Shown one piece after another: positions 1 through 64,000 of a stretch of 64,000 nucleotides of DNA. How positions within the stretch are numbered: position 1 is the first letter of the stretch; every line of letters starts with the position of its first letter. Source of the stretch: Aquilaria yunnanensis (Eukaryota > Streptophyta > Magnoliopsida > Malvales > Thymelaeaceae); the NCBI GenBank assembly GCA_039654915.1, contig CM077594.1, positions 110,064,893-110,128,892 of the forward strand, given 5' to 3'. The translations under genes and the position numbers were made by a program. The notes below the pieces were generated by a model. The model searched no databases, was not told the origin of the DNA, and saw only the letters and a program-made list of their open reading frames with translations.

Positions 1-1044
1 TTCATCTACGTTGAAGAAGACAACTGATGCGCTTATCCTCTTACAAGTTCCGTGTACAAGTAGCGTCACAGCAACTAAGCCTTGATTATTGCTAAATCAT
101 CTGCTAGGACTAAATTAGTTACATTTGATTTGGGTGCTCTTCACGTGTTGGGCATTTACCTCAACCAACGAATCTCTTAAATTCCATTCTCTAATGATAA
201 ACAAGGTTCTAATTATTGTTCGAATCATGACGAATGGGCAAGTTGTCCAAATTTGTCCGTGTCAGGAGAAGGGCTGGAACCAGGCATATATAAATGGGGT
301 TAGTTTGATATTGAAGGACAGATTCCACCTCTAAATAGACAAGCTTGAAAATTTTTAAATTGGGTGAAAAATTTTTAACTTCTTTCAGGGGGGAAACAAA
401 GAATTAGTACTACTAGTACTCGGTAAAAAGTTTGTAAATCGATTTGATAATATCCCCATGGAGGGGGGTGAGCATTAGTAACAGAACACGGGAGGTCCAT
501 GAGTCTAGAATAGATGGACGGCCCGAAACCGACAGCTTAAGAAAGCAACACAACACCCGGAGCCAGCTAGGCAGCTCAAGTCAAGGCGTTAACGCGCCAA
601 ATCCATAACCAGGCCGGCCTTTCAACCAGACCCTAACATAAACAAATTGTTTTGTTTCGTCTTTCCCTCAAAACCTAAAAAAACAATTAATTCTCATGAA
701 CTTCAGTTAGCTTTTGGAAGTCTTCTTTCTTTTTTCTTTTAGAGTAAAACTTTTGGAGTGTAGTCTCAGTAGATGATCATGATCCTTCATTTTCAACCAG
801 CTCTGTTAAACTGGAAGAATTTGCAAGTCATCTCGCGTACGAAGTACATTATTATATTTTATGGAAGAAAAATTATGCAAAAGCCTGTAACCAGCCATGA
901 AAACCTTGCAACCTTCCCCTAGAGAGAAAAAGAAGAGAGAAACTCTCAGCGGGATCCGGCTTTTGGCCGGTTGGCCAAACTTTTGTGTTTTTCTTTCTTT
1001 TTGGCCGGCTTCGGGCTTTTCTTATTTTTTCCATTACACTGCTT
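1..1044. other. Intergenic DNA, no gene recognised
   Basis: No convincing exon, RNA gene or transposon terminus was found here. Short open frames (for example 125-334 and 897-1097) have no recognisable domain and no splice context. Confidence 0.6.
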
Positions 1045-1436
1045 CAGTGGCGGAATCAAGATTTTATTTTCAGGAGGCGAGCCCGAAGGAGAGTTAACGA
1101 AGCTGGGAGAAGAGGGAGGGCATCGCAGCGAGACAAAGCTGCAAATTAGGATTAAGTCGTACTAATTTAAAGATCAATGTGTAACATGTATAATTTTGAA
1201 AAGTTGAAGGACTAATGTGCATTTAGGCCATGTTGAATATCAGCCTAACTGTAGAGGGAATCATTACACAGCGCTTATCTCACTACATCTTCATATTCTT
1301 CCATTATTTTTAAGGATAAAAAAACATATCTAATTCCTAATTTTTTTTAAATTAATCAATTAAGTATTTATATTTAAATCTTTTTAAAATTTTTGGGGGC
1401 AACGGCACCTTCTGCCCCTATTGTGGTCCACCACTG
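1045..1436. mobile_element. Small non-autonomous hAT-type element (MITE)
   Basis: The stretch begins CAGTGGCGGAATCAAG and ends GTGGTCCACCACTG, so its termini are inverted (CAGTGG...CCACTG) in the style of plant hAT MITEs. The flanking 8-mers are cactgctt on the left and caatgcat on the right, matching at 6 of 8 positions, which fits a degraded 8-bp target duplication. It has no coding capacity. The ends are inferred by eye. Confidence 0.5.
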
Positions 1437-2787
1437 CAATGCATGTTGGCATTCATGACCCACCTCTAATTTGACATCGATCATATTAATGATGGAATCA
1501 CGATATGGAACCTCTGATCTAGTTCAGTTGGAGTCGTTGGCGACTCATGTTTGGTACTATTTTTAGATTAGGGTTCTATTCAACATTTTTTTTAGATCCA
1601 TTGGAGAGATCCACGTTCTATCCCTCTCATTTGATCGGATTGATTCTAGTGGGTTTGTTTATGTCTTTTTTGGTGTTTTTGCATATGTTGAATAATTAAT
1701 GTCTCATTGTCATTTCTAGGGTGATTCAGGTTGACTTTATGATTCTCGGTTCAATTCCAGTGTTAAGTTTGTTTGTTAATTTATCCAATTTAATATTGGC
1801 ATTGTTTATCTAATTTTATGTTGGTGTAGTTGTTGGTTTTGTACTTTTGTGGAATCTTCACTCAAGTTGTAAGTGTGAATCTTGTTATTTATGAGAGTTT
1901 TTCTCCTATGATGTTTATAGGTAAAAACGTAGAGCTAATGATCTCTGTAACAACATGTTTTTCAGGAGTCAACATCAATCTGTTTCATTTAGATTGATTG
2001 GATACCCACTATAGTTTACGAGAGATTCTAAGATCTTGAATCAGTTATGCTAAAATAACCTTATTCTAACGATCGGAGATTGGTCCTATGGGGATTCGGT
2101 TTTATCTTTTTCTAAATTTTGTTTCTTTGCTTAATTATTGATGAAAATAATTTTAATGAATTGTATTTAATTATGCTTAATTTTTAATTTAATTTCAAAT
2201 CTTGAATCTTACCAGATCAATTAGATACGGAATTTTAAATGTTCTTAAAATCTTGAGATTTTACCAAATTCACGAGAATTTGAAAGGAACTACTTGTTCA
2301 AAATCGTGAGTCTTATCAGAATAATCAATTTTAAACGAATAATTTGTCTCAGGACTTTATCAAACCACCAAGAATGGATTAAAAAAAATTGTTAAGTATT
2401 TAAAAGTTACCTTCATTTAATTTTCTTTCTAATTTCTACAAAATGAGGAAAATTTTAAGTTATCTAAAACTTTCAAGAATTTGCCTCATCAATAATTAAT
2501 ATACATCATGAGTTTTAAATAAAAAAAATAAAGATAAGAAAAGATCAAACAATTCTAAAATTGAAGTAATAAGCATATGATATCCTAAGTTATATTCCTA
2601 TGTGAATTTAATAGTTAATTTAATACATGACCCAAACAAACAGACAAATAAAAACAGGAAAAGGAAAAAAACAATAAAAGGCTTGCTATTAGTGACCAAT
2701 ATGAAAATAAAGAAACTTTAGTGATCTTGATGAACAAAATGAAAGATCAGGGGGCTGAAGGGGAGTTTTACCCAAAAGAGAAGAAAA
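1437..2787. other. AT-rich intergenic DNA, nothing recognised
   Basis: Low-complexity AT-rich sequence with many in-frame stops. No protein similarity or repeat termini were recognised. Confidence 0.5.
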
Positions 2788-3179
2788 TTGACTGAGTCCG
2801 AGTCAGACTCAGAAACGGGTCGGGTTCGCGGGTCTTCTGGCCGGGTCCTCTTCAATTCTCCGACTCCAGCGTCGCTGGGGAGGCGGCCTCGGGACAATCA
2901 GGGGCAAAGATCACAGAGAAGACGGCGGCGGCCCTCCAGCAGAGCGGACGACGTGCGAAGCAGTGGCGGTCGAAGAATCGGGAGCTGCTGTACGGCGGAC
3001 GGAACGCCTGGAAACGGCGGCGCAAGTAGAGACGGAATGGTGCGTCGTTGGGCGAAGCGAGGCTGCCAGCTGTGAGGGTTGATGGTGGCGGATGGAGACT
3101 GGACGCGGCGGAGGTTAGGTGGCTGGAAGCGTCGAGGCGGGGGGCTTTTTGGGTAGGGGTTGCGAGAAAACAGGGACAA
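2788..3179. other. GC-rich island of unknown nature
   Basis: About 390 bp of GC-rich sequence sits abruptly in AT-rich DNA. Both strands have open frames of about 95 codons (2788-3075 plus, 2898-3179 minus), but both translate to arginine/proline/serine-rich sequence as any GC-rich DNA would. It could be a decayed first exon or CpG island, or a transposon-borne gene fragment. No splice site or domain supports a gene. Confidence 0.3.
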
Positions 3180-3608
3180 TATTTAATTATACAACAATTA
3201 ATTCATATTTTTGTTTCTTTCAAAATTTTTTATAGTAATATAATTTTTTTAAAGACTCTATTTTATAAATATATTTTTTATTAAATTTTTATAATATAAA
3301 TATATTTAAATTAAATTTTAATTAAAAAATTTAAAAGAGTCATTCTTTATAAAATGGAAGAAGTAATTTTTTATATTTTTAATAATATTTAATTATATAA
3401 TAATTAAACTAGCCATTAATTTAAATTTGCTTCAAATTTGTAATATTTAATTATTATATAATAAATACAAAATTTTATAAAATAAAAAAATTGTAAGAAT
3501 TGAAGTAAAAAAATTACAAAACTTTTACTCCTTTTCCTCCCATTTTATTGAATTTTTGAGTTAGTTGTTGGAGGTACTCTTGTGGTAAGGTAAGTCCGGG
3601 TTATTTAA

Positions 3609-3947
3609 GCGTCAATTCATTTTGTTTAAAGTCAATTATTTTTTTTTTATTTTTACATCTTTTTTATTTGAAACTAATTTCATTTGAAAGCTAATGTTAT
3701 GTAGATGTAATAATCAATTTGAAAATAAATTTTTAGGATGCTGTTAAATTTTTATGATTTTTTTTTTAAGGCTTGAAATTAGAAAAATCTATAAAAATTT
3801 AGTGAGACTATAAAATTTACATTTTCAATTGATTATTATAACTATATAATATTGACTTTTAATTAAAATTAATTTTAAGTAAAAAAATATTAAAATAAAA
3901 ATAAGTCATTTTATAGCCAATTAACTAAAGTTAAAACGAATTGGATG
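3609..3947. mobile_element. Palindromic MITE, family A, copy 1
   Basis: About 340 bp whose two ends are inverted copies of each other: the left end reads CAATTCATTTTG and the right end, reverse complemented, CAATTCGTTTTAAC. The interior continues the symmetry (CAATTTGAAAAT against ATTTTCAATTG). Two diverged copies lie at 8334-8667 and 17969-18305. It ends about 165 bp upstream of the eIF3m start codon, so it lies in or next to that promoter. The superfamily is unassigned. Confidence 0.6.
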
Positions 3948-4027
3948 TAAGTGTCGAGTTGAGAAGCCGGAGTGCTTCGACGACTTTTACAAACAAAACT
4001 AGAAAAGGCACAACAAACTGAAGAGCT

Positions 4028-4035
4028 AGGGTTTT
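4028..4035 (+). promoter_or_regulatory. Telo-box motif upstream of eIF3m
   Basis: TAGGGTTT (AAACCCTA on the other strand) lies about 80 bp before the start codon. Telo-boxes are common in promoters and leaders of plant translation-machinery genes, which fits the gene below. The match is exact but the motif is short. Confidence 0.45.
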
Positions 4036-4113
4036 ACAAGACTCTCTCTTCGGCCGCGTGAACGAGAATCTAGTTTCGAATTGGCCGTAGAAGAGAGCTC
4101 CAGCACCAGACCA

Positions 4114-7100
4114 ATGATGAGCACTGTTGTTCCTACCTCCGAGGAAGACCCTGCTCTTGCTGTCGTCCGCTTCACCTCCGAGCTTGCCTGGGCCGATGCC
4201 GGTCCTGAGGTGCTACCTTCTTTTTTCGTTTAGCTGTTCTTCAGGCGTTCAATTTTTCGAAACTTCAGACTTAAACTGGATTCAGTCTATTGGAGGTGTA
4301 ACTTGTTGACGATTTTGTTTTGACGGCTTTTTACAGGTTGCGGAGCCGCAAGTGACAAGTCTTTGTATGGAGGCCCAAGAATGCATGGTGATGGGGAGGT
4401 GGCTAGATTTGGCGTCCTTGATGCTCACTTCGGCCGATTTAGTTTTCCCGAAGGTCTCCGATAAAGGTTTGCTGTCGTGCTTATATGCTCGTATCTGGAT
4501 CCCCCGGTTTGAGAATAATGTTTATTGTTAGTTGGTCATTAGCTACTCTTGCGAATCATGATTTTGGCCTGATTTTATCTTTTCAACTTTCTGTGCCTGT
4601 GCTCCTGCAGATCTTGAATGCATTTTCGTTGTTATCTGTAGTATTGCTACCAAGCTCGAAATTCCTGATGAGGAACTTGAGATGGCAAAGCTGATATCAA
4701 CAAAAATTGTTCATCAGCCAAATGAGAAGCCAGCATTGCGTTTAAAGATGTGAGTGAGTAAAGGGTTGTTTTGTGTTTCGGGTTGTGCAGTTTCGGAGTT
4801 TCTGCTCTTAATTTCTGACTTATTATCTACTGTGCTCGTCTTTCAGATTGTTTAACCTTTACAGCTTACTGAAGAACCCAAACAGCCGATTTTTCATATA
4901 CATGCAAGCCTTAAATTTGGCCTTGAATGGGAAAGTTACTGAGCATGTTTTACCCTCGTTTAAGAAGATAGATAATTTCCTGAAAGAGTGGAATCTTGGC
5001 ATCAAGGATCAAAGGAGCCTGTTTCTTACCATTGCTAATGTACTGAAGGAACACAAAAGGTAACATGTGAAGTATAGCTTCTGTTTATATTTTGGAAGTC
5101 AGTGGAAACTATGTCGACTCTTTTGTTGCTTCTGTTGGTTCCTTCAGCTCTGGTAAGGATTCTTTCAAGTTCTTGACCAAGTATTTGGGAACTTTCTCTG
5201 GTGAAGACTCGTATGCCATCAGTGAAGCAAAAGAGGAAGCTGTTAGAACAGTGATAGAATTTGTCAAGGCACCTGATATCTTTCAGGTAATATTGGTTCT
5301 TACTATTACTGATTTATCCTATGGACTTTGTATCCTTTCTTTCTTTTTCTGACACGTGGGTCTGTTCATATTCTTTTTAGGACTGTTTCTTGATTTATTT
5401 GTGTTTGCATGTATGCAATGTTTTTAACTTCCTGTTCAACAAGTGCTTTGTTTTCCAAATAAGCCTGGAATTGAAATTTTCATGCTAACACATACTTAAA
5501 GCTGGTTTTTTTAAAAAAATATTGTTGGCTAAATTTTTCTTGAATGAAATTAATAATTCCAAATTAACCTTTTAAGATGCATATAGTTTGAAAAGTGAAG
5601 ATATTAAATTGAGGTTGTGGGATTTTCTCGAAATTTAAGAAAGTCAATAATAAGCCTGTATTGCTGTAGTAGTATCAACTTTGTCGGGTAGAAAGATAAG
5701 TCATTTTACATGTAATATATTTATAGAAAGTAAAGGTCAGTTTGATAAGGTTTCTTCTGTAATTTTCACATTACCTGTAAACTTTAGCTTTTAATTATTG
5801 AGATGTCATATGTTCTGTGAGCTTAGCCAAGATCAAGTTGCTTGAAGATAGTTAATTAAGGCCTTTCTTGTATATAATAGAATTTTGGTGAAGCCAACAA
5901 AAACGCATGTACTCAGTTCCTGAATAACTGATTGTAGGGAAATCCTTTGTCAAGGGGGACACCCTGAAGGCTATACACTTGGGGTACCCTGATAATTGGA
6001 AGTATGTTGGGGGAGTTTAGTTCCATTTTATGTGCATTTCTTTTAGCTTGGTGATTAGGATAGGGAAATTTATTGATTAGCATGCCTTCTATTTCTGTTT
6101 AGAGTGTGATCATTTGTTGGAAAATTGACTGGTTCTCATCTTACAGTGTGATCTATTAGATCTTCCTGCTATTGAGCAGCTAGAGAAGGATGCCAAATAT
6201 GCATTAGTTTATCAGCTCCTACAGATATTTCTGACTCAGAGGTTGGACGCCTACTTAGAATTTCAGGCTGCAAATTCAACCTTAATGAAAAGCTATGGTA
6301 TTGCTTGGAGTTTCATGTTGCTGTGAAAATTGAGCCATCTGAGATAAGCTGACGCTTCTCTAATTTAATTATTACTACTTGTGATGATGTAGGTCTTGTT
6401 CATGAAGATTGTATAACAAAGATGAGGTTGTTGTCATTGGTCGATCTTGCCTGTGATGAATCTGGCGAAATTCCATATGTCCTTATTAGAGACACTTTAA
6501 GGGTAAGAATGATTGCTACCTCTTCTCATAGATTTGCTTTGCTACATGAGTTTAAAAGTGGTATCATCTTGTTGCAGATTAATGATGAGGAAGTGGAAAT
6601 GTGGGTTGTCAAGGCCAAAACTGCTAAACTAATCAACTGCAAGATGGATCAGATGAATCAGATAGTCATTGTGAGGTACGAAATTCCCCCCCAGCCCCCA
6701 CCCCGCATATCTCCCCTTATCCCTGCCTCAAACTAATAGACGTGGGAAAAAGCCATTGCCCTGATTGCGTTTTGGATAGCTAGTAGTTTTGTATTGCATT
6801 TTGTTTATGATGCAACTGATTCAGTGCTGTGGTTATAATGATTCAGTCAATGCACTGCACGTGTATTTGGACAAAAGCAATGGCACGATCTTAGAACAAA
6901 GTTAGCGACATGGAGGGTAAAATACTTCTTCTCTGTGTTCTTTTTTACTCATCTTCCTTCGAGCAACATCTCATGGTTGTAATAATGTGTCTAAATGTAA
7001 TGCATATTGCTTAATGCAAGATGTAGTTGCAATTTACATCACCAAGTATCGTGGAGCTTTTCATTTGTTGGTATTTGCCCATGCTCATGTTTAAAGACTT

Positions 7101-7205
7101 GTTTCTTTATTGCAGGGTAACATAGCCAATCTTATCACAACCATTCAGGCAAACAAGATTACAGAAGATGGTTCTCAGGCAATGCAAGGGTTGGCAATCC
7201 GTTAG
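4114..7205 (+). CDS. EIF3M: Eukaryotic translation initiation factor 3 subunit M (eIF3m), PCI-domain protein
   Basis: Ten exons: 4114-4209, 4337-4466, 4611-4749, 4847-5059, 5148-5286, 6147-6297, 6393-6502, 6578-6675, 6847-6916 and 7116-7205. They join in frame with GT-AG introns to give 411 residues, the usual plant eIF3m length. The protein begins MMSTVVPTSEEDPALAVV; the central part carries the helical repeats seen in LFNLYSLLKNPNSRF, and the C-terminal third is the PCI domain (KMRLLSLVDLACDESGEIPY, then the winged-helix part containing INDEEVEMWVVKAKTAKLIN). eIF3m is a core subunit of the cytosolic eIF3 complex that scaffolds the 40S pre-initiation complex. A second ATG follows the first directly; either could be used. 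No frame damage is seen, so this looks like a functional host gene. The long fifth intron (5287-6146) holds no recognisable element. The identification rests on recognising the family from the translated exons. Confidence 0.93.
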
Positions 7206-7399
7206 AAGAAAGTTTTGATAGGCCACTTTATTTAGGATGCTGTTTCTGTACTCTGGATGACCATTTAGATGATACGTTATCTGATGGATCTCCTAGTTTC
7301 TTCATTTTCTTATATAAATGACTGTTGCATTCATGATATATTACCTCCATCCAAATTTCTCTGCTTCATTTCCGTTATCTGACTTAAGCTTGACTTGTA

Positions 7400-7634
7400 C
7401 TTCCTCCATCTCAAATTCTTTGCAGTATTCACTTTTCAGTAATTAATTTATGATTTTTTATTTTAAACATTTTAGCATATAAATGAAAAGCTTTTATATA
7501 TGAATGATAAATCAAGATCTACAGTTTCTAAGTATATATTTTTTAATTTTTTTCTAACAAATAATAATATAAAAAAATTCAAGTCAAACTAGCTTAAAAA
7601 GTCAAATGGATTAAAGAAATTGGGATGGAGGAAG
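7400..7634. mobile_element. Stowaway-type MITE (Tc1/mariner)
   Basis: The 235-bp element starts CTTCCTCCATCTCAAATTC and ends with the inverted sequence GAAATTGGGATGGAGGAAG. It is flanked by TA on both sides (7398-7399 and 7635-7636). Terminal inverted repeats of the CTCCCTCCGTCCCA type with a TA duplication are diagnostic of Stowaway elements. It lies about 200 bp after the eIF3m stop codon. A second, partial terminus-like sequence occurs just before it, near 7346. Confidence 0.8.
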
Positions 7635-7636
7635 TA

Positions 7637-8333
7637 TTTATTTACATTATTATTTGTTAATTTTTTTAAAAAATATATATATTTAAAAACTACTTTAATA
7701 GTTTTGAAATATAATTTAGAAAAAAAAATATATCAAAAAGAATATAAATAAGCTTATGTCAAATTCAAGGCTAGAATTTGGGACGAAGTAACATCTATCC
7801 GCAACTTTTGTTCATTTCATGAACTGAATTGTGGCCCACTGGTAGATCAACTGGTGCTAACAAGCGTACAAATCAATGTAATGTTTTTTTTATCTTAATC
7901 AACATTGGTTATATTTTGGTATTAATATCATGATCAGTGTTAGGATTTTGTAAAATTTATCAAGAATAGCTTTTATCTTTTAATTTAAGTGGTTTTATCT
8001 TCACCGTTAAATAAATTATTCAAAACTTTAATTATAATTATTAAAATTGTTTCTAAACAAGGCCATTAGAATATTCCAAGAGTTTACATGTTATAATGGC
8101 TCGTGTGAAAGACAGACTTTAGCATTCAGGAATTTCTAACAAATTGGTGACGTTAGAAGGACGGACTTTAGCAGTCGGGTTCAGTAGCTTGGAACGAGGT
8201 CGAATTGTTCAAGACTTGTGCCAATTCCACGAAAGCTGATTTTATGAACCGATGCAAAAATTTGCTTACAGTTGAATATTATGAAAATCTAAGCAGAGCT
8301 AGAAGGGAATTTAAGTGTATGTCTCGTCTAAAA
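7637..8333. other. Intergenic DNA, nothing recognised
   Basis: AT-rich sequence between two small elements; no exon or repeat recognised. Confidence 0.5.
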
Positions 8334-8667
8334 CCCAATTCATTTTAACTTAAATTAATTAACTTATTTTTTACTTTTATATCTTTTTTATCTAAAATCA
8401 ATTTCATTTGAAAATTAATATTATATAAGTATAATAATCCATTTAAAAGTAATTTTTTATGATGTTAAATTTTTATAAAATTTTTTTAATTCCTTACACT
8501 GAAAAAATTCATAAAACTTTAATGAGATTACAAAAATTATATTTTCAATGAATTATTGCAGCTATATAATATTAATTTTTAATTAAAATTAGTTTCAGGT
8601 AAAAAAACTTAGGAATAAAAATAAAACATTTTAAAGTCAATTAACTTAAGTTAAAACAAACTGAGTG
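8334..8667. mobile_element. Palindromic MITE, family A, copy 2
   Basis: The left end CCCAATTCATTTTAACTTA and the right end TAAGTTAAAACAAACTGAG are inverted copies, and the interior is largely self-complementary. It matches 3609-3947 and 17969-18305 over its whole length with much divergence. It lies about 400 bp beyond the 3' end of the ABC transporter gene. Confidence 0.6.
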
Positions 8668-9065
8668 CAAATCATGATTATGGAGTGAAATCAGCAAAAA
8701 GATAGTTCAGGGTTGACATTTAAATAAATGGCTACGTTCTACGGTTTCCAGCCGCCTAATATTTGAACGTACTCAGCTTGCACACACACAGATACAAGTG
8801 TACATCGCCAGCATAAACATACACATACACATACAGATGCTGTAGCAAGCAACGCTTGAGTTGAGATCATCTAATCCAACTCAAGTGAAGGAGCAAACAC
8901 TTGGAATAGCATGAACCTGACGCCCCTCAGATGTCCCTAGTTTTGTAGAACAGAAGACCCGAGTATTATCCATACCAAGTAGCGGTGTTTCTTCTTACCG
9001 ATGTTCATCCCAGAGAGTATTGTCAACTACTTGGAACAATTTTTTTTAGTGTTGACCATCCGAAG

Positions 9066-12000
9066 CTAGATTTTACCGTTACCATCCGACTCTTGCAGCT
9101 GCCTCTTCACCAGTGCCGTGTAGATTCCACCCCGGCTGAGCAGCTCTTCATGGGTGCCACTTTCAGCTATCTGACCATCTGATATCACAACTACGCTATC
9201 TGCACTTTTGACTGTTGAAAGTCTATGAGCAATTACCAGAACAGTCCTCCCCCTCATCAACGAATCCATTGCATCCTAACCAATGCATCACAACCGGACC
9301 ATTATAGAGACCATGTTCGGTAGAACATTGCAAACTAATACAATGCACATGATGAGTAAAGGCAGAAACAGAGTATATATAATTTGTTGTTATATGTGCA
9401 GAAACCTAATTCATTCAGTTACCATGTGATGCCCTGATTTGTGTTTGTTAAGTCCACTATGTGAATTTACCTGGACAAGGTATTCGCTCTCAGCATCCAG
9501 AGCGCTTGTGGCTTCATCCAAGAGCAGAACTCTTGGATTCATCAATAAAGCTCTTGCAATAGCTACTCTTTGTTTCTGCCCCCCTGAAAGCCTCAAACCG
9601 CGTTCCCCAACCACTGTCTTATACTTCTCCGGGAATTTCTCTATGAAATCATGGGCATTGGCCATTTTCTGTAGCATTTGGAACCATGTCACAATATGGT
9701 AACAGAACAACTCAAATGCCAATGAAATGTCATACGGAGGGAGAAAAAGAAAGAGATTGCAACTTACAGATACAGCTTCTATCTCAGAGCTGCTCACTTG
9801 GCCATCATATCCATAAGCAATATTCTCCTCCACAGAACAGTTGAAAAGAACAGGTTCTTGACTCACAATGCTAATCTGGACTCCAATGAGAAAAGATAAA
9901 GAGTGTTTATTGATTTCTTATGATGGTCATATTCTGATGGGGGAGACTGCCAAATTCAATGATGGTATAATAAGAGACAGTTGCACCAACGATTGGCCAA
10001 AGGAACTATGACATCTAGAACTATGCACATGGACTTGGAAGAATGGCTGATTAACTTCTGAAAATTTTTAATAATTACCTTAGTTTCACAGTTTCAGAAT
10101 CCAATCAACAAATGTTTACCAGAAAACTGAAAAGAGAAAAATTTTTTGCAATCATTTTGTGCTATGTAAGCAAAAATTAGGATGGATTATACCTTTTTAT
10201 GCAGATATTCATGAGATATTTCCACCAGTGGAACCCTGTTCAACAGAATCTTCCCCTTGAGAGGATCATAGAATCTCTCAATCAAATTCGCTATTGTGGT
10301 CTGCAATGAATCAGAAAGTTTAGCTGTGCTTATTCTCCAGGAATGAGGAACTGGATTCAAACGTATACATAAAAAGTCTCTTAAGAGAAGCCAAAAAGAA
10401 GGGCAAGACAAGGCCTGTAATAAAAATAATATTACTTTTCCACCACCGCTTGGGCCCACAAGGGCAACCTTTGAACCAGGCCTCAACTTTAAAGTTATTC
10501 CCTGCAATTCAGAATCACATCAATGTTACAAGGAGTTGGGAAACAGCAAATTTCTTCAAACAACTGACCATCTACATTGCTGATTTCTTACTATTGCTGA
10601 TCAGACAGAGAAACTTCTTGATTCTAACATCAAGCTATCAGTTGGAGCTAACTTCTTGACAAATTGCCCACAACCAAAAATGAGCTAACCACGGAGAAAC
10701 TTCAAGTATTTTCTTGTACCATCTACAGCTGATCATTATTAAGTCCTTTTAATGATAATCAACTGAAAATATGAAAAACAAGGTTTAGGGAAATGGTTCC
10801 TTGGCCAAGTTCATTTAAGTTTATTGAATCTCAGGGTGTGTTTGCTAAAAAGAAAAGGCTGAAGCTAGAGAGTTCTGGCCCGTTTCCACACTAAGGCATG
10901 TTTCAGAACCGGTGAGCGGAGCTCCTTTTGGAAAATGGTAAAATTTGGCATTTATAAATGGTAATTGTGCAGCCTGAAGTGGGCACTTGTCAGAACTCGG
11001 TTGTTGGCAAACACAACCATTAAAATTGTGCAGCCTGCAAAAGAAACTTTGGCGTCCCTCAAACAGGTTCACAAACAGAACTTTAATACAGTTGCTTGAT
11101 GCTGAAGCAAACAGAACTTGAAATTTGAAACCAATTATATTTCTATCACCCATCTCTGAGTTCTCAAGCCAGCTGTGAAGGCAAGGTTTAGCAGGATGGG
11201 GTTGTGCTAGTTTTGGTGCTTAAAAATGATTATCATTCCTAAGACCGTGTATACATTTGAGGTTTGACTGCTCTGACAATTATTACCTTAAGAATCATAT
11301 GACTTGGGCGAGATGGATATGCAAACCATACATCATCCAGTTCAACATCACCATCTGGGTCACTGGCATTGAAATTGTAAATTATAAGGGCATGTAACAA
11401 CATTTAGAATCAATCATTGAACCAAGAAGATGACTTATAAGGGCATATACTCTTCATAAGACTTCTAGGAACCATGTTCTTTGCTCTCCCCTCCCGCAGC
11501 AGTGAAAAACCAAAGTTCTTAAAGTGTAGGCTTTAATTTGAAAGGGGGAAAAACTAACCCAACAGGGCACTTGTCTCCAGTAGTTGGCATGCTTGAAACA
11601 CGATCCAGGAGTTGGAATACCCTCCTGCTTGCTCCAGCAGCTTTCATAGCTGTTGTGTATAATCCTGATAAAGACGATACCGAGGAACCAACTGGAAGCA
11701 AAGGGATTTACCAGTTAAATATAAAACTAGGAGAGGATAAGAACTTTGTAGAAGGAAAAAGGACAGAATCCCTTTTCCACAAGCTAAGAACTAGCAAGAA
11801 AATTGTTGTGCAATGCAGAAAATACCAAATAAAGTATCTTCTTTGAAATATTGCTTGAGCTTCAAACCTTTTATTATTTTATTAGGGAACTATTAGGCTC
11901 TACTTAACTTCCCAAGAACTGTTTGCAGATCCTGCTTCAGACAGAAAATAAGGAACAGACTTGACTTTCATAAGCTCTGACCAACATGGAAGTACCTGTG

Positions 12001-15000
12001 AGACTGTAAAGAATGAAGGACGTAAGCGAGCCTGCAGTCAAGGATCCTGTTATCGTCAAGTATGCACCATAGATAACCACTACAATAACAGACAATGTTG
12101 AAGCAGCATTCAAGCCTCCAAAGAACAGACCGACCACTCTCTGTACAGCAGATTTAAAATCAGATTTCGTAACCGTTACAAAATAATGCACTGAAATGAG
12201 AGGGGAAAGAAGGTCAGCCGGTGGCTAAAAGTTGAGAGACTTACAGCTTGTTTTAGCCCAAGCTTCAGTGTCTCATCAACTTTTTCTGAGTACTGTGATA
12301 TTGCAGAGCCTTCCTTAGCAAATGACCTTACTGTTCGAATGGCTCCAAAAGATTCCTAGAGATCAATTCATCAAATATATGAACTTCAGCATAAGTTCTA
12401 TAACCGTTGTCAAAGTGGTAATTGTCATGCTTTCAACAGCTTGTGAGTTAAATACAGGACAAGATCAACTGTGGGGCAACTCGAAGATGAGCCTGGCTTT
12501 GGCCCATTGGCCAAACCTACCAGCTCTGTTTCCCCCATGAAGTTTAGGCTTGAGTCCCTCAGATCCCCAACCAAACACAACCCAATGAAATAAAAAAGGG
12601 TATATATACAACTGCTGAATTCATAAGGGCAATCCAAGTGAAGAGCAAAGATTGCAGACCTCAGCAATGGAGGCAGCCACTGCAGCTGCAGCTTGGGTTG
12701 AGTGTGAAAGTTCTTTGAGATAACGTCCGAATTTCCTAACTGCAACTGAAATAATGGGCACGACAGCCAGGGCTAACACTAAAGAGGTCGAAAGATATGC
12801 TTAGGGTCTTGACTGCTTTGACAAGGAAACAACTAAAAAATACTAAATAAAACATAAAGGAACATACATGTTAATTTCCACGATGATGAAAACATGAAGC
12901 AGACACCAATACAGGCAGTTGTTACATTCCGGAGAGCCTCAGAAAGATTAGTTGTTGCAGCATTTTTTATTATCTGGGTGTCCTCAGACAGCCGGCTGAG
13001 GAGTTCCCCTGTTCTAGTAACATCGAAGAATGCAATTTCCTGTTCAACCACATTGGATCAGAAGTTACTCTGGATTTATTCATCCTCAGTGAAAACTGAT
13101 GAAAGCGCTAGTTAATGTGAAATCCACTAATGTTTAACACTAGCATCAGCTGTGAAATGCTAACTTCTTAACACTAAACTCAATAGTTGACAATTCTACT
13201 GCAATCAATTGGTTGAATAGTCCTGCCTGGTGAATGAGGTGACTGAACAAGTTTTTCCTCAGACGAGCTACAACTCTTTCACTGGCAGAAGAAAATAACC
13301 ATGCTCGAAGTGCTGTGCAAAGAGAACTGCAGGAAACAATAATGGAAAATCAAACTTACCGACAGTCAATCTGTTTGACCAAACACACTACTGGATAATC
13401 AAGGCCCAATCAATAACAAGAGAGTCATTGGAAAATATCTGGTGAAACAACACTAATCATCCATTGATCACTAAGAGTTTGCTACATGAAGCATCATCAT
13501 GCACTTGACTGTACATTAAAAGGGTTTTAGGAAACAATATAGCTTTGCAATTATGACACAACAAAGCACAGACCTAATCTTTTACCACTTCATCTACAAA
13601 AGCAACCAGAATAAAAGGGCATGTGAAAACACCTATATAAGGAGTTAAAGAAATAATACAGAAGTGAATGGAACAGGTATTACCCCACTACAACTATCAG
13701 GATGATATACAGTACAGTGTTCTTGACAGCATCCAGAGCTTCTGATTGCTGTTCTGGGGTTTTTATATCTCTTGATACGATGTCTATTATCATTCCTCCA
13801 AACTTTGGCTACAATATCAACATTTTGAATTTGAGGAACAAAAATCAGAGCTGGAAGAAAATAAGAGAAGAAAAGAAATATGGAAATTCAGGGACGCTAA
13901 TGGTTGGTCCAAAGGTAATCTAGTCAGAGGAAGATAAAAGTATGAGATCATATCTGCAATATTCATTAGCTGCAATCAATCATTGCCTGGACGTCCATTT
14001 TCATCCTATTGTCTAAAACCTCTTTGGAGTGGCTTTGAACCTACCTTACTGCACTGCTCCTTAAAATCCATATCATGTTTTTAGCATATACTAGTTGCAT
14101 GCATCTCCTAGAGATCAATTGAGAAGGTAATAGTTTTTATAAATCAGAGGAACTGCATTTATTTGCTAATCACTAAATGTTAAATCCAGCACTAATGTTG
14201 GTAGTTGTTAGCTAATGGATTCTCAGATACTTGGGAAGGCTTTTCCTCTAGAACTCAAATCTAACTCCATCAGGATGCAATATAGAAAAAAAAGGATAGT
14301 GTGTCAACAGCTAACTTCAAGATGAAATGCACAACCACTCACTATATACATATATTAGGAAAACAGTTCGAAGTAGTGCTACTTGCACCGAGGAGGAGAT
14401 TCATGAATTTCATATACTCTGATTTATTTGGATTTTTTGTCCTCTGCACTAATTTCATAGAGGTATCAGGGACATTGACAGGAATGAGATGGATAACATA
14501 TAAAGAAAAAGTGAAAGGGATTATCATATCTTCTACAAAACCTCAAGATATATTGGAAAAGACCAATATGAGAAGGCATCTACAGATTCTAGTTTACCAA
14601 CTCATGCAAGGGAAATAGGAGAATGATTCTCTTCTACAATAATGCACATTAATGAGCTGAAATGCTCCCCACATGAACCTAGCTTGTAACAGCAGTGCCC
14701 ACAGATTTTGCACATCTTCAAGAGCTGTCCCATATGGTTTAACACTGGCTTAAAGTGCTAAGAACATTGCTTTATGGAGATGTAAAAGATTGATAGAAGC
14801 AATAGGCGAGAAAGAAAGTAGCAGTTAATGGATGGAAGAAATGACGTACAACCAAGATACTTGATGTAGATGCTACCAACAGGGCAATGGTGCCAACTAT
14901 TAATTTTCCAGCATCTGGTTTAGCCTGCAATTTGCACAGTTCAGTTTATGCTGACGTAAAGTTGAGCATTGAAGCTCCAGACTGGGAAATCATCAGCCGG

Positions 15001-15720
15001 AACATCACTAACCAGAGAAAACACTCTTGAAAATCCAACATTTGCTGCCTGACATTTTCAAGACAAAATTAATGGTCCACTTAAAAAATACAACGGCAAA
15101 TGGGAACCATGAACTACAAAGGCCTCACGCAGCTATCACCTCAATGGCATCCCCATGCTCAAGGTCTGTTGTAGGACCATCAGGTGTTTGTTCTTCATTT
15201 AATTTCTTTCGTGGCTGCACGGAGTAAAGAAATATCCATTCCCTTTAGAAAGTTAAAATTTGACAAAAAATGGCAATGAGATGGAATATTTCCAGTCCTA
15301 GAAATCTGAGAAAAATAAGATATGCTACTCCAACACTGGAAGCCTAACAAACAGAAGACTTCAAAAAGAATAAAAAACCAGAACCATGAACCACTTGATG
15401 AAAAAAACCAAACTATCTACCAGCCAACACAACTACAAACTCCAGAACCAGAAAGAAACAGATTCAATTAAAGACTAAAATTTTATCAGGTGTCGTCGTT
15501 AAAGTAAAAATTAGAAGGCGAAATTGAAGCGAATTAAGCGACATCCGGGTGATGAAAAAAATGCTTAAGAGCACAAATTGATGAGAAGACAAGCATGAGG
15601 AGCAAGAGAAAAAGAACCGGAAACAATAAAACCAACCCCTTTCTGGAGAAGCGAAACTCTTTCACTGCCAACATCTGAAATGGACTTGGAGGTCCAATCC
15701 AAGTTCTGTTTCTTCCCCAT
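9066..15720 (-). CDS. ABCB27: Half-size ABC transporter, subfamily B, TAP2/ALS1 type
   Basis: Seventeen exons: 15637-15720, 15140-15214, 15013-15048, 14850-14924, 13684-13808, 13227-13326, 12868-13039, 12660-12778, 12245-12355, 11996-12140, 11559-11691, 11287-11362, 10436-10501, 10193-10300, 9768-9875, 9471-9668 and 9066-9275. They join in frame to 646 residues, close to the roughly 640 of Arabidopsis ALS1. The protein begins [15 protein letters not shown]. One membrane domain spans roughly residues 60-370 ([39 protein letters not shown]). One nucleotide-binding domain follows: Walker A GPSGGGKTT split by an intron, Q-loop VSQEP, signature LSGGQ, Walker B VLLLDE, and H-loop residue in [10 protein letters not shown]. 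Half-transporters of this group work as dimers; the ALS1 members sit in the vacuolar membrane and confer aluminium tolerance. Subfamily is secure; the choice of ABCB27 over its closest relatives is by memory. The exon 6 donor is GC, not GT. No disabling change was seen. Confidence 0.9.
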
Positions 15721-15878
15721 TAGAACGAAAGGAGAAGAAAAAAAAAAAGGCCCACAAAATAAAACAAATCAAAACAAAAGATAGATTCTGAGAGGGAAGG
15801 TGAATGCTTCGCGGGATCAAAGGAGGAGATTTGTAAGGTCGTTGAGGCGTTATTGGGCTTTACACTTCAGAGCGATAA

Positions 15879-16127
15879 TGTAAATGACATCTATCATCCC
15901 TAAACTATCCCAATGTTACTTAATCATCTTAAAACTATAAAATGTTGCTTAATTGTTCAAAAAATGTACGAAATTTTCCCAACTTCCATCACTTTTTAAC
16001 TACTGTCATGCGGCAAGACAACAGGTGCAACAATTGGTAAGTTTGAGGATGATGATGCAATAATTCATAGTTTTAGAATGATTAAGTAACTTTAAGCATA
16101 ACTTAGGAACAATCAGTGTCATTTACC
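15879..16127. mobile_element. Palindromic MITE-like element upstream of the ABC transporter
   Basis: The two ends are inverted copies over about 70 bp: GTAAATGACATCTATCATCC at the left matches the reverse complement of the right end, GTAAATGACACTGATTGTTC. The symmetry goes on inward (TTACTTAATCAT on both arms). The element starts about 160 bp upstream of the transporter start codon, in its likely promoter or leader. Superfamily and target duplication are not resolved. Confidence 0.6.
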
Positions 16128-17640
16128 TTAACAACAAAGATCCTCATGAACCTTTTGCTCATGTGCAACAATGGCTCTTCAATTTTGCAATTAGGATGAG
16201 TTAATTCTCAAAATATGAGGCAAGTTACTTTGGTCCTCTTGCAACTTGAATTAATTCATGATATAGGCTTAACATCATTTAACCCACGTATACCTCCCTT
16301 TGTTTCCAGCACTATACAGGCTTGCGAGGTTCCACTGGCATAGTGGCTTTAGAGCTGCCACTATTGGGTTCACTACGGCACTATCCACTAGTTGCATTCT
16401 CGTCTTGGTAGATGAATGAAGGGGTTAGGCCTCCTTTTCATCATTATAGTTGCGAACCTATTATGGTGTGGGTGTACGACAGCCCCTTTCCCCCCTGGAA
16501 TTTTTTTTGTAAAGAGGCACTAACTTAATTATTTTGTAAGGATTTATGGACCAAGTGTGAAATTTTCTTCACCCTGGGATACGATGAAAGGAATTTTCTC
16601 TTTGATGTGTCCAATGCTACAATAGATTTTTAGCTGTAGCAGATTCATCTTCGAGCTTCAGTGAGCACATTATTGAGCTTTTGAGACTAGACTCATGTTT
16701 GAACCCAAAATATAAGTTTGAGTCTTTTGATTTTGAATCTATTTGCAATCTTGCAAAGAAATACTATTCGCAAGATTTCTCAGGACATAAACTTAAGTTG
16801 CTGCTATTTCAGTTGTGGCAATAAAGCCAAGTTGGGTCAGTTTGTTCACGGGTCAAGATGACCCATGTCGCATTATAATGTTTTAGGGCCCTGTTTTGGC
16901 CATATTTATGGCCTTGTGCCACCTATTCTTCTCACTTCTAACTTATCTCACTCAAATGAACTACTAACTTCACCATCCACGCTTGTCGTGTCCTCTGCTT
17001 ACCCTATAACCAAACTATTTCCACGTCCGGCTGCCAACCCATGGCATTTAATCTGGCAATCTGTAACTAGATCCATCGATTAATAATGACTGAGCCAGTT
17101 GATGAACTTGCATGGTGCCTTTGCGGCTTGTCCACCCATGATCACATTCATACCTCTTTCAAACAAGCTTTCTCTCGTCAAACAAGCAAGGTTCTCAAAG
17201 TGTCACTATCGAACATGGCATGCCCATAATAGATCGAGTGGTGATGCGGCTGCCGCTGAAGGAGGGATGTTTGAGGATGGGTGCAAATCTTTAAGCCATT
17301 GGGCGATTGAGATCTAGGATCAAGTGGATTTTTGGTGATTTGGATTGTTGGAGCGAAAGAAGCCCATGGAAGTAGTTGCCTAATAGAGGTGATAAGTCGA
17401 CGATGAAGAGAATGGAGAGAGAAGTGCTGTGTTCAGTGCTTAACTAGTGGCAAAAATGTGCAAAAAACACCAAACCTCACTATGGATTCCCAACCTTATT
17501 CTGAGATCATTTTGACCTATATTGGCCCTGAGTTTGACCCATAAAAAAGCATAGATTAATTGGATTAATGGGGAATAAACTACACAGATGTTATGGATTT
17601 ATGAGAGTTCGAACAACTATCATCAATTACTGAATTATGT
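16128..17640. other. Gene-free stretch, nothing recognised
   Basis: Moderately AT-rich sequence with scattered short open frames (for example 16865-17083 and 17099-17317) that match no family I know. Part of it may be further decayed transposon, given the remnant that follows. Confidence 0.4.
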
Positions 17641-17649
17641 CAAATGTTT

Positions 17650-17905
17650 GCATCTACTAAATAGTTAAGTTATTACGTTTTTGTCGGTCAATTGATTTGT
17701 CTGATATGGACACTTTTCATGTCTATGCCACTATAGAATATGCTTTTTCAACAATTAAAATTGTCAAAAATAGATTGTGAAACAAGATGAATAATGACTT
17801 CTTTGTTGATACTTTGATTTTGTACATTGAAGAAGACCTTGCAAATAATTTTAGTTTAGTCTCGATATTTGATGATTCTAGAGACTCAATCATGTTTACA
17901 TATTG
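17650..17905 (+). pseudogene. Remnant of a hAT transposase, C-terminal dimerisation region
   Basis: Plus-strand translation gives EYAFSTIKIVKNRL, then a stop, then NKMNNDFFVDTLILYIEEDL. This is the conserved hAT-family C-terminal block of TTF-type zinc-finger proteins in plants (consensus ERAFS-x-MKIVK-x-RLRNKM). The arginine codon between the two pieces has become TGA. No start, N-terminus or zinc finger was found upstream, so only the end of a dead transposase gene is left. It could also be a fragment of a host gene descended from a transposase. Confidence 0.6.
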
Positions 17906-17968
17906 CTTTAATTTTCTTGAACATATATGAATTATATTATTTGGCTGTTTTTTGTTGTACAATTTACA

Positions 17969-18305
17969 CCCAACTCATTTTAACTTAAATTAATTGACAT
18001 CAAAGTTGTTTATTTTTATTCTTACATATTTTTTACTTGGAATTAATTTTAATTAAAAGCTAATATTATGTAGCTACAATAATCTATTGAAAATATAATT
18101 TTTGTAATGTTACTAAATTTTTATGAATTTTTTTATTTTAAGGGATTAAAAAAGAACAATTTATAAAAAATTTAACAACATTATGAAAATTTACTTTTAA
18201 ATGAATTATTATATTTACATAATATTAAATTTCAAATAAAATTAATTTTATAAAAAAAATAAAAATAAAAATAAGTCGGTTGAATTAAATTAAAATAAAT
18301 TAACT
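17969..18305. mobile_element. Palindromic MITE, family A, copy 3
   Basis: It starts CCAACTCATTTTAACTTAAA and ends with the inverted TTAAATTAAAATAAATTAAC. It lines up end to end with the copies at 3609-3947 and 8334-8667. It directly follows the hAT remnant. Confidence 0.55.
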
Positions 18306-19101
18306 CTTAACAATTCATCACACTCTTGCCCTCTAAGTCAGAAATCTAGGTTCTGCCATTGTCTCCTCCAGTCCAACTTACTTCGTTTTGAATGACAAAA
18401 AAAAAAAAAAACAAATATAGAAACATGCTCAATGCTCATACGGCCTTGGACAGAACGCACGCCTAAAAATTAGCTTGTTTGGATGAGAGCGTTTGATATT
18501 ATAGAGGCACCTATATATTCACTTTTGTAAGTCATATAAATTTTGAGTACAATAGTAATATGAGTCATAGTTTGAGGGCCACTTGTGTATTTAGTTACTA
18601 ATTACTTTTAACCTTTTCGCAATTATTGGTACCGTACCACCGTTCCGTGACCAAGCAACGTGTCCATGAAGGTTCCTCTTATTTGTGCGGGCGAAGATAG
18701 TTTTTACTCCTAAAACCTATCATATTTTTGAGTTTCAATAAATCAGTGTCAAATTTTGTTAACATATTAATAATTAGTCCTATATGTTTTAGAAAACAAT
18801 TATTGAATAGCAGTAATGAATCTAGAATTTTTTTGTGAGGCCACCATATATAATTGAAGTCCAAATGCACAATTGATTTTTTTTTTTAAAAGAAACATGA
18901 AATGTAAAATGTGACTCTCGGATTTCTTTAAATAAGCTTTTAATTTGATTGAATCTTAAAAAAAATCTAGTTTTTCTTGTTTTTTTTTTTGTCTTCTCTA
19001 ATAGTTTTCTTTGACCATTGAGATCCTCTAATAAATTATAAAGTGATCCCTTGAAAAATAATTAATATCTACATAAAAAAAATAAAAAATGTAGTGAGAT
19101 C

Positions 19102-19288
19102 CAAGGGCGAAGCCAGAAAAAATTATCAGTAAGAGCAATAAAGAATTCTTTTATAATATATAGATGTAAAATTTAAAATTTATGAAGTCAAGTTGTAAAT
19201 TTTATTAAAAAAAATAATACTAAATATGTAATTTTACCAAAATTTAGTGGACAATTGCCTGTCTCTTATGAACATGGCTCTGCCACTG
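19102..19288. mobile_element. Possible small hAT-type MITE
   Basis: The left end CAAGGGCGAAGCCAG and the right end, reverse complemented, CAGTGGCAGAGCCATG are similar inverted termini of the same type as the element at 1045-1436. The 8-bp flanks (gtgagatc and gcagtgtc) do not match well, so the borders are uncertain. Confidence 0.35.
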
Positions 19289-22200
19289 GCAGTGTCCAAT
19301 AATCCGACTATTTCATACATGAATTTGTCCTTGATTTATAAGGAGGATAATAATAATAATTCAAATGATTCATTAACTATCATAAAATAATTGCATAATT
19401 TGAATATATTAAAAAATAGTTATAAAAAATTTTAAATTTAAATTTGAAAAATTTAATTAAAAAAAGTAATCAGCTATCAAACATTTTACGATAATCTAGG
19501 TACTGGAAAATGTGCTTTTAAGAAAACGTTACACAAGTACATCTGCGTGTTGTTTTTTTCTTTTCTGGGGGGGAAGGGGTGGGGGTTGTTACTTTAGTAA
19601 ATAATCCTTTCCTAGGTAGGAGAAAATTCTCAATAGGACGGTGAGGTGACCAATCATGTAATTGGTGATGATTTATATTGATAAAGTGAGTGAAGGTTGT
19701 AGCAGGGGAAGGAAGACCCGGGGATTGCTTGGTGTACGTACAGAGCCACGTTTATGGATGTTAGCTTCGTTGGCTTTTGTATTGTACCTGCTCTGCTCCT
19801 CCCATGTCATGTTCCAGTTCCACCAAAACAATACGGTATGCTATTTTTTTATGCATTTAGCACGTCACATCTTCTTCCAGGCGTTCTTCTAGTGATTCGG
19901 AACAAATTTTGCTATTCTTTTTACTTTATCACTGTTTTTTAACCTGAAGATCATTAAATCAAATACATTGAGATGTATATTTAAGAAAATGTTTGCTAAT
20001 CATAATGTATCAGTTGGCCAAAAGAAAATCATAATGCATCCAAATCGTCCATATGATATATTGACTCCCCTAAATTGCAATAGACCGTACCTAAAATAAA
20101 ATATTTACAAACAGTGATCAAATTAACGTTCGCAAAATCATAGCTGTATATGTAAATTGAATAAAATGAAAATAAGAAGTGCTACATTTCTAAATGATTC
20201 CATAGAAATTATAGTTATCACCCATCACCACAAAATTATATGTTAAATATTTAGTGGACACTAGTTAAACATGCATGTGCGATGCACAGGGGTAGTATTT
20301 TTTTAATATATAAAGAATTTATATTTATTTGATTATAAATTTTATCTTAATTATTAATTATTATGAAAAGTTCAGAAATTATGATATTAAAGTGAAGCTA
20401 TTTTGGAGCAGCATAAAATTTATATTTTTTTTAAATCAACACACATAAAGAGAAGAAAACTATTTTGTTCACTAATATATTTTCTAAGTAGGTGGTGGAG
20501 ATGGGTTTTATTTGTGAGAACAAAAAAATATCTTACAATATATTCACAATAGGACGGCTAAAACCAAGTAAGGAAAAATAAAAAAATTATCCTATACATA
20601 AGTGAAATAGATGATATAGAATTAAAGACATGATTATTGCTGGCTTTAAAGTTGTCTTTGTTAATAGAGAAGATAAAAATTTAAGGACTATTATCAAATT
20701 AACTAAATCAACATAAATTGTTAATAGTTAACTTGTTTATCGTTAAATAAGAGAGTAGGTGTAAGGTGTTTTAAAAAATGTAAATTTCTTATTTCCTTGA
20801 ATTTCTTTAAAAATTTAGAGGATTAAGGAGCCTTTTGTCCAGGAGGAAAATTTTTTTGAAAAGAAATTGTAAATGAGGAAGTGTAATAAGAGGAGACAAA
20901 AGTGTTCGACTCCTTTTAGATAGGAGGATATGATGATTAATAACTTATATAATACTTTAGGAATAAGACAAATTGGTTTGAAAAGAGCAAAATTTTTATG
21001 CTTTCACCATAAGATTTTGTTAATCATTATATATAAACATCCATTTAGAAATTTGTAAATAGCATTTAAATAATTCATCCCGCCACTTATAGAATAGTAG
21101 GAAAGTCTTTATAGTTTAACCTTTAGTTTTCTTGGTTTATTAAATATATATAGATATACATGTATTAAGGATTCCTATATGACACTATATTTTCATTCTT
21201 GTCATACATACATGATGTATGGGAATACAAAAAAATCATTGAATCCATACTGCATAAATAAAGAAATGCTAAAAGATATTGATTATACAATGTACAATAA
21301 ATATAAATAAAATAATTTTAGAATTTAATTAATATTTTAAAAACAATATGTGATTCAGGAAATGATCTTTAGGAAAGTAAAATTAGTACCAATATTTTTG
21401 TGAAAGTATGATTTGTGATTCTATTTTCTGAGGGACCAAAGTGAAACATTTTTATTGGTTTAAATCTCAGCAAATTGCAAAAAAAAAAAAAAAGTCTCAA
21501 ACATTTAAGTTTTTTGTTATAAATCCATCCCTAACATCTCACTTATTGCTTAAAGGTCCCAAAAGTTTTCTTTTCAATACAATTGATCCATGGCCCCCCA
21601 TTTTAAATCAAGTTGGTTTAAAATACCGATTTATAGGGGAAAATAAATATTTTATATAGTTCATTAACTATCAAATAATTTATGGTACACCTTGAATTAA
21701 TAGAAACAAAATTACCAAATATTTTAAATTAAAATTTAAAAAATTGTTGTTAGATAGTTATGTAAGCTAATAAATTCAATTTTTTTGAAAACTATTTTAT
21801 ACTAAATTCAAAGTTGATGTTAATGGATTATGTAAATTATAAGTTTTTTTTCTCTTTATAAATCAAATTTTTATACCAACTTATTCTAGCCTATAGCAAG
21901 AGACGAATTTGCAATGGAGGAAAAATGTTTGGAACCATTAAATAATAACTAAGATGTCAAATAAGTATTTGCGACCCAAATTAAAGATTTAAGATTTTTT
22001 TATATAATTTACCCATTAGACTAAAATAGAACAATTAATAGGCTAATGGCTAAAATAGTTTTCTACTTAAAGTTAATGGACTATTAATAAAATTTACTCA
22101 TCTAATATATATTTTTAAACTTAAATTAATAAATCTAAAAATTTAATTAACATTTATAAAATATAATATGAAATTGGATGACTGATCTTTAGAAAACTAA

Positions 22201-23190
22201 AAATTAGAATGAAGATTTGTTAAAGGTATAATATGTGATACCATTTGTGATGAACCAAACTGAAATTGACATTTTGTAAAGTATAATATATGATGAACCA
22301 AACTAAAACGTTTTTAACAGGTTAGGGCAAAAACAGAATAATTAATAAGTTATAAACTAAAATAGTATGATATTTAAAATTAAGGGATTGACATAAAATT
22401 AAATCATTTAGTATATTTATTGCTAGTATTTATTTCTAAAACCCAACTTTTATATAGATATAGATATAGATGTGCAAATTCGAGTAGGTCTTATACGATT
22501 CTCCTCCTACTTGTACGGTCACAGCAGGGCTTGATGCCTGCACCAGAAATTGGCTTGGCACTTGGGCTCACGGTCCAGAAATTTGACTTGGAGGCTTTGC
22601 CCAAGTGTACATATGAGTGCACGAGAGATTCTTGAGTGCGGGCCCTATCGGTACTAGTTACTAGTTAGCTCAAGTTGGAGCCTGAATCGCTTGAGCTCGA
22701 GTTGGCCCATAAGGCTGCTATGCAAATTTACAACTATTACCAAGATATACGAAGTTAACGCTTGAGATTTAATATGGCAGACACGCAATCTCGAAGACCA
22801 AATTTGTAATTATTTTTAAAGACCCATATGAAAATGCAATTAGACTTACCTTGTGAGGTTTAGATGTTTAGTACAAACTAGACTATATATCTGGCATTGT
22901 CAAATAATTCAAAAAAAGTCAGATGTACAAGATCATAATTCCTTAACATTAGTAACATTCTCTTAAAATCTTATAATTGAAAAATAAGAAATTAGAAATA
23001 GAAGTTTTGGATTCTACATCAATCCTTAAAATATAGCTTATAATATATTATAAAGTCTTGTCAATACATTACAACCTGAGTTGTGGAATTAAACTGCTGA
23101 ATACTTGGTGACTGAAGAAGTTTATTGTAAAAACACTAATACTTAAATGAATCCAGTTGGATACAGTGGTCCTATTAGAGTTTGTCTTTT
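19289..23190. other. Long AT-rich gene-free stretch
   Basis: About 3.9 kb of AT-rich DNA with no gene, RNA or complete element recognised. Around 22440-22740 there is a patch rich in GAG/CTC (ctcgag-type) words like those in the subterminal regions of the hAT element at 31057-35033, possibly a decayed end. Confidence 0.4.
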
Positions 23191-23194
23191 GATG

Positions 23195-23480
23195 TTGTTT
23201 GTTAAAACATTTAACTTAAAATTTATCAGCGATAGGTGGAAAGACCTTATTACTATATAAACCCTTGAATAACCTTTTTTTTCTTAGATATTTGAAATTT
23301 TCCAACTTAACATACTCTTCATGTGTATGTCACTTTGACTCTATCATGTGAGTTATTTTTTACAATGGTGAGAGCAATTTTGAACCTTAGGTTATAATAT
23401 CATATTAAAGCATTTAGCCTAAAACTAATTGACTATAGATGGAGAGGCCTTACTACTGTATAAACCGTTCACTAATGAAC
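23195..23480. repeat. Two fragments of an LTR-like repeat with a TATA box
   Basis: A block of about 90 bp (TTAAAACATTTAACTTAAAA, a short gap, then GGTGGAAAGACCTTATTACT, ATATAAACCC) occurs at 23200-23290, again at 23404-23487, and a third time at 25233-25318. Each copy has the word ACT(A/G)TATAAA. The pattern looks like the start of an LTR (TGTTAAA...) with its TATA box, present as truncated insertions. Element class is not established. Confidence 0.4.
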
Positions 23481-23891
23481 CTTTCACCCACCTGCAAAAA
23501 TGTCCACGCCAACAGAAGCAATAGAATCACGGGCGGCCTTTGTGAACATTTTTCGAGCACATATACAACTGTAGTTGTTTCTGAGCGTGTTGATGATGTT
23601 AACGTGATTGTTTTTTTTCCATGGATTTTATTGTTTATAGTCAATTATTTGATATTTTATAATATTTAATGCCTATTAATATATCTGGTCTGGTGCTGGT
23701 CTAGTGAGAGGCCTGTGCTTTGAAATTTCATCACCAGCTTATTGGGGAATCATAAATTCCAGAACGACAAATCAACAGTGGCAATCTAATCAATTCAAAG
23801 AAAATAATCGTGAAACATGAAACAAACAACAAATTAAAGCAGCTGGACTAGGACTAGCTCGCTCACATGCATACTGGTGTAGACCGACCGA

Positions 23892-24266
23892 CTACCGGCG
23901 GCAACCGCGGTTGTAGGCGCCGCAATTCGGGGGCGGCCGTGGTTTGTTGGTGCCGGGGAGACAACTTTGATAAGGATTATACCGCCCACACCTTGCCGCG
24001 GGCCGGTTACGGTTGGCGGTGCGACCCGTGACCGATTGTGCAGGGTTGATCAGGAGCCTACTTCCGGCGTGGAACTCCATCAACGACTCCAGGTCGGACG
24101 CGAGACAGTCATCGCAGTGGACAGTCATGTTGCTGGTCTGGAGAGAAGCAGAGGGTAATGAGCCAGCAGCTGCCGCTTCACATGGTGGGATGTCTAGTGT
24201 TAGTTTGAGGAGAAGAATTACCGAGATGGATAGGATTCTTGTGCTGCTGAGGGATCTCTTATCCAT
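23892..24266 (-). CDS. Secreted cysteine-rich peptide precursor, RALF-like
   Basis: A single-exon frame of 124 residues. It opens with basic residues and a hydrophobic signal peptide (ILSISVILLLKLTLDI, cleavage probably near CEAAAA). A pro-region follows (HCDDCLASDLESLMEFHAGS, then RLLI), like the acidic leader with an LMDSE-type motif in RALF precursors. The C-terminus holds four cysteines in the pattern C-x8-C-x11-C-x6-C and ends CGAYNRGCRR, recalling the RALF ending NPYSRGC...C-R. The YISY receptor-binding motif and a clear RRxL cleavage site are missing, as in atypical RALFs. RALFs act outside the cell on FERONIA-type receptor kinases. A TATA box lies about 70 bp upstream. It could also be another cysteine-rich peptide family. 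A truncated copy of its 3' end is at 36465-36690. Confidence 0.55.
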   Translation of the reverse strand: MDKRSLSSTRILSISVILLLKLTLDIPPCEAAAAGSLPSASLQTSNMTVHCDDCLASDLESLMEFHAGSRLLINPAQSVTGRTANRNRPAARCGRYNPYQSCLPGTNKPRPPPNCGAYNRGCRR

Positions 24267-24336
24267 AACGGCTTTCTGCTCTGCAACTTCTCACTCCCTC
24301 GTCACTCGTTTCAGACTAGGCAGAGTTTGTAGGGGT

Positions 24337-24345
24337 CTTTTATAA
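24337..24345 (-). promoter_or_regulatory. TATA box of the RALF-like gene
   Basis: On the minus strand the sequence ATTATAAAAG lies about 70-80 bp before the start codon at 24266. This spacing leaves a 5' leader of roughly 40-50 bases. Confidence 0.5.
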
Positions 24346-24359
24346 TGATTCCTACCCAG

Positions 24360-25230
24360 TGTCTGTAGTTTATAATATTTTATTCTGATTGATGGAGCCA
24401 CGCTGACGGCTATGGTTAGCTATCAAAGGGAGGGGTTTGCAACAGTTGTTAAATTAGGGACCAATTTATAATAGAAGCTATTGTTCATGGACTGCTAATA
24501 TCCAACTAAGTAACTATAGTCAACAGTAGAACGTTCTCCTCATGTGGAGCAAGGGTGCCATAATAATAATAAAAAAGAGTTGCATCATCGAAAAGTCAGG
24601 GACTCAAGGGTGTGGCAGCTGCAGTGTGGTGTGGAATTGTGGCCTAGGTGCGTTCGGGCTGGGGCCCGATTCGGCCTCCGATTTTATCACAATCGACCAT
24701 GGGATGGTCATTAGAACAGGCACCACCCGCTCACCCACCCTTTAAAATTAATAGAAGCAAGCATTAATTGCGGTATGAGAATTATAGGTGAAAAGAGGTC
24801 GAGCCTTTTTTTGGTAGCTCGAGCTTAAACTTAAATTGAGACTTTTTGAGCTAGGCTTTTTTAAGCTTAAGCCAAAAAATGGGTTGGAGTAAATTTGGGG
24901 CCAAACTCAAGCATTAAGGTATTCGGCCCTATGGGCTCGCAGGCGAATTAGGCTTGAGCCAAGTATTTCTCTTAAGATCCGTAACCCTTACAAGCTATAA
25001 CAGCCATAGGCCCATAGTCCCTGCCTCCTCCCAGCTAACCCTAAATGCTTGATCACAACGCAACCTTATCTTAGGCTTAGTTGACTGATCCTTAGCCGGC
25101 GGCCACCACTGTCCCACCAGCAATGCTAGCATTGCTCGACAGCCTTAAACCAAATCTATAGTTGGCACCACCAGATCACGATGACAATCAACGATGATGA
25201 CGATCGACACTCGAAACTTGGGTTATGATA
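24360..25230. other. Intergenic DNA, nothing recognised
   Basis: No gene recognised. 24780-24960 is rich in words such as gctcgagc and ttgagc, like degraded hAT or MULE subterminal DNA. Confidence 0.4.
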
Positions 25231-25232
25231 CC

Positions 25233-25345
25233 ATATTAAAGCATTCAACATAAAACCAATTAACTATAGGTGGAGATGCCTTATTACTATATAAATCCTT
25301 CACTAACCTTTTTTTATTTTTTTGCCATGTGGGATTTTCCCACTT
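25233..25345. repeat. Third fragment of the LTR-like repeat
   Basis: ATATTAAAGCATTCAACATA, then GGTGGAGATGCCTTATTACT and ATATAAATCC, matches the copies in 23195-23480. The preceding words ggttatgatacca resemble the reverse complement of an initiator-tRNA primer-binding site, which would fit a copia-type LTR border. Confidence 0.4.
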
Positions 25346-25519
25346 AATAATGTTGATGTTCAAGGATAAACAATAAATTGTAATATATTGTTGTTAGCAG
25401 CTAGTATTAAATTTGATGTTACAATAATTTATAATATCCAGGCAATGTCATCTCACCTGATGAGCTGCCTCCCTATTCCAATAGAAGTTTGTGATTTTTA
25501 GATGTTGAACATAGAAAGA

Positions 25520-26010
25520 TGGCTTGGTGCGGTCGGGCAAGGCTTTGCATGTCAAAGAGAGTAGGAGGCTTGGGATTTAGAGACTTTAATGCTTTCAATC
25601 TTATGCTTATAGATAAGCAAGCTTGGCGATTAACTCAAATGGAGTCAAGCTTGGTTTCCAGGATTTTCAAAGGCAAATATTTTCACATTTCATCGTTTCT
25701 GAGGGTGTCGGTCCTGAGCTCATGCTCAAAACATTTTTAAAGGACCACTGGTGGGTTGGGACATAATGAGAGCTAGAGGCTTTTAGCAAGTTGGAAAAGG
25801 GGTTAGCATCTCCATCTGGAGCGACAAGTGGTTACTAGGAAACAATTTGAAGTCGATCACTCAGCTTATCCTAAGTATAGAGCACTAGAAGGTAAGCAAT
25901 TTGATTAACCATGAAATGGTTCAGTAAGACTACAATATTATTGGCGTTTTCCTTCACCCTACTTATGTAGTGGCGGATAAGGCTATTCCTCTATCCCCTT
26001 AGTTCCTAAA
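25520..26010 (+). pseudogene. Remnant of a LINE (non-LTR retrotransposon) reverse transcriptase
   Basis: 25519-25740 translates to a stretch with VGGLGFRDFNAFNLMLIDKQ followed by AWRLTQMESSLVSRIFKGKY. This is the conserved block just after the reverse transcriptase domain in plant L1-type LINE proteins (pattern GGLGFRD...FN-x-ALL-x-KQ-x-WRL). Downstream, in changing frames and with stops, the similarity fades. It is a 5'-truncated, dead insertion. No target duplication or poly(A) tail was identified. Confidence 0.8.
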
Positions 26011-26029
26011 TGATATTCTTACTTGGGGC

Positions 26030-28930
26030 ATGACCGAAAATGGCACATTCTGTTACCACTCTGAGAGTTTAAATGCGGTGACAATATCAATGTGTCAACC
26101 TCCCAGGAGCTATGCATGTTCTGTAGGCCATCAAAACAATGCTCACTATATTACCCAAGTGGCCCTCTTGGTCTTTATGCAAATATATGTATATTGGTCA
26201 AACCATAATACACATATTTACATTTATGCACACTATGGCAGCTAAGAAGAAAAACACTAACACAATTCTTAGTCTTGGCTTCCACACATTAAGCAATCTT
26301 GTAAAGTTTTTAGTGACCAGCCACCACACCTGTAACTTCCACTAATAAACTGTATCATTCTAGCCACATAACCCCCTATTTTCTTTGCTCCATTATCAAG
26401 TAGAGACTTAGAGCAAACCAAGGAATTTTGTTTTACATCAATAGCCCACCTATGGACCAAGTTATGGATTTTTGAAGTTGGTTACAAAATTCTGACCAAA
26501 TGAACAGTAAATTAGCCAACTTTACAACGTCATATCTTTATCTATAGGGCTCTAAATCCAGAAATTCCAAATTTCAATTCAACCTCTGGATGTTTTCTAG
26601 ATGTGGTCACAATTTCATATCAAGATTGATTCTACACAGGGAGATATTAAATTGTATGTGCAGAGTCGAAATTCTGGTCACCTTATGACCATTTTGCCCA
26701 TACAAAATTTCTTAAAATGTATTCACTTCATTTCCTGATACAAAACCAATATAGGCAGTTCCATATATGCCTTATCCACATGGGAAACCATTTCCCTGAA
26801 TTTAGAATCTTTCCAACCCTTATTCATAAAAATTCCATCTAAACAGCCCATAAACACCATGTGGACAGCATTGTGCATACACTCCAAACTACACTCCAAT
26901 GATTCATATATCCTTCTCACACTACATGCACACCATACCCAGTTCATTTACATGCATTCATGCACTACATACATGCAAATAACTTAGTTAATATGTACAC
27001 TAAGCTTCTTGGAGAGCTCCACAAAGCACTAAGCACTCCAGAAACTTGAAGGGACCAGCTGCTGCGTAGGGTAGAAAGTACCATTACTAAAAATAGCTAC
27101 TGTGCTCCAAAAATCATGAAAATTTTCAGTTTATCACTACACATATGGAAGTTAATATACCTGAAATTTCACAGAGAAATTCAAACGAAAACTATTGATC
27201 TGAATGTTCTCTTTCAGGTACTCCTGAAATGGACAGAAAGGGGGTAAGTTTCTTGAATGAAACTTAGTAAGGGCTTATCAATAAAATCTTCAAACTCCAG
27301 CCATATACCTGAAATCCAAAGACACTAAAACACAAAAATACAGTACAAACACACAAATATACACATCCAAATGCACAAACAAACACAGCAACAAACATAT
27401 GAAATGCTGGCAGCAATAACACATTAGGATTAGTCCATAATCATTCAATTAAACATTAAGAACTCACTATGGCAACCCTCCTCAAGCTATTGCCTGGTCT
27501 TAGGAGGTCATTAGGTCTTAGTTAGTATTAACTTGGGCTCTAGAAACCCTGAATTTCACTGCCATAACAGAGCACCAAAGCTGTAGGGTTAAAACCCTTG
27601 GTGCAATTTCCCCCTTAACCTAAACTTGGTTCATCAAGCTCTTGGCTCTCTTCCAAGCTTAGGGTCTTAGGTTCATGGATGTTTGGGCATCTGTATTGAA
27701 CAATAAACAACCATGAAACCCAGATAAAACCCTTACCTTTTGCTGGAAATCCAATAAATCCTTTGTAAACCCAAAAACTAGGGGTTATTGCCTTCCTTGA
27801 TGCTTCGGTTGTTTTCTCTTTCTTTCTCTTGATTATTTGCAGTAAGATGGCTATGGTGGATGGTGGAAGAGGTTAAGGAAGAGTTCTTAGCTGCTGGAAA
27901 CCGAAATTTAGGAAAGATGCCAATGAAATGAAGATTTTTCTAGCTTTATTTCCTTATTTATCTTTAGTAATGGCATATTTGCAAATTTTGCAAACTTTAA
28001 GCCATACTTGGTCAATGTTTTTGCCGGCCATTTGGGATAAGAAAATGACATATTTTGGCATCTTCTAACCTTGGTCAAAAGTTATTTTCACCTTTAGAAA
28101 AATCTAGGACACCTAAGCACCTTAGTTGTCATCATGCCATAAATGGCAAACTTTACCTCTTTGAGCACTTTGGTCCCCAACAATATATTTAATTCCTTCC
28201 ATGTTCTTTCTTCATAATTCCATCCATATCCTTTCTTCATAATTCCATCCATGTCCTTTCCATAGCCATATTTACAAATTTGTGCAATTGAGTACCCAAT
28301 CTTTGTAACCTTACAATTTAGTCCATAGGTTACTTGAAAATCAGGCAATATAATAATGCTTTCTTAAGGACCAAGCTATCATTGTTTTTGTCACTTAAGG
28401 GAGTATATATTGAATACTTTACACTTCACAATTCATACACTATGGTGAAAATTAAAGCATATAAGTTTAAGTCCTTATGCTATAATTTTCCCATTTTGTG
28501 AAGGTGGTAACACATTCAAAATTAAATTCTCCTACTATGTGTTGTATACCATCCTGTTTGATCTAGGCCCTCTAATCAAATCTAATTTTAGGTCTTGGGT
28601 ATGGAGTCTTAGCTTACCCTTGAGAGCTCTATTGTTTTTGTGGTATGCCTACATATATGCATTGCCTACCAGGGAGAATCTTGTATTGATGGGGTTAAAG
28701 GTGCCTCATATGTGTCTAGTTATTTCACTGAATCAATCTAGTTTACATTCTCATGCGTGGAAGGAGGAGTTTCAGACTATATTTTCCAATAACTCTGAAT
28801 TGGCCATATGGTTTACAGTGTTTGGATGGTATATTGTTATTTGCATTTTTTACATGGTTAAATGACTAACTTTTCACATTGCCAACTTTTAATTCTCTTG
28901 TAAACCTTCATGAATATGCTAGTTCTTTGT
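26030..28930. other. Gene-free stretch, nothing firmly recognised
   Basis: AT-rich sequence with only short open frames. A short direct repeat of about 32 bp (TTCTTCATAATTCCATCCAT and neighbours) lies at 28208-28255. Its texture resembles LTR or internal retrotransposon DNA but no terminus or protein domain was found. Confidence 0.35.
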
Positions 28931-29019
28931 ATTGTTTTCTCATTTTGTAGATGGAGAAGAGCTTAAAACTGTGGAGTTGAGTTATAGAGGATTTGGGGAA
29001 AAAATGGCACAAAGGAATG

Positions 29020-29345
29020 TTAGAACCTCGGCTTCCAGAAGTGAGAGTCACAACCCTCATGCCCATAACACACTAGCAGCCAAAGCCTAGGCTTTTGAAA
29101 GTCAAGGTCATGGCTTTGAAGCATCAGAACACCAAAATCAAGATAGAGAAACTAGAGTTGCAGCCCTAAGAAGTGAAGGTCGCGGCTCCCAACACCTATG
29201 AATGCTAAAAGTATTCTAGACACCTCAGAGTAGTGGCTTTCAAAAGTGAGAGTTGTGCCCCCTAGCTGGCCTTGACACCAAAAATTCTAGATTTTTGTAC
29301 CAAAGCTACAGCTTCCAAAAGTGAAGGTCACGACTCCCGTTGACA
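29020..29345. repeat. Degenerate tandem repeat, about 60-75 bp, five units
   Basis: A core of the type GGCTTCCAAAAGTGAAGGTC followed by AC-GAC/TCCC recurs near 29031, 29091, 29160, 29233 and 29308 with divergent spacers. Such repeats occur in untranslated parts of plant LTR retrotransposons, so 28900-30640 may be the remains of one. No pol or gag coding was seen. Confidence 0.45.
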
Positions 29346-30644
29346 GTGACCTGACACTTTGTTTCTTGCTTTTCTTCTGTCTTTTTGTGTTTGGCTTGAT
29401 TAGATACAAGTTTGACTCACAAAATAGAGTTGAGACTTTACTTTGCAGAGTGTCTTTTTTCCCTCTATTGCTATCCTAAGGTTTGAACTTCTATTTTTTC
29501 ATTGTTACCTTTATCTTTCTCTCTTCAAGTTGAAGAAAAAGTGGTTAAAAATCTTAAGAAAATTAGCAAGAGTTTGAAGGAGCAAACAGAAGGACTTGGC
29601 TACTCCTACAACTTCTACCCTTTAACTAGGTTTTCTTTGTTTCTGTTTCTCAATTTGTTCATGTTTTTTTGTAGACTTTGTGTTTTTAGTTATGTTGAAA
29701 ATGGAGTAGACTTATTTTACTTCCTAAAGTTGTAACTACTTGATTTGGTTCACTAATGCTAATTTGAGGATTATTTCCATGAATTCTTTTGTTGCCTATT
29801 CAATTTTTCCTGTGTTTAGTTTTTGCTTATTGGAGTGTGGCCAAACTTTGACTTATTTTTATGGATTTAGTTAGTGCTTGGGAAAGTCTAGCTAAATTGG
29901 AAGAGGGAAAATTTGTAGTAATTCAAGCAAAGGTTAGGAGACTCTTCTAAATTACTAGGTAAGTTGAAAAGGGATTTGAAGGCTTAGAAGACCTTGAATA
30001 AATTGGTTAAGATGTGAATCCAACTAGTTGCTTAAGGAAGTAATGAACTCATTCTTAGAAAAGAGGTGTTCAAATTTTTGTTCCTTCATAACAAGTGGAA
30101 GAGAGTTTGGAAGTAGGCTTAATTAGCATAATTAACCGTTCAAGTAGTGAAAACTCTACGGAGTGTTTTTCAACCTTGGTTCATCACTTCATCCTTAGTT
30201 TGTCTTATATTTTGGTGAGTTTCATTAACTTGTTTAGCTTTACTAGTTAGTTAGCCTTTCGAATTGACCATCACTTAGTTAATTTCTTATTTTTTTACTG
30301 TCTAGCTAAAATTTGGCTCAAGTGTTGTGGTAACTAATTAAGAATTTCACTAAGCATATCTTTGTAGGAACAATCCTAACTTGCCACTACTACATTTGCA
30401 CATTGTGCATTTGTGAGTAGTGATTGGTTTTGATTTTAAAGCTTTCACACATACAACATATATTTGGTATAACATGAATAGGGTGATATGTGAGGATCTT
30501 TGTCAACTTTCGAAACAAACGCCCGAGCAATTGCTTCTTAGATTGAGAGTTGGAACTCATTTGGAGCACCATGTCCCTGGCCTCCCCATAAAGTAAGCTG
30601 TGCCCCTGAAGAGTGGAAAGCACTAGATGAGAGCACCTTCAAGA

Positions 30645-30744
30645 TTAATGTTATTTTTTATATTCAATTATTTGATATTTTATAGTAATATTTAATGCAT
30701 ATTAGTATATCTGGTATGGTTTAGTTTGCGCCTGCTGTATATGT
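30645..30744. repeat. Left part of a duplicated block from downstream of the RALF-like gene
   Basis: CAATTATTTGATATTTTATA and the following bases to about 30738 match 23640-23710, the DNA just beyond the 3' end of the RALF-like gene. The rest of the block resumes at 36465, so the copy was split by later insertions. Confidence 0.6.
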
Positions 30745-32341
30745 ACATATATGGGCAGATTACACTCGATACCCTTAACCTTTAATTGTTGTTTCCCTTC
30801 TAATACTAACCTTCACTTTACTTGTAACATATCTCTAACATCAATAAAATATTTCATTTTTGCCCCTTTTTTGGATGGAAATCATTATCTCTGATGAAAA
30901 AAGCCACGCAAGTAGATTAATAAAGGGAGAAAATGCTTGTTTTAACCCCTGTAAAAATCCTCTTTGCCAAAAAAGCCTTAAAACTTTTAAATGTAACAAA
31001 AATTCATGTCAACCTTTCCTATCTCTCCTTTCTCTCCGGTGGCCCTATCTCCAGCCTAGGGCTGAAAATGGGCCGGGCCGAGCCCGAGCTCGCCAAGCTC
31101 GAGCTCAGCCTTATCACGATTCGGCACTACTCGGGCTCGAGCTCGAGTTGCTCGAGCCCCGTTTTTTGGGCTCGAGCTCGGCTCGAAAATGCTCGAGGCT
31201 CGAATACAGGCTCATGTGGCCTGTCACCTTTTTGTCCACGATGCTAACTTGGGCATATGGACGCACTTTTGTAGTGCAGAGGAACCGTTTTGATCAACTC
31301 AGACTGTAGATTTGGGCAATTACAAACTCCAAGTAAGCCAGCATCATTTATTCATAACCCGATTGAAAAAAAACACTAAATGTGTAATGAATATTGCAAG
31401 AAGTACACACACTTTGGGAATTATCCAGAATACACCTTATTCTACATATGTACTCTTCTATGGTATCTACAGAAGTTAAGATGTGCAACAATAGGCATCC
31501 CAAAGTTGAAAGACATTACCATCAGGTCCCCTTGCCATCAAAAAGAAGAATATATTGTTCAGTTTCTCCATCTTCTTAGCCTCCTGTACTTGATCGGTCT
31601 TGAATTTGAGACACTGGAATCAAGCAAAAATGACAGAAAGGTTTATATATATATGGATAATATTTATAGATTAAAATAGAGCAAACAAAGCCACACTCAC
31701 ATTCGGCAGAAGCAACATAGAGAACTAGCACCGCAAAGCCATGAAAGCAGATCAAATAATAACATCAAAATCCAATTACATCCAAACATGGGGAAATCCT
31801 GAGCAAAAGAAGATCGAGAAAGAGAATGTACAAAACAGTTGTGCTATGGGCATTGAACATATAACATTATTACATCCGCCAACCTTTCAACATTGTACCC
31901 AATCCAGTAACCCAATAAAAAGGCCATGAGTCAGATGTAAACTATACTTTCTGTTATCTTCGTTTAGATGAATGAAATGAGTTCTTAAACTTTCTGCCAT
32001 AATATCATTCCTTAAATCTTTATTATTGCTTCAATCAACATAAAGTTTCATCCGCTTCAGTTTTATTGTTCAGTTGTCCAACTGCAAGGATTTTAATTGT
32101 CAAAGAGAATGAGAAAATAAGCAAAATTAAAATTCATGCATACAGTGGCTGTGACAAACATAACAATTCACATGTAAAGACCCTAAGAAAAATACTTGCA
32201 TTTCATTACAGAGAAAATTCTATAACATAAAGTTCAGAAAAAAAAAACACTAAGATCAAGAAAATGGAAATGGAAAGGCTTTCCATTAAAACCCTAATCA
32301 AACACACATTCTAAGAGGTGTACACAAAAGGAAATTCATAC

Positions 32342-32379
32342 CTTTGAGTGCAACAACATCCTCTCATCAAAACCTACAG
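32342..32379 (-). pseudogene. Possible captured exon of a class II histone deacetylase
   Basis: A 38-bp segment bordered by a splice acceptor (CCACAG) and donor (GTATGA) reads VGFDERMLLHSK. This resembles the start of the deacetylase domain in plant HDA5/HDA18-type proteins (pattern V-G-x-x-x-DERM). The exon is very short, so the identification is weak. It lies on the same strand as the ABC1K9-like exons, inside the hAT element. Confidence 0.35.
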
Positions 32380-33939
32380 CTGTGGAATTTTCAGCAGTTG
32401 ATAGCGCATGCAGAAAAACTATACAAATAGAAAGAAATAGTCAAAACCGAGAGGGGAAACCATGAACTCTACACTGATTTAATTCCTGATTTTCTTTCAT
32501 CGACAAGATAAAGAAGGAAAAACATCTCACTTACAGCAAAATTGAGTACTAGGTGGAGAGTCAAATAAGATCCGAGGAGGAGGGAAGGCAAGCCTGCAAG
32601 AAAAGAGAACAAACAAGCCAAATAAGAGAACAAGCAAGAAAAGATCATCACGAACACAGACATTCTTGGTGCATATGACCTGCTGGATCCCTCAATCCTT
32701 ATGATTTGACTGTAATTTAAGTAATAGCAGATAAAAATGCATCACTTATCTCTTTACAATACAGTCCCTCTGAATGAATCTTCTCAAGGAAAATCAGAAG
32801 AAAAATCTACCTTGAATCTTCTCCAGACGTTAAATGCAACTCAACATGTCTGATGGTTCTGTAAAAAATGCAGTAAATAATGCAATCAGAATTGCAGTAA
32901 ATAATGCAATCAGAATTTAAGGCCACTTACCCAAAGTTATAAACTATATTATTAATCAAATTAGTCCCGCTTCTGTGGTCAACAATGGGCCTGAAACACT
33001 CATCCATTACAGACAATACAACAGCCAGCTTGGAATTGCATACAACCTCTCAAGATGTTTCATCACCAAGTGATGCATATGTCTAGAGTTCAGTTACAAC
33101 TTACAATGAACTTAACAGTAATAACATTGGAAGACCAAGTAGCAGCAAAATGCATAAATAGAGCACAACAAGACTTCTAAATTCCAATAGTACTGTAGTA
33201 GCAAAAACGCATCAACAAGACAACAAGTAGCAGAACTCATAAATAATACTTCCAAGTTCCAAGACAACAAGCAACAAAAGGCAACTAGCAGCAGTAGCAA
33301 TAACACTTCCAAGCTTCCAGCAGTAGAATAGAAAAACGCAACAATAATACTTCCAGCCCCAGGCTTCCAGCAGTAGAATAGAACAGAAAAACGCAGCAAG
33401 TTAAGAAAAATGCAGAGACAGAAATTCATAACTCAATAGCAGAAGCCAAATAGATTTATTTCCTCAAAAGCCTCGTGCCCATTGCCCCACCAGTTAAGAT
33501 GAAAAGGATTATAAACAACTACAAGCGGGTAAAGTTTGAGAGCGGGAACAACAAAAAGAAAATCATCGTCTCTCAGAGCTCTAGGCCAAAATAGATCTAT
33601 TCCCTTGAAATCTTCATGTTGATGTCCAACCAGTGAGGGTACAAAGAATCTTTAGCAACAACGAGTATTGTTTAGCATGCTGTTACATCTTGATTATACA
33701 AGCAGTTTTTAATGTTTGAAGCAATAACCAAAGAAGGGTGAGTTCAATGAAGAAACCTTAAATTCTTACATGGTTTACAAGAGTTTTTAAAATAAAATTA
33801 AGCAATGACAAGGCTAAATTAAACAAAAAAATATCAAAAATATTGATTGGATGATTAAAAAAAAAAAAAGAAAAACAATTGAACAAGTTGATCATATTCG
33901 CAAAAGATGGGACAATATAAACAAATGAAGGCCAAGTAC

Positions 33940-34326
33940 CTGTGCCACATCAGCTAGCCATTCTCCACCAACTGCAACAACGGCTTGAATACCCTGTGCT
34001 AGCCTAATAGCACCTCTTGGACCTGTGTTTATCGATGTCTGGATAATATCCTCCACCAGATTCGGCAACTTGTCAATACTAGCTGGCACAAAAAGAGTGA
34101 AAAGGTACAAGATTATGGTAAAAGATTAACAAAAATCAGATAAATATTTTTAGTTTCACTTGATTAAACATAAGTATAGAATTTGAGTATAGAAAATCAG
34201 GCAAACCTCCAGTAAAAAATACCTTAAGAGATGAAAAAACAAGAGGACGAACTGTGAATGGCAGGCGTCTTGGACTCTTGGTCCTCCAGCAAGGATATGC
34301 TTCCTCACAGATTACATCTGATCCAT
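33940..34326 (-). pseudogene. Captured exons of an ABC1K9-like (AarF/UbiB) atypical kinase gene
   Basis: Two exons, 34207-34326 and 33940-34082, are bordered by good acceptors (TCCTACAG and GTGCCAG) and GT donors and join in frame. The second reads SIDKLPNLVEDIIQTSINTG, then PRGAIRLAQGIQAVVAVGGE and WLADV. This matches what I remember of the N-terminal part of Arabidopsis ABC1K9 (At5g05200), a chloroplast plastoglobule protein of the ABC1 family. The kinase domain is absent. A preceding GC-rich open frame (34376-34567) with a donor at GCCTTG|GTAATT could be a transit-peptide exon. Because splice sites are intact, the element could make a short chimeric transcript; a full kinase is impossible. 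Confidence 0.6.
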
Positions 34327-35726
34327 CTGTAGGAAAGAAAAAGTAGGTGTACAGCACCTGTAAGTGACCACAAAATTACAGGAACGTCGGAGACTCGGAG
34401 GCGAGACGGAATCCGAATGAGCGAAGGTGAGGGACAGGAATTACCAAGGCGCCGCCGAAGGGAGTAGCCGACGCCGTCGGGCGACTCGCGCCCAGTAAAT
34501 GACTGGGACTGGGTGCCGGTGGGGAGTGAGGGCAGCAGCCAGCAGGGGAGAGCCGGGACGGGGTCACGGGAGTCGGAACTCGGGAGACCGCCGGACGATA
34601 CGACTGGCTCTGGAGGTGGAGGCCTGGAGGTAGAGAGTGGAGATCGAGATTCGAGACTGGCTCTGGAGGTGGAGGGCGAGAATGGAGATCGTCGTCGAGA
34701 CTCGAGAGGCCGAGAGAGGGACGCGTCTGGACTCTGGGGCTAAGTGACCTAAGTCGCTAAGGGGAAGGGGCCGAAGAGAGAGGGCCAGAGGGGTGGACTC
34801 CTGGGAGTCTGGGACTAAGGGCGGGGAAGGCCCAAGAAGCTAAAAATCGAGCCTATTAAGCTCGAGGGCCTAAAGGGCCGAGTATTTGTGGGCTCGAGCT
34901 CGGCTCGAAAATAATTCGAGCCCAATTTTCGGCTCGAGCTCGAGCTCGAGCTCGAAAATACCCGACTCGAAAATCTTTTACTCGAGCTCGAGCTCGAGCT
35001 ACCCGAATAAAGCCCGGCCCATTTTCAGCCCTACTCCAGCCTCCCTTTACACCCTGTCCTCCTATTTGCAGCCTGCGATTCGGCTCCCTCTTGATTTGGC
35101 TTCCCTTTTTACCACTACTCACCCGTCAATTCACCCATCCTAGCTTCCTCTCCCCCATCCCTTCTTGTGATTCGGCTTCCTTTCAATTTGGTGCCAACGG
35201 GTAAGGGCAATTTGGCAGCGAGTAAACAACAATGATTCGGTGGTGAATGCAAAAGGGCCAGGAGGCGTGGCTCAAGATCGAGCTCAATTTCGTCACAAAA
35301 GGGAAGCTCGATTTGCAAAAGAGAAGCCAATTAATCACACTCATCGTGAAGAAGAGGCCGGAAATGAATGAGAGATAGGAGGGGTTCACCGAAGAGGGAG
35401 GCCACCAAGATGGGGATACCGGTGAGGGAGAAAAGGTAGGAGAGGGTTGGCCAGAGAAAGTTTTAAGGCTTTTTGTTATATTTAAAAACTTTAAGATTTT
35501 TTTGGCAAAAGAGTTTTTATAGGGGTTAAAATAAACATTTTCCCTTATAGTAATCTGTTGGCATAACTTTTTTCGTTTGAGAAAACGATTTCCATCCAAA
35601 AAGAGAGCTAAAATGAAACGTTTTATTGAGGTTAAGAATATGTTACGAACAAAGTGAAGGTTAGAGTTAGAAGTGAAACAACAATTAAAGGTTGGGGTAG
35701 CAGGTTCAATTTAGCCACATATATAT

Positions 35727-36183
35727 ATATGAAATAGCACAAAGGGGCTGAAGAGTCTTTCCTGGTGATTTTCTCAGAGTCTGGGGGTCAGCTCTTTGCT
35801 AACCAACCTCCTGCCAAGTATTTATTTCCTGGTATTTATAGGAGTACCTAGCCCGTTCAGATCGCGACACGTGTTCGGTCGGATGTTCCCTGAGTTTCTG
35901 GGCGTAGGGGACAGATAGCTGGTAGCAGGTTGCCTTGAGCTTTGTGCTGAGATGGGCCATGATGTGATTTTGATGGCGTCAGCGTGTCAGAGCGCCTTTT
36001 GAGGCGGCTTATGACGTCTGTGAAAGGACGTGTCAGAGGCTTCCTTAAATACTTCCTTAAATGCTTTTGCCGTACTCCCGAGGTCCCTGGGCGAGGTCGT
36101 CCTTTGGTACGGACGGTGCCTCTTCGGGAAACACGCCCTCAGTTCGGGGGTACCTAGCTTCAGGGAGTTCCGCCTTCGGGGAG

Positions 36184-36185
<2 letters not shown>
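35727..36185. repeat. Retrotransposon LTR fragment
   Basis: The sequence (GTCTGGGGGTCAGCTCTTTG ... CAAGTATTTATTTCCTGGTA, later GATCGCGACACGTG) has the GC-richer composition and TATTTATAG-type core of a plant LTR, unlike its surroundings. It ends in an (AT)n tract and has no partner LTR in the window. Class not determined. Confidence 0.4.

Positions 36186-36235
<50 letters not shown>
36186..36235. repeat. (AT)n microsatellite
   Basis: About 25 uninterrupted AT dinucleotides. Confidence 0.95.
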
Positions 36236-36238
<3 letters not shown>

Positions 36239-36464
36239 AACACTTGAATTTGAAAGAACGGTAATTAAGTTAAGCCACAATTAATTTAGCATGTCTTGCC
36301 GTATGTCACCAACCCCTAATTCCTTATTTTATTGGAATTGTATAATACTAGTATCTTTTTTTCTTCACTTGTGGTCAATCATTCACCCAGGTCCAGATGA
36401 GATGTGGGAACAAAAATCAAAATAATAAAAGAAAAAACAGAGAAATTATTGCGGCCTGCAGGCT

Positions 36465-36690
36465 GCCTGCGCTTTGAAATTTCATTATCAGCTTATTGGT
36501 GAATCATACAGTTCAGCCCAAAATCGGAACGAGAAATCAACAGTATGTAATTTAATCAAGTCAAAGAAAATGATCGTGAAACATGAAACAAACAACAAAT
36601 TAAAGCAGCTGCACTAGGACTAGCTCGCACGCATGCATACAGGTGAAGACCGACAGACTACCGGCCGCAACCGTGGTTGTAAACGCCACA
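36465..36690 (-). pseudogene. Truncated copy of the 3' end of the RALF-like gene
   Basis: This stretch is clearly homologous to 23718-23920: shared runs include GAAACATGAAACAAACAACA and AATTAAAGCAGCTG. It contains the 3' untranslated region and the last nine codons plus stop (reading GVYNHGCGR against GAYNRGCRR), then similarity stops at about 36690. The rest of the coding sequence is absent, so it cannot make the peptide. The other half of the duplicated block lies at 30645-30744, separated by the MULE, the hAT element and an LTR fragment. Confidence 0.8.
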
Positions 36691-37600
36691 TTTGTCCTCT
36701 TTATTTTTTTTATAAGGTGTTGTTGCTCTTATCCCTTTTTATATATTTGATCGAAGTTACACCTTTTACACTCAATTTCCACATTACTCTAATACAGTCA
36801 GTCAACAATTGGAAAAACTTCCACAAAAAAAACTGAATAATTTACATTTAATTGGATTACTTACTTTAAATTATTGTTGTTGTTATTGTTATTATTTTAC
36901 GCTATTAGTATTGGAGGTAACACAATCTTTTCATGTTGATTGGCCAAACCTGGGCCAACACTCTGTGGTACAAATTACAAAAGGATAAAGAAAAAGAAAT
37001 GAAAAGTGAATAAACTATGTCGTGTTTCGAGTCATCCAATGCCATAAGTTACCGGAATTTAAGCGGGTCTATCACAATTGGACGGTTGGAATTAAATTGT
37101 TATAATGACGGACCATTAAAAATTAGGGCCAACAGAATTATGGAAAATTGTCAAATTTAAAAGTAGGAAGGAAAAAAGTGCAATCTTGACCAAATCTCAA
37201 GCGCCTAAGTGTGGTTAACCCAGTCTAGCTGCAAGTTGAAACGTGAAAAGCAGGACAGCGACCCCCACATTCGCCATTTCTGCGCTTTCACAAGCCATTT
37301 CTATTTCTTGTGGACCTGACTAACAATCCGTACATGTGAGTTGTCGGCAACCTGCATCAAATTACAAGTTATGTCCTTTGACTCTCCCTCGTTTCAGGCA
37401 CCAAGCTGACTCAGATTATGGTAAAATCTTGCCCTCTGCTCGATCCCTGTCTTTTTCTTTCCTCCTGCGGCCGAGAAAACAAATGAACAGAATAGGCCAT
37501 GGTTTTACTGCGTGAGTTAACTTGTGGGGTAAGATATCTGAATTGAAATTTAATGAGGATCACGGGCAAACCTCTTCTTGTTTTTATCCACACTTGTAGA
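36691..37600. other. Intergenic DNA, nothing recognised
   Basis: No exon or repeat terminus recognised. Confidence 0.5.
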
Positions 37601-37752
37601 AGGTAATGGTGCTCAGTGGACTGACTCGACTTGGAACCGATTTGGATTGGGCCCGGTCCAGAATTTAGAGGGCCTGGACATAACCCGGGTTGAAGCGTGT
37701 CAAGTCCATACCGGTCTTTACCCAGTCCTAGGCAGAGCCGGGCTTAGGCCCA

Positions 37753-37754
<2 letters not shown>

Positions 37755-37784
<30 letters not shown>

Positions 37785-37792
37785 TATTTTTA
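37755..37792. repeat. (TTTTA)n microsatellite
   Basis: About seven tandem TTTTA units, near the presumed left end of the hAT element that holds the following transposase pseudogene. Confidence 0.9.
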
Positions 37793-38032
37793 AAATTTGA
37801 TTTTAAAACAAAATTTTATAAAACTACTTATTTTAAGAGTAAAACACCTTCACCGGTATAAAATTTTATTAATTTTAAAGCCAAATGACACTTACATGAC
37901 ATGGAATGGGCTTTACATGAATTGGTGGTAAAACGTTCTATAAAAGTAAATGTAAAATAAATGTTACAATCTGCGCTAAACAACAAAATCAGATCAAATA
38001 CAAAGTAGGAAAATAATGAGCAAGTTGTGGGT

Positions 38033-40209
38033 TTAAGCATTTATCTCATCGGGGTTTTCCTCGTCGGAACTCTTGTGGCCTTGTAATCTTAAAGTTGCAA
38101 GACCCCAATCACGGTTGCATATACAAACTTCAACTGCATCTGGTGATAACCTTACGCGTTTCTCTGAAATTATACGTTTCCCGGTGCTGAAAGCGGACTC
38201 AAATGCAACGGTTGAAATGGGAACAACTAGAACTTCTTTGGCAATTATGGAGAGTATTGGAAATTTGTTGCTTCTTGCTTTCCACCATTCTAGAATGTCG
38301 GCCTCACTATTCTCCCAAACTAAGTTAAGGTATACGTCTATTTCATTAAAACTGGATGCTGCAGCACGAGACCGTTTGAAGAGTTGTTCCGCCAGATTGA
38401 ATGATGATGAGCCCGACAATGATAAACACCCGATGGTAGAGGAAGTAGTGTTCGCAACTCTATCCTTATGCCGATCGACATAAATCTTAAATAACTCCCA
38501 CAAGTGCTTCTCAATAGTGGCAGTTATAGCATGAATAGAAATATGTGTCATTTCTAAGAAACTATAATGACTCCCAAGTAACTGCTGCGTACCTGTGATT
38601 CTAACAGTTGGATCTAACGCAGATGTAAGTAAATAGATCGGGGGTACAACATCGAAATATAAAATCCATTTGTCTTTCATGGCCTTAATTGTGTCTTTTA
38701 AGAACTTGTCATCCTTGTATTGGTTAAAAACCTATGCAATGTTGACCAAATGCATTAAAATTTTGTTAGATGTAGGATAGTATACACCGAAGCAAAAAAC
38801 AGTGGCCTCATAAAAATATCATAGCATAGTAGCCACTTTTAACAATTTATCCCACATTTCTTGTTTCAAAATTGTTTTCTTTTCTTTGACATTTATAAAA
38901 CATGTTATATGTGCAGTAAATGGCATCACATCCATCAACATCTCGTAAGTCAAGTTCCATCAGGTAGGGCAATCAAGTTTAAAATGTTTCCAGCTAACAT
39001 TGATGTCATTTTCAAGACAATATTGCTTAAACTCTTTGAAAACTTCGGTCCTTGATTTCAAATAATGGATTGCCCACTGGATTAGAGTAATTTCAGTACT
39101 CAAAACTTGAAGGCCTTTTTGGACAGCTAAGTTTAAAATATGACATACACATTTAATATGAAAAAATGCGGTATCACGGACAGGTTCTAGTGATTCATTC
39201 AATATCTCAGCCGTGATATCATTGTTTGATACATTATCAAATGTTATGCTAAAAACCTTGTCATTACAAAAAAAATTTTTAAAACTTTCTAAAATAACTT
39301 GGAATATGTTTCAACCAGTATGATCGACCTCCATCCACTTAAATGCAATGATACACTTTTGAACGACCCAACTATCATAAATTCACTATGCAGTTATATA
39401 ATAATAATCTTGTCCTAGTGGTGAAGTCCACTTGTCACTAGTGAATGAGATAGAGTGATAAAAAACAAAGAAGTATGCTTGTAAATTTGATTTACTAGCT
39501 TCATAAATTTTAAATGCCTCCATCCTAGTAGTATTCCTAGATGTTCTTTTAAAAGCAGGGTTTAATTGTGATTTGATCCATTTTTCCATGTGCCTATCTT
39601 CTGATTGTGTAAATGGTTTTTCAGTTAACATCATCCATTCTACCATGCATTCTCTACAATTTTTTTGATTAAATCTAAAAATATCTGATCCACCAGCAGT
39701 ACTTGCAAGTTGTGTCTGACCGCCGATACTAGCAGCTGCATCCAGACATAAATTCGAATGCTTATGTTCCATGTGTCGTTTGAGTGTTCCTGTGCCAAAG
39801 TTCTTCTTGTGCGCGAGCTTTATCTTGCAATGCTTGCAATTTACGAACATCGCATTGTTTTCATAAGCATCCTTATAAAAAACTTGGTCAAAATGCTCCC
39901 AAACCCATGCGGTGAGCCTCAACGTCTTATTTTGTGGTGAAAGTTCGAGTTGATGGCTTGTTAGGGTCTATTGAGAACCCTCTCCTCCACCAACAATCTT
40001 TAATGCTGTTGGCTCCACCTCCTCAACGTCATCATCAGAAAGTTGATTGCCGAGCCCCAAGTCGTATTGACTCCTATCAAATTGCTCGTCACTGTCAGTT
40101 TATTAGATTTGAGCCCCACGGGTTGCCGGTCGGGAAAAGCCACGAAAAAAGACCTCAAACTGGTGCGAGATGAAGAGCTTGAGGTCTTTTCCTTTTTTCT
40201 TGATGCCAT
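38033..40209 (-). pseudogene. hAT transposase gene (RICESLEEPER/DAYSLEEPER type), broken
   Basis: Minus-strand reading gives, in order, a serine/lysine-rich N-terminus from 40209; a BED zinc finger at 39922-39750 (VWEHFDQVF ... CKHC ... HMEHKHSNL); the hAT core (FHIKCVCHILNLAVQKGL at 39150); and the C-terminal dimerisation domain at 38250-38080 (VVPISTVAFESAFSTGKRII). The frame is interrupted by stops at about 39386, 38960 and 38683-38730, and by a frameshift between the N-terminal segment and the BED finger. A working hAT transposase would be one open frame of roughly 650-700 codons. GC-richer flanks at 37600-37750 and 40555-40730 may be the element ends, but I could not match inverted repeats or a target duplication. 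Confidence 0.85.
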
Positions 40210-40733
40210 TTGTGTGAGAATAAATTTAGAAGATCACGAGCTTTGAAAGTAATTAAGGAATGAATAAGAAAAAATAAAGAAAATAAGATTGAGAGCTTCA
40301 AAAAAATGAGAGAATGTATTAGTAGAGAATGAGAAATTACTAAGATTGATGTGAAGAAATGGTAGAAATGGCCTTCTTATTTTTAAGGGAAGTCTTTTCT
40401 TTTTTTAGACTAAAAAGCCCTTAGAATATAGTTGTTGAGGGGGCAAAAAAGTAATTCTGGGGGTCAAAAAAAGTTTGTAGGCTATTACAGGGACCTTCTG
40501 TGTAATTTTTCCTTTTTTTTTTTTTTTAAATCTAAAGCCATTGGGAGTGCTGGCTAACCGTTGGGATCGGCCGTGTCAGGCCGGACTTGGGTCGGTCTCG
40601 TGCCGAGCCTCACGTGTGCTAAGCCCACTTTCGCCTTAGGCCGTGCCGAGCCCACTTCATGCCTCCTCATACTTCAGGCTTATAACCGCCCCTCCCTTTG
40701 ACGTTTTTAACATGGGCTTCTGCCGAGCCACGT

Positions 40734-41818
40734 TGTGGCAACATCGGATTTTCTGGAGTCGCCACCAATCTGTTTCACCTAGGTCGATTGGTCACCTTAA
40801 AATTGGTCTGCGAGAGTTCGGGGATTCGGGAGTACGGTTACGTTAAAACAACTTTGTTAAAACGCCCAAAAATTGGTACCTTAGTTGATTTCAATTTTGT
40901 TTTGCTTTGCTTTAAAAAAAAAATATTCAGTTAATTTTCAAACTAGAAATTTTAACTGAATTAATCGGATGTGGATTTTTAAATTAATACCGGTTTAAAA
41001 ATATTTAGTAATTAATTTGTATAAAAATTTGATATTTCCGAACCATGGACTCTGCCGAGTCACCCGGACACGGAAGTTTTAATTCCGAACCATGGACTCT
41101 GCCGAGTCACCCGGACACGGAATTTGACGAAATTTTAAATAATTACATCCATATCGTAAAATATGGATTTTTATCTTTATATTTATTTTTATTCAGTTTA
41201 AAAAAATTGATATTTTCCAAACCGTGGATTCTGCCGGATCATCTGGATATGGAAATTGATTTAATATTTTCTTAAATTTTTTTTGTTTATTTAATCATAA
41301 TTTTTTAATATTTTGTTGTTATTATTTTTTTGACTTTTCTTAAATTGTTAATTACTATTACTTTTAAAAAAAATTGATTGATTTTTTTTAATGTTTTCTT
41401 TAAAAGAAATAAATAAAAATATGTAATCCAAAAATAATAAAAGATGGTTGGCTTTTTTTGTTAAAAATTAATTTTTTTTTGTTAGACATACAAATGAAGT
41501 TAATTATTCACATAAAAAAAACTTCTTTTTTGTTATTATTTTATTTTTTATTTATTATTTTTTTCTTATGGTTAAAGGTGAAATAAGTGAAATAAGTTTT
41601 AACCATCTACATAATTAAAACTTGCATAAGTTAAGTAATGGAAAATTAAAGGAAAATAAAGTGGGTTTTTTTTTTACCATCCACTTAAAAAATTACAGAA
41701 ATTAAATAACATATGCAAATAAAAAGCACATAAAGAAAGATTAAAAGTCAATAAATAATAAACAAATAAATAAAGTGGGGCTTTTTGGCCATCCACTAAT
41801 AATAAATAAATAGGAGGT
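40734..41818 (-). mobile_element. Outer retrotransposon, 3' LTR, first part
   Basis: It begins TGTGGCAACATCGGATTTTC and is homologous to the start of the inner LTRs (TGTGGCAACGTCGGATTTTC). It is interrupted at 41818 by the inner element and resumes at 59019. The 5 bp before it (cacgt, 40729-40733) would be its target duplication; the other side lies outside the window. Together the two parts make an LTR of about 2.48 kb. Because the outer internal region lies to the right and also reads on the minus strand, this is its 3' LTR. Confidence 0.85.
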
Positions 41819-44762
41819 TGTGGCAACGTCGGATTTTCGGGAGTCGCCACCAATCTGTTTACCTAGGTCGATTGGTCACCTTAAATATTGGTCTGCGAGA
41901 GTTCGGGGGTTCGGGAGTACGGTTATGTTAAAACAACTTTGTTAAAACTCCCAAAAATTGGCACCTTAGTTGATTTTAATTTTGTTTCGCTTTGCTTTTA
42001 AATAAATTTCAGTTAATTTTCAATCTAGAATTTTTAACTGAATTAATTGGATGTGGATTTTTGGTAATTAATTTGTATAGAATTTTATACTTCCGAACCA
42101 TGGACTCTGCCGAGTCATTTGGACACGGAAGATTTAATTCCGAACCATGGACTCTGCCGAGTCACCCGGACACGGAATTTGATAAAATTTTAAATAAATT
42201 AATCCATATCGTAAATATGGATTTTTATCTTTGTATTTATTTAATTTAATTAAAAAGTAGATGTTTTTCAAACCATAGATCCTGACGGATCATCCGGATA
42301 TGGAAATTATTTTTAAAAAAGGTGAGCCAAAAAATAATTATTTAATCAAAATTTCATTTATTTAATAATGAAACCAAAAATTTATGTATATTTCAAAAAA
42401 AATAAAAGAAAAGTCTTAATACTTTATTTGATAAAAGGTGAACAAAAAAAATAATTATTTAATCAAAGTTTTATTTAATAAAGGAAACAAAAATTGATAT
42501 GTATATTTCAAAAATAAAAGAAAAGTTTTAATATTTTTATTTGTTTTATTTTGTTTTAATGAAAGATTAACCAAAAGTAATTATTTAATTAAGAAACCAA
42601 AAGTAATTATTTAATTAAGAAACCAAAAATTTATATGCATATTTTAAAAATAAATAAAAGTTTTTGATATTTATATATTTTATTTTTTTGTGTTCTTTTT
42701 TATTGATAAAATAATTTTCTAATTTATAAGTCTAAAAATACATCTAATTAATAAGTCTAAAATATTTAAAAAAATTTAATTCTTTTTTTCTTGTTTATTT
42801 TTATTACCTTTATTTGAAATTATTTGGGTAAAATTTTATTTTGTTTAATAAAGGAAACAAAAAGTTATATCTTTTTATTATTTTGAAAGAAATAAGTAAA
42901 ATATTACTGGATAAAAAATAAGTAAAATATTATCCCAAAGTTTTTATTTTTTTAATAATAAAAGAAAATTTATTTATATACTTTATGTAAAAAAAATATA
43001 TTTTATATACTTTATTTAAAAAATATTTTCCAAGCCATGGATCCTGGCGGATCATTTGGACATGGAGTTTAATTTTTATTAATTAATTATTTAATTAATT
43101 ATTAATTAAATCATAATTTTTATTGGATTTTTATTATTGTTTTCCTTGAATTTTTAATTATTATTACTATAGAAATATATTTGAAAACAGAATTGATTTT
43201 TTTTGTATTTTTAGAATTATTTAATTATGTTTGTTAAATAATTTTTAATAAAAAGAATAAAAAGTTTAACTTTTTGTTCTCTTTAAAGAAATAATTAAAA
43301 CATATGTTTCAAAATAATAAAAGATAATTGTCTTTAAAAAAATGATTTTTTAAATAGAATAAAGTTAATTATTCACATAAAAGAATCTTCTTTTAATTAG
43401 TTACTGTTTACTTATTTATTTATTTTTTATTATTAAATAAGTAAAATAAATTTTATCATAAAATAAAGTTTTGGCATAAAGGAAAATTAAATAAAGTAAA
43501 GTAAAGGGGAGGTTTTATTTTAGTTTAGACATAAAAAAATGCATAAAATAACACATGTAAACATATAAAGGAATATTAAAAGATAATAAATAAATAAATA
43601 CAGTGGGGCTTTTTGACCATCCACTTAAAAAATAAATAAATATAAGGCATAACCTTCCATGAATTATAAAAGTTAGCAAGAGTTAGTAAAGTTAGATGTT
43701 AATATTAATGACAATAATAATAAAAGTTAGTAAAGTTAGTAAATTAGTAACAATAATAATAATAAAAGGTTAGTAAAGTTAGTAAGTTAATAACAATAAT
43801 AGCAATAAAAAAAGGTTAGTAAGGTTAGTAAGTTAGTGAGTTAATAACAATTATAACAATAATAAAAGGTTAGTAAGGTTAGTAAGTTAGTAAGTTAATA
43901 ACAACAGTAATAAAAGTTAATAATGATAATAATAATAAACAAGTAAAATATAAAAGGAAAGTTAGTAATTAATTCTCTGCAAGAATAAAATAAAAGGTTA
44001 GTGACTCAATAGAAATAAATTGAAAAGATGAAGGGCGAAAGCTGAATTTTACCTAGGAACTAAAATTTCTAATTCTCCAGGAAACGCGGAGCGAGGAAAA
44101 AAAAAAAAAAAACAGTGAGAGAAGGTTTAGGTTTTCTGGAGAGGAAGAGAAGAGGGCCAGGGACCTAGGCTAATTTTTTTCCTTTTTCTTAAACAGAGCT
44201 CTAATCTTTCTCTCTATTTTTTTCTGTGTTCAGCACAAAATTTGGGGGGCTATTTATAGAGAAAGTTTAGCTGAACTGTTGATGGATAAATTAATAAAAA
44301 ATTTCAAACTTATCTATTAAATTGGTAAAATGACAATTTTAGTCCTTTACGTCTCTCAGCCTCAGGATAAGTTCCTGAAGCTTCTGATTTTGACAATTTT
44401 GTCGTTTTCTGTCAATTTGAGCCAAAAACGTCGGCAGGCTCAAAATTTTATGTGACAAACTACCAAATGCTCCTGGAACTTTTAGAATTTGTCAATTTTT
44501 TCCGAAACTTCTCAATTTTGTCATTTTTACCTCAAACTTTTAATTTTTTGTCATTTTTTTCATGAAATTTTATTTTATTTCAAACATACACATATTCACA
44601 CATATATCATTTTAAATCAAATTTTCACAAAACAAAAATATATTTTAAACTAATTAAATTTTTTTTAATAATAATAGTAATATATATTTTTTTTAAATTA
44701 ATTTTTTTTAATAAAATTTTTTTCAAAATTTTAAAACACCCGGACGAAATTGGGTGTCAACA
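41819..44762 (-). repeat. Inner element, 3' LTR
   Basis: Plus-strand ends are TGTGGCAACG and GGTGTCAACA (on the sense strand TGTTGACACC...CGTTGCCACA). By eye it differs from the other LTR at three positions (near 41925, 41949 and 42269) and by one T in a T-run near 44695. It contains a minus-strand TATA box at about 44250-44260 (CTATAAATAG) and four stem-loop motifs at 42096-43065. A short open frame at 41992-42249 recurs in the other LTR but spans these repeats and is not a credible gene. Confidence 0.95.
44250..44260 (-). promoter_or_regulatory. LTR TATA box
   Basis: The minus-strand sequence CTCTATAAATAGCCCC lies about 500 bp inside the sense-strand 5' edge of the LTR. The equivalent copy in the 5' LTR (58500-58511) would drive the element. 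This implies a short U3 and a long R/U5. Confidence 0.55.
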
Positions 44763-44776
44763 GCTGCCCCCCTTTG
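44763..44776 (-). promoter_or_regulatory. Polypurine tract of the inner element
   Basis: On the sense strand GCAAAGGGGGGCAGC stands directly before the 3' LTR (TGTTGACACC). This is the expected primer site for plus-strand DNA synthesis. Confidence 0.75.
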
Positions 44777-44861
44777 CATGCTTCATGGGACATGATGTAT
44801 GCAAAGTCGTTACCAAATTTCGTCCGGCTTAGGTAGGCATTGAGAATGTTCTCGCCGCCCA

Positions 44862-46660
44862 AACAGTAAGGTTTAAGGAAAGGTCCTTAAAACCTCTAAC
44901 GATAGGAAAGCTCCTATTGTTGTAAGATGGACTGATTGATTGATTATTTGTTTGAGGTTAAGGAAAGGTCCTTAGAACCTCTAACGATAGGAAAGCTCCT
45001 ATCGTTGTAAGATGGACTGATGGATTGATTGTTTGTTTTAGGTTAAGGAAATGTCCTTAGAACCTCTAACGATAGGAAAGCTCCTATCGTTGTAAGATGG
45101 ACTGATTGATTGATTATTTGTTTTCGAGGCAAAGGTTCCATCCTTAAAACCTCGGATTGATTGATTGATCTCGAGGCAAAGGTTCCATCCTTAAAACCCC
45201 GGATTGATTGATTGATGTCGAGGCAAAGGTTCCATCCTTAAAACCTCGAATTGATTGATTGATGTCGAGGCAAAGGTTCCATCCTTAAAACCTCGGATTG
45301 ATAATTGATCTCGAGGCAAAGGTTCCATCCTTAAAACCCCGGATTGATTGATTGATCTCGAGGCAAAGGTTCTATCCTTAAAACCTCGAATTGATTGATT
45401 GATCTCGAGGCAAAGGTTTCATCCTTAAAACCCTGGATTGATTGATTGATCTCGAGGCAAAGGTTCTATCCTTAAAACCTCGGATTGATTGATTGATCTC
45501 GAGGCAAAGGTTCCATCCTTAAAACCTCGAATTGATTGATTGATGTCGAGGCAAAGGTTCCATCCTTAAAACCTCGGATTGATAATTGATCTCGAGGCAA
45601 AGGTTCCATCCTTAAAACCCCGGATTGATTGATTGATCTCGAGGCCAAGGTTCTATCCTTAAAACCTCGGATTGATTGATTGATCTCGAGGCAAAGGTTC
45701 CATCCTTAAAACCCCGGATTGATTAATTGATGTCGAGGCAAAGGTTCCATCCTTAAAACCTCGAATTGATTGATTGATGTCGAGGTAAAGGTTCCATCCT
45801 TAAAGCCTCGAATTGATTGATTGTTTTCGAGGCAAAGGTTCCATCCTTAAAACCTTGATGATGAAAATTGATTATTTTCGAGGCAAAGGTTCCATCCTTA
45901 AAACCCCGATGATGAAAATTGATTGTTTTCGAGGCAAAGGTTCCATCCTTAAAACCCCGAATTGATGAAAATTGATTGTTTTCGAGGCAAAGGTTCCATC
46001 CTTAAAACCCGATGATGAAAATTGATTCTTTTCAAGGCAAAGGTTCCATCCTTAAAACCCTGATGATGAAAATTGATTATTTTCGAGGCAAAGGTTCCAT
46101 CCTTACAACCCCGATGAAAATTGATTGTTTTCGAGGCAAAGGTTCCATCCTTAAAACCCCGATGATGAAAATTGATTGTTTTCGAGGCAAAGGTTCCATC
46201 CTTAAAACCCCGATGATGAAAATTGATTATTTTCGAGGCAAAGGTTCCATCCTTAAAACCCCGATGATGAAAATTGATTGTTTTCGAGGCAAAGGTTCCA
46301 TCCTTAAAACCCCGATGATGAAAATTGATTATTTTCGAGGCAAAGGTTCCATCCTTAAAACCCCGATGATGAAAATTGATTGTTTTCGAGGCAAAGGTTC
46401 CATCCTTAAAACCCCGATGATGAAAATTGATTGTTTTCGAGGCAAAGGTTCCATCCTTAAAACCCCGATGATGAAAATTGATTATTTTCGAGGCAAAGGT
46501 TCCATCCTTAAAACCCCGATGATGAAAATTGATTGTTTTCGAGGCAAAGGTTCCATCCTTAAAACCCCGATGATGAAAATTGATTATTTTCGAGGCAAAG
46601 GTTCCATCCTTAAAACCCCGATGATGAAAATTGATTTTGAGGCTAAGGAGCTTTCCTTAG
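44862..46660 (-). repeat. Tandem array of hairpin-forming repeats (inner element)
   Basis: Three sub-arrays follow one another. At 44868-45123 about three 84-bp units each carry two hairpins (AACGATAGGA-AAGC-TCCTATCGTT and AGGTT-AAGGA...TCCTT-AACCT). At 45123-45860 about 16 units of 44-46 bp, and at 45860-46620 about 15 units of 51 bp, each contain the stem CGAGG..AAGG / CCTT..CCTCG or CCCCG, with a 6-base loop TTCCAT and a spacer based on ATTGATTGATT or GATGATGAAAATTGATT. The last unit (46632-46668) is GAGG-C-TAAGGA-GCTT-TCCTTA-GGA-CCTC. The array lies between the LOG-like ORF and the polypurine tract. The long plus-strand open frame 46012-46683 only reflects the 51-bp period. Confidence 0.9.
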
Positions 46661-46699
46661 GACCTCGAGCGAAATTTATATAAAAGCAATTGAAATTGG

Positions 46700-47180
46700 A
46701 ATAATTTTCTTCGAAAGTGTGAATTTTCATAATTGGCGAGCGCAAAGAATTAGGCTTCGATAAAACGAGTGAATCTTGATGATGACAATAACACTGACAA
46801 ATTATGTAAATGGAGTGGATGTTTGGAATCAATATTCAAGGTTCATCTAATATTTTCTTCAGTAAATATAGATTCCCTTGTGAGATATGTCATCCGAATA
46901 AGGTTAAAGCTTAACTACCCCAAAATGTTATGCCTAGTAGACCTAATAGGATGCGTCTCAAGAGTAATAAAAATTACTCTTTACTCAGCCATTCCAACCT
47001 AAAGGCATTGTCGCATGGTTTTAATATCAGCATGGACGAAACTATCTTATAAAAAGAAATTCCCTGAAAAGAAAAACTGAAACGCGAAAGAAAATGCTGA
47101 TAATAAAACTAAAGGACAAGAAAAACGGATCAGATCGCTTCTTTCTTCCACAATACTTCAACAGGGTGAATAGAGGACCA
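46700..47180 (-). other. Conserved noncoding flank after the LOG-like ORF
   Basis: This segment is closely matched by 61375-61884 in the outer element. On the sense strand it would be the 3' untranslated region of the LOG-like gene and spacer. A plus-strand open frame (46769-47002) exists in both copies, but most differences between the copies change amino acids, so it is unlikely to be coding. Confidence 0.6.
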
Positions 47181-47804
47181 TTATGGGATGGTCGGGAAAG
47201 ACTGTCGTGTCCAGTCTATCTGAATCATTGCTGGATCTGGTTCAGGAACAAAAGCTTGTATTTTATCTAGCAATTCTTCAGCAGTTGTTGCGGATATTAT
47301 GATACGTCGTGACACTCTTGATATGAAATTCTTCTGCATAGCATAATCCATAAAAGCTATTAGACCTGTAAAGAAATTGTTAACATTCAAAAGCCCAATG
47401 GGTTTCTTATGCAAAATAAGTTGGGCCATGGAAGCAATTTGGAAGACTTCTCCTAATGTACCAAAACCACCTGGTAGAGCGATAAAAGCATCAGCATTTA
47501 AAAGCATTTGTAACACACGCTCTTGCAAATTTTTAACCACTAATTCTTCTCCAATCGTGCCCCCAGAAACAAATTTCAAAGGTCTAGGGATGATGCCCAA
47601 AACTTGACTTCCTCCTAAAGATGCTGCTGATGCTACACCTCCCATTAATCCAACACTACCTCCTCCATAAACTAAATGTATTTTTCGCTCAGCTAATACT
47701 TTACCCAAATGGTTGGCTGCTTTTAAATACTCTTCATCTTTTCCAGGAAAAGCGCCAGAAAATACGCAAATACTTCGGAATTTACGAGTTGGGGTTTTCT
47801 CCAT
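47181..47804 (-). CDS. LONELY GUY (LOG)-like cytokinin riboside 5'-monophosphate phosphoribohydrolase, retrotransposon-borne (inner)
   Basis: An intact 207-residue frame starting MEKTPTRKFRS; an upstream in-frame ATG at 47864 is less likely because a TATA-like box lies between the two (47830-47842). The fold markers of LOG enzymes are present: YGGGSVGLMG near residue 50, an arginine in the segment LQERVLQM, and ALPGGFGTLGE, which fits the family motif PGGxGTxxE with its catalytic glutamate. LOG enzymes release active cytokinin bases from their nucleotides in the cytosol. The sequence is divergent from the canonical plant LOG set. It is inside an LTR retrotransposon, on the sense strand after gag, and an orthologous copy is at 61885-62478. 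Whether it is catalytically active is unknown, but no key residue is visibly lost. Confidence 0.85.
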   Translation of the reverse strand: MEKTPTRKFRSICVFSGAFPGKDEEYLKAANHLGKVLAERKIHLVYGGGSVGLMGGVASAASLGGSQVLGIIPRPLKFVSGGTIGEELVVKNLQERVLQMLLNADAFIALPGGFGTLGEVFQIASMAQLILHKKPIGLLNVNNFFTGLIAFMDYAMQKNFISRVSRRIIISATTAEELLDKIQAFVPEPDPAMIQIDWTRQSFPTIP

Positions 47805-47827
47805 TCCTATCCTTATCCTTGTGAGAA

Positions 47828-48200
47828 AAGAGGATATATTTATAGAGATGAAGAGATAAGGCAATAATTTTATTTTTCAAGAATGGATACATTATTGCCA
47901 GCTATTCACAGTAGTCACGGGTATGACTCTGGTCAGGTATGGGTACAATATCGTTAAAAGAGGAGGAAAATTTTCAAAATAGCTGCTAGCATGTACAGTA
48001 GTCACTACTGTAGCTTACGTTAGGAGTAGGTACGTGATTGTTGGAGGAGAAGGAAAATTTCAAAAGTGGCAGCTATATACAGTAGTCATAACTGTATCTC
48101 ATGTCAGGAGTGGGTACATTATTGGGAGGATAATTTCAAAAGCGACAGCTAGTATGTACAGTAATCGTGACTTTGGTTCACGTCTTCCAGTGATATTGCA
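47828..48200 (-). promoter_or_regulatory. Candidate promoter of the LOG-like gene, with repeated modules
   Basis: The minus-strand sequence CTCTATAAATATATCCTC (47829-47846) is a good TATA box about 30 bp before the start codon region. Upstream of it, about four diverged modules of 60-90 bp repeat the order GTACC(C/T)A(C/T), TGACnnnAG, TACAGTnnTGACTACTGTA and AGCTnnC. The same arrangement lies at 62510-62880 in the outer element. Short direct repeats upstream of a TATA box suggest an enhancer, but this is inference. Confidence 0.5.
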
Positions 48201-48223
48201 TCCAGTAACGGCTTCAATGCCTT

Positions 48224-48772
48224 CTATGAATCGGCGATTTGCATCCCATCCAGTTTTCTCACAAACTGGCAAACTGGGTCATTAAAAGTCAGATTTCCAA
48301 GACTGTAACGATCCTGTTCTTTACGGAAAGTCCACCATAAATCCATAATTTTCCATTGCACTATTTCACAAGAATGTGTTTCAAAAGTTAATAGGATATT
48401 ATCCAAAGATTCCTTACGCAGGCCATTCTTGATGAATTTTCTTTTATCTTCACGATTTCTAGTGATCATCCCTAAAGAACGACATTTAGCATCGCAATTC
48501 CATCGTCCACATTTATGACAGACACCTAGCCTCTTTGCTCTTCACTTTTTGGCATAAGCGCTTTTACCTAAGCCGGGCATACGGGGCACAAATACGTCTG
48601 AAACTTCACCAGCCGAGCGGACCTTAGCTTCAATTAAGCACCGCACATTGTCAGGAATGCCTTTGTGCATAAAGACTCTAATCCTTTCACATCTAGCTTG
48701 GTAAATCATTTTAAGAACATTTATTGGGATGGAAGGAAAGTATTTTCGCCTGGCGGAAAGAGTAGAATCCAT
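48224..48772 (-). pseudogene. Virus-like cysteine-rich nucleic-acid-binding protein gene, copy B (inner), with nonsense mutation
   Basis: The frame has the same length (183 codons with stop) and layout as the intact copies at 49061-49609 and 62906-63454. One in-frame TGA (48542-48544) replaces the arginine codon in the middle of the basic motif that follows KSAYAKK. This cuts the product before its cysteine cluster. The rest of the frame after the stop is open. TATA-like sequence CTATAAATG lies at about 48893-48901 upstream. Only the truncated N-terminal 76 residues could be made. It is closer to copy B of the outer element than to its neighbour copy A. Confidence 0.75.
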
Positions 48773-49060
48773 TGATAAAAGAAGAATTTGAGAGAAGAGA
48801 TGAAGAAATCAGTTATTGTAGGAAACTGAAATAACCGATTATGAGAGTCAGAGAGTATTGCATCCGCTACTTAACCGGAAAGAAGAACACGCATTTATAG
48901 CGATGAAAGGATAACGTGTTAATTACGCTTACAGGAACAAGTTCATTATTGTCCAAAGGTAATGTAAATTTTTCAAATATGACAAATCGTATGTACAGTA
49001 ATTGTGACTGTGGCTCACATCTTCCACTGGCTTTACGTCCAGTAACAGCATTAACGGCTT

Positions 49061-49609
49061 CTATGAGTAGAGGATTTGCTTCCCATCCAGCTTTCTTACA
49101 AGCTGGCAAACAGGGTCATTTACAGTCAGATTTCCGGGACTGTAACGGTTTCGTTCTTCATGAAAAATGCTCCACAAACCAAGTAGTTCACGTTGCACAG
49201 ATCCACAAGAATGCGTCTCAAGAGTCAATTGGATATCATCCAACGAGTCTTTACTCAGGCCATTCTTAATGAATCGTATTTTATCTTCTCGATTATCAAA
49301 GATCATCCCTAAAGAACGACATTTAGTATTACAAGTCCACCGTCCACATTTATGGCAGACTTGCAACCTTTTCGCTCTTCGCTTTTTGGCATAAGAGCTT
49401 TTGCCTATACCAGGCATGTGAGACACAAATGCCTCTGGGATTTCACCTGCCAAACGAACCTTGGCTTCGATTAACCACCGCACATCTTCAGGGATTCCTT
49501 TGTGCATCAGAACTCTTAATCGTTCACAGCGAACTTGGTAGATCTTTTTGAGGATGTTCATTGGGAGAGAAGGGAAATACTTTCGCAAGGCGGAAAAAGT
49601 AGGATCCAT
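49061..49609 (-). CDS. Basic cysteine-rich protein resembling betaflexivirus nucleic-acid-binding proteins, copy A (inner)
   Basis: An intact frame of 182 residues. The N-terminal 65 residues are helical and charged (ALRKYFPSLP, RVLMHKGIPEDVRWLIEAKV). Then come a glycine-led basic motif, GKSSYAKKRRAKR, and a cysteine cluster CHKCGRWTCNTKC (C-x2-C-x4-C-x3-C), followed by DKIRFIKNGL. This order of basic motif, zinc-finger-like cluster and FIK/FVK-x-G segment is what I recall for the small cysteine-rich proteins of carlaviruses and vitiviruses (plant RNA viruses), which bind nucleic acid and can suppress RNA silencing or alter host transcription. The C-terminal 80 residues match nothing I know. 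It is on the sense strand of the retrotransposon. A host zinc-finger origin is possible; the viral link needs a profile search. Confidence 0.6.
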   Translation of the reverse strand: MDPTFSALRKYFPSLPMNILKKIYQVRCERLRVLMHKGIPEDVRWLIEAKVRLAGEIPEAFVSHMPGIGKSSYAKKRRAKRLQVCHKCGRWTCNTKCRSLGMIFDNREDKIRFIKNGLSKDSLDDIQLTLETHSCGSVQRELLGLWSIFHEERNRYSPGNLTVNDPVCQLVRKLDGKQILYS

Positions 49610-49774
49610 TTTCTAGGAGGAAGTAAAAGAAAGAAGGGGTGAAGGAATCAGTTATTATGGGCAACTGAGAGAACCGACTTGAGAGTCACGGAGTACCGTA
49701 TCCGCCGTTTAACCGGAAAAGTAGATCCTACTTCATTTTGATAGATATATTTTTTTTTATCCGTTGATCCAGTC

Positions 49775-50110
49775 CTCGATTATTGAATCCATTGTCCGCT
49801 TTTGACAAAGTTTCAACGACAATATTTCTTGATGTTTGCCTTATCTTTGACCACAGCTATCTCTTATCTTGGATACTACTAGCTGATGTCAATCCTGTCC
49901 TTCCAGGTGTAGCCTCGATTATTGAATCAATTGCCAGGCTTTTGACAATATTGTCTACTTTATATTTTTTGATATCTGCCTTATCCTTGGCTATAGTTAT
50001 CTCTTATCTTGGATACTACTAGCTGACGTCAATCCTGTCCTTCCAGGTGTAGTCTCGATTATTGAATCGATTGCCAGGCTTTTGACAACATTGTCTACTT
50101 TATCCTTGAA
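49775..50110. repeat. 146-bp tandem repeat, about 2.3 units
   Basis: CTCGATTATTGAATCnATTG followed by CCAGGCTTTTGACA and ending in CTGTCCTTCCAGGTGTAG recurs at 49775, 49913 and 50055 with few differences. Confidence 0.8.
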
Positions 50111-51059
50111 TTCCTGATGCGGGTTGGTCCCGCATATTAGCTGTGTATCCAGTGATAGATTGGTAAGAGCTGATGACATTGAGATCTCAGCTTATATTGC
50201 TGTAACTGTGCTGTGAATGTGATTCCCGTTTGGTCCTTGTTATGTAAAGGCTATGTATGCATGATATGAAATGCATGAATGCAGAGCATGTGTAACTAAT
50301 GGCTTTTTTTTGTATGGATCTAGTTCTTTATGTCTTTGTTTTACTGGATCCTCTTTGTGATGGCCTTCTTGGACTATCATTGAATCTCTTTATGTTTTCC
50401 AGCTTTTGTTCGCTGCCTCAAAAGCCCAACTCTTTTCAAAATCCTCTTTCTTTGACTTGTTCTTTGAATTTTGGCCTCAATTTCTTTAAAGTTGGCCCGC
50501 CTCATAATTTATATCTCTTTCGGGTACTCATCCATTGTCATGGATTTGATACCATCAAAGGCTTTACTTTCAATGTCTGCTTTGCCCCTTTTCTTGTGAC
50601 CGTGCCGACACTTACTTATTCCCATGTTATAATCTGAATGATTGCTCTTCCTTGAACTCATGTTTTGATCCATAAGACTTGCCCCCTTGTCTATTGAACT
50701 TCTTTGTTGGCGGTACTCCTCTTACGCTTTGTAGAGACTACTTTGCCCCCCTGATTATGGTGTTTATGTGGAAAGAGATATCATCTCGCCTTTGATTTAA
50801 CAGAAGGTTGAGGATTTCTAGACCTTTGTGATGGCACTTGATCGTAAATTTCTCTTACAAGAACCACATCTTATTAAAGAAAGACTCAAGCTATCTCCTT
50901 ACTTTTAAGTCTACATACATTAATGAATAATGGTTTGGCCTTAAAGAAAAACTTTCATCAATTTGCAAAGCTTGACAAAGTAATTTACGGTCTTTGTTTT
51001 TAATTAAAATATCCTGCCATTCTTCCCTTTCCAACTCGAAGACATAAACTGTGCAAGGC

Positions 51060-51530
51060 AATAAGGTAGAAACATGATTCACAATAATAGCCTTTTAACT
51101 GAATGAGGATGATATCGAGAGGTAAATGTTAGGTGTGAGGAAAGTTAAGTTTGAATGTTTTTTTTTTGTGGCAGTCTTTTAGCTGAATGAGAATAATATT
51201 AAGAGGTAAATATTAGGTCTGAGTAAAGTTAAGTTTGAGTGGTGTGAAAGAAGGGTATTTTAATACTACTCGTGAGCAGTATTAAATAAGGTAGAAACAT
51301 GATTCACAATGATAGTCTTTTAACTGAATGAGGATGTTAGGTCTAAGGAAAGTTAAATTTAAGTGGTGTGAAAGAATGGTCTTTTAATACTACTCGTGAG
51401 CAGTATTAAATAAGGTAGAAACAAGTTTCACAATGATAGTCTTTTAGCTGAATGAGGATGATAAGTCTGAGGAAAGTTAAGTTTAAGTGGTTTGAAAGAA
51501 GGGTCTTTTAATACTACTCGTGAGCAAATT
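51060..51530. repeat. Tandem repeat of about 125 bp with palindromic segment
   Basis: AATAAGGTAGAAACATGATT and CTTTTAGCTGAATGAGGATG recur about four times. Three units end in TTTAATACT-A-CTC-GT-GAG-C-AGTATTAAA or a truncated form of it, a near-perfect 28-bp palindrome. Confidence 0.75.
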
Positions 51531-51799
51531 TGATTATGATGAAAAACTCAATAGTGATGACCTCAAACTTGCCACTCTTTCCAGAAAGTTAAACCTCATC
51601 TGTTGCCCCCCAACTATCGTGGTCTTTATGTATGCTTGGCTTGAAAGTTGCTTTTGTCTTCTAGACCGCCTTTGCAGGTTTTCAGTTTAGAATCCATAGC
51701 TCACTTGTTTTCTTTTTTTTCTTTTGCTCTAGTTTGAGCCATTTTTCCTTTTTTTTTTTTTTTTGTTTCCTCTTTTTTTTTTTTTTTTTTTTTTGTGAG

Positions 51800-52300
51800 C
51801 TATGGTGATGACATACTTGATAACTCTCTTGAAGTGAGATGACTCAAGTGGCCTTGCTTGCTCGTGCTTGTTCTCAGTCCTTTTTGGTTTTGAATTTTCC
51901 CTTGTTGTCTTTTGATGGAAGGGATGAATTTCTCTTTTCGGAGTTTGTGTTGCAAAGAACTGAGATCATAGCCCTCTTGAAGTGAAATGATTCAAGTGGA
52001 CTTAGTTGCTTGTGTTTGCTCTCAGTCTCTTTTTTTTTGGTTTTGAATTTTCCCTTGTTGGCTTTTTGATGGAAGGGATGAACTTTTTCCCTTTTTTTTT
52101 TTGGAGTTTGTGTTATGGAGAACCGAGATCATAGCCTTCTTGAAGTGAGATGACTCAAGTGGCTTTATTTGCTTCTCAGTCTCTTTTTTTTTTTTTGGAT
52201 TTTTTTTCTTGTTTGGATTTTCTCTTTAATGGCTTTTGATGGAAGGGAGGAACTTCTTTCCTTTGTTGGAATTTGTGTTGTGGAAAACTGAGAATTTTTT
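51800..52300. repeat. Tandem repeat of about 170 bp, three units
   Basis: CTTGAAGTGAGATGACTCAA, then GTGG-C-TT and TTTTGATGGAAGGGATGAA, recur near 51822, 51976 and 52139 with T-runs of variable length between. Confidence 0.7.
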
Positions 52301-53097
52301 TTTTGTATTGAGCATTTGTGAGAATTGGGAGGCCACTGAAGTCATTTAATATGAGAGCTAACTTCTTTGGAAGTTAATCCCGGACTCCTTGCAAGGATGT
52401 TGATAACCACTGTGAATTCTTTTTGAGGGTTGAGGTGCAACATATGAAATCCTTCTTACTAGATTTGGCAGCACTTTCAAGATCATTACTATCAAATTTT
52501 CCTTAACTTTTTATTTTCACCCACGAGTAGTATCATTTAGAAAGCAAAGTATGATAGCAATAATGGATAGTATAATGGAAAGGAGTGAGAGATGGATGTA
52601 AAAACAGAATTTTTGGTAAGAAGTGATAGAATGTGTAAGTGTAATAATTGAATTTTTGGTAAAAATTGGTACAATATGTAGATGTAATAATGGAATTAAA
52701 AAGTGGTATAATGTACACGTAACATCTTTTTGTTATACCAGAAAAAGAATAGCAGGTGTCCATTTAACAAAGACTACACCCTAGATTCTGGACTAAATCT
52801 AGGAGATTTTTACTATTAAATTACTTTTGCAAGCTTTCAAAGATACAAGTTTATTCAAAGGATTCCCTGTCATTCGAAAATGTATGCGGACTGTTAGGTC
52901 AGATCTGACTTGGAGCCCTTCCAAAATCAATGTAATTCCAGCTCAAAATCTTCACTTTCAATTACCAATCACATCGGGCCTAGCAGCTTGACCTCAGTTT
53001 TGTTTGATTTGTAGAGCAATGGCCTCGGGACTTGACGGCTTAAGAGTAGGTTTTGAGATTGGTATAGCATTGACTTCTTGTTCTTTAATGATCACAT

Positions 53098-54849
53098 TCA
53101 CATCATCATAAAAACGATAAGTTGGGATGAGTCTATGAGTCTTTGCAGATTCTTACGGAATTCTGAGCATTCTTGGATAGAATGACTCTTACTGTCATGA
53201 AAGTTGCACCATTCCTCATCTTCAACTTCGTCATATCCAAAAGAAGGTTTTCCCATGATAATCCCTTCTTTCACAAGGCATGAATATACATGCTTAAGAG
53301 GGGTTATGATATCATTGACTGACTTTTTCATCAGCCGGTGTTCTTCTATCATATTGACTGGTTTTTCTTGATGAGGCGGCAATGGATTGTGAGTGACGTT
53401 CGGTTCATCGGAAAAGTCCAACCACTTTGATTCGATTAATTGTTGGACTATACGTTTCAATGCTGTGCAATTTTCCAAGCCATGGCCTGGAACGCCATCA
53501 TGATATGGGCAAGTTATGTTGGGGTCATACCACGTTGGATATGGGGGTCCAAATGGATTTGTAGGAATTGGACGGATAAGTTGACTTTCTATGAGTTTTG
53601 GATACAACTCAGTGTAAGTCATGGGAATTGGTGCAAAAACTTCTTTTGGTCTTCGTGTGGGTACTGGAGGAGTCGGAACAGGTGGCCGTAACTGATTAGG
53701 CCTGTTGAGAGGATAATTGTTGGGCCTATTGGGAGGATAATCATTAGGCCTATTGGAAGGATAATCATTGGGCATATTGGGAGGATAGTCATTGGGCCTA
53801 TTGGTAGGATAATAATTGGGCCTTTTGGCAGAATAGGATAGGCGAGGACCGGTAGCCACAGTACCTACGAGGGGAATCCCTCTTTCGCGTCCTATTTGTT
53901 GTACTTCTTCATCTTTTGTTCTGGATGGTCCTCCTCTTTTTATAGGATCACTAAAGGACTCAGCAATCTTCCCAGTCCTAATCCCATGCTCGATCCTTTC
54001 TCCAGACATGACAACATCGGAGAAATTAGTTGCCGAATTGCCGATGAGTTTGTCATAATATGGGTATTTCAGTGTCTGGACAAACAAAGTAACCATTTCT
54101 TTTTCTGTCATGGGTGGCTGAACTTGTGCAGCTAAGTCCCTCCACCATTGGCCATATTCCTTGAAAGTTTCTGGCTTTTTCTTCTCCATGTTTTGGAGAG
54201 TTTGGCGATCCGGAGCCAAGTCCATAACATGTTTATAGTTGCCGATGAAGGCCTGAGCAAGGTCATTCCAAGTTTTGATGTTTCTTGGTCCTTGACTTAG
54301 ATACCACTGCAATGCTGATTTTGTGAGACTTTCCTGAAAAAGTGCAATCCACACCTTTTCATCTTTTGTGAGTGGTTGTAGTCTCCTTAGGAACAGTGTG
54401 ATGTGAGTGATGGGATCACTCGTTCCATCGTATTTTACGAAATCCGGTACTTTAAAGTCCGAAGGGATTATGACGTCTGGCACTAAGCAGAGGTCATCCA
54501 CTGAGAGAGATCCGAATATATTACCTCCTTCAATGGCTCGCAGTCTCTTCTCTATTGTTTCGAGCTTTTGAGATTCTGCTTCTTCTTTTGGTAATATATT
54601 CTTCTCTTCATGTACAGTGTCTTGTTTCAGGTGAACACTAGCAGACGGTCCTGATTCTTGAAACAGGTTTTCTTGGACTGAGACTCGTTGCGGGGTGAAT
54701 CCCGGGGGATAAGTGGGATCTTGTACTTCTTTGATGGGGACTTGAGTTGCTTTCCCTTTGATTAATTCCATCAATTGTCTCATCTGTTCTGACATACTTT
54801 CAATCTTGGACTCCATCTCCATGAGATGTCCTTCGGCTTGTTCTGCCAT
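53098..54849 (-). CDS. Retrotransposon Gag polyprotein (Ty3/gypsy, Tat/Ogre-like)
   Basis: An intact frame of 583 residues starting MAEQAEGHLMEMESKIESMS. A short N-terminal coiled coil (residues 1-35) is followed by the conserved retrotransposon gag core (about 150-300; WIALFQESLTKSALQWYLS, FIGNYKHVMDLAPDRQTLQN). Next is a proline/asparagine-rich tract at about 340-390 made of six 8-residue repeats of the type NRPNDYPP, and two cysteine-histidine motifs, CPYHDGVPGHGLENC (about 447) and CNFHDSKSHSIQEC (about 548), which are the usual nucleic-acid-binding motifs of this lineage. Gag forms the cytoplasmic particle that packages element RNA. The frame ends after FMMM with no protease or reverse transcriptase following in any frame, so Gag is the only classical retroelement protein made by this element. 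Confidence 0.92.
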   Translation of the reverse strand: MAEQAEGHLMEMESKIESMSEQMRQLMELIKGKATQVPIKEVQDPTYPPGFTPQRVSVQENLFQESGPSASVHLKQDTVHEEKNILPKEEAESQKLETIEKRLRAIEGGNIFGSLSVDDLCLVPDVIIPSDFKVPDFVKYDGTSDPITHITLFLRRLQPLTKDEKVWIALFQESLTKSALQWYLSQGPRNIKTWNDLAQAFIGNYKHVMDLAPDRQTLQNMEKKKPETFKEYGQWWRDLAAQVQPPMTEKEMVTLFVQTLKYPYYDKLIGNSATNFSDVVMSGERIEHGIRTGKIAESFSDPIKRGGPSRTKDEEVQQIGRERGIPLVGTVATGPRLSYSAKRPNYYPTNRPNDYPPNMPNDYPSNRPNDYPPNRPNNYPLNRPNQLRPPVPTPPVPTRRPKEVFAPIPMTYTELYPKLIESQLIRPIPTNPFGPPYPTWYDPNITCPYHDGVPGHGLENCTALKRIVQQLIESKWLDFSDEPNVTHNPLPPHQEKPVNMIEEHRLMKKSVNDIITPLKHVYSCLVKEGIIMGKPSFGYDEVEDEEWCNFHDSKSHSIQECSEFRKNLQRLIDSSQLIVFMMM

Positions 54850-54919
54850 TAATCTTGTTTGGAGTCGAGTTGAATATCGGTGTTAAGGTCCAATTTTACC
54901 TTTTTAAAGGAATATTTAT

Positions 54920-55330
54920 TTTATTAGATTCTATGCGTATATGATTGATGTGATGGATGCATGCAATGAGATTATGTTTTTATCAAAATTTATATGCACG
55001 TGATTGATGTAATGGAATGCATGCAATGAGATTATTTTTATCAGATTTTATATGCGTGTGATTGATGTAATGGATGCATGCAAGATAAAGTGAGATTATG
55101 TTTTTATCAGACTTTATATGCACGTGATTAATGTAATGGAATGCATGCAATGAGATTATTTTTATCAGATTTTATATGCATGTGATTAATGTAATGGAAT
55201 GCATGCAATGAGATTATTTTTATCAGATTTTATATGCGTGTGATTGATGTAATGGAATGCATGCAATGAGATTATTTTTATCACACTTTATATGCACGTG
55301 ATTAATGTAATGGAATGCATGCAATGAGTG
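54920..55330 (-). repeat. Tandem repeat in the element leader, about 62 bp, six to seven units
   Basis: Each unit contains TGATTGATGTAATGGAATGC, then ATGCAATGAGATTA, a T-run and ATCAGATTTTATATGC. It lies between the gag start codon and the primer-binding site, in the RNA leader. Confidence 0.85.
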
Positions 55331-56047
55331 AGTTTGCTTATCCATTATCGTAGAACTTCAAAACTTTTAGTTGTCATTATAAAGACCAAAAAGTTAGCAT
55401 AATTTGATGCGTGGTTTTGATGCATGAAGAATAATTGCACAAGAAAGATAAGGTTATTAATAAGTTAAATAGCAATTAACAACTCATGAAGTATTATGGA
55501 AAAATGAATTAAAACCATAAATATAAGACACGAAGAAAATAAAAGTGTAGAGCAACAACATAGCATAACAAGGACGTGCTTATGGCGTTGGTAAAATGGT
55601 AGAAATTCTATGGTCAGTTCTATGGTTAAGTGGGGAGTTCTATATGCATAAGGTAGCTTATCAAAAAGGCAAGGGATAGTTCCCGAATCCCGTCACTAAA
55701 TCATAGTGACGGCCCGATTCCTTACCCTCTAGGGTTAATGTAAGGAATGGATTAATTCGAGTCGTAGCTTTTCGTGGGCCCATGCAGAGACTAACCGTCT
55801 CAGAAGGCAATACACTACTTTGCTACTTTGAAACCGGTGAAGGCTTGGAGACCGTGGCCTCACAAGGACAGCAACACCAATTCCGCTTAGAAAGAATCGT
55901 GTTTGATTTAAGGAAGCTCGGGTATAGAGCTTCATATTGTGAATGCATTATGCATGTTTAGAATAAGTAAATATAACATATAAATCCACATAATAAGCAA
56001 AGTAAATCAAAACAAATCAACTTTAGGCTCGACTCACTAACGTGGAG
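55331..56047 (-). other. Untranslated leader of the inner element
   Basis: No open frame or repeat of note. It lies between the primer-binding site and the leader tandem repeat and would be 5' untranslated RNA. Confidence 0.5.
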
Positions 56048-56065
56048 TCCCCAGCGGAGTCGCCA
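56048..56065 (-). promoter_or_regulatory. Primer-binding site
   Basis: The sense strand reads TGGCGACTCCGCTGGGGA starting 3 bases after the end of the 5' LTR. The leading TGG pairs with a tRNA 3' CCA. This sequence type is common in Tat/Ogre elements; I believe the tRNA is an arginine species but did not verify it. Confidence 0.7.
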
Positions 56066-56068
56066 AGC

Positions 56069-59013
56069 TGTGGCAACGTCGGATTTTCGGGAGTCGCCAC
56101 CAATCTGTTTACCTAGGTCGATTGGTCACCTTAAATATTGGTCTGCGAGAGTTCGGGGGTTCGGGAGTACGGTTACGTTAAAACAACTTTGTTAAAACGC
56201 CCAAAAATTGGCACCTTAGTTGATTTTAATTTTGTTTCGCTTTGCTTTTAAATAAATTTCAGTTAATTTTCAATCTAGAATTTTTAACTGAATTAATTGG
56301 ATGTGGATTTTTGGTAATTAATTTGTATAGAATTTTATACTTCCGAACCATGGACTCTGCCGAGTCATTTGGACACGGAAGATTTAATTCCGAACCATGG
56401 ACTCTGCCGAGTCACCCGGACACGGAATTTGATAAAATTTTAAATAAATTAATCCATATCGTAAATATGGATTTTTATCTTTGTATTTATTTAATTTAAT
56501 TAAAAAGTAGATGTTTTCCAAACCATAGATCCTGACGGATCATCCGGATATGGAAATTATTTTTAAAAAAGGTGAGCCAAAAAATAATTATTTAATCAAA
56601 ATTTCATTTATTTAATAATGAAACCAAAAATTTATGTATATTTCAAAAAAAATAAAAGAAAAGTCTTAATACTTTATTTGATAAAAGGTGAACAAAAAAA
56701 ATAATTATTTAATCAAAGTTTTATTTAATAAAGGAAACAAAAATTGATATGTATATTTCAAAAATAAAAGAAAAGTTTTAATATTTTTATTTGTTTTATT
56801 TTGTTTTAATGAAAGATTAACCAAAAGTAATTATTTAATTAAGAAACCAAAAGTAATTATTTAATTAAGAAACCAAAAATTTATATGCATATTTTAAAAA
56901 TAAATAAAAGTTTTTGATATTTATATATTTTATTTTTTTGTGTTCTTTTTTATTGATAAAATAATTTTCTAATTTATAAGTCTAAAAATACATCTAATTA
57001 ATAAGTCTAAAATATTTAAAAAAATTTAATTCTTTTTTTCTTGTTTATTTTTATTACCTTTATTTGAAATTATTTGGGTAAAATTTTATTTTGTTTAATA
57101 AAGGAAACAAAAAGTTATATCTTTTTATTATTTTGAAAGAAATAAGTAAAATATTACTGGATAAAAAATAAGTAAAATATTATCCCAAAGTTTTTATTTT
57201 TTTAATAATAAAAGAAAATTTATTTATATACTTTATGTAAAAAAAATATATTTTATATACTTTATTTAAAAAATATTTTCCAAGCCATGGATCCTGGCGG
57301 ATCATTTGGACATGGAGTTTAATTTTTATTAATTAATTATTTAATTAATTATTAATTAAATCATAATTTTTATTGGATTTTTATTATTGTTTTCCTTGAA
57401 TTTTTAATTATTATTACTATAGAAATATATTTGAAAACAGAATTGATTTTTTTTGTATTTTTAGAATTATTTAATTATGTTTGTTAAATAATTTTTAATA
57501 AAAAGAATAAAAAGTTTAACTTTTTGTTCTCTTTAAAGAAATAATTAAAACATATGTTTCAAAATAATAAAAGATAATTGTCTTTAAAAAAATGATTTTT
57601 TAAATAGAATAAAGTTAATTATTCACATAAAAGAATCTTCTTTTAATTAGTTACTGTTTACTTATTTATTTATTTTTTATTATTAAATAAGTAAAATAAA
57701 TTTTATCATAAAATAAAGTTTTGGCATAAAGGAAAATTAAATAAAGTAAAGTAAAGGGGAGGTTTTATTTTAGTTTAGACATAAAAAAATGCATAAAATA
57801 ACACATGTAAACATATAAAGGAATATTAAAAGATAATAAATAAATAAATACAGTGGGGCTTTTTGACCATCCACTTAAAAAATAAATAAATATAAGGCAT
57901 AACCTTCCATGAATTATAAAAGTTAGCAAGAGTTAGTAAAGTTAGATGTTAATATTAATGACAATAATAATAAAAGTTAGTAAAGTTAGTAAATTAGTAA
58001 CAATAATAATAATAAAAGGTTAGTAAAGTTAGTAAGTTAATAACAATAATAGCAATAAAAAAAGGTTAGTAAGGTTAGTAAGTTAGTGAGTTAATAACAA
58101 TTATAACAATAATAAAAGGTTAGTAAGGTTAGTAAGTTAGTAAGTTAATAACAACAGTAATAAAAGTTAATAATGATAATAATAATAAACAAGTAAAATA
58201 TAAAAGGAAAGTTAGTAATTAATTCTCTGCAAGAATAAAATAAAAGGTTAGTGACTCAATAGAAATAAATTGAAAAGATGAAGGGCGAAAGCTGAATTTT
58301 ACCTAGGAACTAAAATTTCTAATTCTCCAGGAAACGCGGAGCGAGGAAAAAAAAAAAAAAAACAGTGAGAGAAGGTTTAGGTTTTCTGGAGAGGAAGAGA
58401 AGAGGGCCAGGGACCTAGGCTAATTTTTTTCCTTTTTCTTAAACAGAGCTCTAATCTTTCTCTCTATTTTTTTCTGTGTTCAGCACAAAATTTGGGGGGC
58501 TATTTATAGAGAAAGTTTAGCTGAACTGTTGATGGATAAATTAATAAAAAATTTCAAACTTATCTATTAAATTGGTAAAATGACAATTTTAGTCCTTTAC
58601 GTCTCTCAGCCTCAGGATAAGTTCCTGAAGCTTCTGATTTTGACAATTTTGTCGTTTTCTGTCAATTTGAGCCAAAAACGTCGGCAGGCTCAAAATTTTA
58701 TGTGACAAACTACCAAATGCTCCTGGAACTTTTAGAATTTGTCAATTTTTTCCGAAACTTCTCAATTTTGTCATTTTTACCTCAAACTTTTAATTTTTTG
58801 TCATTTTTTTCATGAAATTTTATTTTATTTCAAACATACACATATTCACACATATATCATTTTAAATCAAATTTTCACAAAACAAAAATATATTTTAAAC
58901 TAATTAAATTTTTTTTAATAATAATAGTAATATATATTTTTTTTTAAATTAATTTTTTTTAATAAAATTTTTTTCAAAATTTTAAAACACCCGGACGAAA
59001 TTGGGTGTCAACA
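56069..59013 (-). repeat. Inner element, 5' LTR
   Basis: 2945 bp, nearly identical to 41819-44762 (three substitutions and one indel by eye). It is followed by the target duplication GAGGT (59014-59018). TATA box on the minus strand at about 58500-58511. It would promote transcription of gag and the cassette. Confidence 0.95.
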
Positions 59014-59018
59014 GAGGT

Positions 59019-60411
59019 ATAACCTTCCATGAATTATAATAATTATAATAATAAAGATAATAAAAGTTAGTTGTTAGAATTAGTTGTTAATAATAGTAAT
59101 AATAACAATAATAAAGGTTAATAAAGTTAGCAAAGTTAGTTATTAATAATAATAACAATAATAATAAAGGTTAGTAAAGTTAGTAAGTTAGTAAGTTAGT
59201 GAGTTAATAATAGTAACAACAATAATAATAAAGGTTAGTGATAATAACAACAATAAATAATAGATAAACAAATAAATATTAAAAGAGTTAGTAATTAGTT
59301 TTTCTTTCTGCAAGAATAAAAGAAAAGGTTAGTGACCAAAGTGAAAGAAATTGAAAAGATGAAGGATTAAATGAGAGTTGTACCCTTAGTATTGAAATTT
59401 GAATTTCTGGAAACGCGAAACAGAGGCGACGCGGGCGCGTAAGGGGGGGGGGCAGCTGGTGCGACGGCACGGGCACGGGGCGGGGCAGGGCGACGGCGGC
59501 GAGGGAGCACGGCGGAGGCGGCAGGGCGACAGCGACGGTGAGTAGAGGGAGAGGAGAAAACGCGACGGGACGGGGTGGGGGCGGAGGTGACGGTGGACGG
59601 CGTGGGGGCGGCAGGACGGCGGAAACGGACCAAGCGGCAGCGGCGGGCGCACGGGCGGTGGCGGCGTGTGGCTTGGAAGAAAGAGGAGAGAGATAGACCG
59701 AGACAAAACGGAAGGAGGAAGACGGGGGCCAAAGCGTCAGAATAAAAAATTTTGAGATTTTCTGGAGAAAGGGAGGAGAGCCAGGGACAAGGGCTGTAAT
59801 TTTCTCTTTTTTTTTTTTTAAAACGGAGCTCTAAGCTTTCTTTCTATTTTTTTTTTCTGTGTCCAGCATCAAATTTGGACCCCTATTTATAGAGGAAGTT
59901 TGGCTGAACTGTTCCTAATTAAATAATAAAAATAATCAAAACTTATCTCTCAAATTGGTAAAATGACAGTTTCAGTCCTTTACGTTTCTTATCCTCTGGA
60001 TAAGTATCAGAAGCTTCTGATTCTGACAATTTTGTCGTTTTCTGTCAATTTGGGCCAGAAACGTCCGTCTGGCCCAAAATTGATGCGAAAAATTACGCAA
60101 AGCTCCTGAAACTTTCAGAATTTATCAATTTTTTCCGAAACTTCTCAAATTTGTCATTTTTACCTCAAACTTTTTAATTTTGTCATTTATGGAGTTTTAA
60201 TTTTTACTTCAAACATACACATATACCCATATATATCTTTTTAAATCAAATCTTCTAAAAAAAAATATATATTTTAAACTAATTAAATTTTTTAGTAATA
60301 ATAATAATAATAATAATATTAATAATAATAAATAATTTTTTTAATTAATATTTAATGAAAATTTTTTAATGAAAATTTTTTTTAATGGCCGGACGAAATT
60401 GGGTGTCAACA
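59019..60411 (-). mobile_element. Outer retrotransposon, 3' LTR, second part
   Basis: Sequence resumes with ATAACCTTCCATGAATTATA, homologous to the inner LTR at 43648, exactly where the first part stopped, and ends GGGTGTCAACA. It has the LTR TATA box (about 59883-59893). A GC-rich block of about 330 bp at 59410-59745 has no counterpart in the inner LTR. The inner and outer LTRs are clearly diverged. Confidence 0.85.
59410..59745. repeat. GC-rich insertion in the outer LTR
   Basis: The block is very rich in CGGCG words; the inner LTR has only an A-run at the matching place (44098-44112). It has no clear target duplication. Minus-strand open frames here (59367-59732 and 59386-59706) are proline/arginine-rich and are by-products of base composition. 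Confidence 0.6.
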
Positions 60412-60425
60412 GCTACCCCCCTTTG
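60412..60425 (-). promoter_or_regulatory. Polypurine tract of the outer element
   Basis: On the sense strand GCAAAGGGGGGTAGC lies directly before the LTR, matching the inner tract with one change. Confidence 0.75.
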
Positions 60426-60539
60426 CATGCTTCATGGGACATGATGTATACAAAGTCGTTACCAAATTTCGTCCGGGTTAGCTAGGCATTGAAAACTTTC
60501 TCGCCACCTAAATTATGAGGATATGGAATCCTCTTTTGA

Positions 60540-61315
60540 TTGATTGTTTAAGGTTTAAGGAACTCTCCTTAGAACCTCGACGATAGGAACTCTCCTATCG
60601 TTGCAAGTTTGAGGTTAAGGGCCCTACCTTAGAACCTCTGCGATAAGAACTCTCTTATCGTTTAAGAAAAATTGATGATTGATTGTTTGAGGTTTAAGGA
60701 ACTCTCCTTAGAACCTCGACGATAGGAACTCTCCTATCGTTGCAAGTTTGAGGTTAAGGGCCCTACCTTAGAACCTCTGCGATAAGAACTCTCTTATCGT
60801 TTGAAGAAAAATTGATGATTGATTGTTTGAGGTTTAAGGAACTCTCCTTAGAACCTCGACGATAGGAACTCTCCTATCGTTGCAAGTTTGAGGTTAAGGG
60901 CCCTACCTTAGAACCTCTGCGATAAGAACTCTCTTATCGTTTAAGAAAAATTAATGATTGATTGTTTGAGGTTTAAGGAACTCTCCTTAGAACCTCGATG
61001 ATAGGAACTCTCCTATCGTTGCAAGTTTGGGGTTAAGGGCCCTACCTTAGAACCTCTGCGATAAGAACTTTCTTATCGTTGCAAGATGGACTGATTGATT
61101 ACGAGGCAAAGGTTCCGTCCTTAGAACCTCGTTGAAATTGAAATTGATTAATTGATTGGTTACGAGGCAAAGGTTCCGTCCTTAGAACTTCGTTGAAATT
61201 GATTAATTACGAGGCAAAGGCTCCGTCCTTAGAACCTCGTTGAAATTGAAATTGATTGATTACGAGGCAAAGGCTCCGTCCTTAGAACCTCGTTGAAATT
61301 GAAATTGATTGTGGA
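60540..61315 (-). repeat. Tandem array of hairpin-forming repeats (outer element)
   Basis: Four units of about 140 bp (60546, 60686, 60826, 60966) each hold four hairpins: GAGGTT-TAAGGA-ACTC-TCCTTA-G-AACCTC, CGATAGGA-ACTC-TCCTATCG, GAGGTT-AAGG..CCTT-AG-AACCTC, and CGATAAGA-ACTC-TCTTATCG. Four units of 45-60 bp then follow (61100-61310) with ACGAGG..AAGG..CCTT..CCTCGT. Position and motif type match the inner array at 44862-46660, but sequence and unit length differ. Confidence 0.88.
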
Positions 61316-61884
61316 GAAAAACTCTTTCCTCCTTTTTAAGTACCTCAGACAATCGAAGTTGAAATGTTCTATTCGGAAGTGTGAATTTTCATAATAGGCG
61401 AGTGCAAAAATTTAAACTTCGATAAGATGAGTGAATCTTGATGATGACAATAACACTGACAAATTATGTAAAGGGAATGGATGTTTGGAATCAATATCCA
61501 AGGTTCATCCAATATTTTCTTCAGTAAATATAGATTCCCTTGTGAGATATGTCATCCAAATAAGGTTAAAGCTTAACTACCCCAAAATGTTATGCCTAGT
61601 AGACCTAATAGGATGCGTCTCAAGAGTAATAAAAATTACTCTTTACTCAGCCATTCCAACCTAAAGGCATTGTCCCATGGTTTTAATATTAGCATGAATG
61701 AAATTATCTTATAAGATAAAAAGGAAATTCCTTAAAAAGAAAAACTGGAACACGAAAGAAAATGCTGATAATTAAAACGAAAGGACAAGAAAAACGGATC
61801 AGATCGCTTCTTCTTCCACAATGCTTCAACAGGCCGGGTAAAGGACAATTATGGGACGGAACTGGTTGGGAAAGACTGTCGTGC

Positions 61885-62478
61885 CTAGTCTATTTGGATC
61901 ATCGCTGGATCTGATTCAGGAACAAAAGCTTGCATTTTATCTAGCAATTCTTCAGCAGTTGTTGCGGATATTATGATTCGTCGTGCTACTCTTGATATGA
62001 AATTCTTCTGCATAGCATAATCCACAAAAGCTATCAGACCTGTAAAGAAATTGTTAACATTCAACAGCCCAATGGGTTTCTTATGCAAATTAAGTTGGGT
62101 CATGGAAGCAATTTGAAAGACTTCTCCCAATGTGCCAAAACCACCTGGTAGAGCGATAAAAGCATCAGCATTTAAAAGCATTTGTAACACACGCTCTTGC
62201 AAATTTTTAATCACTAATTCTTCTCCAATCGTGCCCCCAGAAACAAATTTCAAAGGTCCAGGGATGATGCCCAAAACTTGACTTCCTCCTAAAGATGCTG
62301 CTGATGCTACACCTCCCATTAATCCGACACTACCTTCTCCATAAACTAAATGTATTTTTCGCTCAGCTAATACTCTACCCAAATGGTTGGCTGCCTTTAA
62401 ATACTCTTCATCTTTTCCAGGAAAAGCTCCAGAAAATACACAAATACTTCGGGGTTTACGAGTGGAGGTTTTTTCCAT
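61885..62478 (-). CDS. LOG-like protein, retrotransposon-borne (outer), probably impaired
   Basis: A 197-residue frame starting MEKTSTRKPRS, orthologous to 47181-47804 (about 4 percent nucleotide difference by eye). The ALPGGFGTLGE motif and the ERVLQM arginine are kept. Two changes look harmful: the glycine-rich motif reads YGEGSVGLMG instead of YGGGSVGLMG, and a TGG codon has become TAG, removing the last ten residues. A TATA-like box is at about 62515-62525. It is on the sense strand of the outer element, after the two cysteine-rich protein ORFs. Confidence 0.8.
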   Translation of the reverse strand: MEKTSTRKPRSICVFSGAFPGKDEEYLKAANHLGRVLAERKIHLVYGEGSVGLMGGVASAASLGGSQVLGIIPGPLKFVSGGTIGEELVIKNLQERVLQMLLNADAFIALPGGFGTLGEVFQIASMTQLNLHKKPIGLLNVNNFFTGLIAFVDYAMQKNFISRVARRIIISATTAEELLDKMQAFVPESDPAMIQID

Positions 62479-62905
62479 TCTTATCCTTACCCATGTGAGA
62501 AAAGAAGAAAAGAGGATATATTTATAGAGATGAAAAGATAAAGTAATAATTTTTTTTTTTAAGAGTGGATACATTATTGCTAGCTATACACAATAGTCAC
62601 GAGTATGACTCTGGTCAGGTATGGGTACACTATCGTTAAAAGAGGAGGAAAATTTTCAAAATAGCTGCTAGCATGTACAGTAGTCACTACTGTAGCTTAC
62701 GTCAGGAGTAGGTACGTGATTGTTGGAAGAGAAGGAAAATTTCAAAAGTGGCAGCTATATACAGTAGTCATAACTGTATCTCATGTCAGGAGTGGGTACA
62801 TTATTGGGAGGATAATTTCAAAAGCGACAGCTAGCATGTACAGTAATCGTGACTTTGGTTCACGTCTTCCACTGATTTTGCATCCAGTAACGGCTTCAAT
62901 GCCTT

Positions 62906-63454
62906 CTATGAATCGGCGATTTGCATCCCATCCAGTTTTCTCACAAACTGGCAAACTGGGTCATTTAAAGTCAGATTCCCAAGACTATAACGATCTCGTT
63001 CTTTTTGGAGAATTATCCATAATCCAACAATCTCAAATTGCACTATTCCGCAAGAATGCGGTTCAAGAACCTCTCGAATATCTTTTAGAGATTCCTTACA
63101 CAAGCCATTCTTAATGAATCTTATTCTATCATTACGATTTCTGGTGATCACTCCTGGAGAACGACATTTATTGCCGCAAATCCACCATCCACAATTATGA
63201 CAAACGCCTAGCCTCTTTGCTCTTCTTTTTTTGGCATAAGCGCTTTTACCAAAGCCGGGCATACGGGGAAAGAACGCTTCTGGAACTTCACCAGCTGAAC
63301 GAACCTTAGCTTCGATTAGCCACCGCACATTATCATGAATGCCTTTGTGCATAAATACTCTGAATCGTTCACATCTAGCTTGATAAATCTTTTTAAGAAC
63401 ATTTATTGGGAAGGAAGGAAAATACTTTCGTAGGGCGGAAAGAGAAGACTCCAT
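62906..63454 (-). CDS. Basic cysteine-rich protein resembling betaflexivirus nucleic-acid-binding proteins, copy B (outer)
   Basis: An intact frame of 182 residues, starting MESSLSALRKYFPSFPINVL. The basic motif GKSAYAKKRRAKR and the cysteine cluster CHNCGWWICGNKC keep the spacing of copy A. FIKNGL follows, and the frame ends DGMQIADS like the inner copy B. About three quarters of the first 80 residues are identical to inner copy A by eye. TATA-like CTATAAATATG lies upstream at about 63520-63530. Family assignment and doubts are as for 49061-49609. Confidence 0.6.
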   Translation of the reverse strand: MESSLSALRKYFPSFPINVLKKIYQARCERFRVFMHKGIHDNVRWLIEAKVRSAGEVPEAFFPRMPGFGKSAYAKKRRAKRLGVCHNCGWWICGNKCRSPGVITRNRNDRIRFIKNGLCKESLKDIREVLEPHSCGIVQFEIVGLWIILQKERDRYSLGNLTLNDPVCQFVRKLDGMQIADS

Positions 63455-63678
63455 TGATGAAGGAGGTATTTAAGAGAAGAAAGAAATTAGTGATTGTAGG
63501 AAATGGAAATAACTAACACATATTTATAGTGATGAAAAGGATAATGCGTTAATTACACTTGCAGAAGCAAGTACATTATTATCAAAAGAAAAGACAAATG
63601 ACAGCTTATATGTACAGCAATTATGACTGTGACTCTCATCTTCCACTGATTTATGTCCAGTAATGGCTTCAATGCCTT

Positions 63679-64000
63679 CTATAAGTCGGGGATTTGCTTC
63701 CCATCCAGTTTTCTTACAAACTGACAAACAGGGTCGTTTACAGTCAAATTTTGGGGACTGTAACGATCTCGTTCTTTATGGTAAGTCCTCCATAAATCGA
63801 CTATTTCGTGTTGTACTATTCCACAAGAATATGCTTCAAGAGTCCCTCGGATATCCCCCAGAGATTCCTTACGCAGACCATTCTTTATGAATTTTCTTTT
63901 ATCCTCGCGATTTTTTAAGATGTATCCTAGAGAACGACATTTAGTGCCGCAAATCCACCATCCACAATTATGACAGACGCCTAGCCTCATTGCTCTTCTC
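63679..64000 (-). CDS. Cysteine-rich protein, copy A (outer), partial at window edge
   Basis: The C-terminal half of a further copy: cysteine cluster CHNCGWWICGTKC, then DKRKFIKNGL, and the ending DGKQIPDL. It shares NRYSP/DRYSP-x-NLTVNDP and DGKQI with inner copy A, whereas the B copies read YSLGNLT and DGMQIADS, so this is copy A of the outer element. The reading frame is open to the window end; the start lies beyond 64000. Confidence 0.65.
   Translation of the reverse strand, partial: RRAMRLGVCHNCGWWICGTKCRSLGYILKNREDKRKFIKNGLRKESLGDIRGTLEAYSCGIVQHEIVDLWRTYHKERDRYSPQNLTVNDPVCQFVRKLDGKQIPDL

What the first reader, a model, noticed from the sequence alone, without database searches (positions are those of the whole stretch)
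46660..49620. A retrotransposon family carries a LOG-like cytokinin enzyme together with virus-like nucleic-acid-binding proteins
Seen: on the sense strand of a complete LTR element with no visible pol, two 182-aa basic cysteine-rich ORFs precede a LOG-like ORF with intact YGGGSVGLMG and PGGFGTLGE motifs. The same order occurs in the nested older relative (61885-64000). Known: LOG enzymes activate cytokinin; small cysteine-rich proteins of carlaviruses and vitiviruses bind nucleic acid and affect silencing or host transcription. Inference: the element may have gained a cassette that alters host cell division and small-RNA defence. I know of no described plant retrotransposon with this pair.
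Basis: partly seen in the sequence, partly recalled or inferred. Interest (0 to 1): 0.93.

Follow-up and report, generated by a model that had tools for sequence, protein, structure and literature searches.

The report
Virus-like and hormone-enzyme genes in retrotransposons
A plant jumping gene carries a pair of extra genes, one resembling an RNA-virus nucleic-acid-binding protein and one resembling a plant hormone-activating enzyme, and this pair seems to have moved between two distantly related jumping-gene lineages.

Summary
Observation largely right. The element (59013-41819, minus strand) is a young LTR retrotransposon: LTRs with 3 mismatches and 1 gap over 2946 columns, 5-bp target duplication, gag, no pol found. 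It carries two NABP genes, the second broken by a stop, then a LOG-like gene; NABP-1 and LOG exceed Pfam cut-offs.

It is a cassette, not a stray insert: NABP lies upstream of LOG in 30 of 30 fetched best-scoring genome copies, the window's included; dN/dS is 0.12-0.32. Of eight larger copies three have gag-pro and pol; the one pol tested whole has the extra RNase H of Tat. In the same genome an Athila-like type has NABP after integrase in 4 of 4 stretches, LOG in 1 of 4. DNA shared by both types is about 1.9 kb, so the module was probably exchanged.

LOG in Citrus and Populus Gypsy elements is known (PMC9289625). Ten paper searches gave no NABP or pair. Most LOG relatives end in a basic LxLxL tail absent from 120 host LOGs; this family lacks it. 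Its prenyl pocket is altered, so cytokinin activity is doubtful.

The parts
56069..59013 (-). 5' LTR (about 2945 bp)
   Evidence: 99.86% identical to the 3' LTR over 2946 columns; starts TGTTGACACCC, ends CA
41819..44763 (-). 3' LTR
59014..59018 (.). target-site duplication ACCTC, 5' side
41814..41818 (.). target-site duplication ACCTC, 3' side
56047..56065 (-). probable primer binding site TGGCGACTCCGCTGGGGAC, just inside the 5' LTR
   Evidence: sequence; read as Ogre/Tat-like (tRNA-Arg) from recall plus a passage of PMC9289625; pairing with a tRNA not tested
44767..44775 (-). polypurine tract AAAGGGGGG before the 3' LTR
   Evidence: read; flank printed
53098..54849 (-). gag ORF, 583 aa
   Evidence: PF03732 39.5 bits; 54903-52996 matches residues 1-640 of the L066 gag-pro at 84%
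49640..49722 (-). conserved non-coding leader of NABP-1 (left border of the shared module)
   Evidence: conserved with L001 and the Athila-type copies; no clear structure signal, no Rfam match
49061..49609 (-). NABP-1, intact 182-aa basic CxxC/CxxxC protein
   Evidence: PF05515 28.0 bits, PF01623 26.6 bits; dN/dS 0.12-0.26 against the relatives tested
48224..48772 (-). NABP-2, tandem duplicate, interrupted by an in-frame TGA
47181..47804 (-). LOG-like gene from its first ATG (207 aa), no intron needed; catalytic Arg/Glu kept; no LxLxL tail
   Evidence: PF03641 103 bits
47837..47844 (-). TATAAATA 40 nt upstream of the LOG ATG (possible internal promoter)
   Evidence: present 48 nt upstream in the older copy; function is inference
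44873..46636 (-). tandem-repeat arrays between LOG and the 3' LTR
61885..62478 (-). LOG-like gene of the older relative, G52E and early stop
62906..63454 (-). intact NABP-2 of the older relative
   Evidence: PF05515 24.2 bits, PF01623 22.7 bits
63681..64000 (-). 3' part of NABP-1 of the older relative, cut by the window end
59014..60411 (-). first part of the older relative's 3' LTR, split by the young insertion (appears to continue at 41818-40727)

Best explanation
It is an accessory-gene cassette of plant Ty3/gypsy elements: a leader, one to four copies of a basic zinc-finger protein related in sequence to the NABP/cysteine-rich proteins of flexiviruses, then an intronless LOG-like phosphoribohydrolase. 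Shown: in autonomous copies both genes lie in sense between pol and the 3' LTR, they show purifying selection, and a DNA block holding them is shared by two element types whose integrases are far apart. Inferred: the block is older in an Athila-like lineage and was copied into the Tat-type family of this genome (template switching during reverse transcription, or recombination), where NABP was duplicated. The window copy is a pol-less derivative that needs pol in trans. Inferred function: the element makes the two proteins in the host cell; NABP enters the nucleus or binds RNA and blunts silencing or activates transcription, as viral cysteine-rich proteins do, and the LOG-like enzyme cleaves a nucleoside monophosphate (cytokinin-like or another), making the cell more permissive for the element.
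For: NABP upstream of LOG in 30 of 30 fetched genome copies, the window's included. dN/dS 0.12-0.32 for NABP pairs, also between types and to L001, and 0.13-0.23 for LOG pairs. Three of 8 larger copies carry gag-pro and pol; L066 pol has RT, RNase H, extra RNase H (RVT_3) and integrase. The L001 integrase is 32% identical to that of L066 while the NABPs are 70% identical. In the same genome the four stretches read behind integrases 70-72% identical to L001's have NABP next in 4 of 4 (one frame open, L078) and LOG in 1 of 4. A-type/T-type DNA matches over 100 columns stay within the block, with the same left border in all four, while L001/A-type homology runs from integrase into NABP, hence the polarity. 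52 of 57 NABPs match each of the two viral Pfam families at E<=0.01. Viral cysteine-rich protein functions: PMC12172455 passages.
Against: No expression, localisation or enzyme data. LOG follows NABP in only 1 of 4 Athila-type stretches, in two frames. The prenyl pocket is changed. The polarity rests on one foreign contig (L001) and on 3.3-kb stretches that hold little pol; the NABP tree has weak inner support. Likeness of the NABP model to viral models is not significant (best E 0.063; query-normalised TM at most 0.25, target-normalised at most 0.42). Copies were fetched because they hold a good LOG, so they say nothing about copies without one. LOG coding DNA is no more alike between the two window copies than its spacer.
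Confidence: 0.6

Rival explanations
1. Neutral gene capture: LOG and NABP are passengers copied by the element and merely amplified with it.
For: Gene transduction by LTR elements is known; NABP-2 is broken in the young window copy and the older copy's LOG is decaying, yet the family amplified; some genome copies have frameshifted or partial NABPs.
Against: Low dN/dS across copies, types and species; near-invariant zinc-finger and basic residues in 57 aligned NABPs; 35 element-side LOG rows fall on one side of a branch from 21 plant LOGs.
Confidence: 0.12
2. NABP is an element packaging or RNA-chaperone protein in the env position, and the likeness to flexivirus NABPs reflects convergence on a basic zinc finger or capture by viruses from elements.
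For: NABP directly follows integrase in L001 and in 4 of 4 Athila-type stretches; the Foldseek matches are weak; reversed NABPs weakly hit an unrelated cysteine-rich family.
Confidence: 0.25
3. The LOG-like enzyme does not make cytokinin but hydrolyses another nucleotide, for instance an immune or stress signal.
For: Catalytic Arg102 and Glu125 are kept while Lys103 survives in 1 of 116 relatives' LOGs and Glu128 in under 20%; in the window copy all five prenyl-pocket positions differ (pocket from PMC4979012 passages, mapped here by a numbering offset of 3).
Against: Trp132 is kept in at least 95% and Glu124 in 110 of 116 of the other relatives; MmLOG, called a LOG in PMC4979012, also has a deviating prenyl site.
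Confidence: 0.35
4. In most relatives the LOG has been turned into a nuclear co-repressor recruiter by its KKRKLxLxLxL tail; this genome's family has lost that role.
For: LxLxL in the last 15 residues of 97 of 120 best LOG relatives against 0 of 120 LOG1/LOG3-like host proteins; shuffled tails give 10%. The name EAR motif is recalled.
Against: No interaction data; none of the 30 LOG proteins read from this genome ends that way, yet the family amplified.
Confidence: 0.3

Closest known systems
YgdH/LOG domain in Citrus and Populus trichocarpa Gypsy elements (PMC9289625; earlier report there credited to Steinbauerova et al. 2011)
   Same: LOG-like domain inside plant Ty3/gypsy elements
   Different: The passages and section read mention no NABP partner, LxLxL tail, selection or module exchange; the full domain chart is in a supplement I did not see. 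The 2011 paper is not held; I recall its abstract as naming two Athila-like elements with a LOGL4-like ORF.
Flexivirus NABP / cysteine-rich proteins (PF05515, PF01623)
   Same: Basic stretch followed by a zinc finger; Pfam scores above cut-off for the window NABPs
   Different: Mostly 182 aa, with further helices on both sides in models of moderate confidence; encoded by a retrotransposon, not an RNA virus
AlkB-like (2-ODD) ORF of Phalaenopsis Gypsy elements (PMC9289625)
   Same: A host-type enzyme fixed as an extra ORF in Gypsy elements; AlkB domains also occur in flexiviruses (passages)
   Different: Single RNA demethylase, shown there by in vitro assay
Antisense TRP28 ORFs of Retand elements (PMC11963269, parts 1-3 of 5 read)
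   Same: Accessory coding region between pol and 3' LTR, often with tandem repeats
   Different: Antisense and an unrelated domain; that survey examines ORFs of at least 600 bp, which would miss a 549-bp NABP

Membership tests
LTR retrotransposon | paired LTRs, TSD, PPT, PBS-like site, gag | tested here: met
Tat clade of Ty3/gypsy | additional RNase H domain in pol (criterion from PMC6317226 passages) | tested here: met
   L066 pol: RT_RNaseH plus RVT_3. Met in one autonomous relative; the window copy has no pol and is joined to it by gag (84%) and LOG (97% DNA)
Tat clade of Ty3/gypsy | position in an RT/RH/INT tree | not tested
   no reference sequences at hand
Athila clade (for L001, L077-L080) | no additional RNase H | tested here: met
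   L083, upstream of L077: RT and one RNase H, no RVT_3; L001 integrase ORF without RVT_3. One copy and one contig tested; the name Athila beyond that is recall
Athila clade (for L001, L077-L080) | position in an RT/RH/INT tree | not tested
   no reference sequences at hand
LOG phosphoribohydrolase | Lysine_decarbox profile and PGGxGTxxE motif | tested here: met
   PF03641 103 bits; motif read
LOG phosphoribohydrolase | catalytic Arg and Glu | tested here: met
   R102 and E125 kept, mapped from CgLOG R99/E122
LOG phosphoribohydrolase | prenyl pocket Met, His, Lys, Glu, Trp as in CgLOG/AtLOG3 | tested here: not met
   window copy L, Q, V, Q, M at 99, 100, 103, 128, 132. MmLOG also deviates, so this bears on substrate
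LOG phosphoribohydrolase | activity on cytokinin riboside monophosphate | not testable with these tools
   needs an assay
Flexivirus NABP | score above the curated Pfam cut-off | tested here: met
   window NABP-1 and the older NABP-2, both families; L001 NABP passes PF05515 but narrowly misses PF01623 (20.4 against 20.9); reversed controls 0 of 3
Flexivirus NABP | same fold | tested here: inconclusive
   models pLDDT 65 and 70, pTM 0.48 and 0.35; no match at E<=0.001
Flexivirus NABP | nucleic-acid binding or silencing suppression | not testable with these tools
   needs an assay

The most novel reading that the evidence does not exclude
A transferable anti-host module that circulates among genome parasites of plants: its NABP gene is shared with positive-strand RNA viruses, its LOG arm is a re-specialised nucleotide hydrolase that in most relatives carries a nuclear co-repressor tail, and the whole block jumps between retrotransposon lineages much as accessory genes move among phages.
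Probability: 0.3. Interest if true: 0.9.

Novelty: new variant of a known kind. Interest (0 to 1): 0.74.

Why it matters
Plant LTR elements are usually seen as gag-pol machines with odd extra ORFs of unknown use. Here a two-gene block is conserved in sequence, shows selection and is present in two element types of one genome, one of them young and high in copy. Two surveys used ORF cut-offs (250 codons in PMC6317226; 600 bp in PMC11963269) that would miss the 182-codon NABP. If the proteins act on silencing or on nucleotide signals, plant retrotransposons have virus-like accessory genes whose effect can be tested directly.

Tried and rejected
Stray insertion or chance ORFs: rejected. Host LOG genes as close source: 35 element-side LOG rows and 21 plant LOGs lie on two sides of a branch (SH-aLRT 97, quick tree of 61 rows); four Xanthoceras proteins with partly doubled LOG domains sit on the element side, were left ungrouped there and had been dropped from the rows. 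The careful tree did not finish; its quick tree was read. Viral contigs: NABP queries found no relative, the LOG query none; an alignment of relatives' LOGs returned 28 loci at 23-39% identity that I did not use. RNA structure of the NABP leader and trailer: z-scores -1.70 to 1.15 over 7 pieces, no Rfam match, so only sequence conservation is claimed. Structure search of NABP: no significant match. Literature: the 10 searches listed no paper that I could see to be about NABP in retrotransposons; for most hits I saw only the listing, and supplements were not open to me. PMC7264820 (passages) speaks of antisense extra ORFs without likeness to viruses. The genome searches scored only 150 of 3688 (LOG), 150 of 8277 (NABP) and 91 of 26992 (integrase) candidate places, so the share of intact copies cannot be read from them. 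No expression data were available.
Full report
What is there. On the minus strand of the window lies a complete LTR retrotransposon, 59013 to 41819. The LTRs (about 2945 bp) align over 2946 columns with 3 mismatches and one gap, are flanked by the duplication ACCTC, and end TG...CA. It contains gag, no pol that I could find, NABP-1 (49609-49061, intact), NABP-2 (48772-48224, with an in-frame TGA), a LOG-like gene (47804-47181), tandem repeats and a purine tract. It inserted into the 3' LTR of an older relative whose own NABP and LOG genes lie at 61885-64000; beyond the window that relative has an NABP, a gag in two frames and no pol match in the 8.1 kb read (L076).

Are the two genes real families? 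The LOG-like protein scores 103 bits to PF03641 and matches AtLOG3 (2a33) at E 3.4e-52. NABP-1 exceeds the cut-offs of Viral_NABP and Carla_C4. In the protein database 266 of 313 candidates match NABP-1 at E<=0.01, and the best 120 are listed; sources named in that list are Populus, Xanthoceras and Orobanche. Of 57 aligned members 52 match each of the two viral families at E<=0.01; at that threshold two members also match SHQ1 and one AAA_18. None of 3 reversed sequences matches the viral families, though 2 of 3 weakly match an unrelated cysteine-rich family below its cut-off. The first structure model (57 sequences, pLDDT 65) gave 15 viral Foldseek matches, 3 of them named NABP or silencing suppressor. 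The second (93 sequences, pLDDT 70, pTM 0.35) gave 36, of which 25 are named NABP, RNA-binding or silencing-suppressor proteins; none has E<=0.001, and TM-scores are at most 0.25 by query length and 0.42 by target length. So sequence relationship is supported and fold identity is not shown; the direction of any gene flow between viruses and elements is open.

Own genome. The window lies in an 842-Mb assembly. The LOG search scored 150 of 3688 candidate places, all 150 without inner stops; the NABP search scored 150 of 8277, likewise. These are the best-scoring places and therefore biased to intact ones. The 30 best LOG loci were fetched, the window's own among them, two pairs lying close together; 30 of 30 have NABP upstream on the same strand, in a few cases as fragments or in two frames. 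Eight copies were read further: 3 of 8 have gag-pro and pol matches over their full length (both frames open in L066 and L072; pol in two frames in L064), four NABPs counting a gene cut by the stretch border as one, and a LOG; 5 of 8 have no pol match and one to three NABPs. L066 pol carries RT, RNase H, an extra RNase H (RVT_3) and integrase, the mark of the Tat clade according to PMC6317226 passages. In four of the five pol-less copies LTR-region pairs could be compared: 2, 2, 0 and 6 mismatches over 2614, 2343, 2546 and 3344 columns, so the family was active recently.

A second element type with the same block. L001, a 3.3-kb contig filed under a bacterial assembly but holding a plant-type integrase, has NABP directly after integrase, in sense; no LOG follows in the 1 kb that remains. 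Its integrase is 32% identical to the L066 one over 425 columns, while the NABPs are 70% identical over 181. The window genome holds many relatives of the L001 integrase (91 scored of 26992 candidates). I read 6 downstream stretches of 3.3 kb: the four behind integrases with 70-72% identity have NABP next (4 of 4; open in L078, broken in the others) and one has LOG after it, in two frames (L079); the two with 60% and 63% have neither. RT and a single RNase H, without RVT_3, were found in the one copy of this type read further up (L083); the name Athila is otherwise recall. DNA matches of over 100 columns between this type and the Tat type start at one left border just before NABP, about a hundred bases past the integrase match, and in L079 lie between 279 and 2186; outside only two pieces of under 60 bases matched. 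L001 and the Athila-type copies align from integrase through NABP. The simplest reading is that the block is older in the Athila-like lineage and was copied into the Tat-type family. The NABP tree puts the two types on two sides of one weakly supported branch (73/87); only one foreign contig supports the polarity, and joint transfer of NABP and LOG is inferred from L079 alone.

Selection. NG86 counts give dN/dS 0.19-0.32 for NABP pairs in the window and 0.23 for LOG young/old, 0.12-0.27 for NABP pairs across types and to L001, and 0.13 and 0.21 for LOG against L067. The LOG coding sequence is no more alike between the two window copies than its upstream spacer (95.1% against 95.5%), so the signal is in the kind of change, not its amount. 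Stops were skipped in these counts.

The LOG arm. Thirty-five element-side LOG rows and 21 plant LOGs lie on opposite sides of one branch (SH-aLRT 97, quick tree of 61 rows). In 97 of 120 best LOG relatives the last 15 residues hold LxLxL, typically KKRKLDLTLRL, against 0 of 120 best relatives of AtLOG3; shuffled tails give 10%. That these relatives lie in retrotransposons is inferred from the tree and from NABP linkage here, not from their DNA. None of the 30 LOG proteins read from this genome ends that way, nor does L079, so the loss probably preceded the transfer. Catalytic Arg102 and Glu125 are kept, but Lys103 is kept in 1 of 116 relatives and the window copy differs at all five prenyl-pocket positions (residues from passages of PMC4979012). 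Cytokinin activation is therefore possible but doubtful for this copy.

What is known. PMC9289625 (passages and section 12 read) reports the YgdH/LOG domain in Citrus and, without its filter, Populus Gypsy consensus elements, citing Steinbauerova et al. 2011, which is not held. PMC12172455 (passages) states that chrysanthemum virus B p12 acts as a transcription factor inducing hyperplasia and that carlavirus cysteine-rich proteins suppress silencing. The ten searches named under Tried and rejected listed no paper that I could see to treat NABP in retrotransposons, the NABP-LOG pair, or its exchange between lineages.

Verdict. New here, as far as these searches reach, are the NABP partner, the tailed LOG clade and the probable module exchange. 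Function is inference throughout.

Noticed in passing
window 49640-49722, 48800-48882; L001 1665-1745: A non-coding leader before NABP and about 75 nt after it are conserved between L001 and the window copies, about as well as the coding sequence; structure signal weak.
   Followed up: partly
L066 450-3812: The gag-pro ORF of the autonomous Tat-type copies carries a G-patch domain near its end.
   Followed up: no
L063, L065, L067, L073: NABP is tandemly duplicated to three or four diverged copies in some elements but single in the Athila-type stretches read.
   Followed up: partly
L082 1414-2925: A 504-aa sense frame of unknown kind follows the integrase of a different Athila-like family without NABP or LOG.
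   Followed up: no
L001 (DAIEQH010000041.1): A contig filed under Candidatus Nomurabacteria holds a plant-type retrotransposon piece, so it looks misbinned.
   Followed up: partly
window 38033-39967: Degraded hAT transposon with BED finger and hAT dimerisation region.
   Followed up: no
window 23892-24290: Frame ending in a cysteine pattern that looks like a RALF peptide precursor (by recall).
   Followed up: no
window 59440-59720: GC-rich, simple-repeat-like stretch inside the older element's LTR that I do not see in the young LTR.
   Followed up: no
window 46012-46683 (+): A 223-aa antisense ORF is only the translation of the 51-bp tandem repeat.
   Followed up: yes
P0122, P0123, P0124, P0171: Xanthoceras proteins with partly doubled LOG domains sit beside the element LOG clade and lack the LxLxL tail.
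   Followed up: partly
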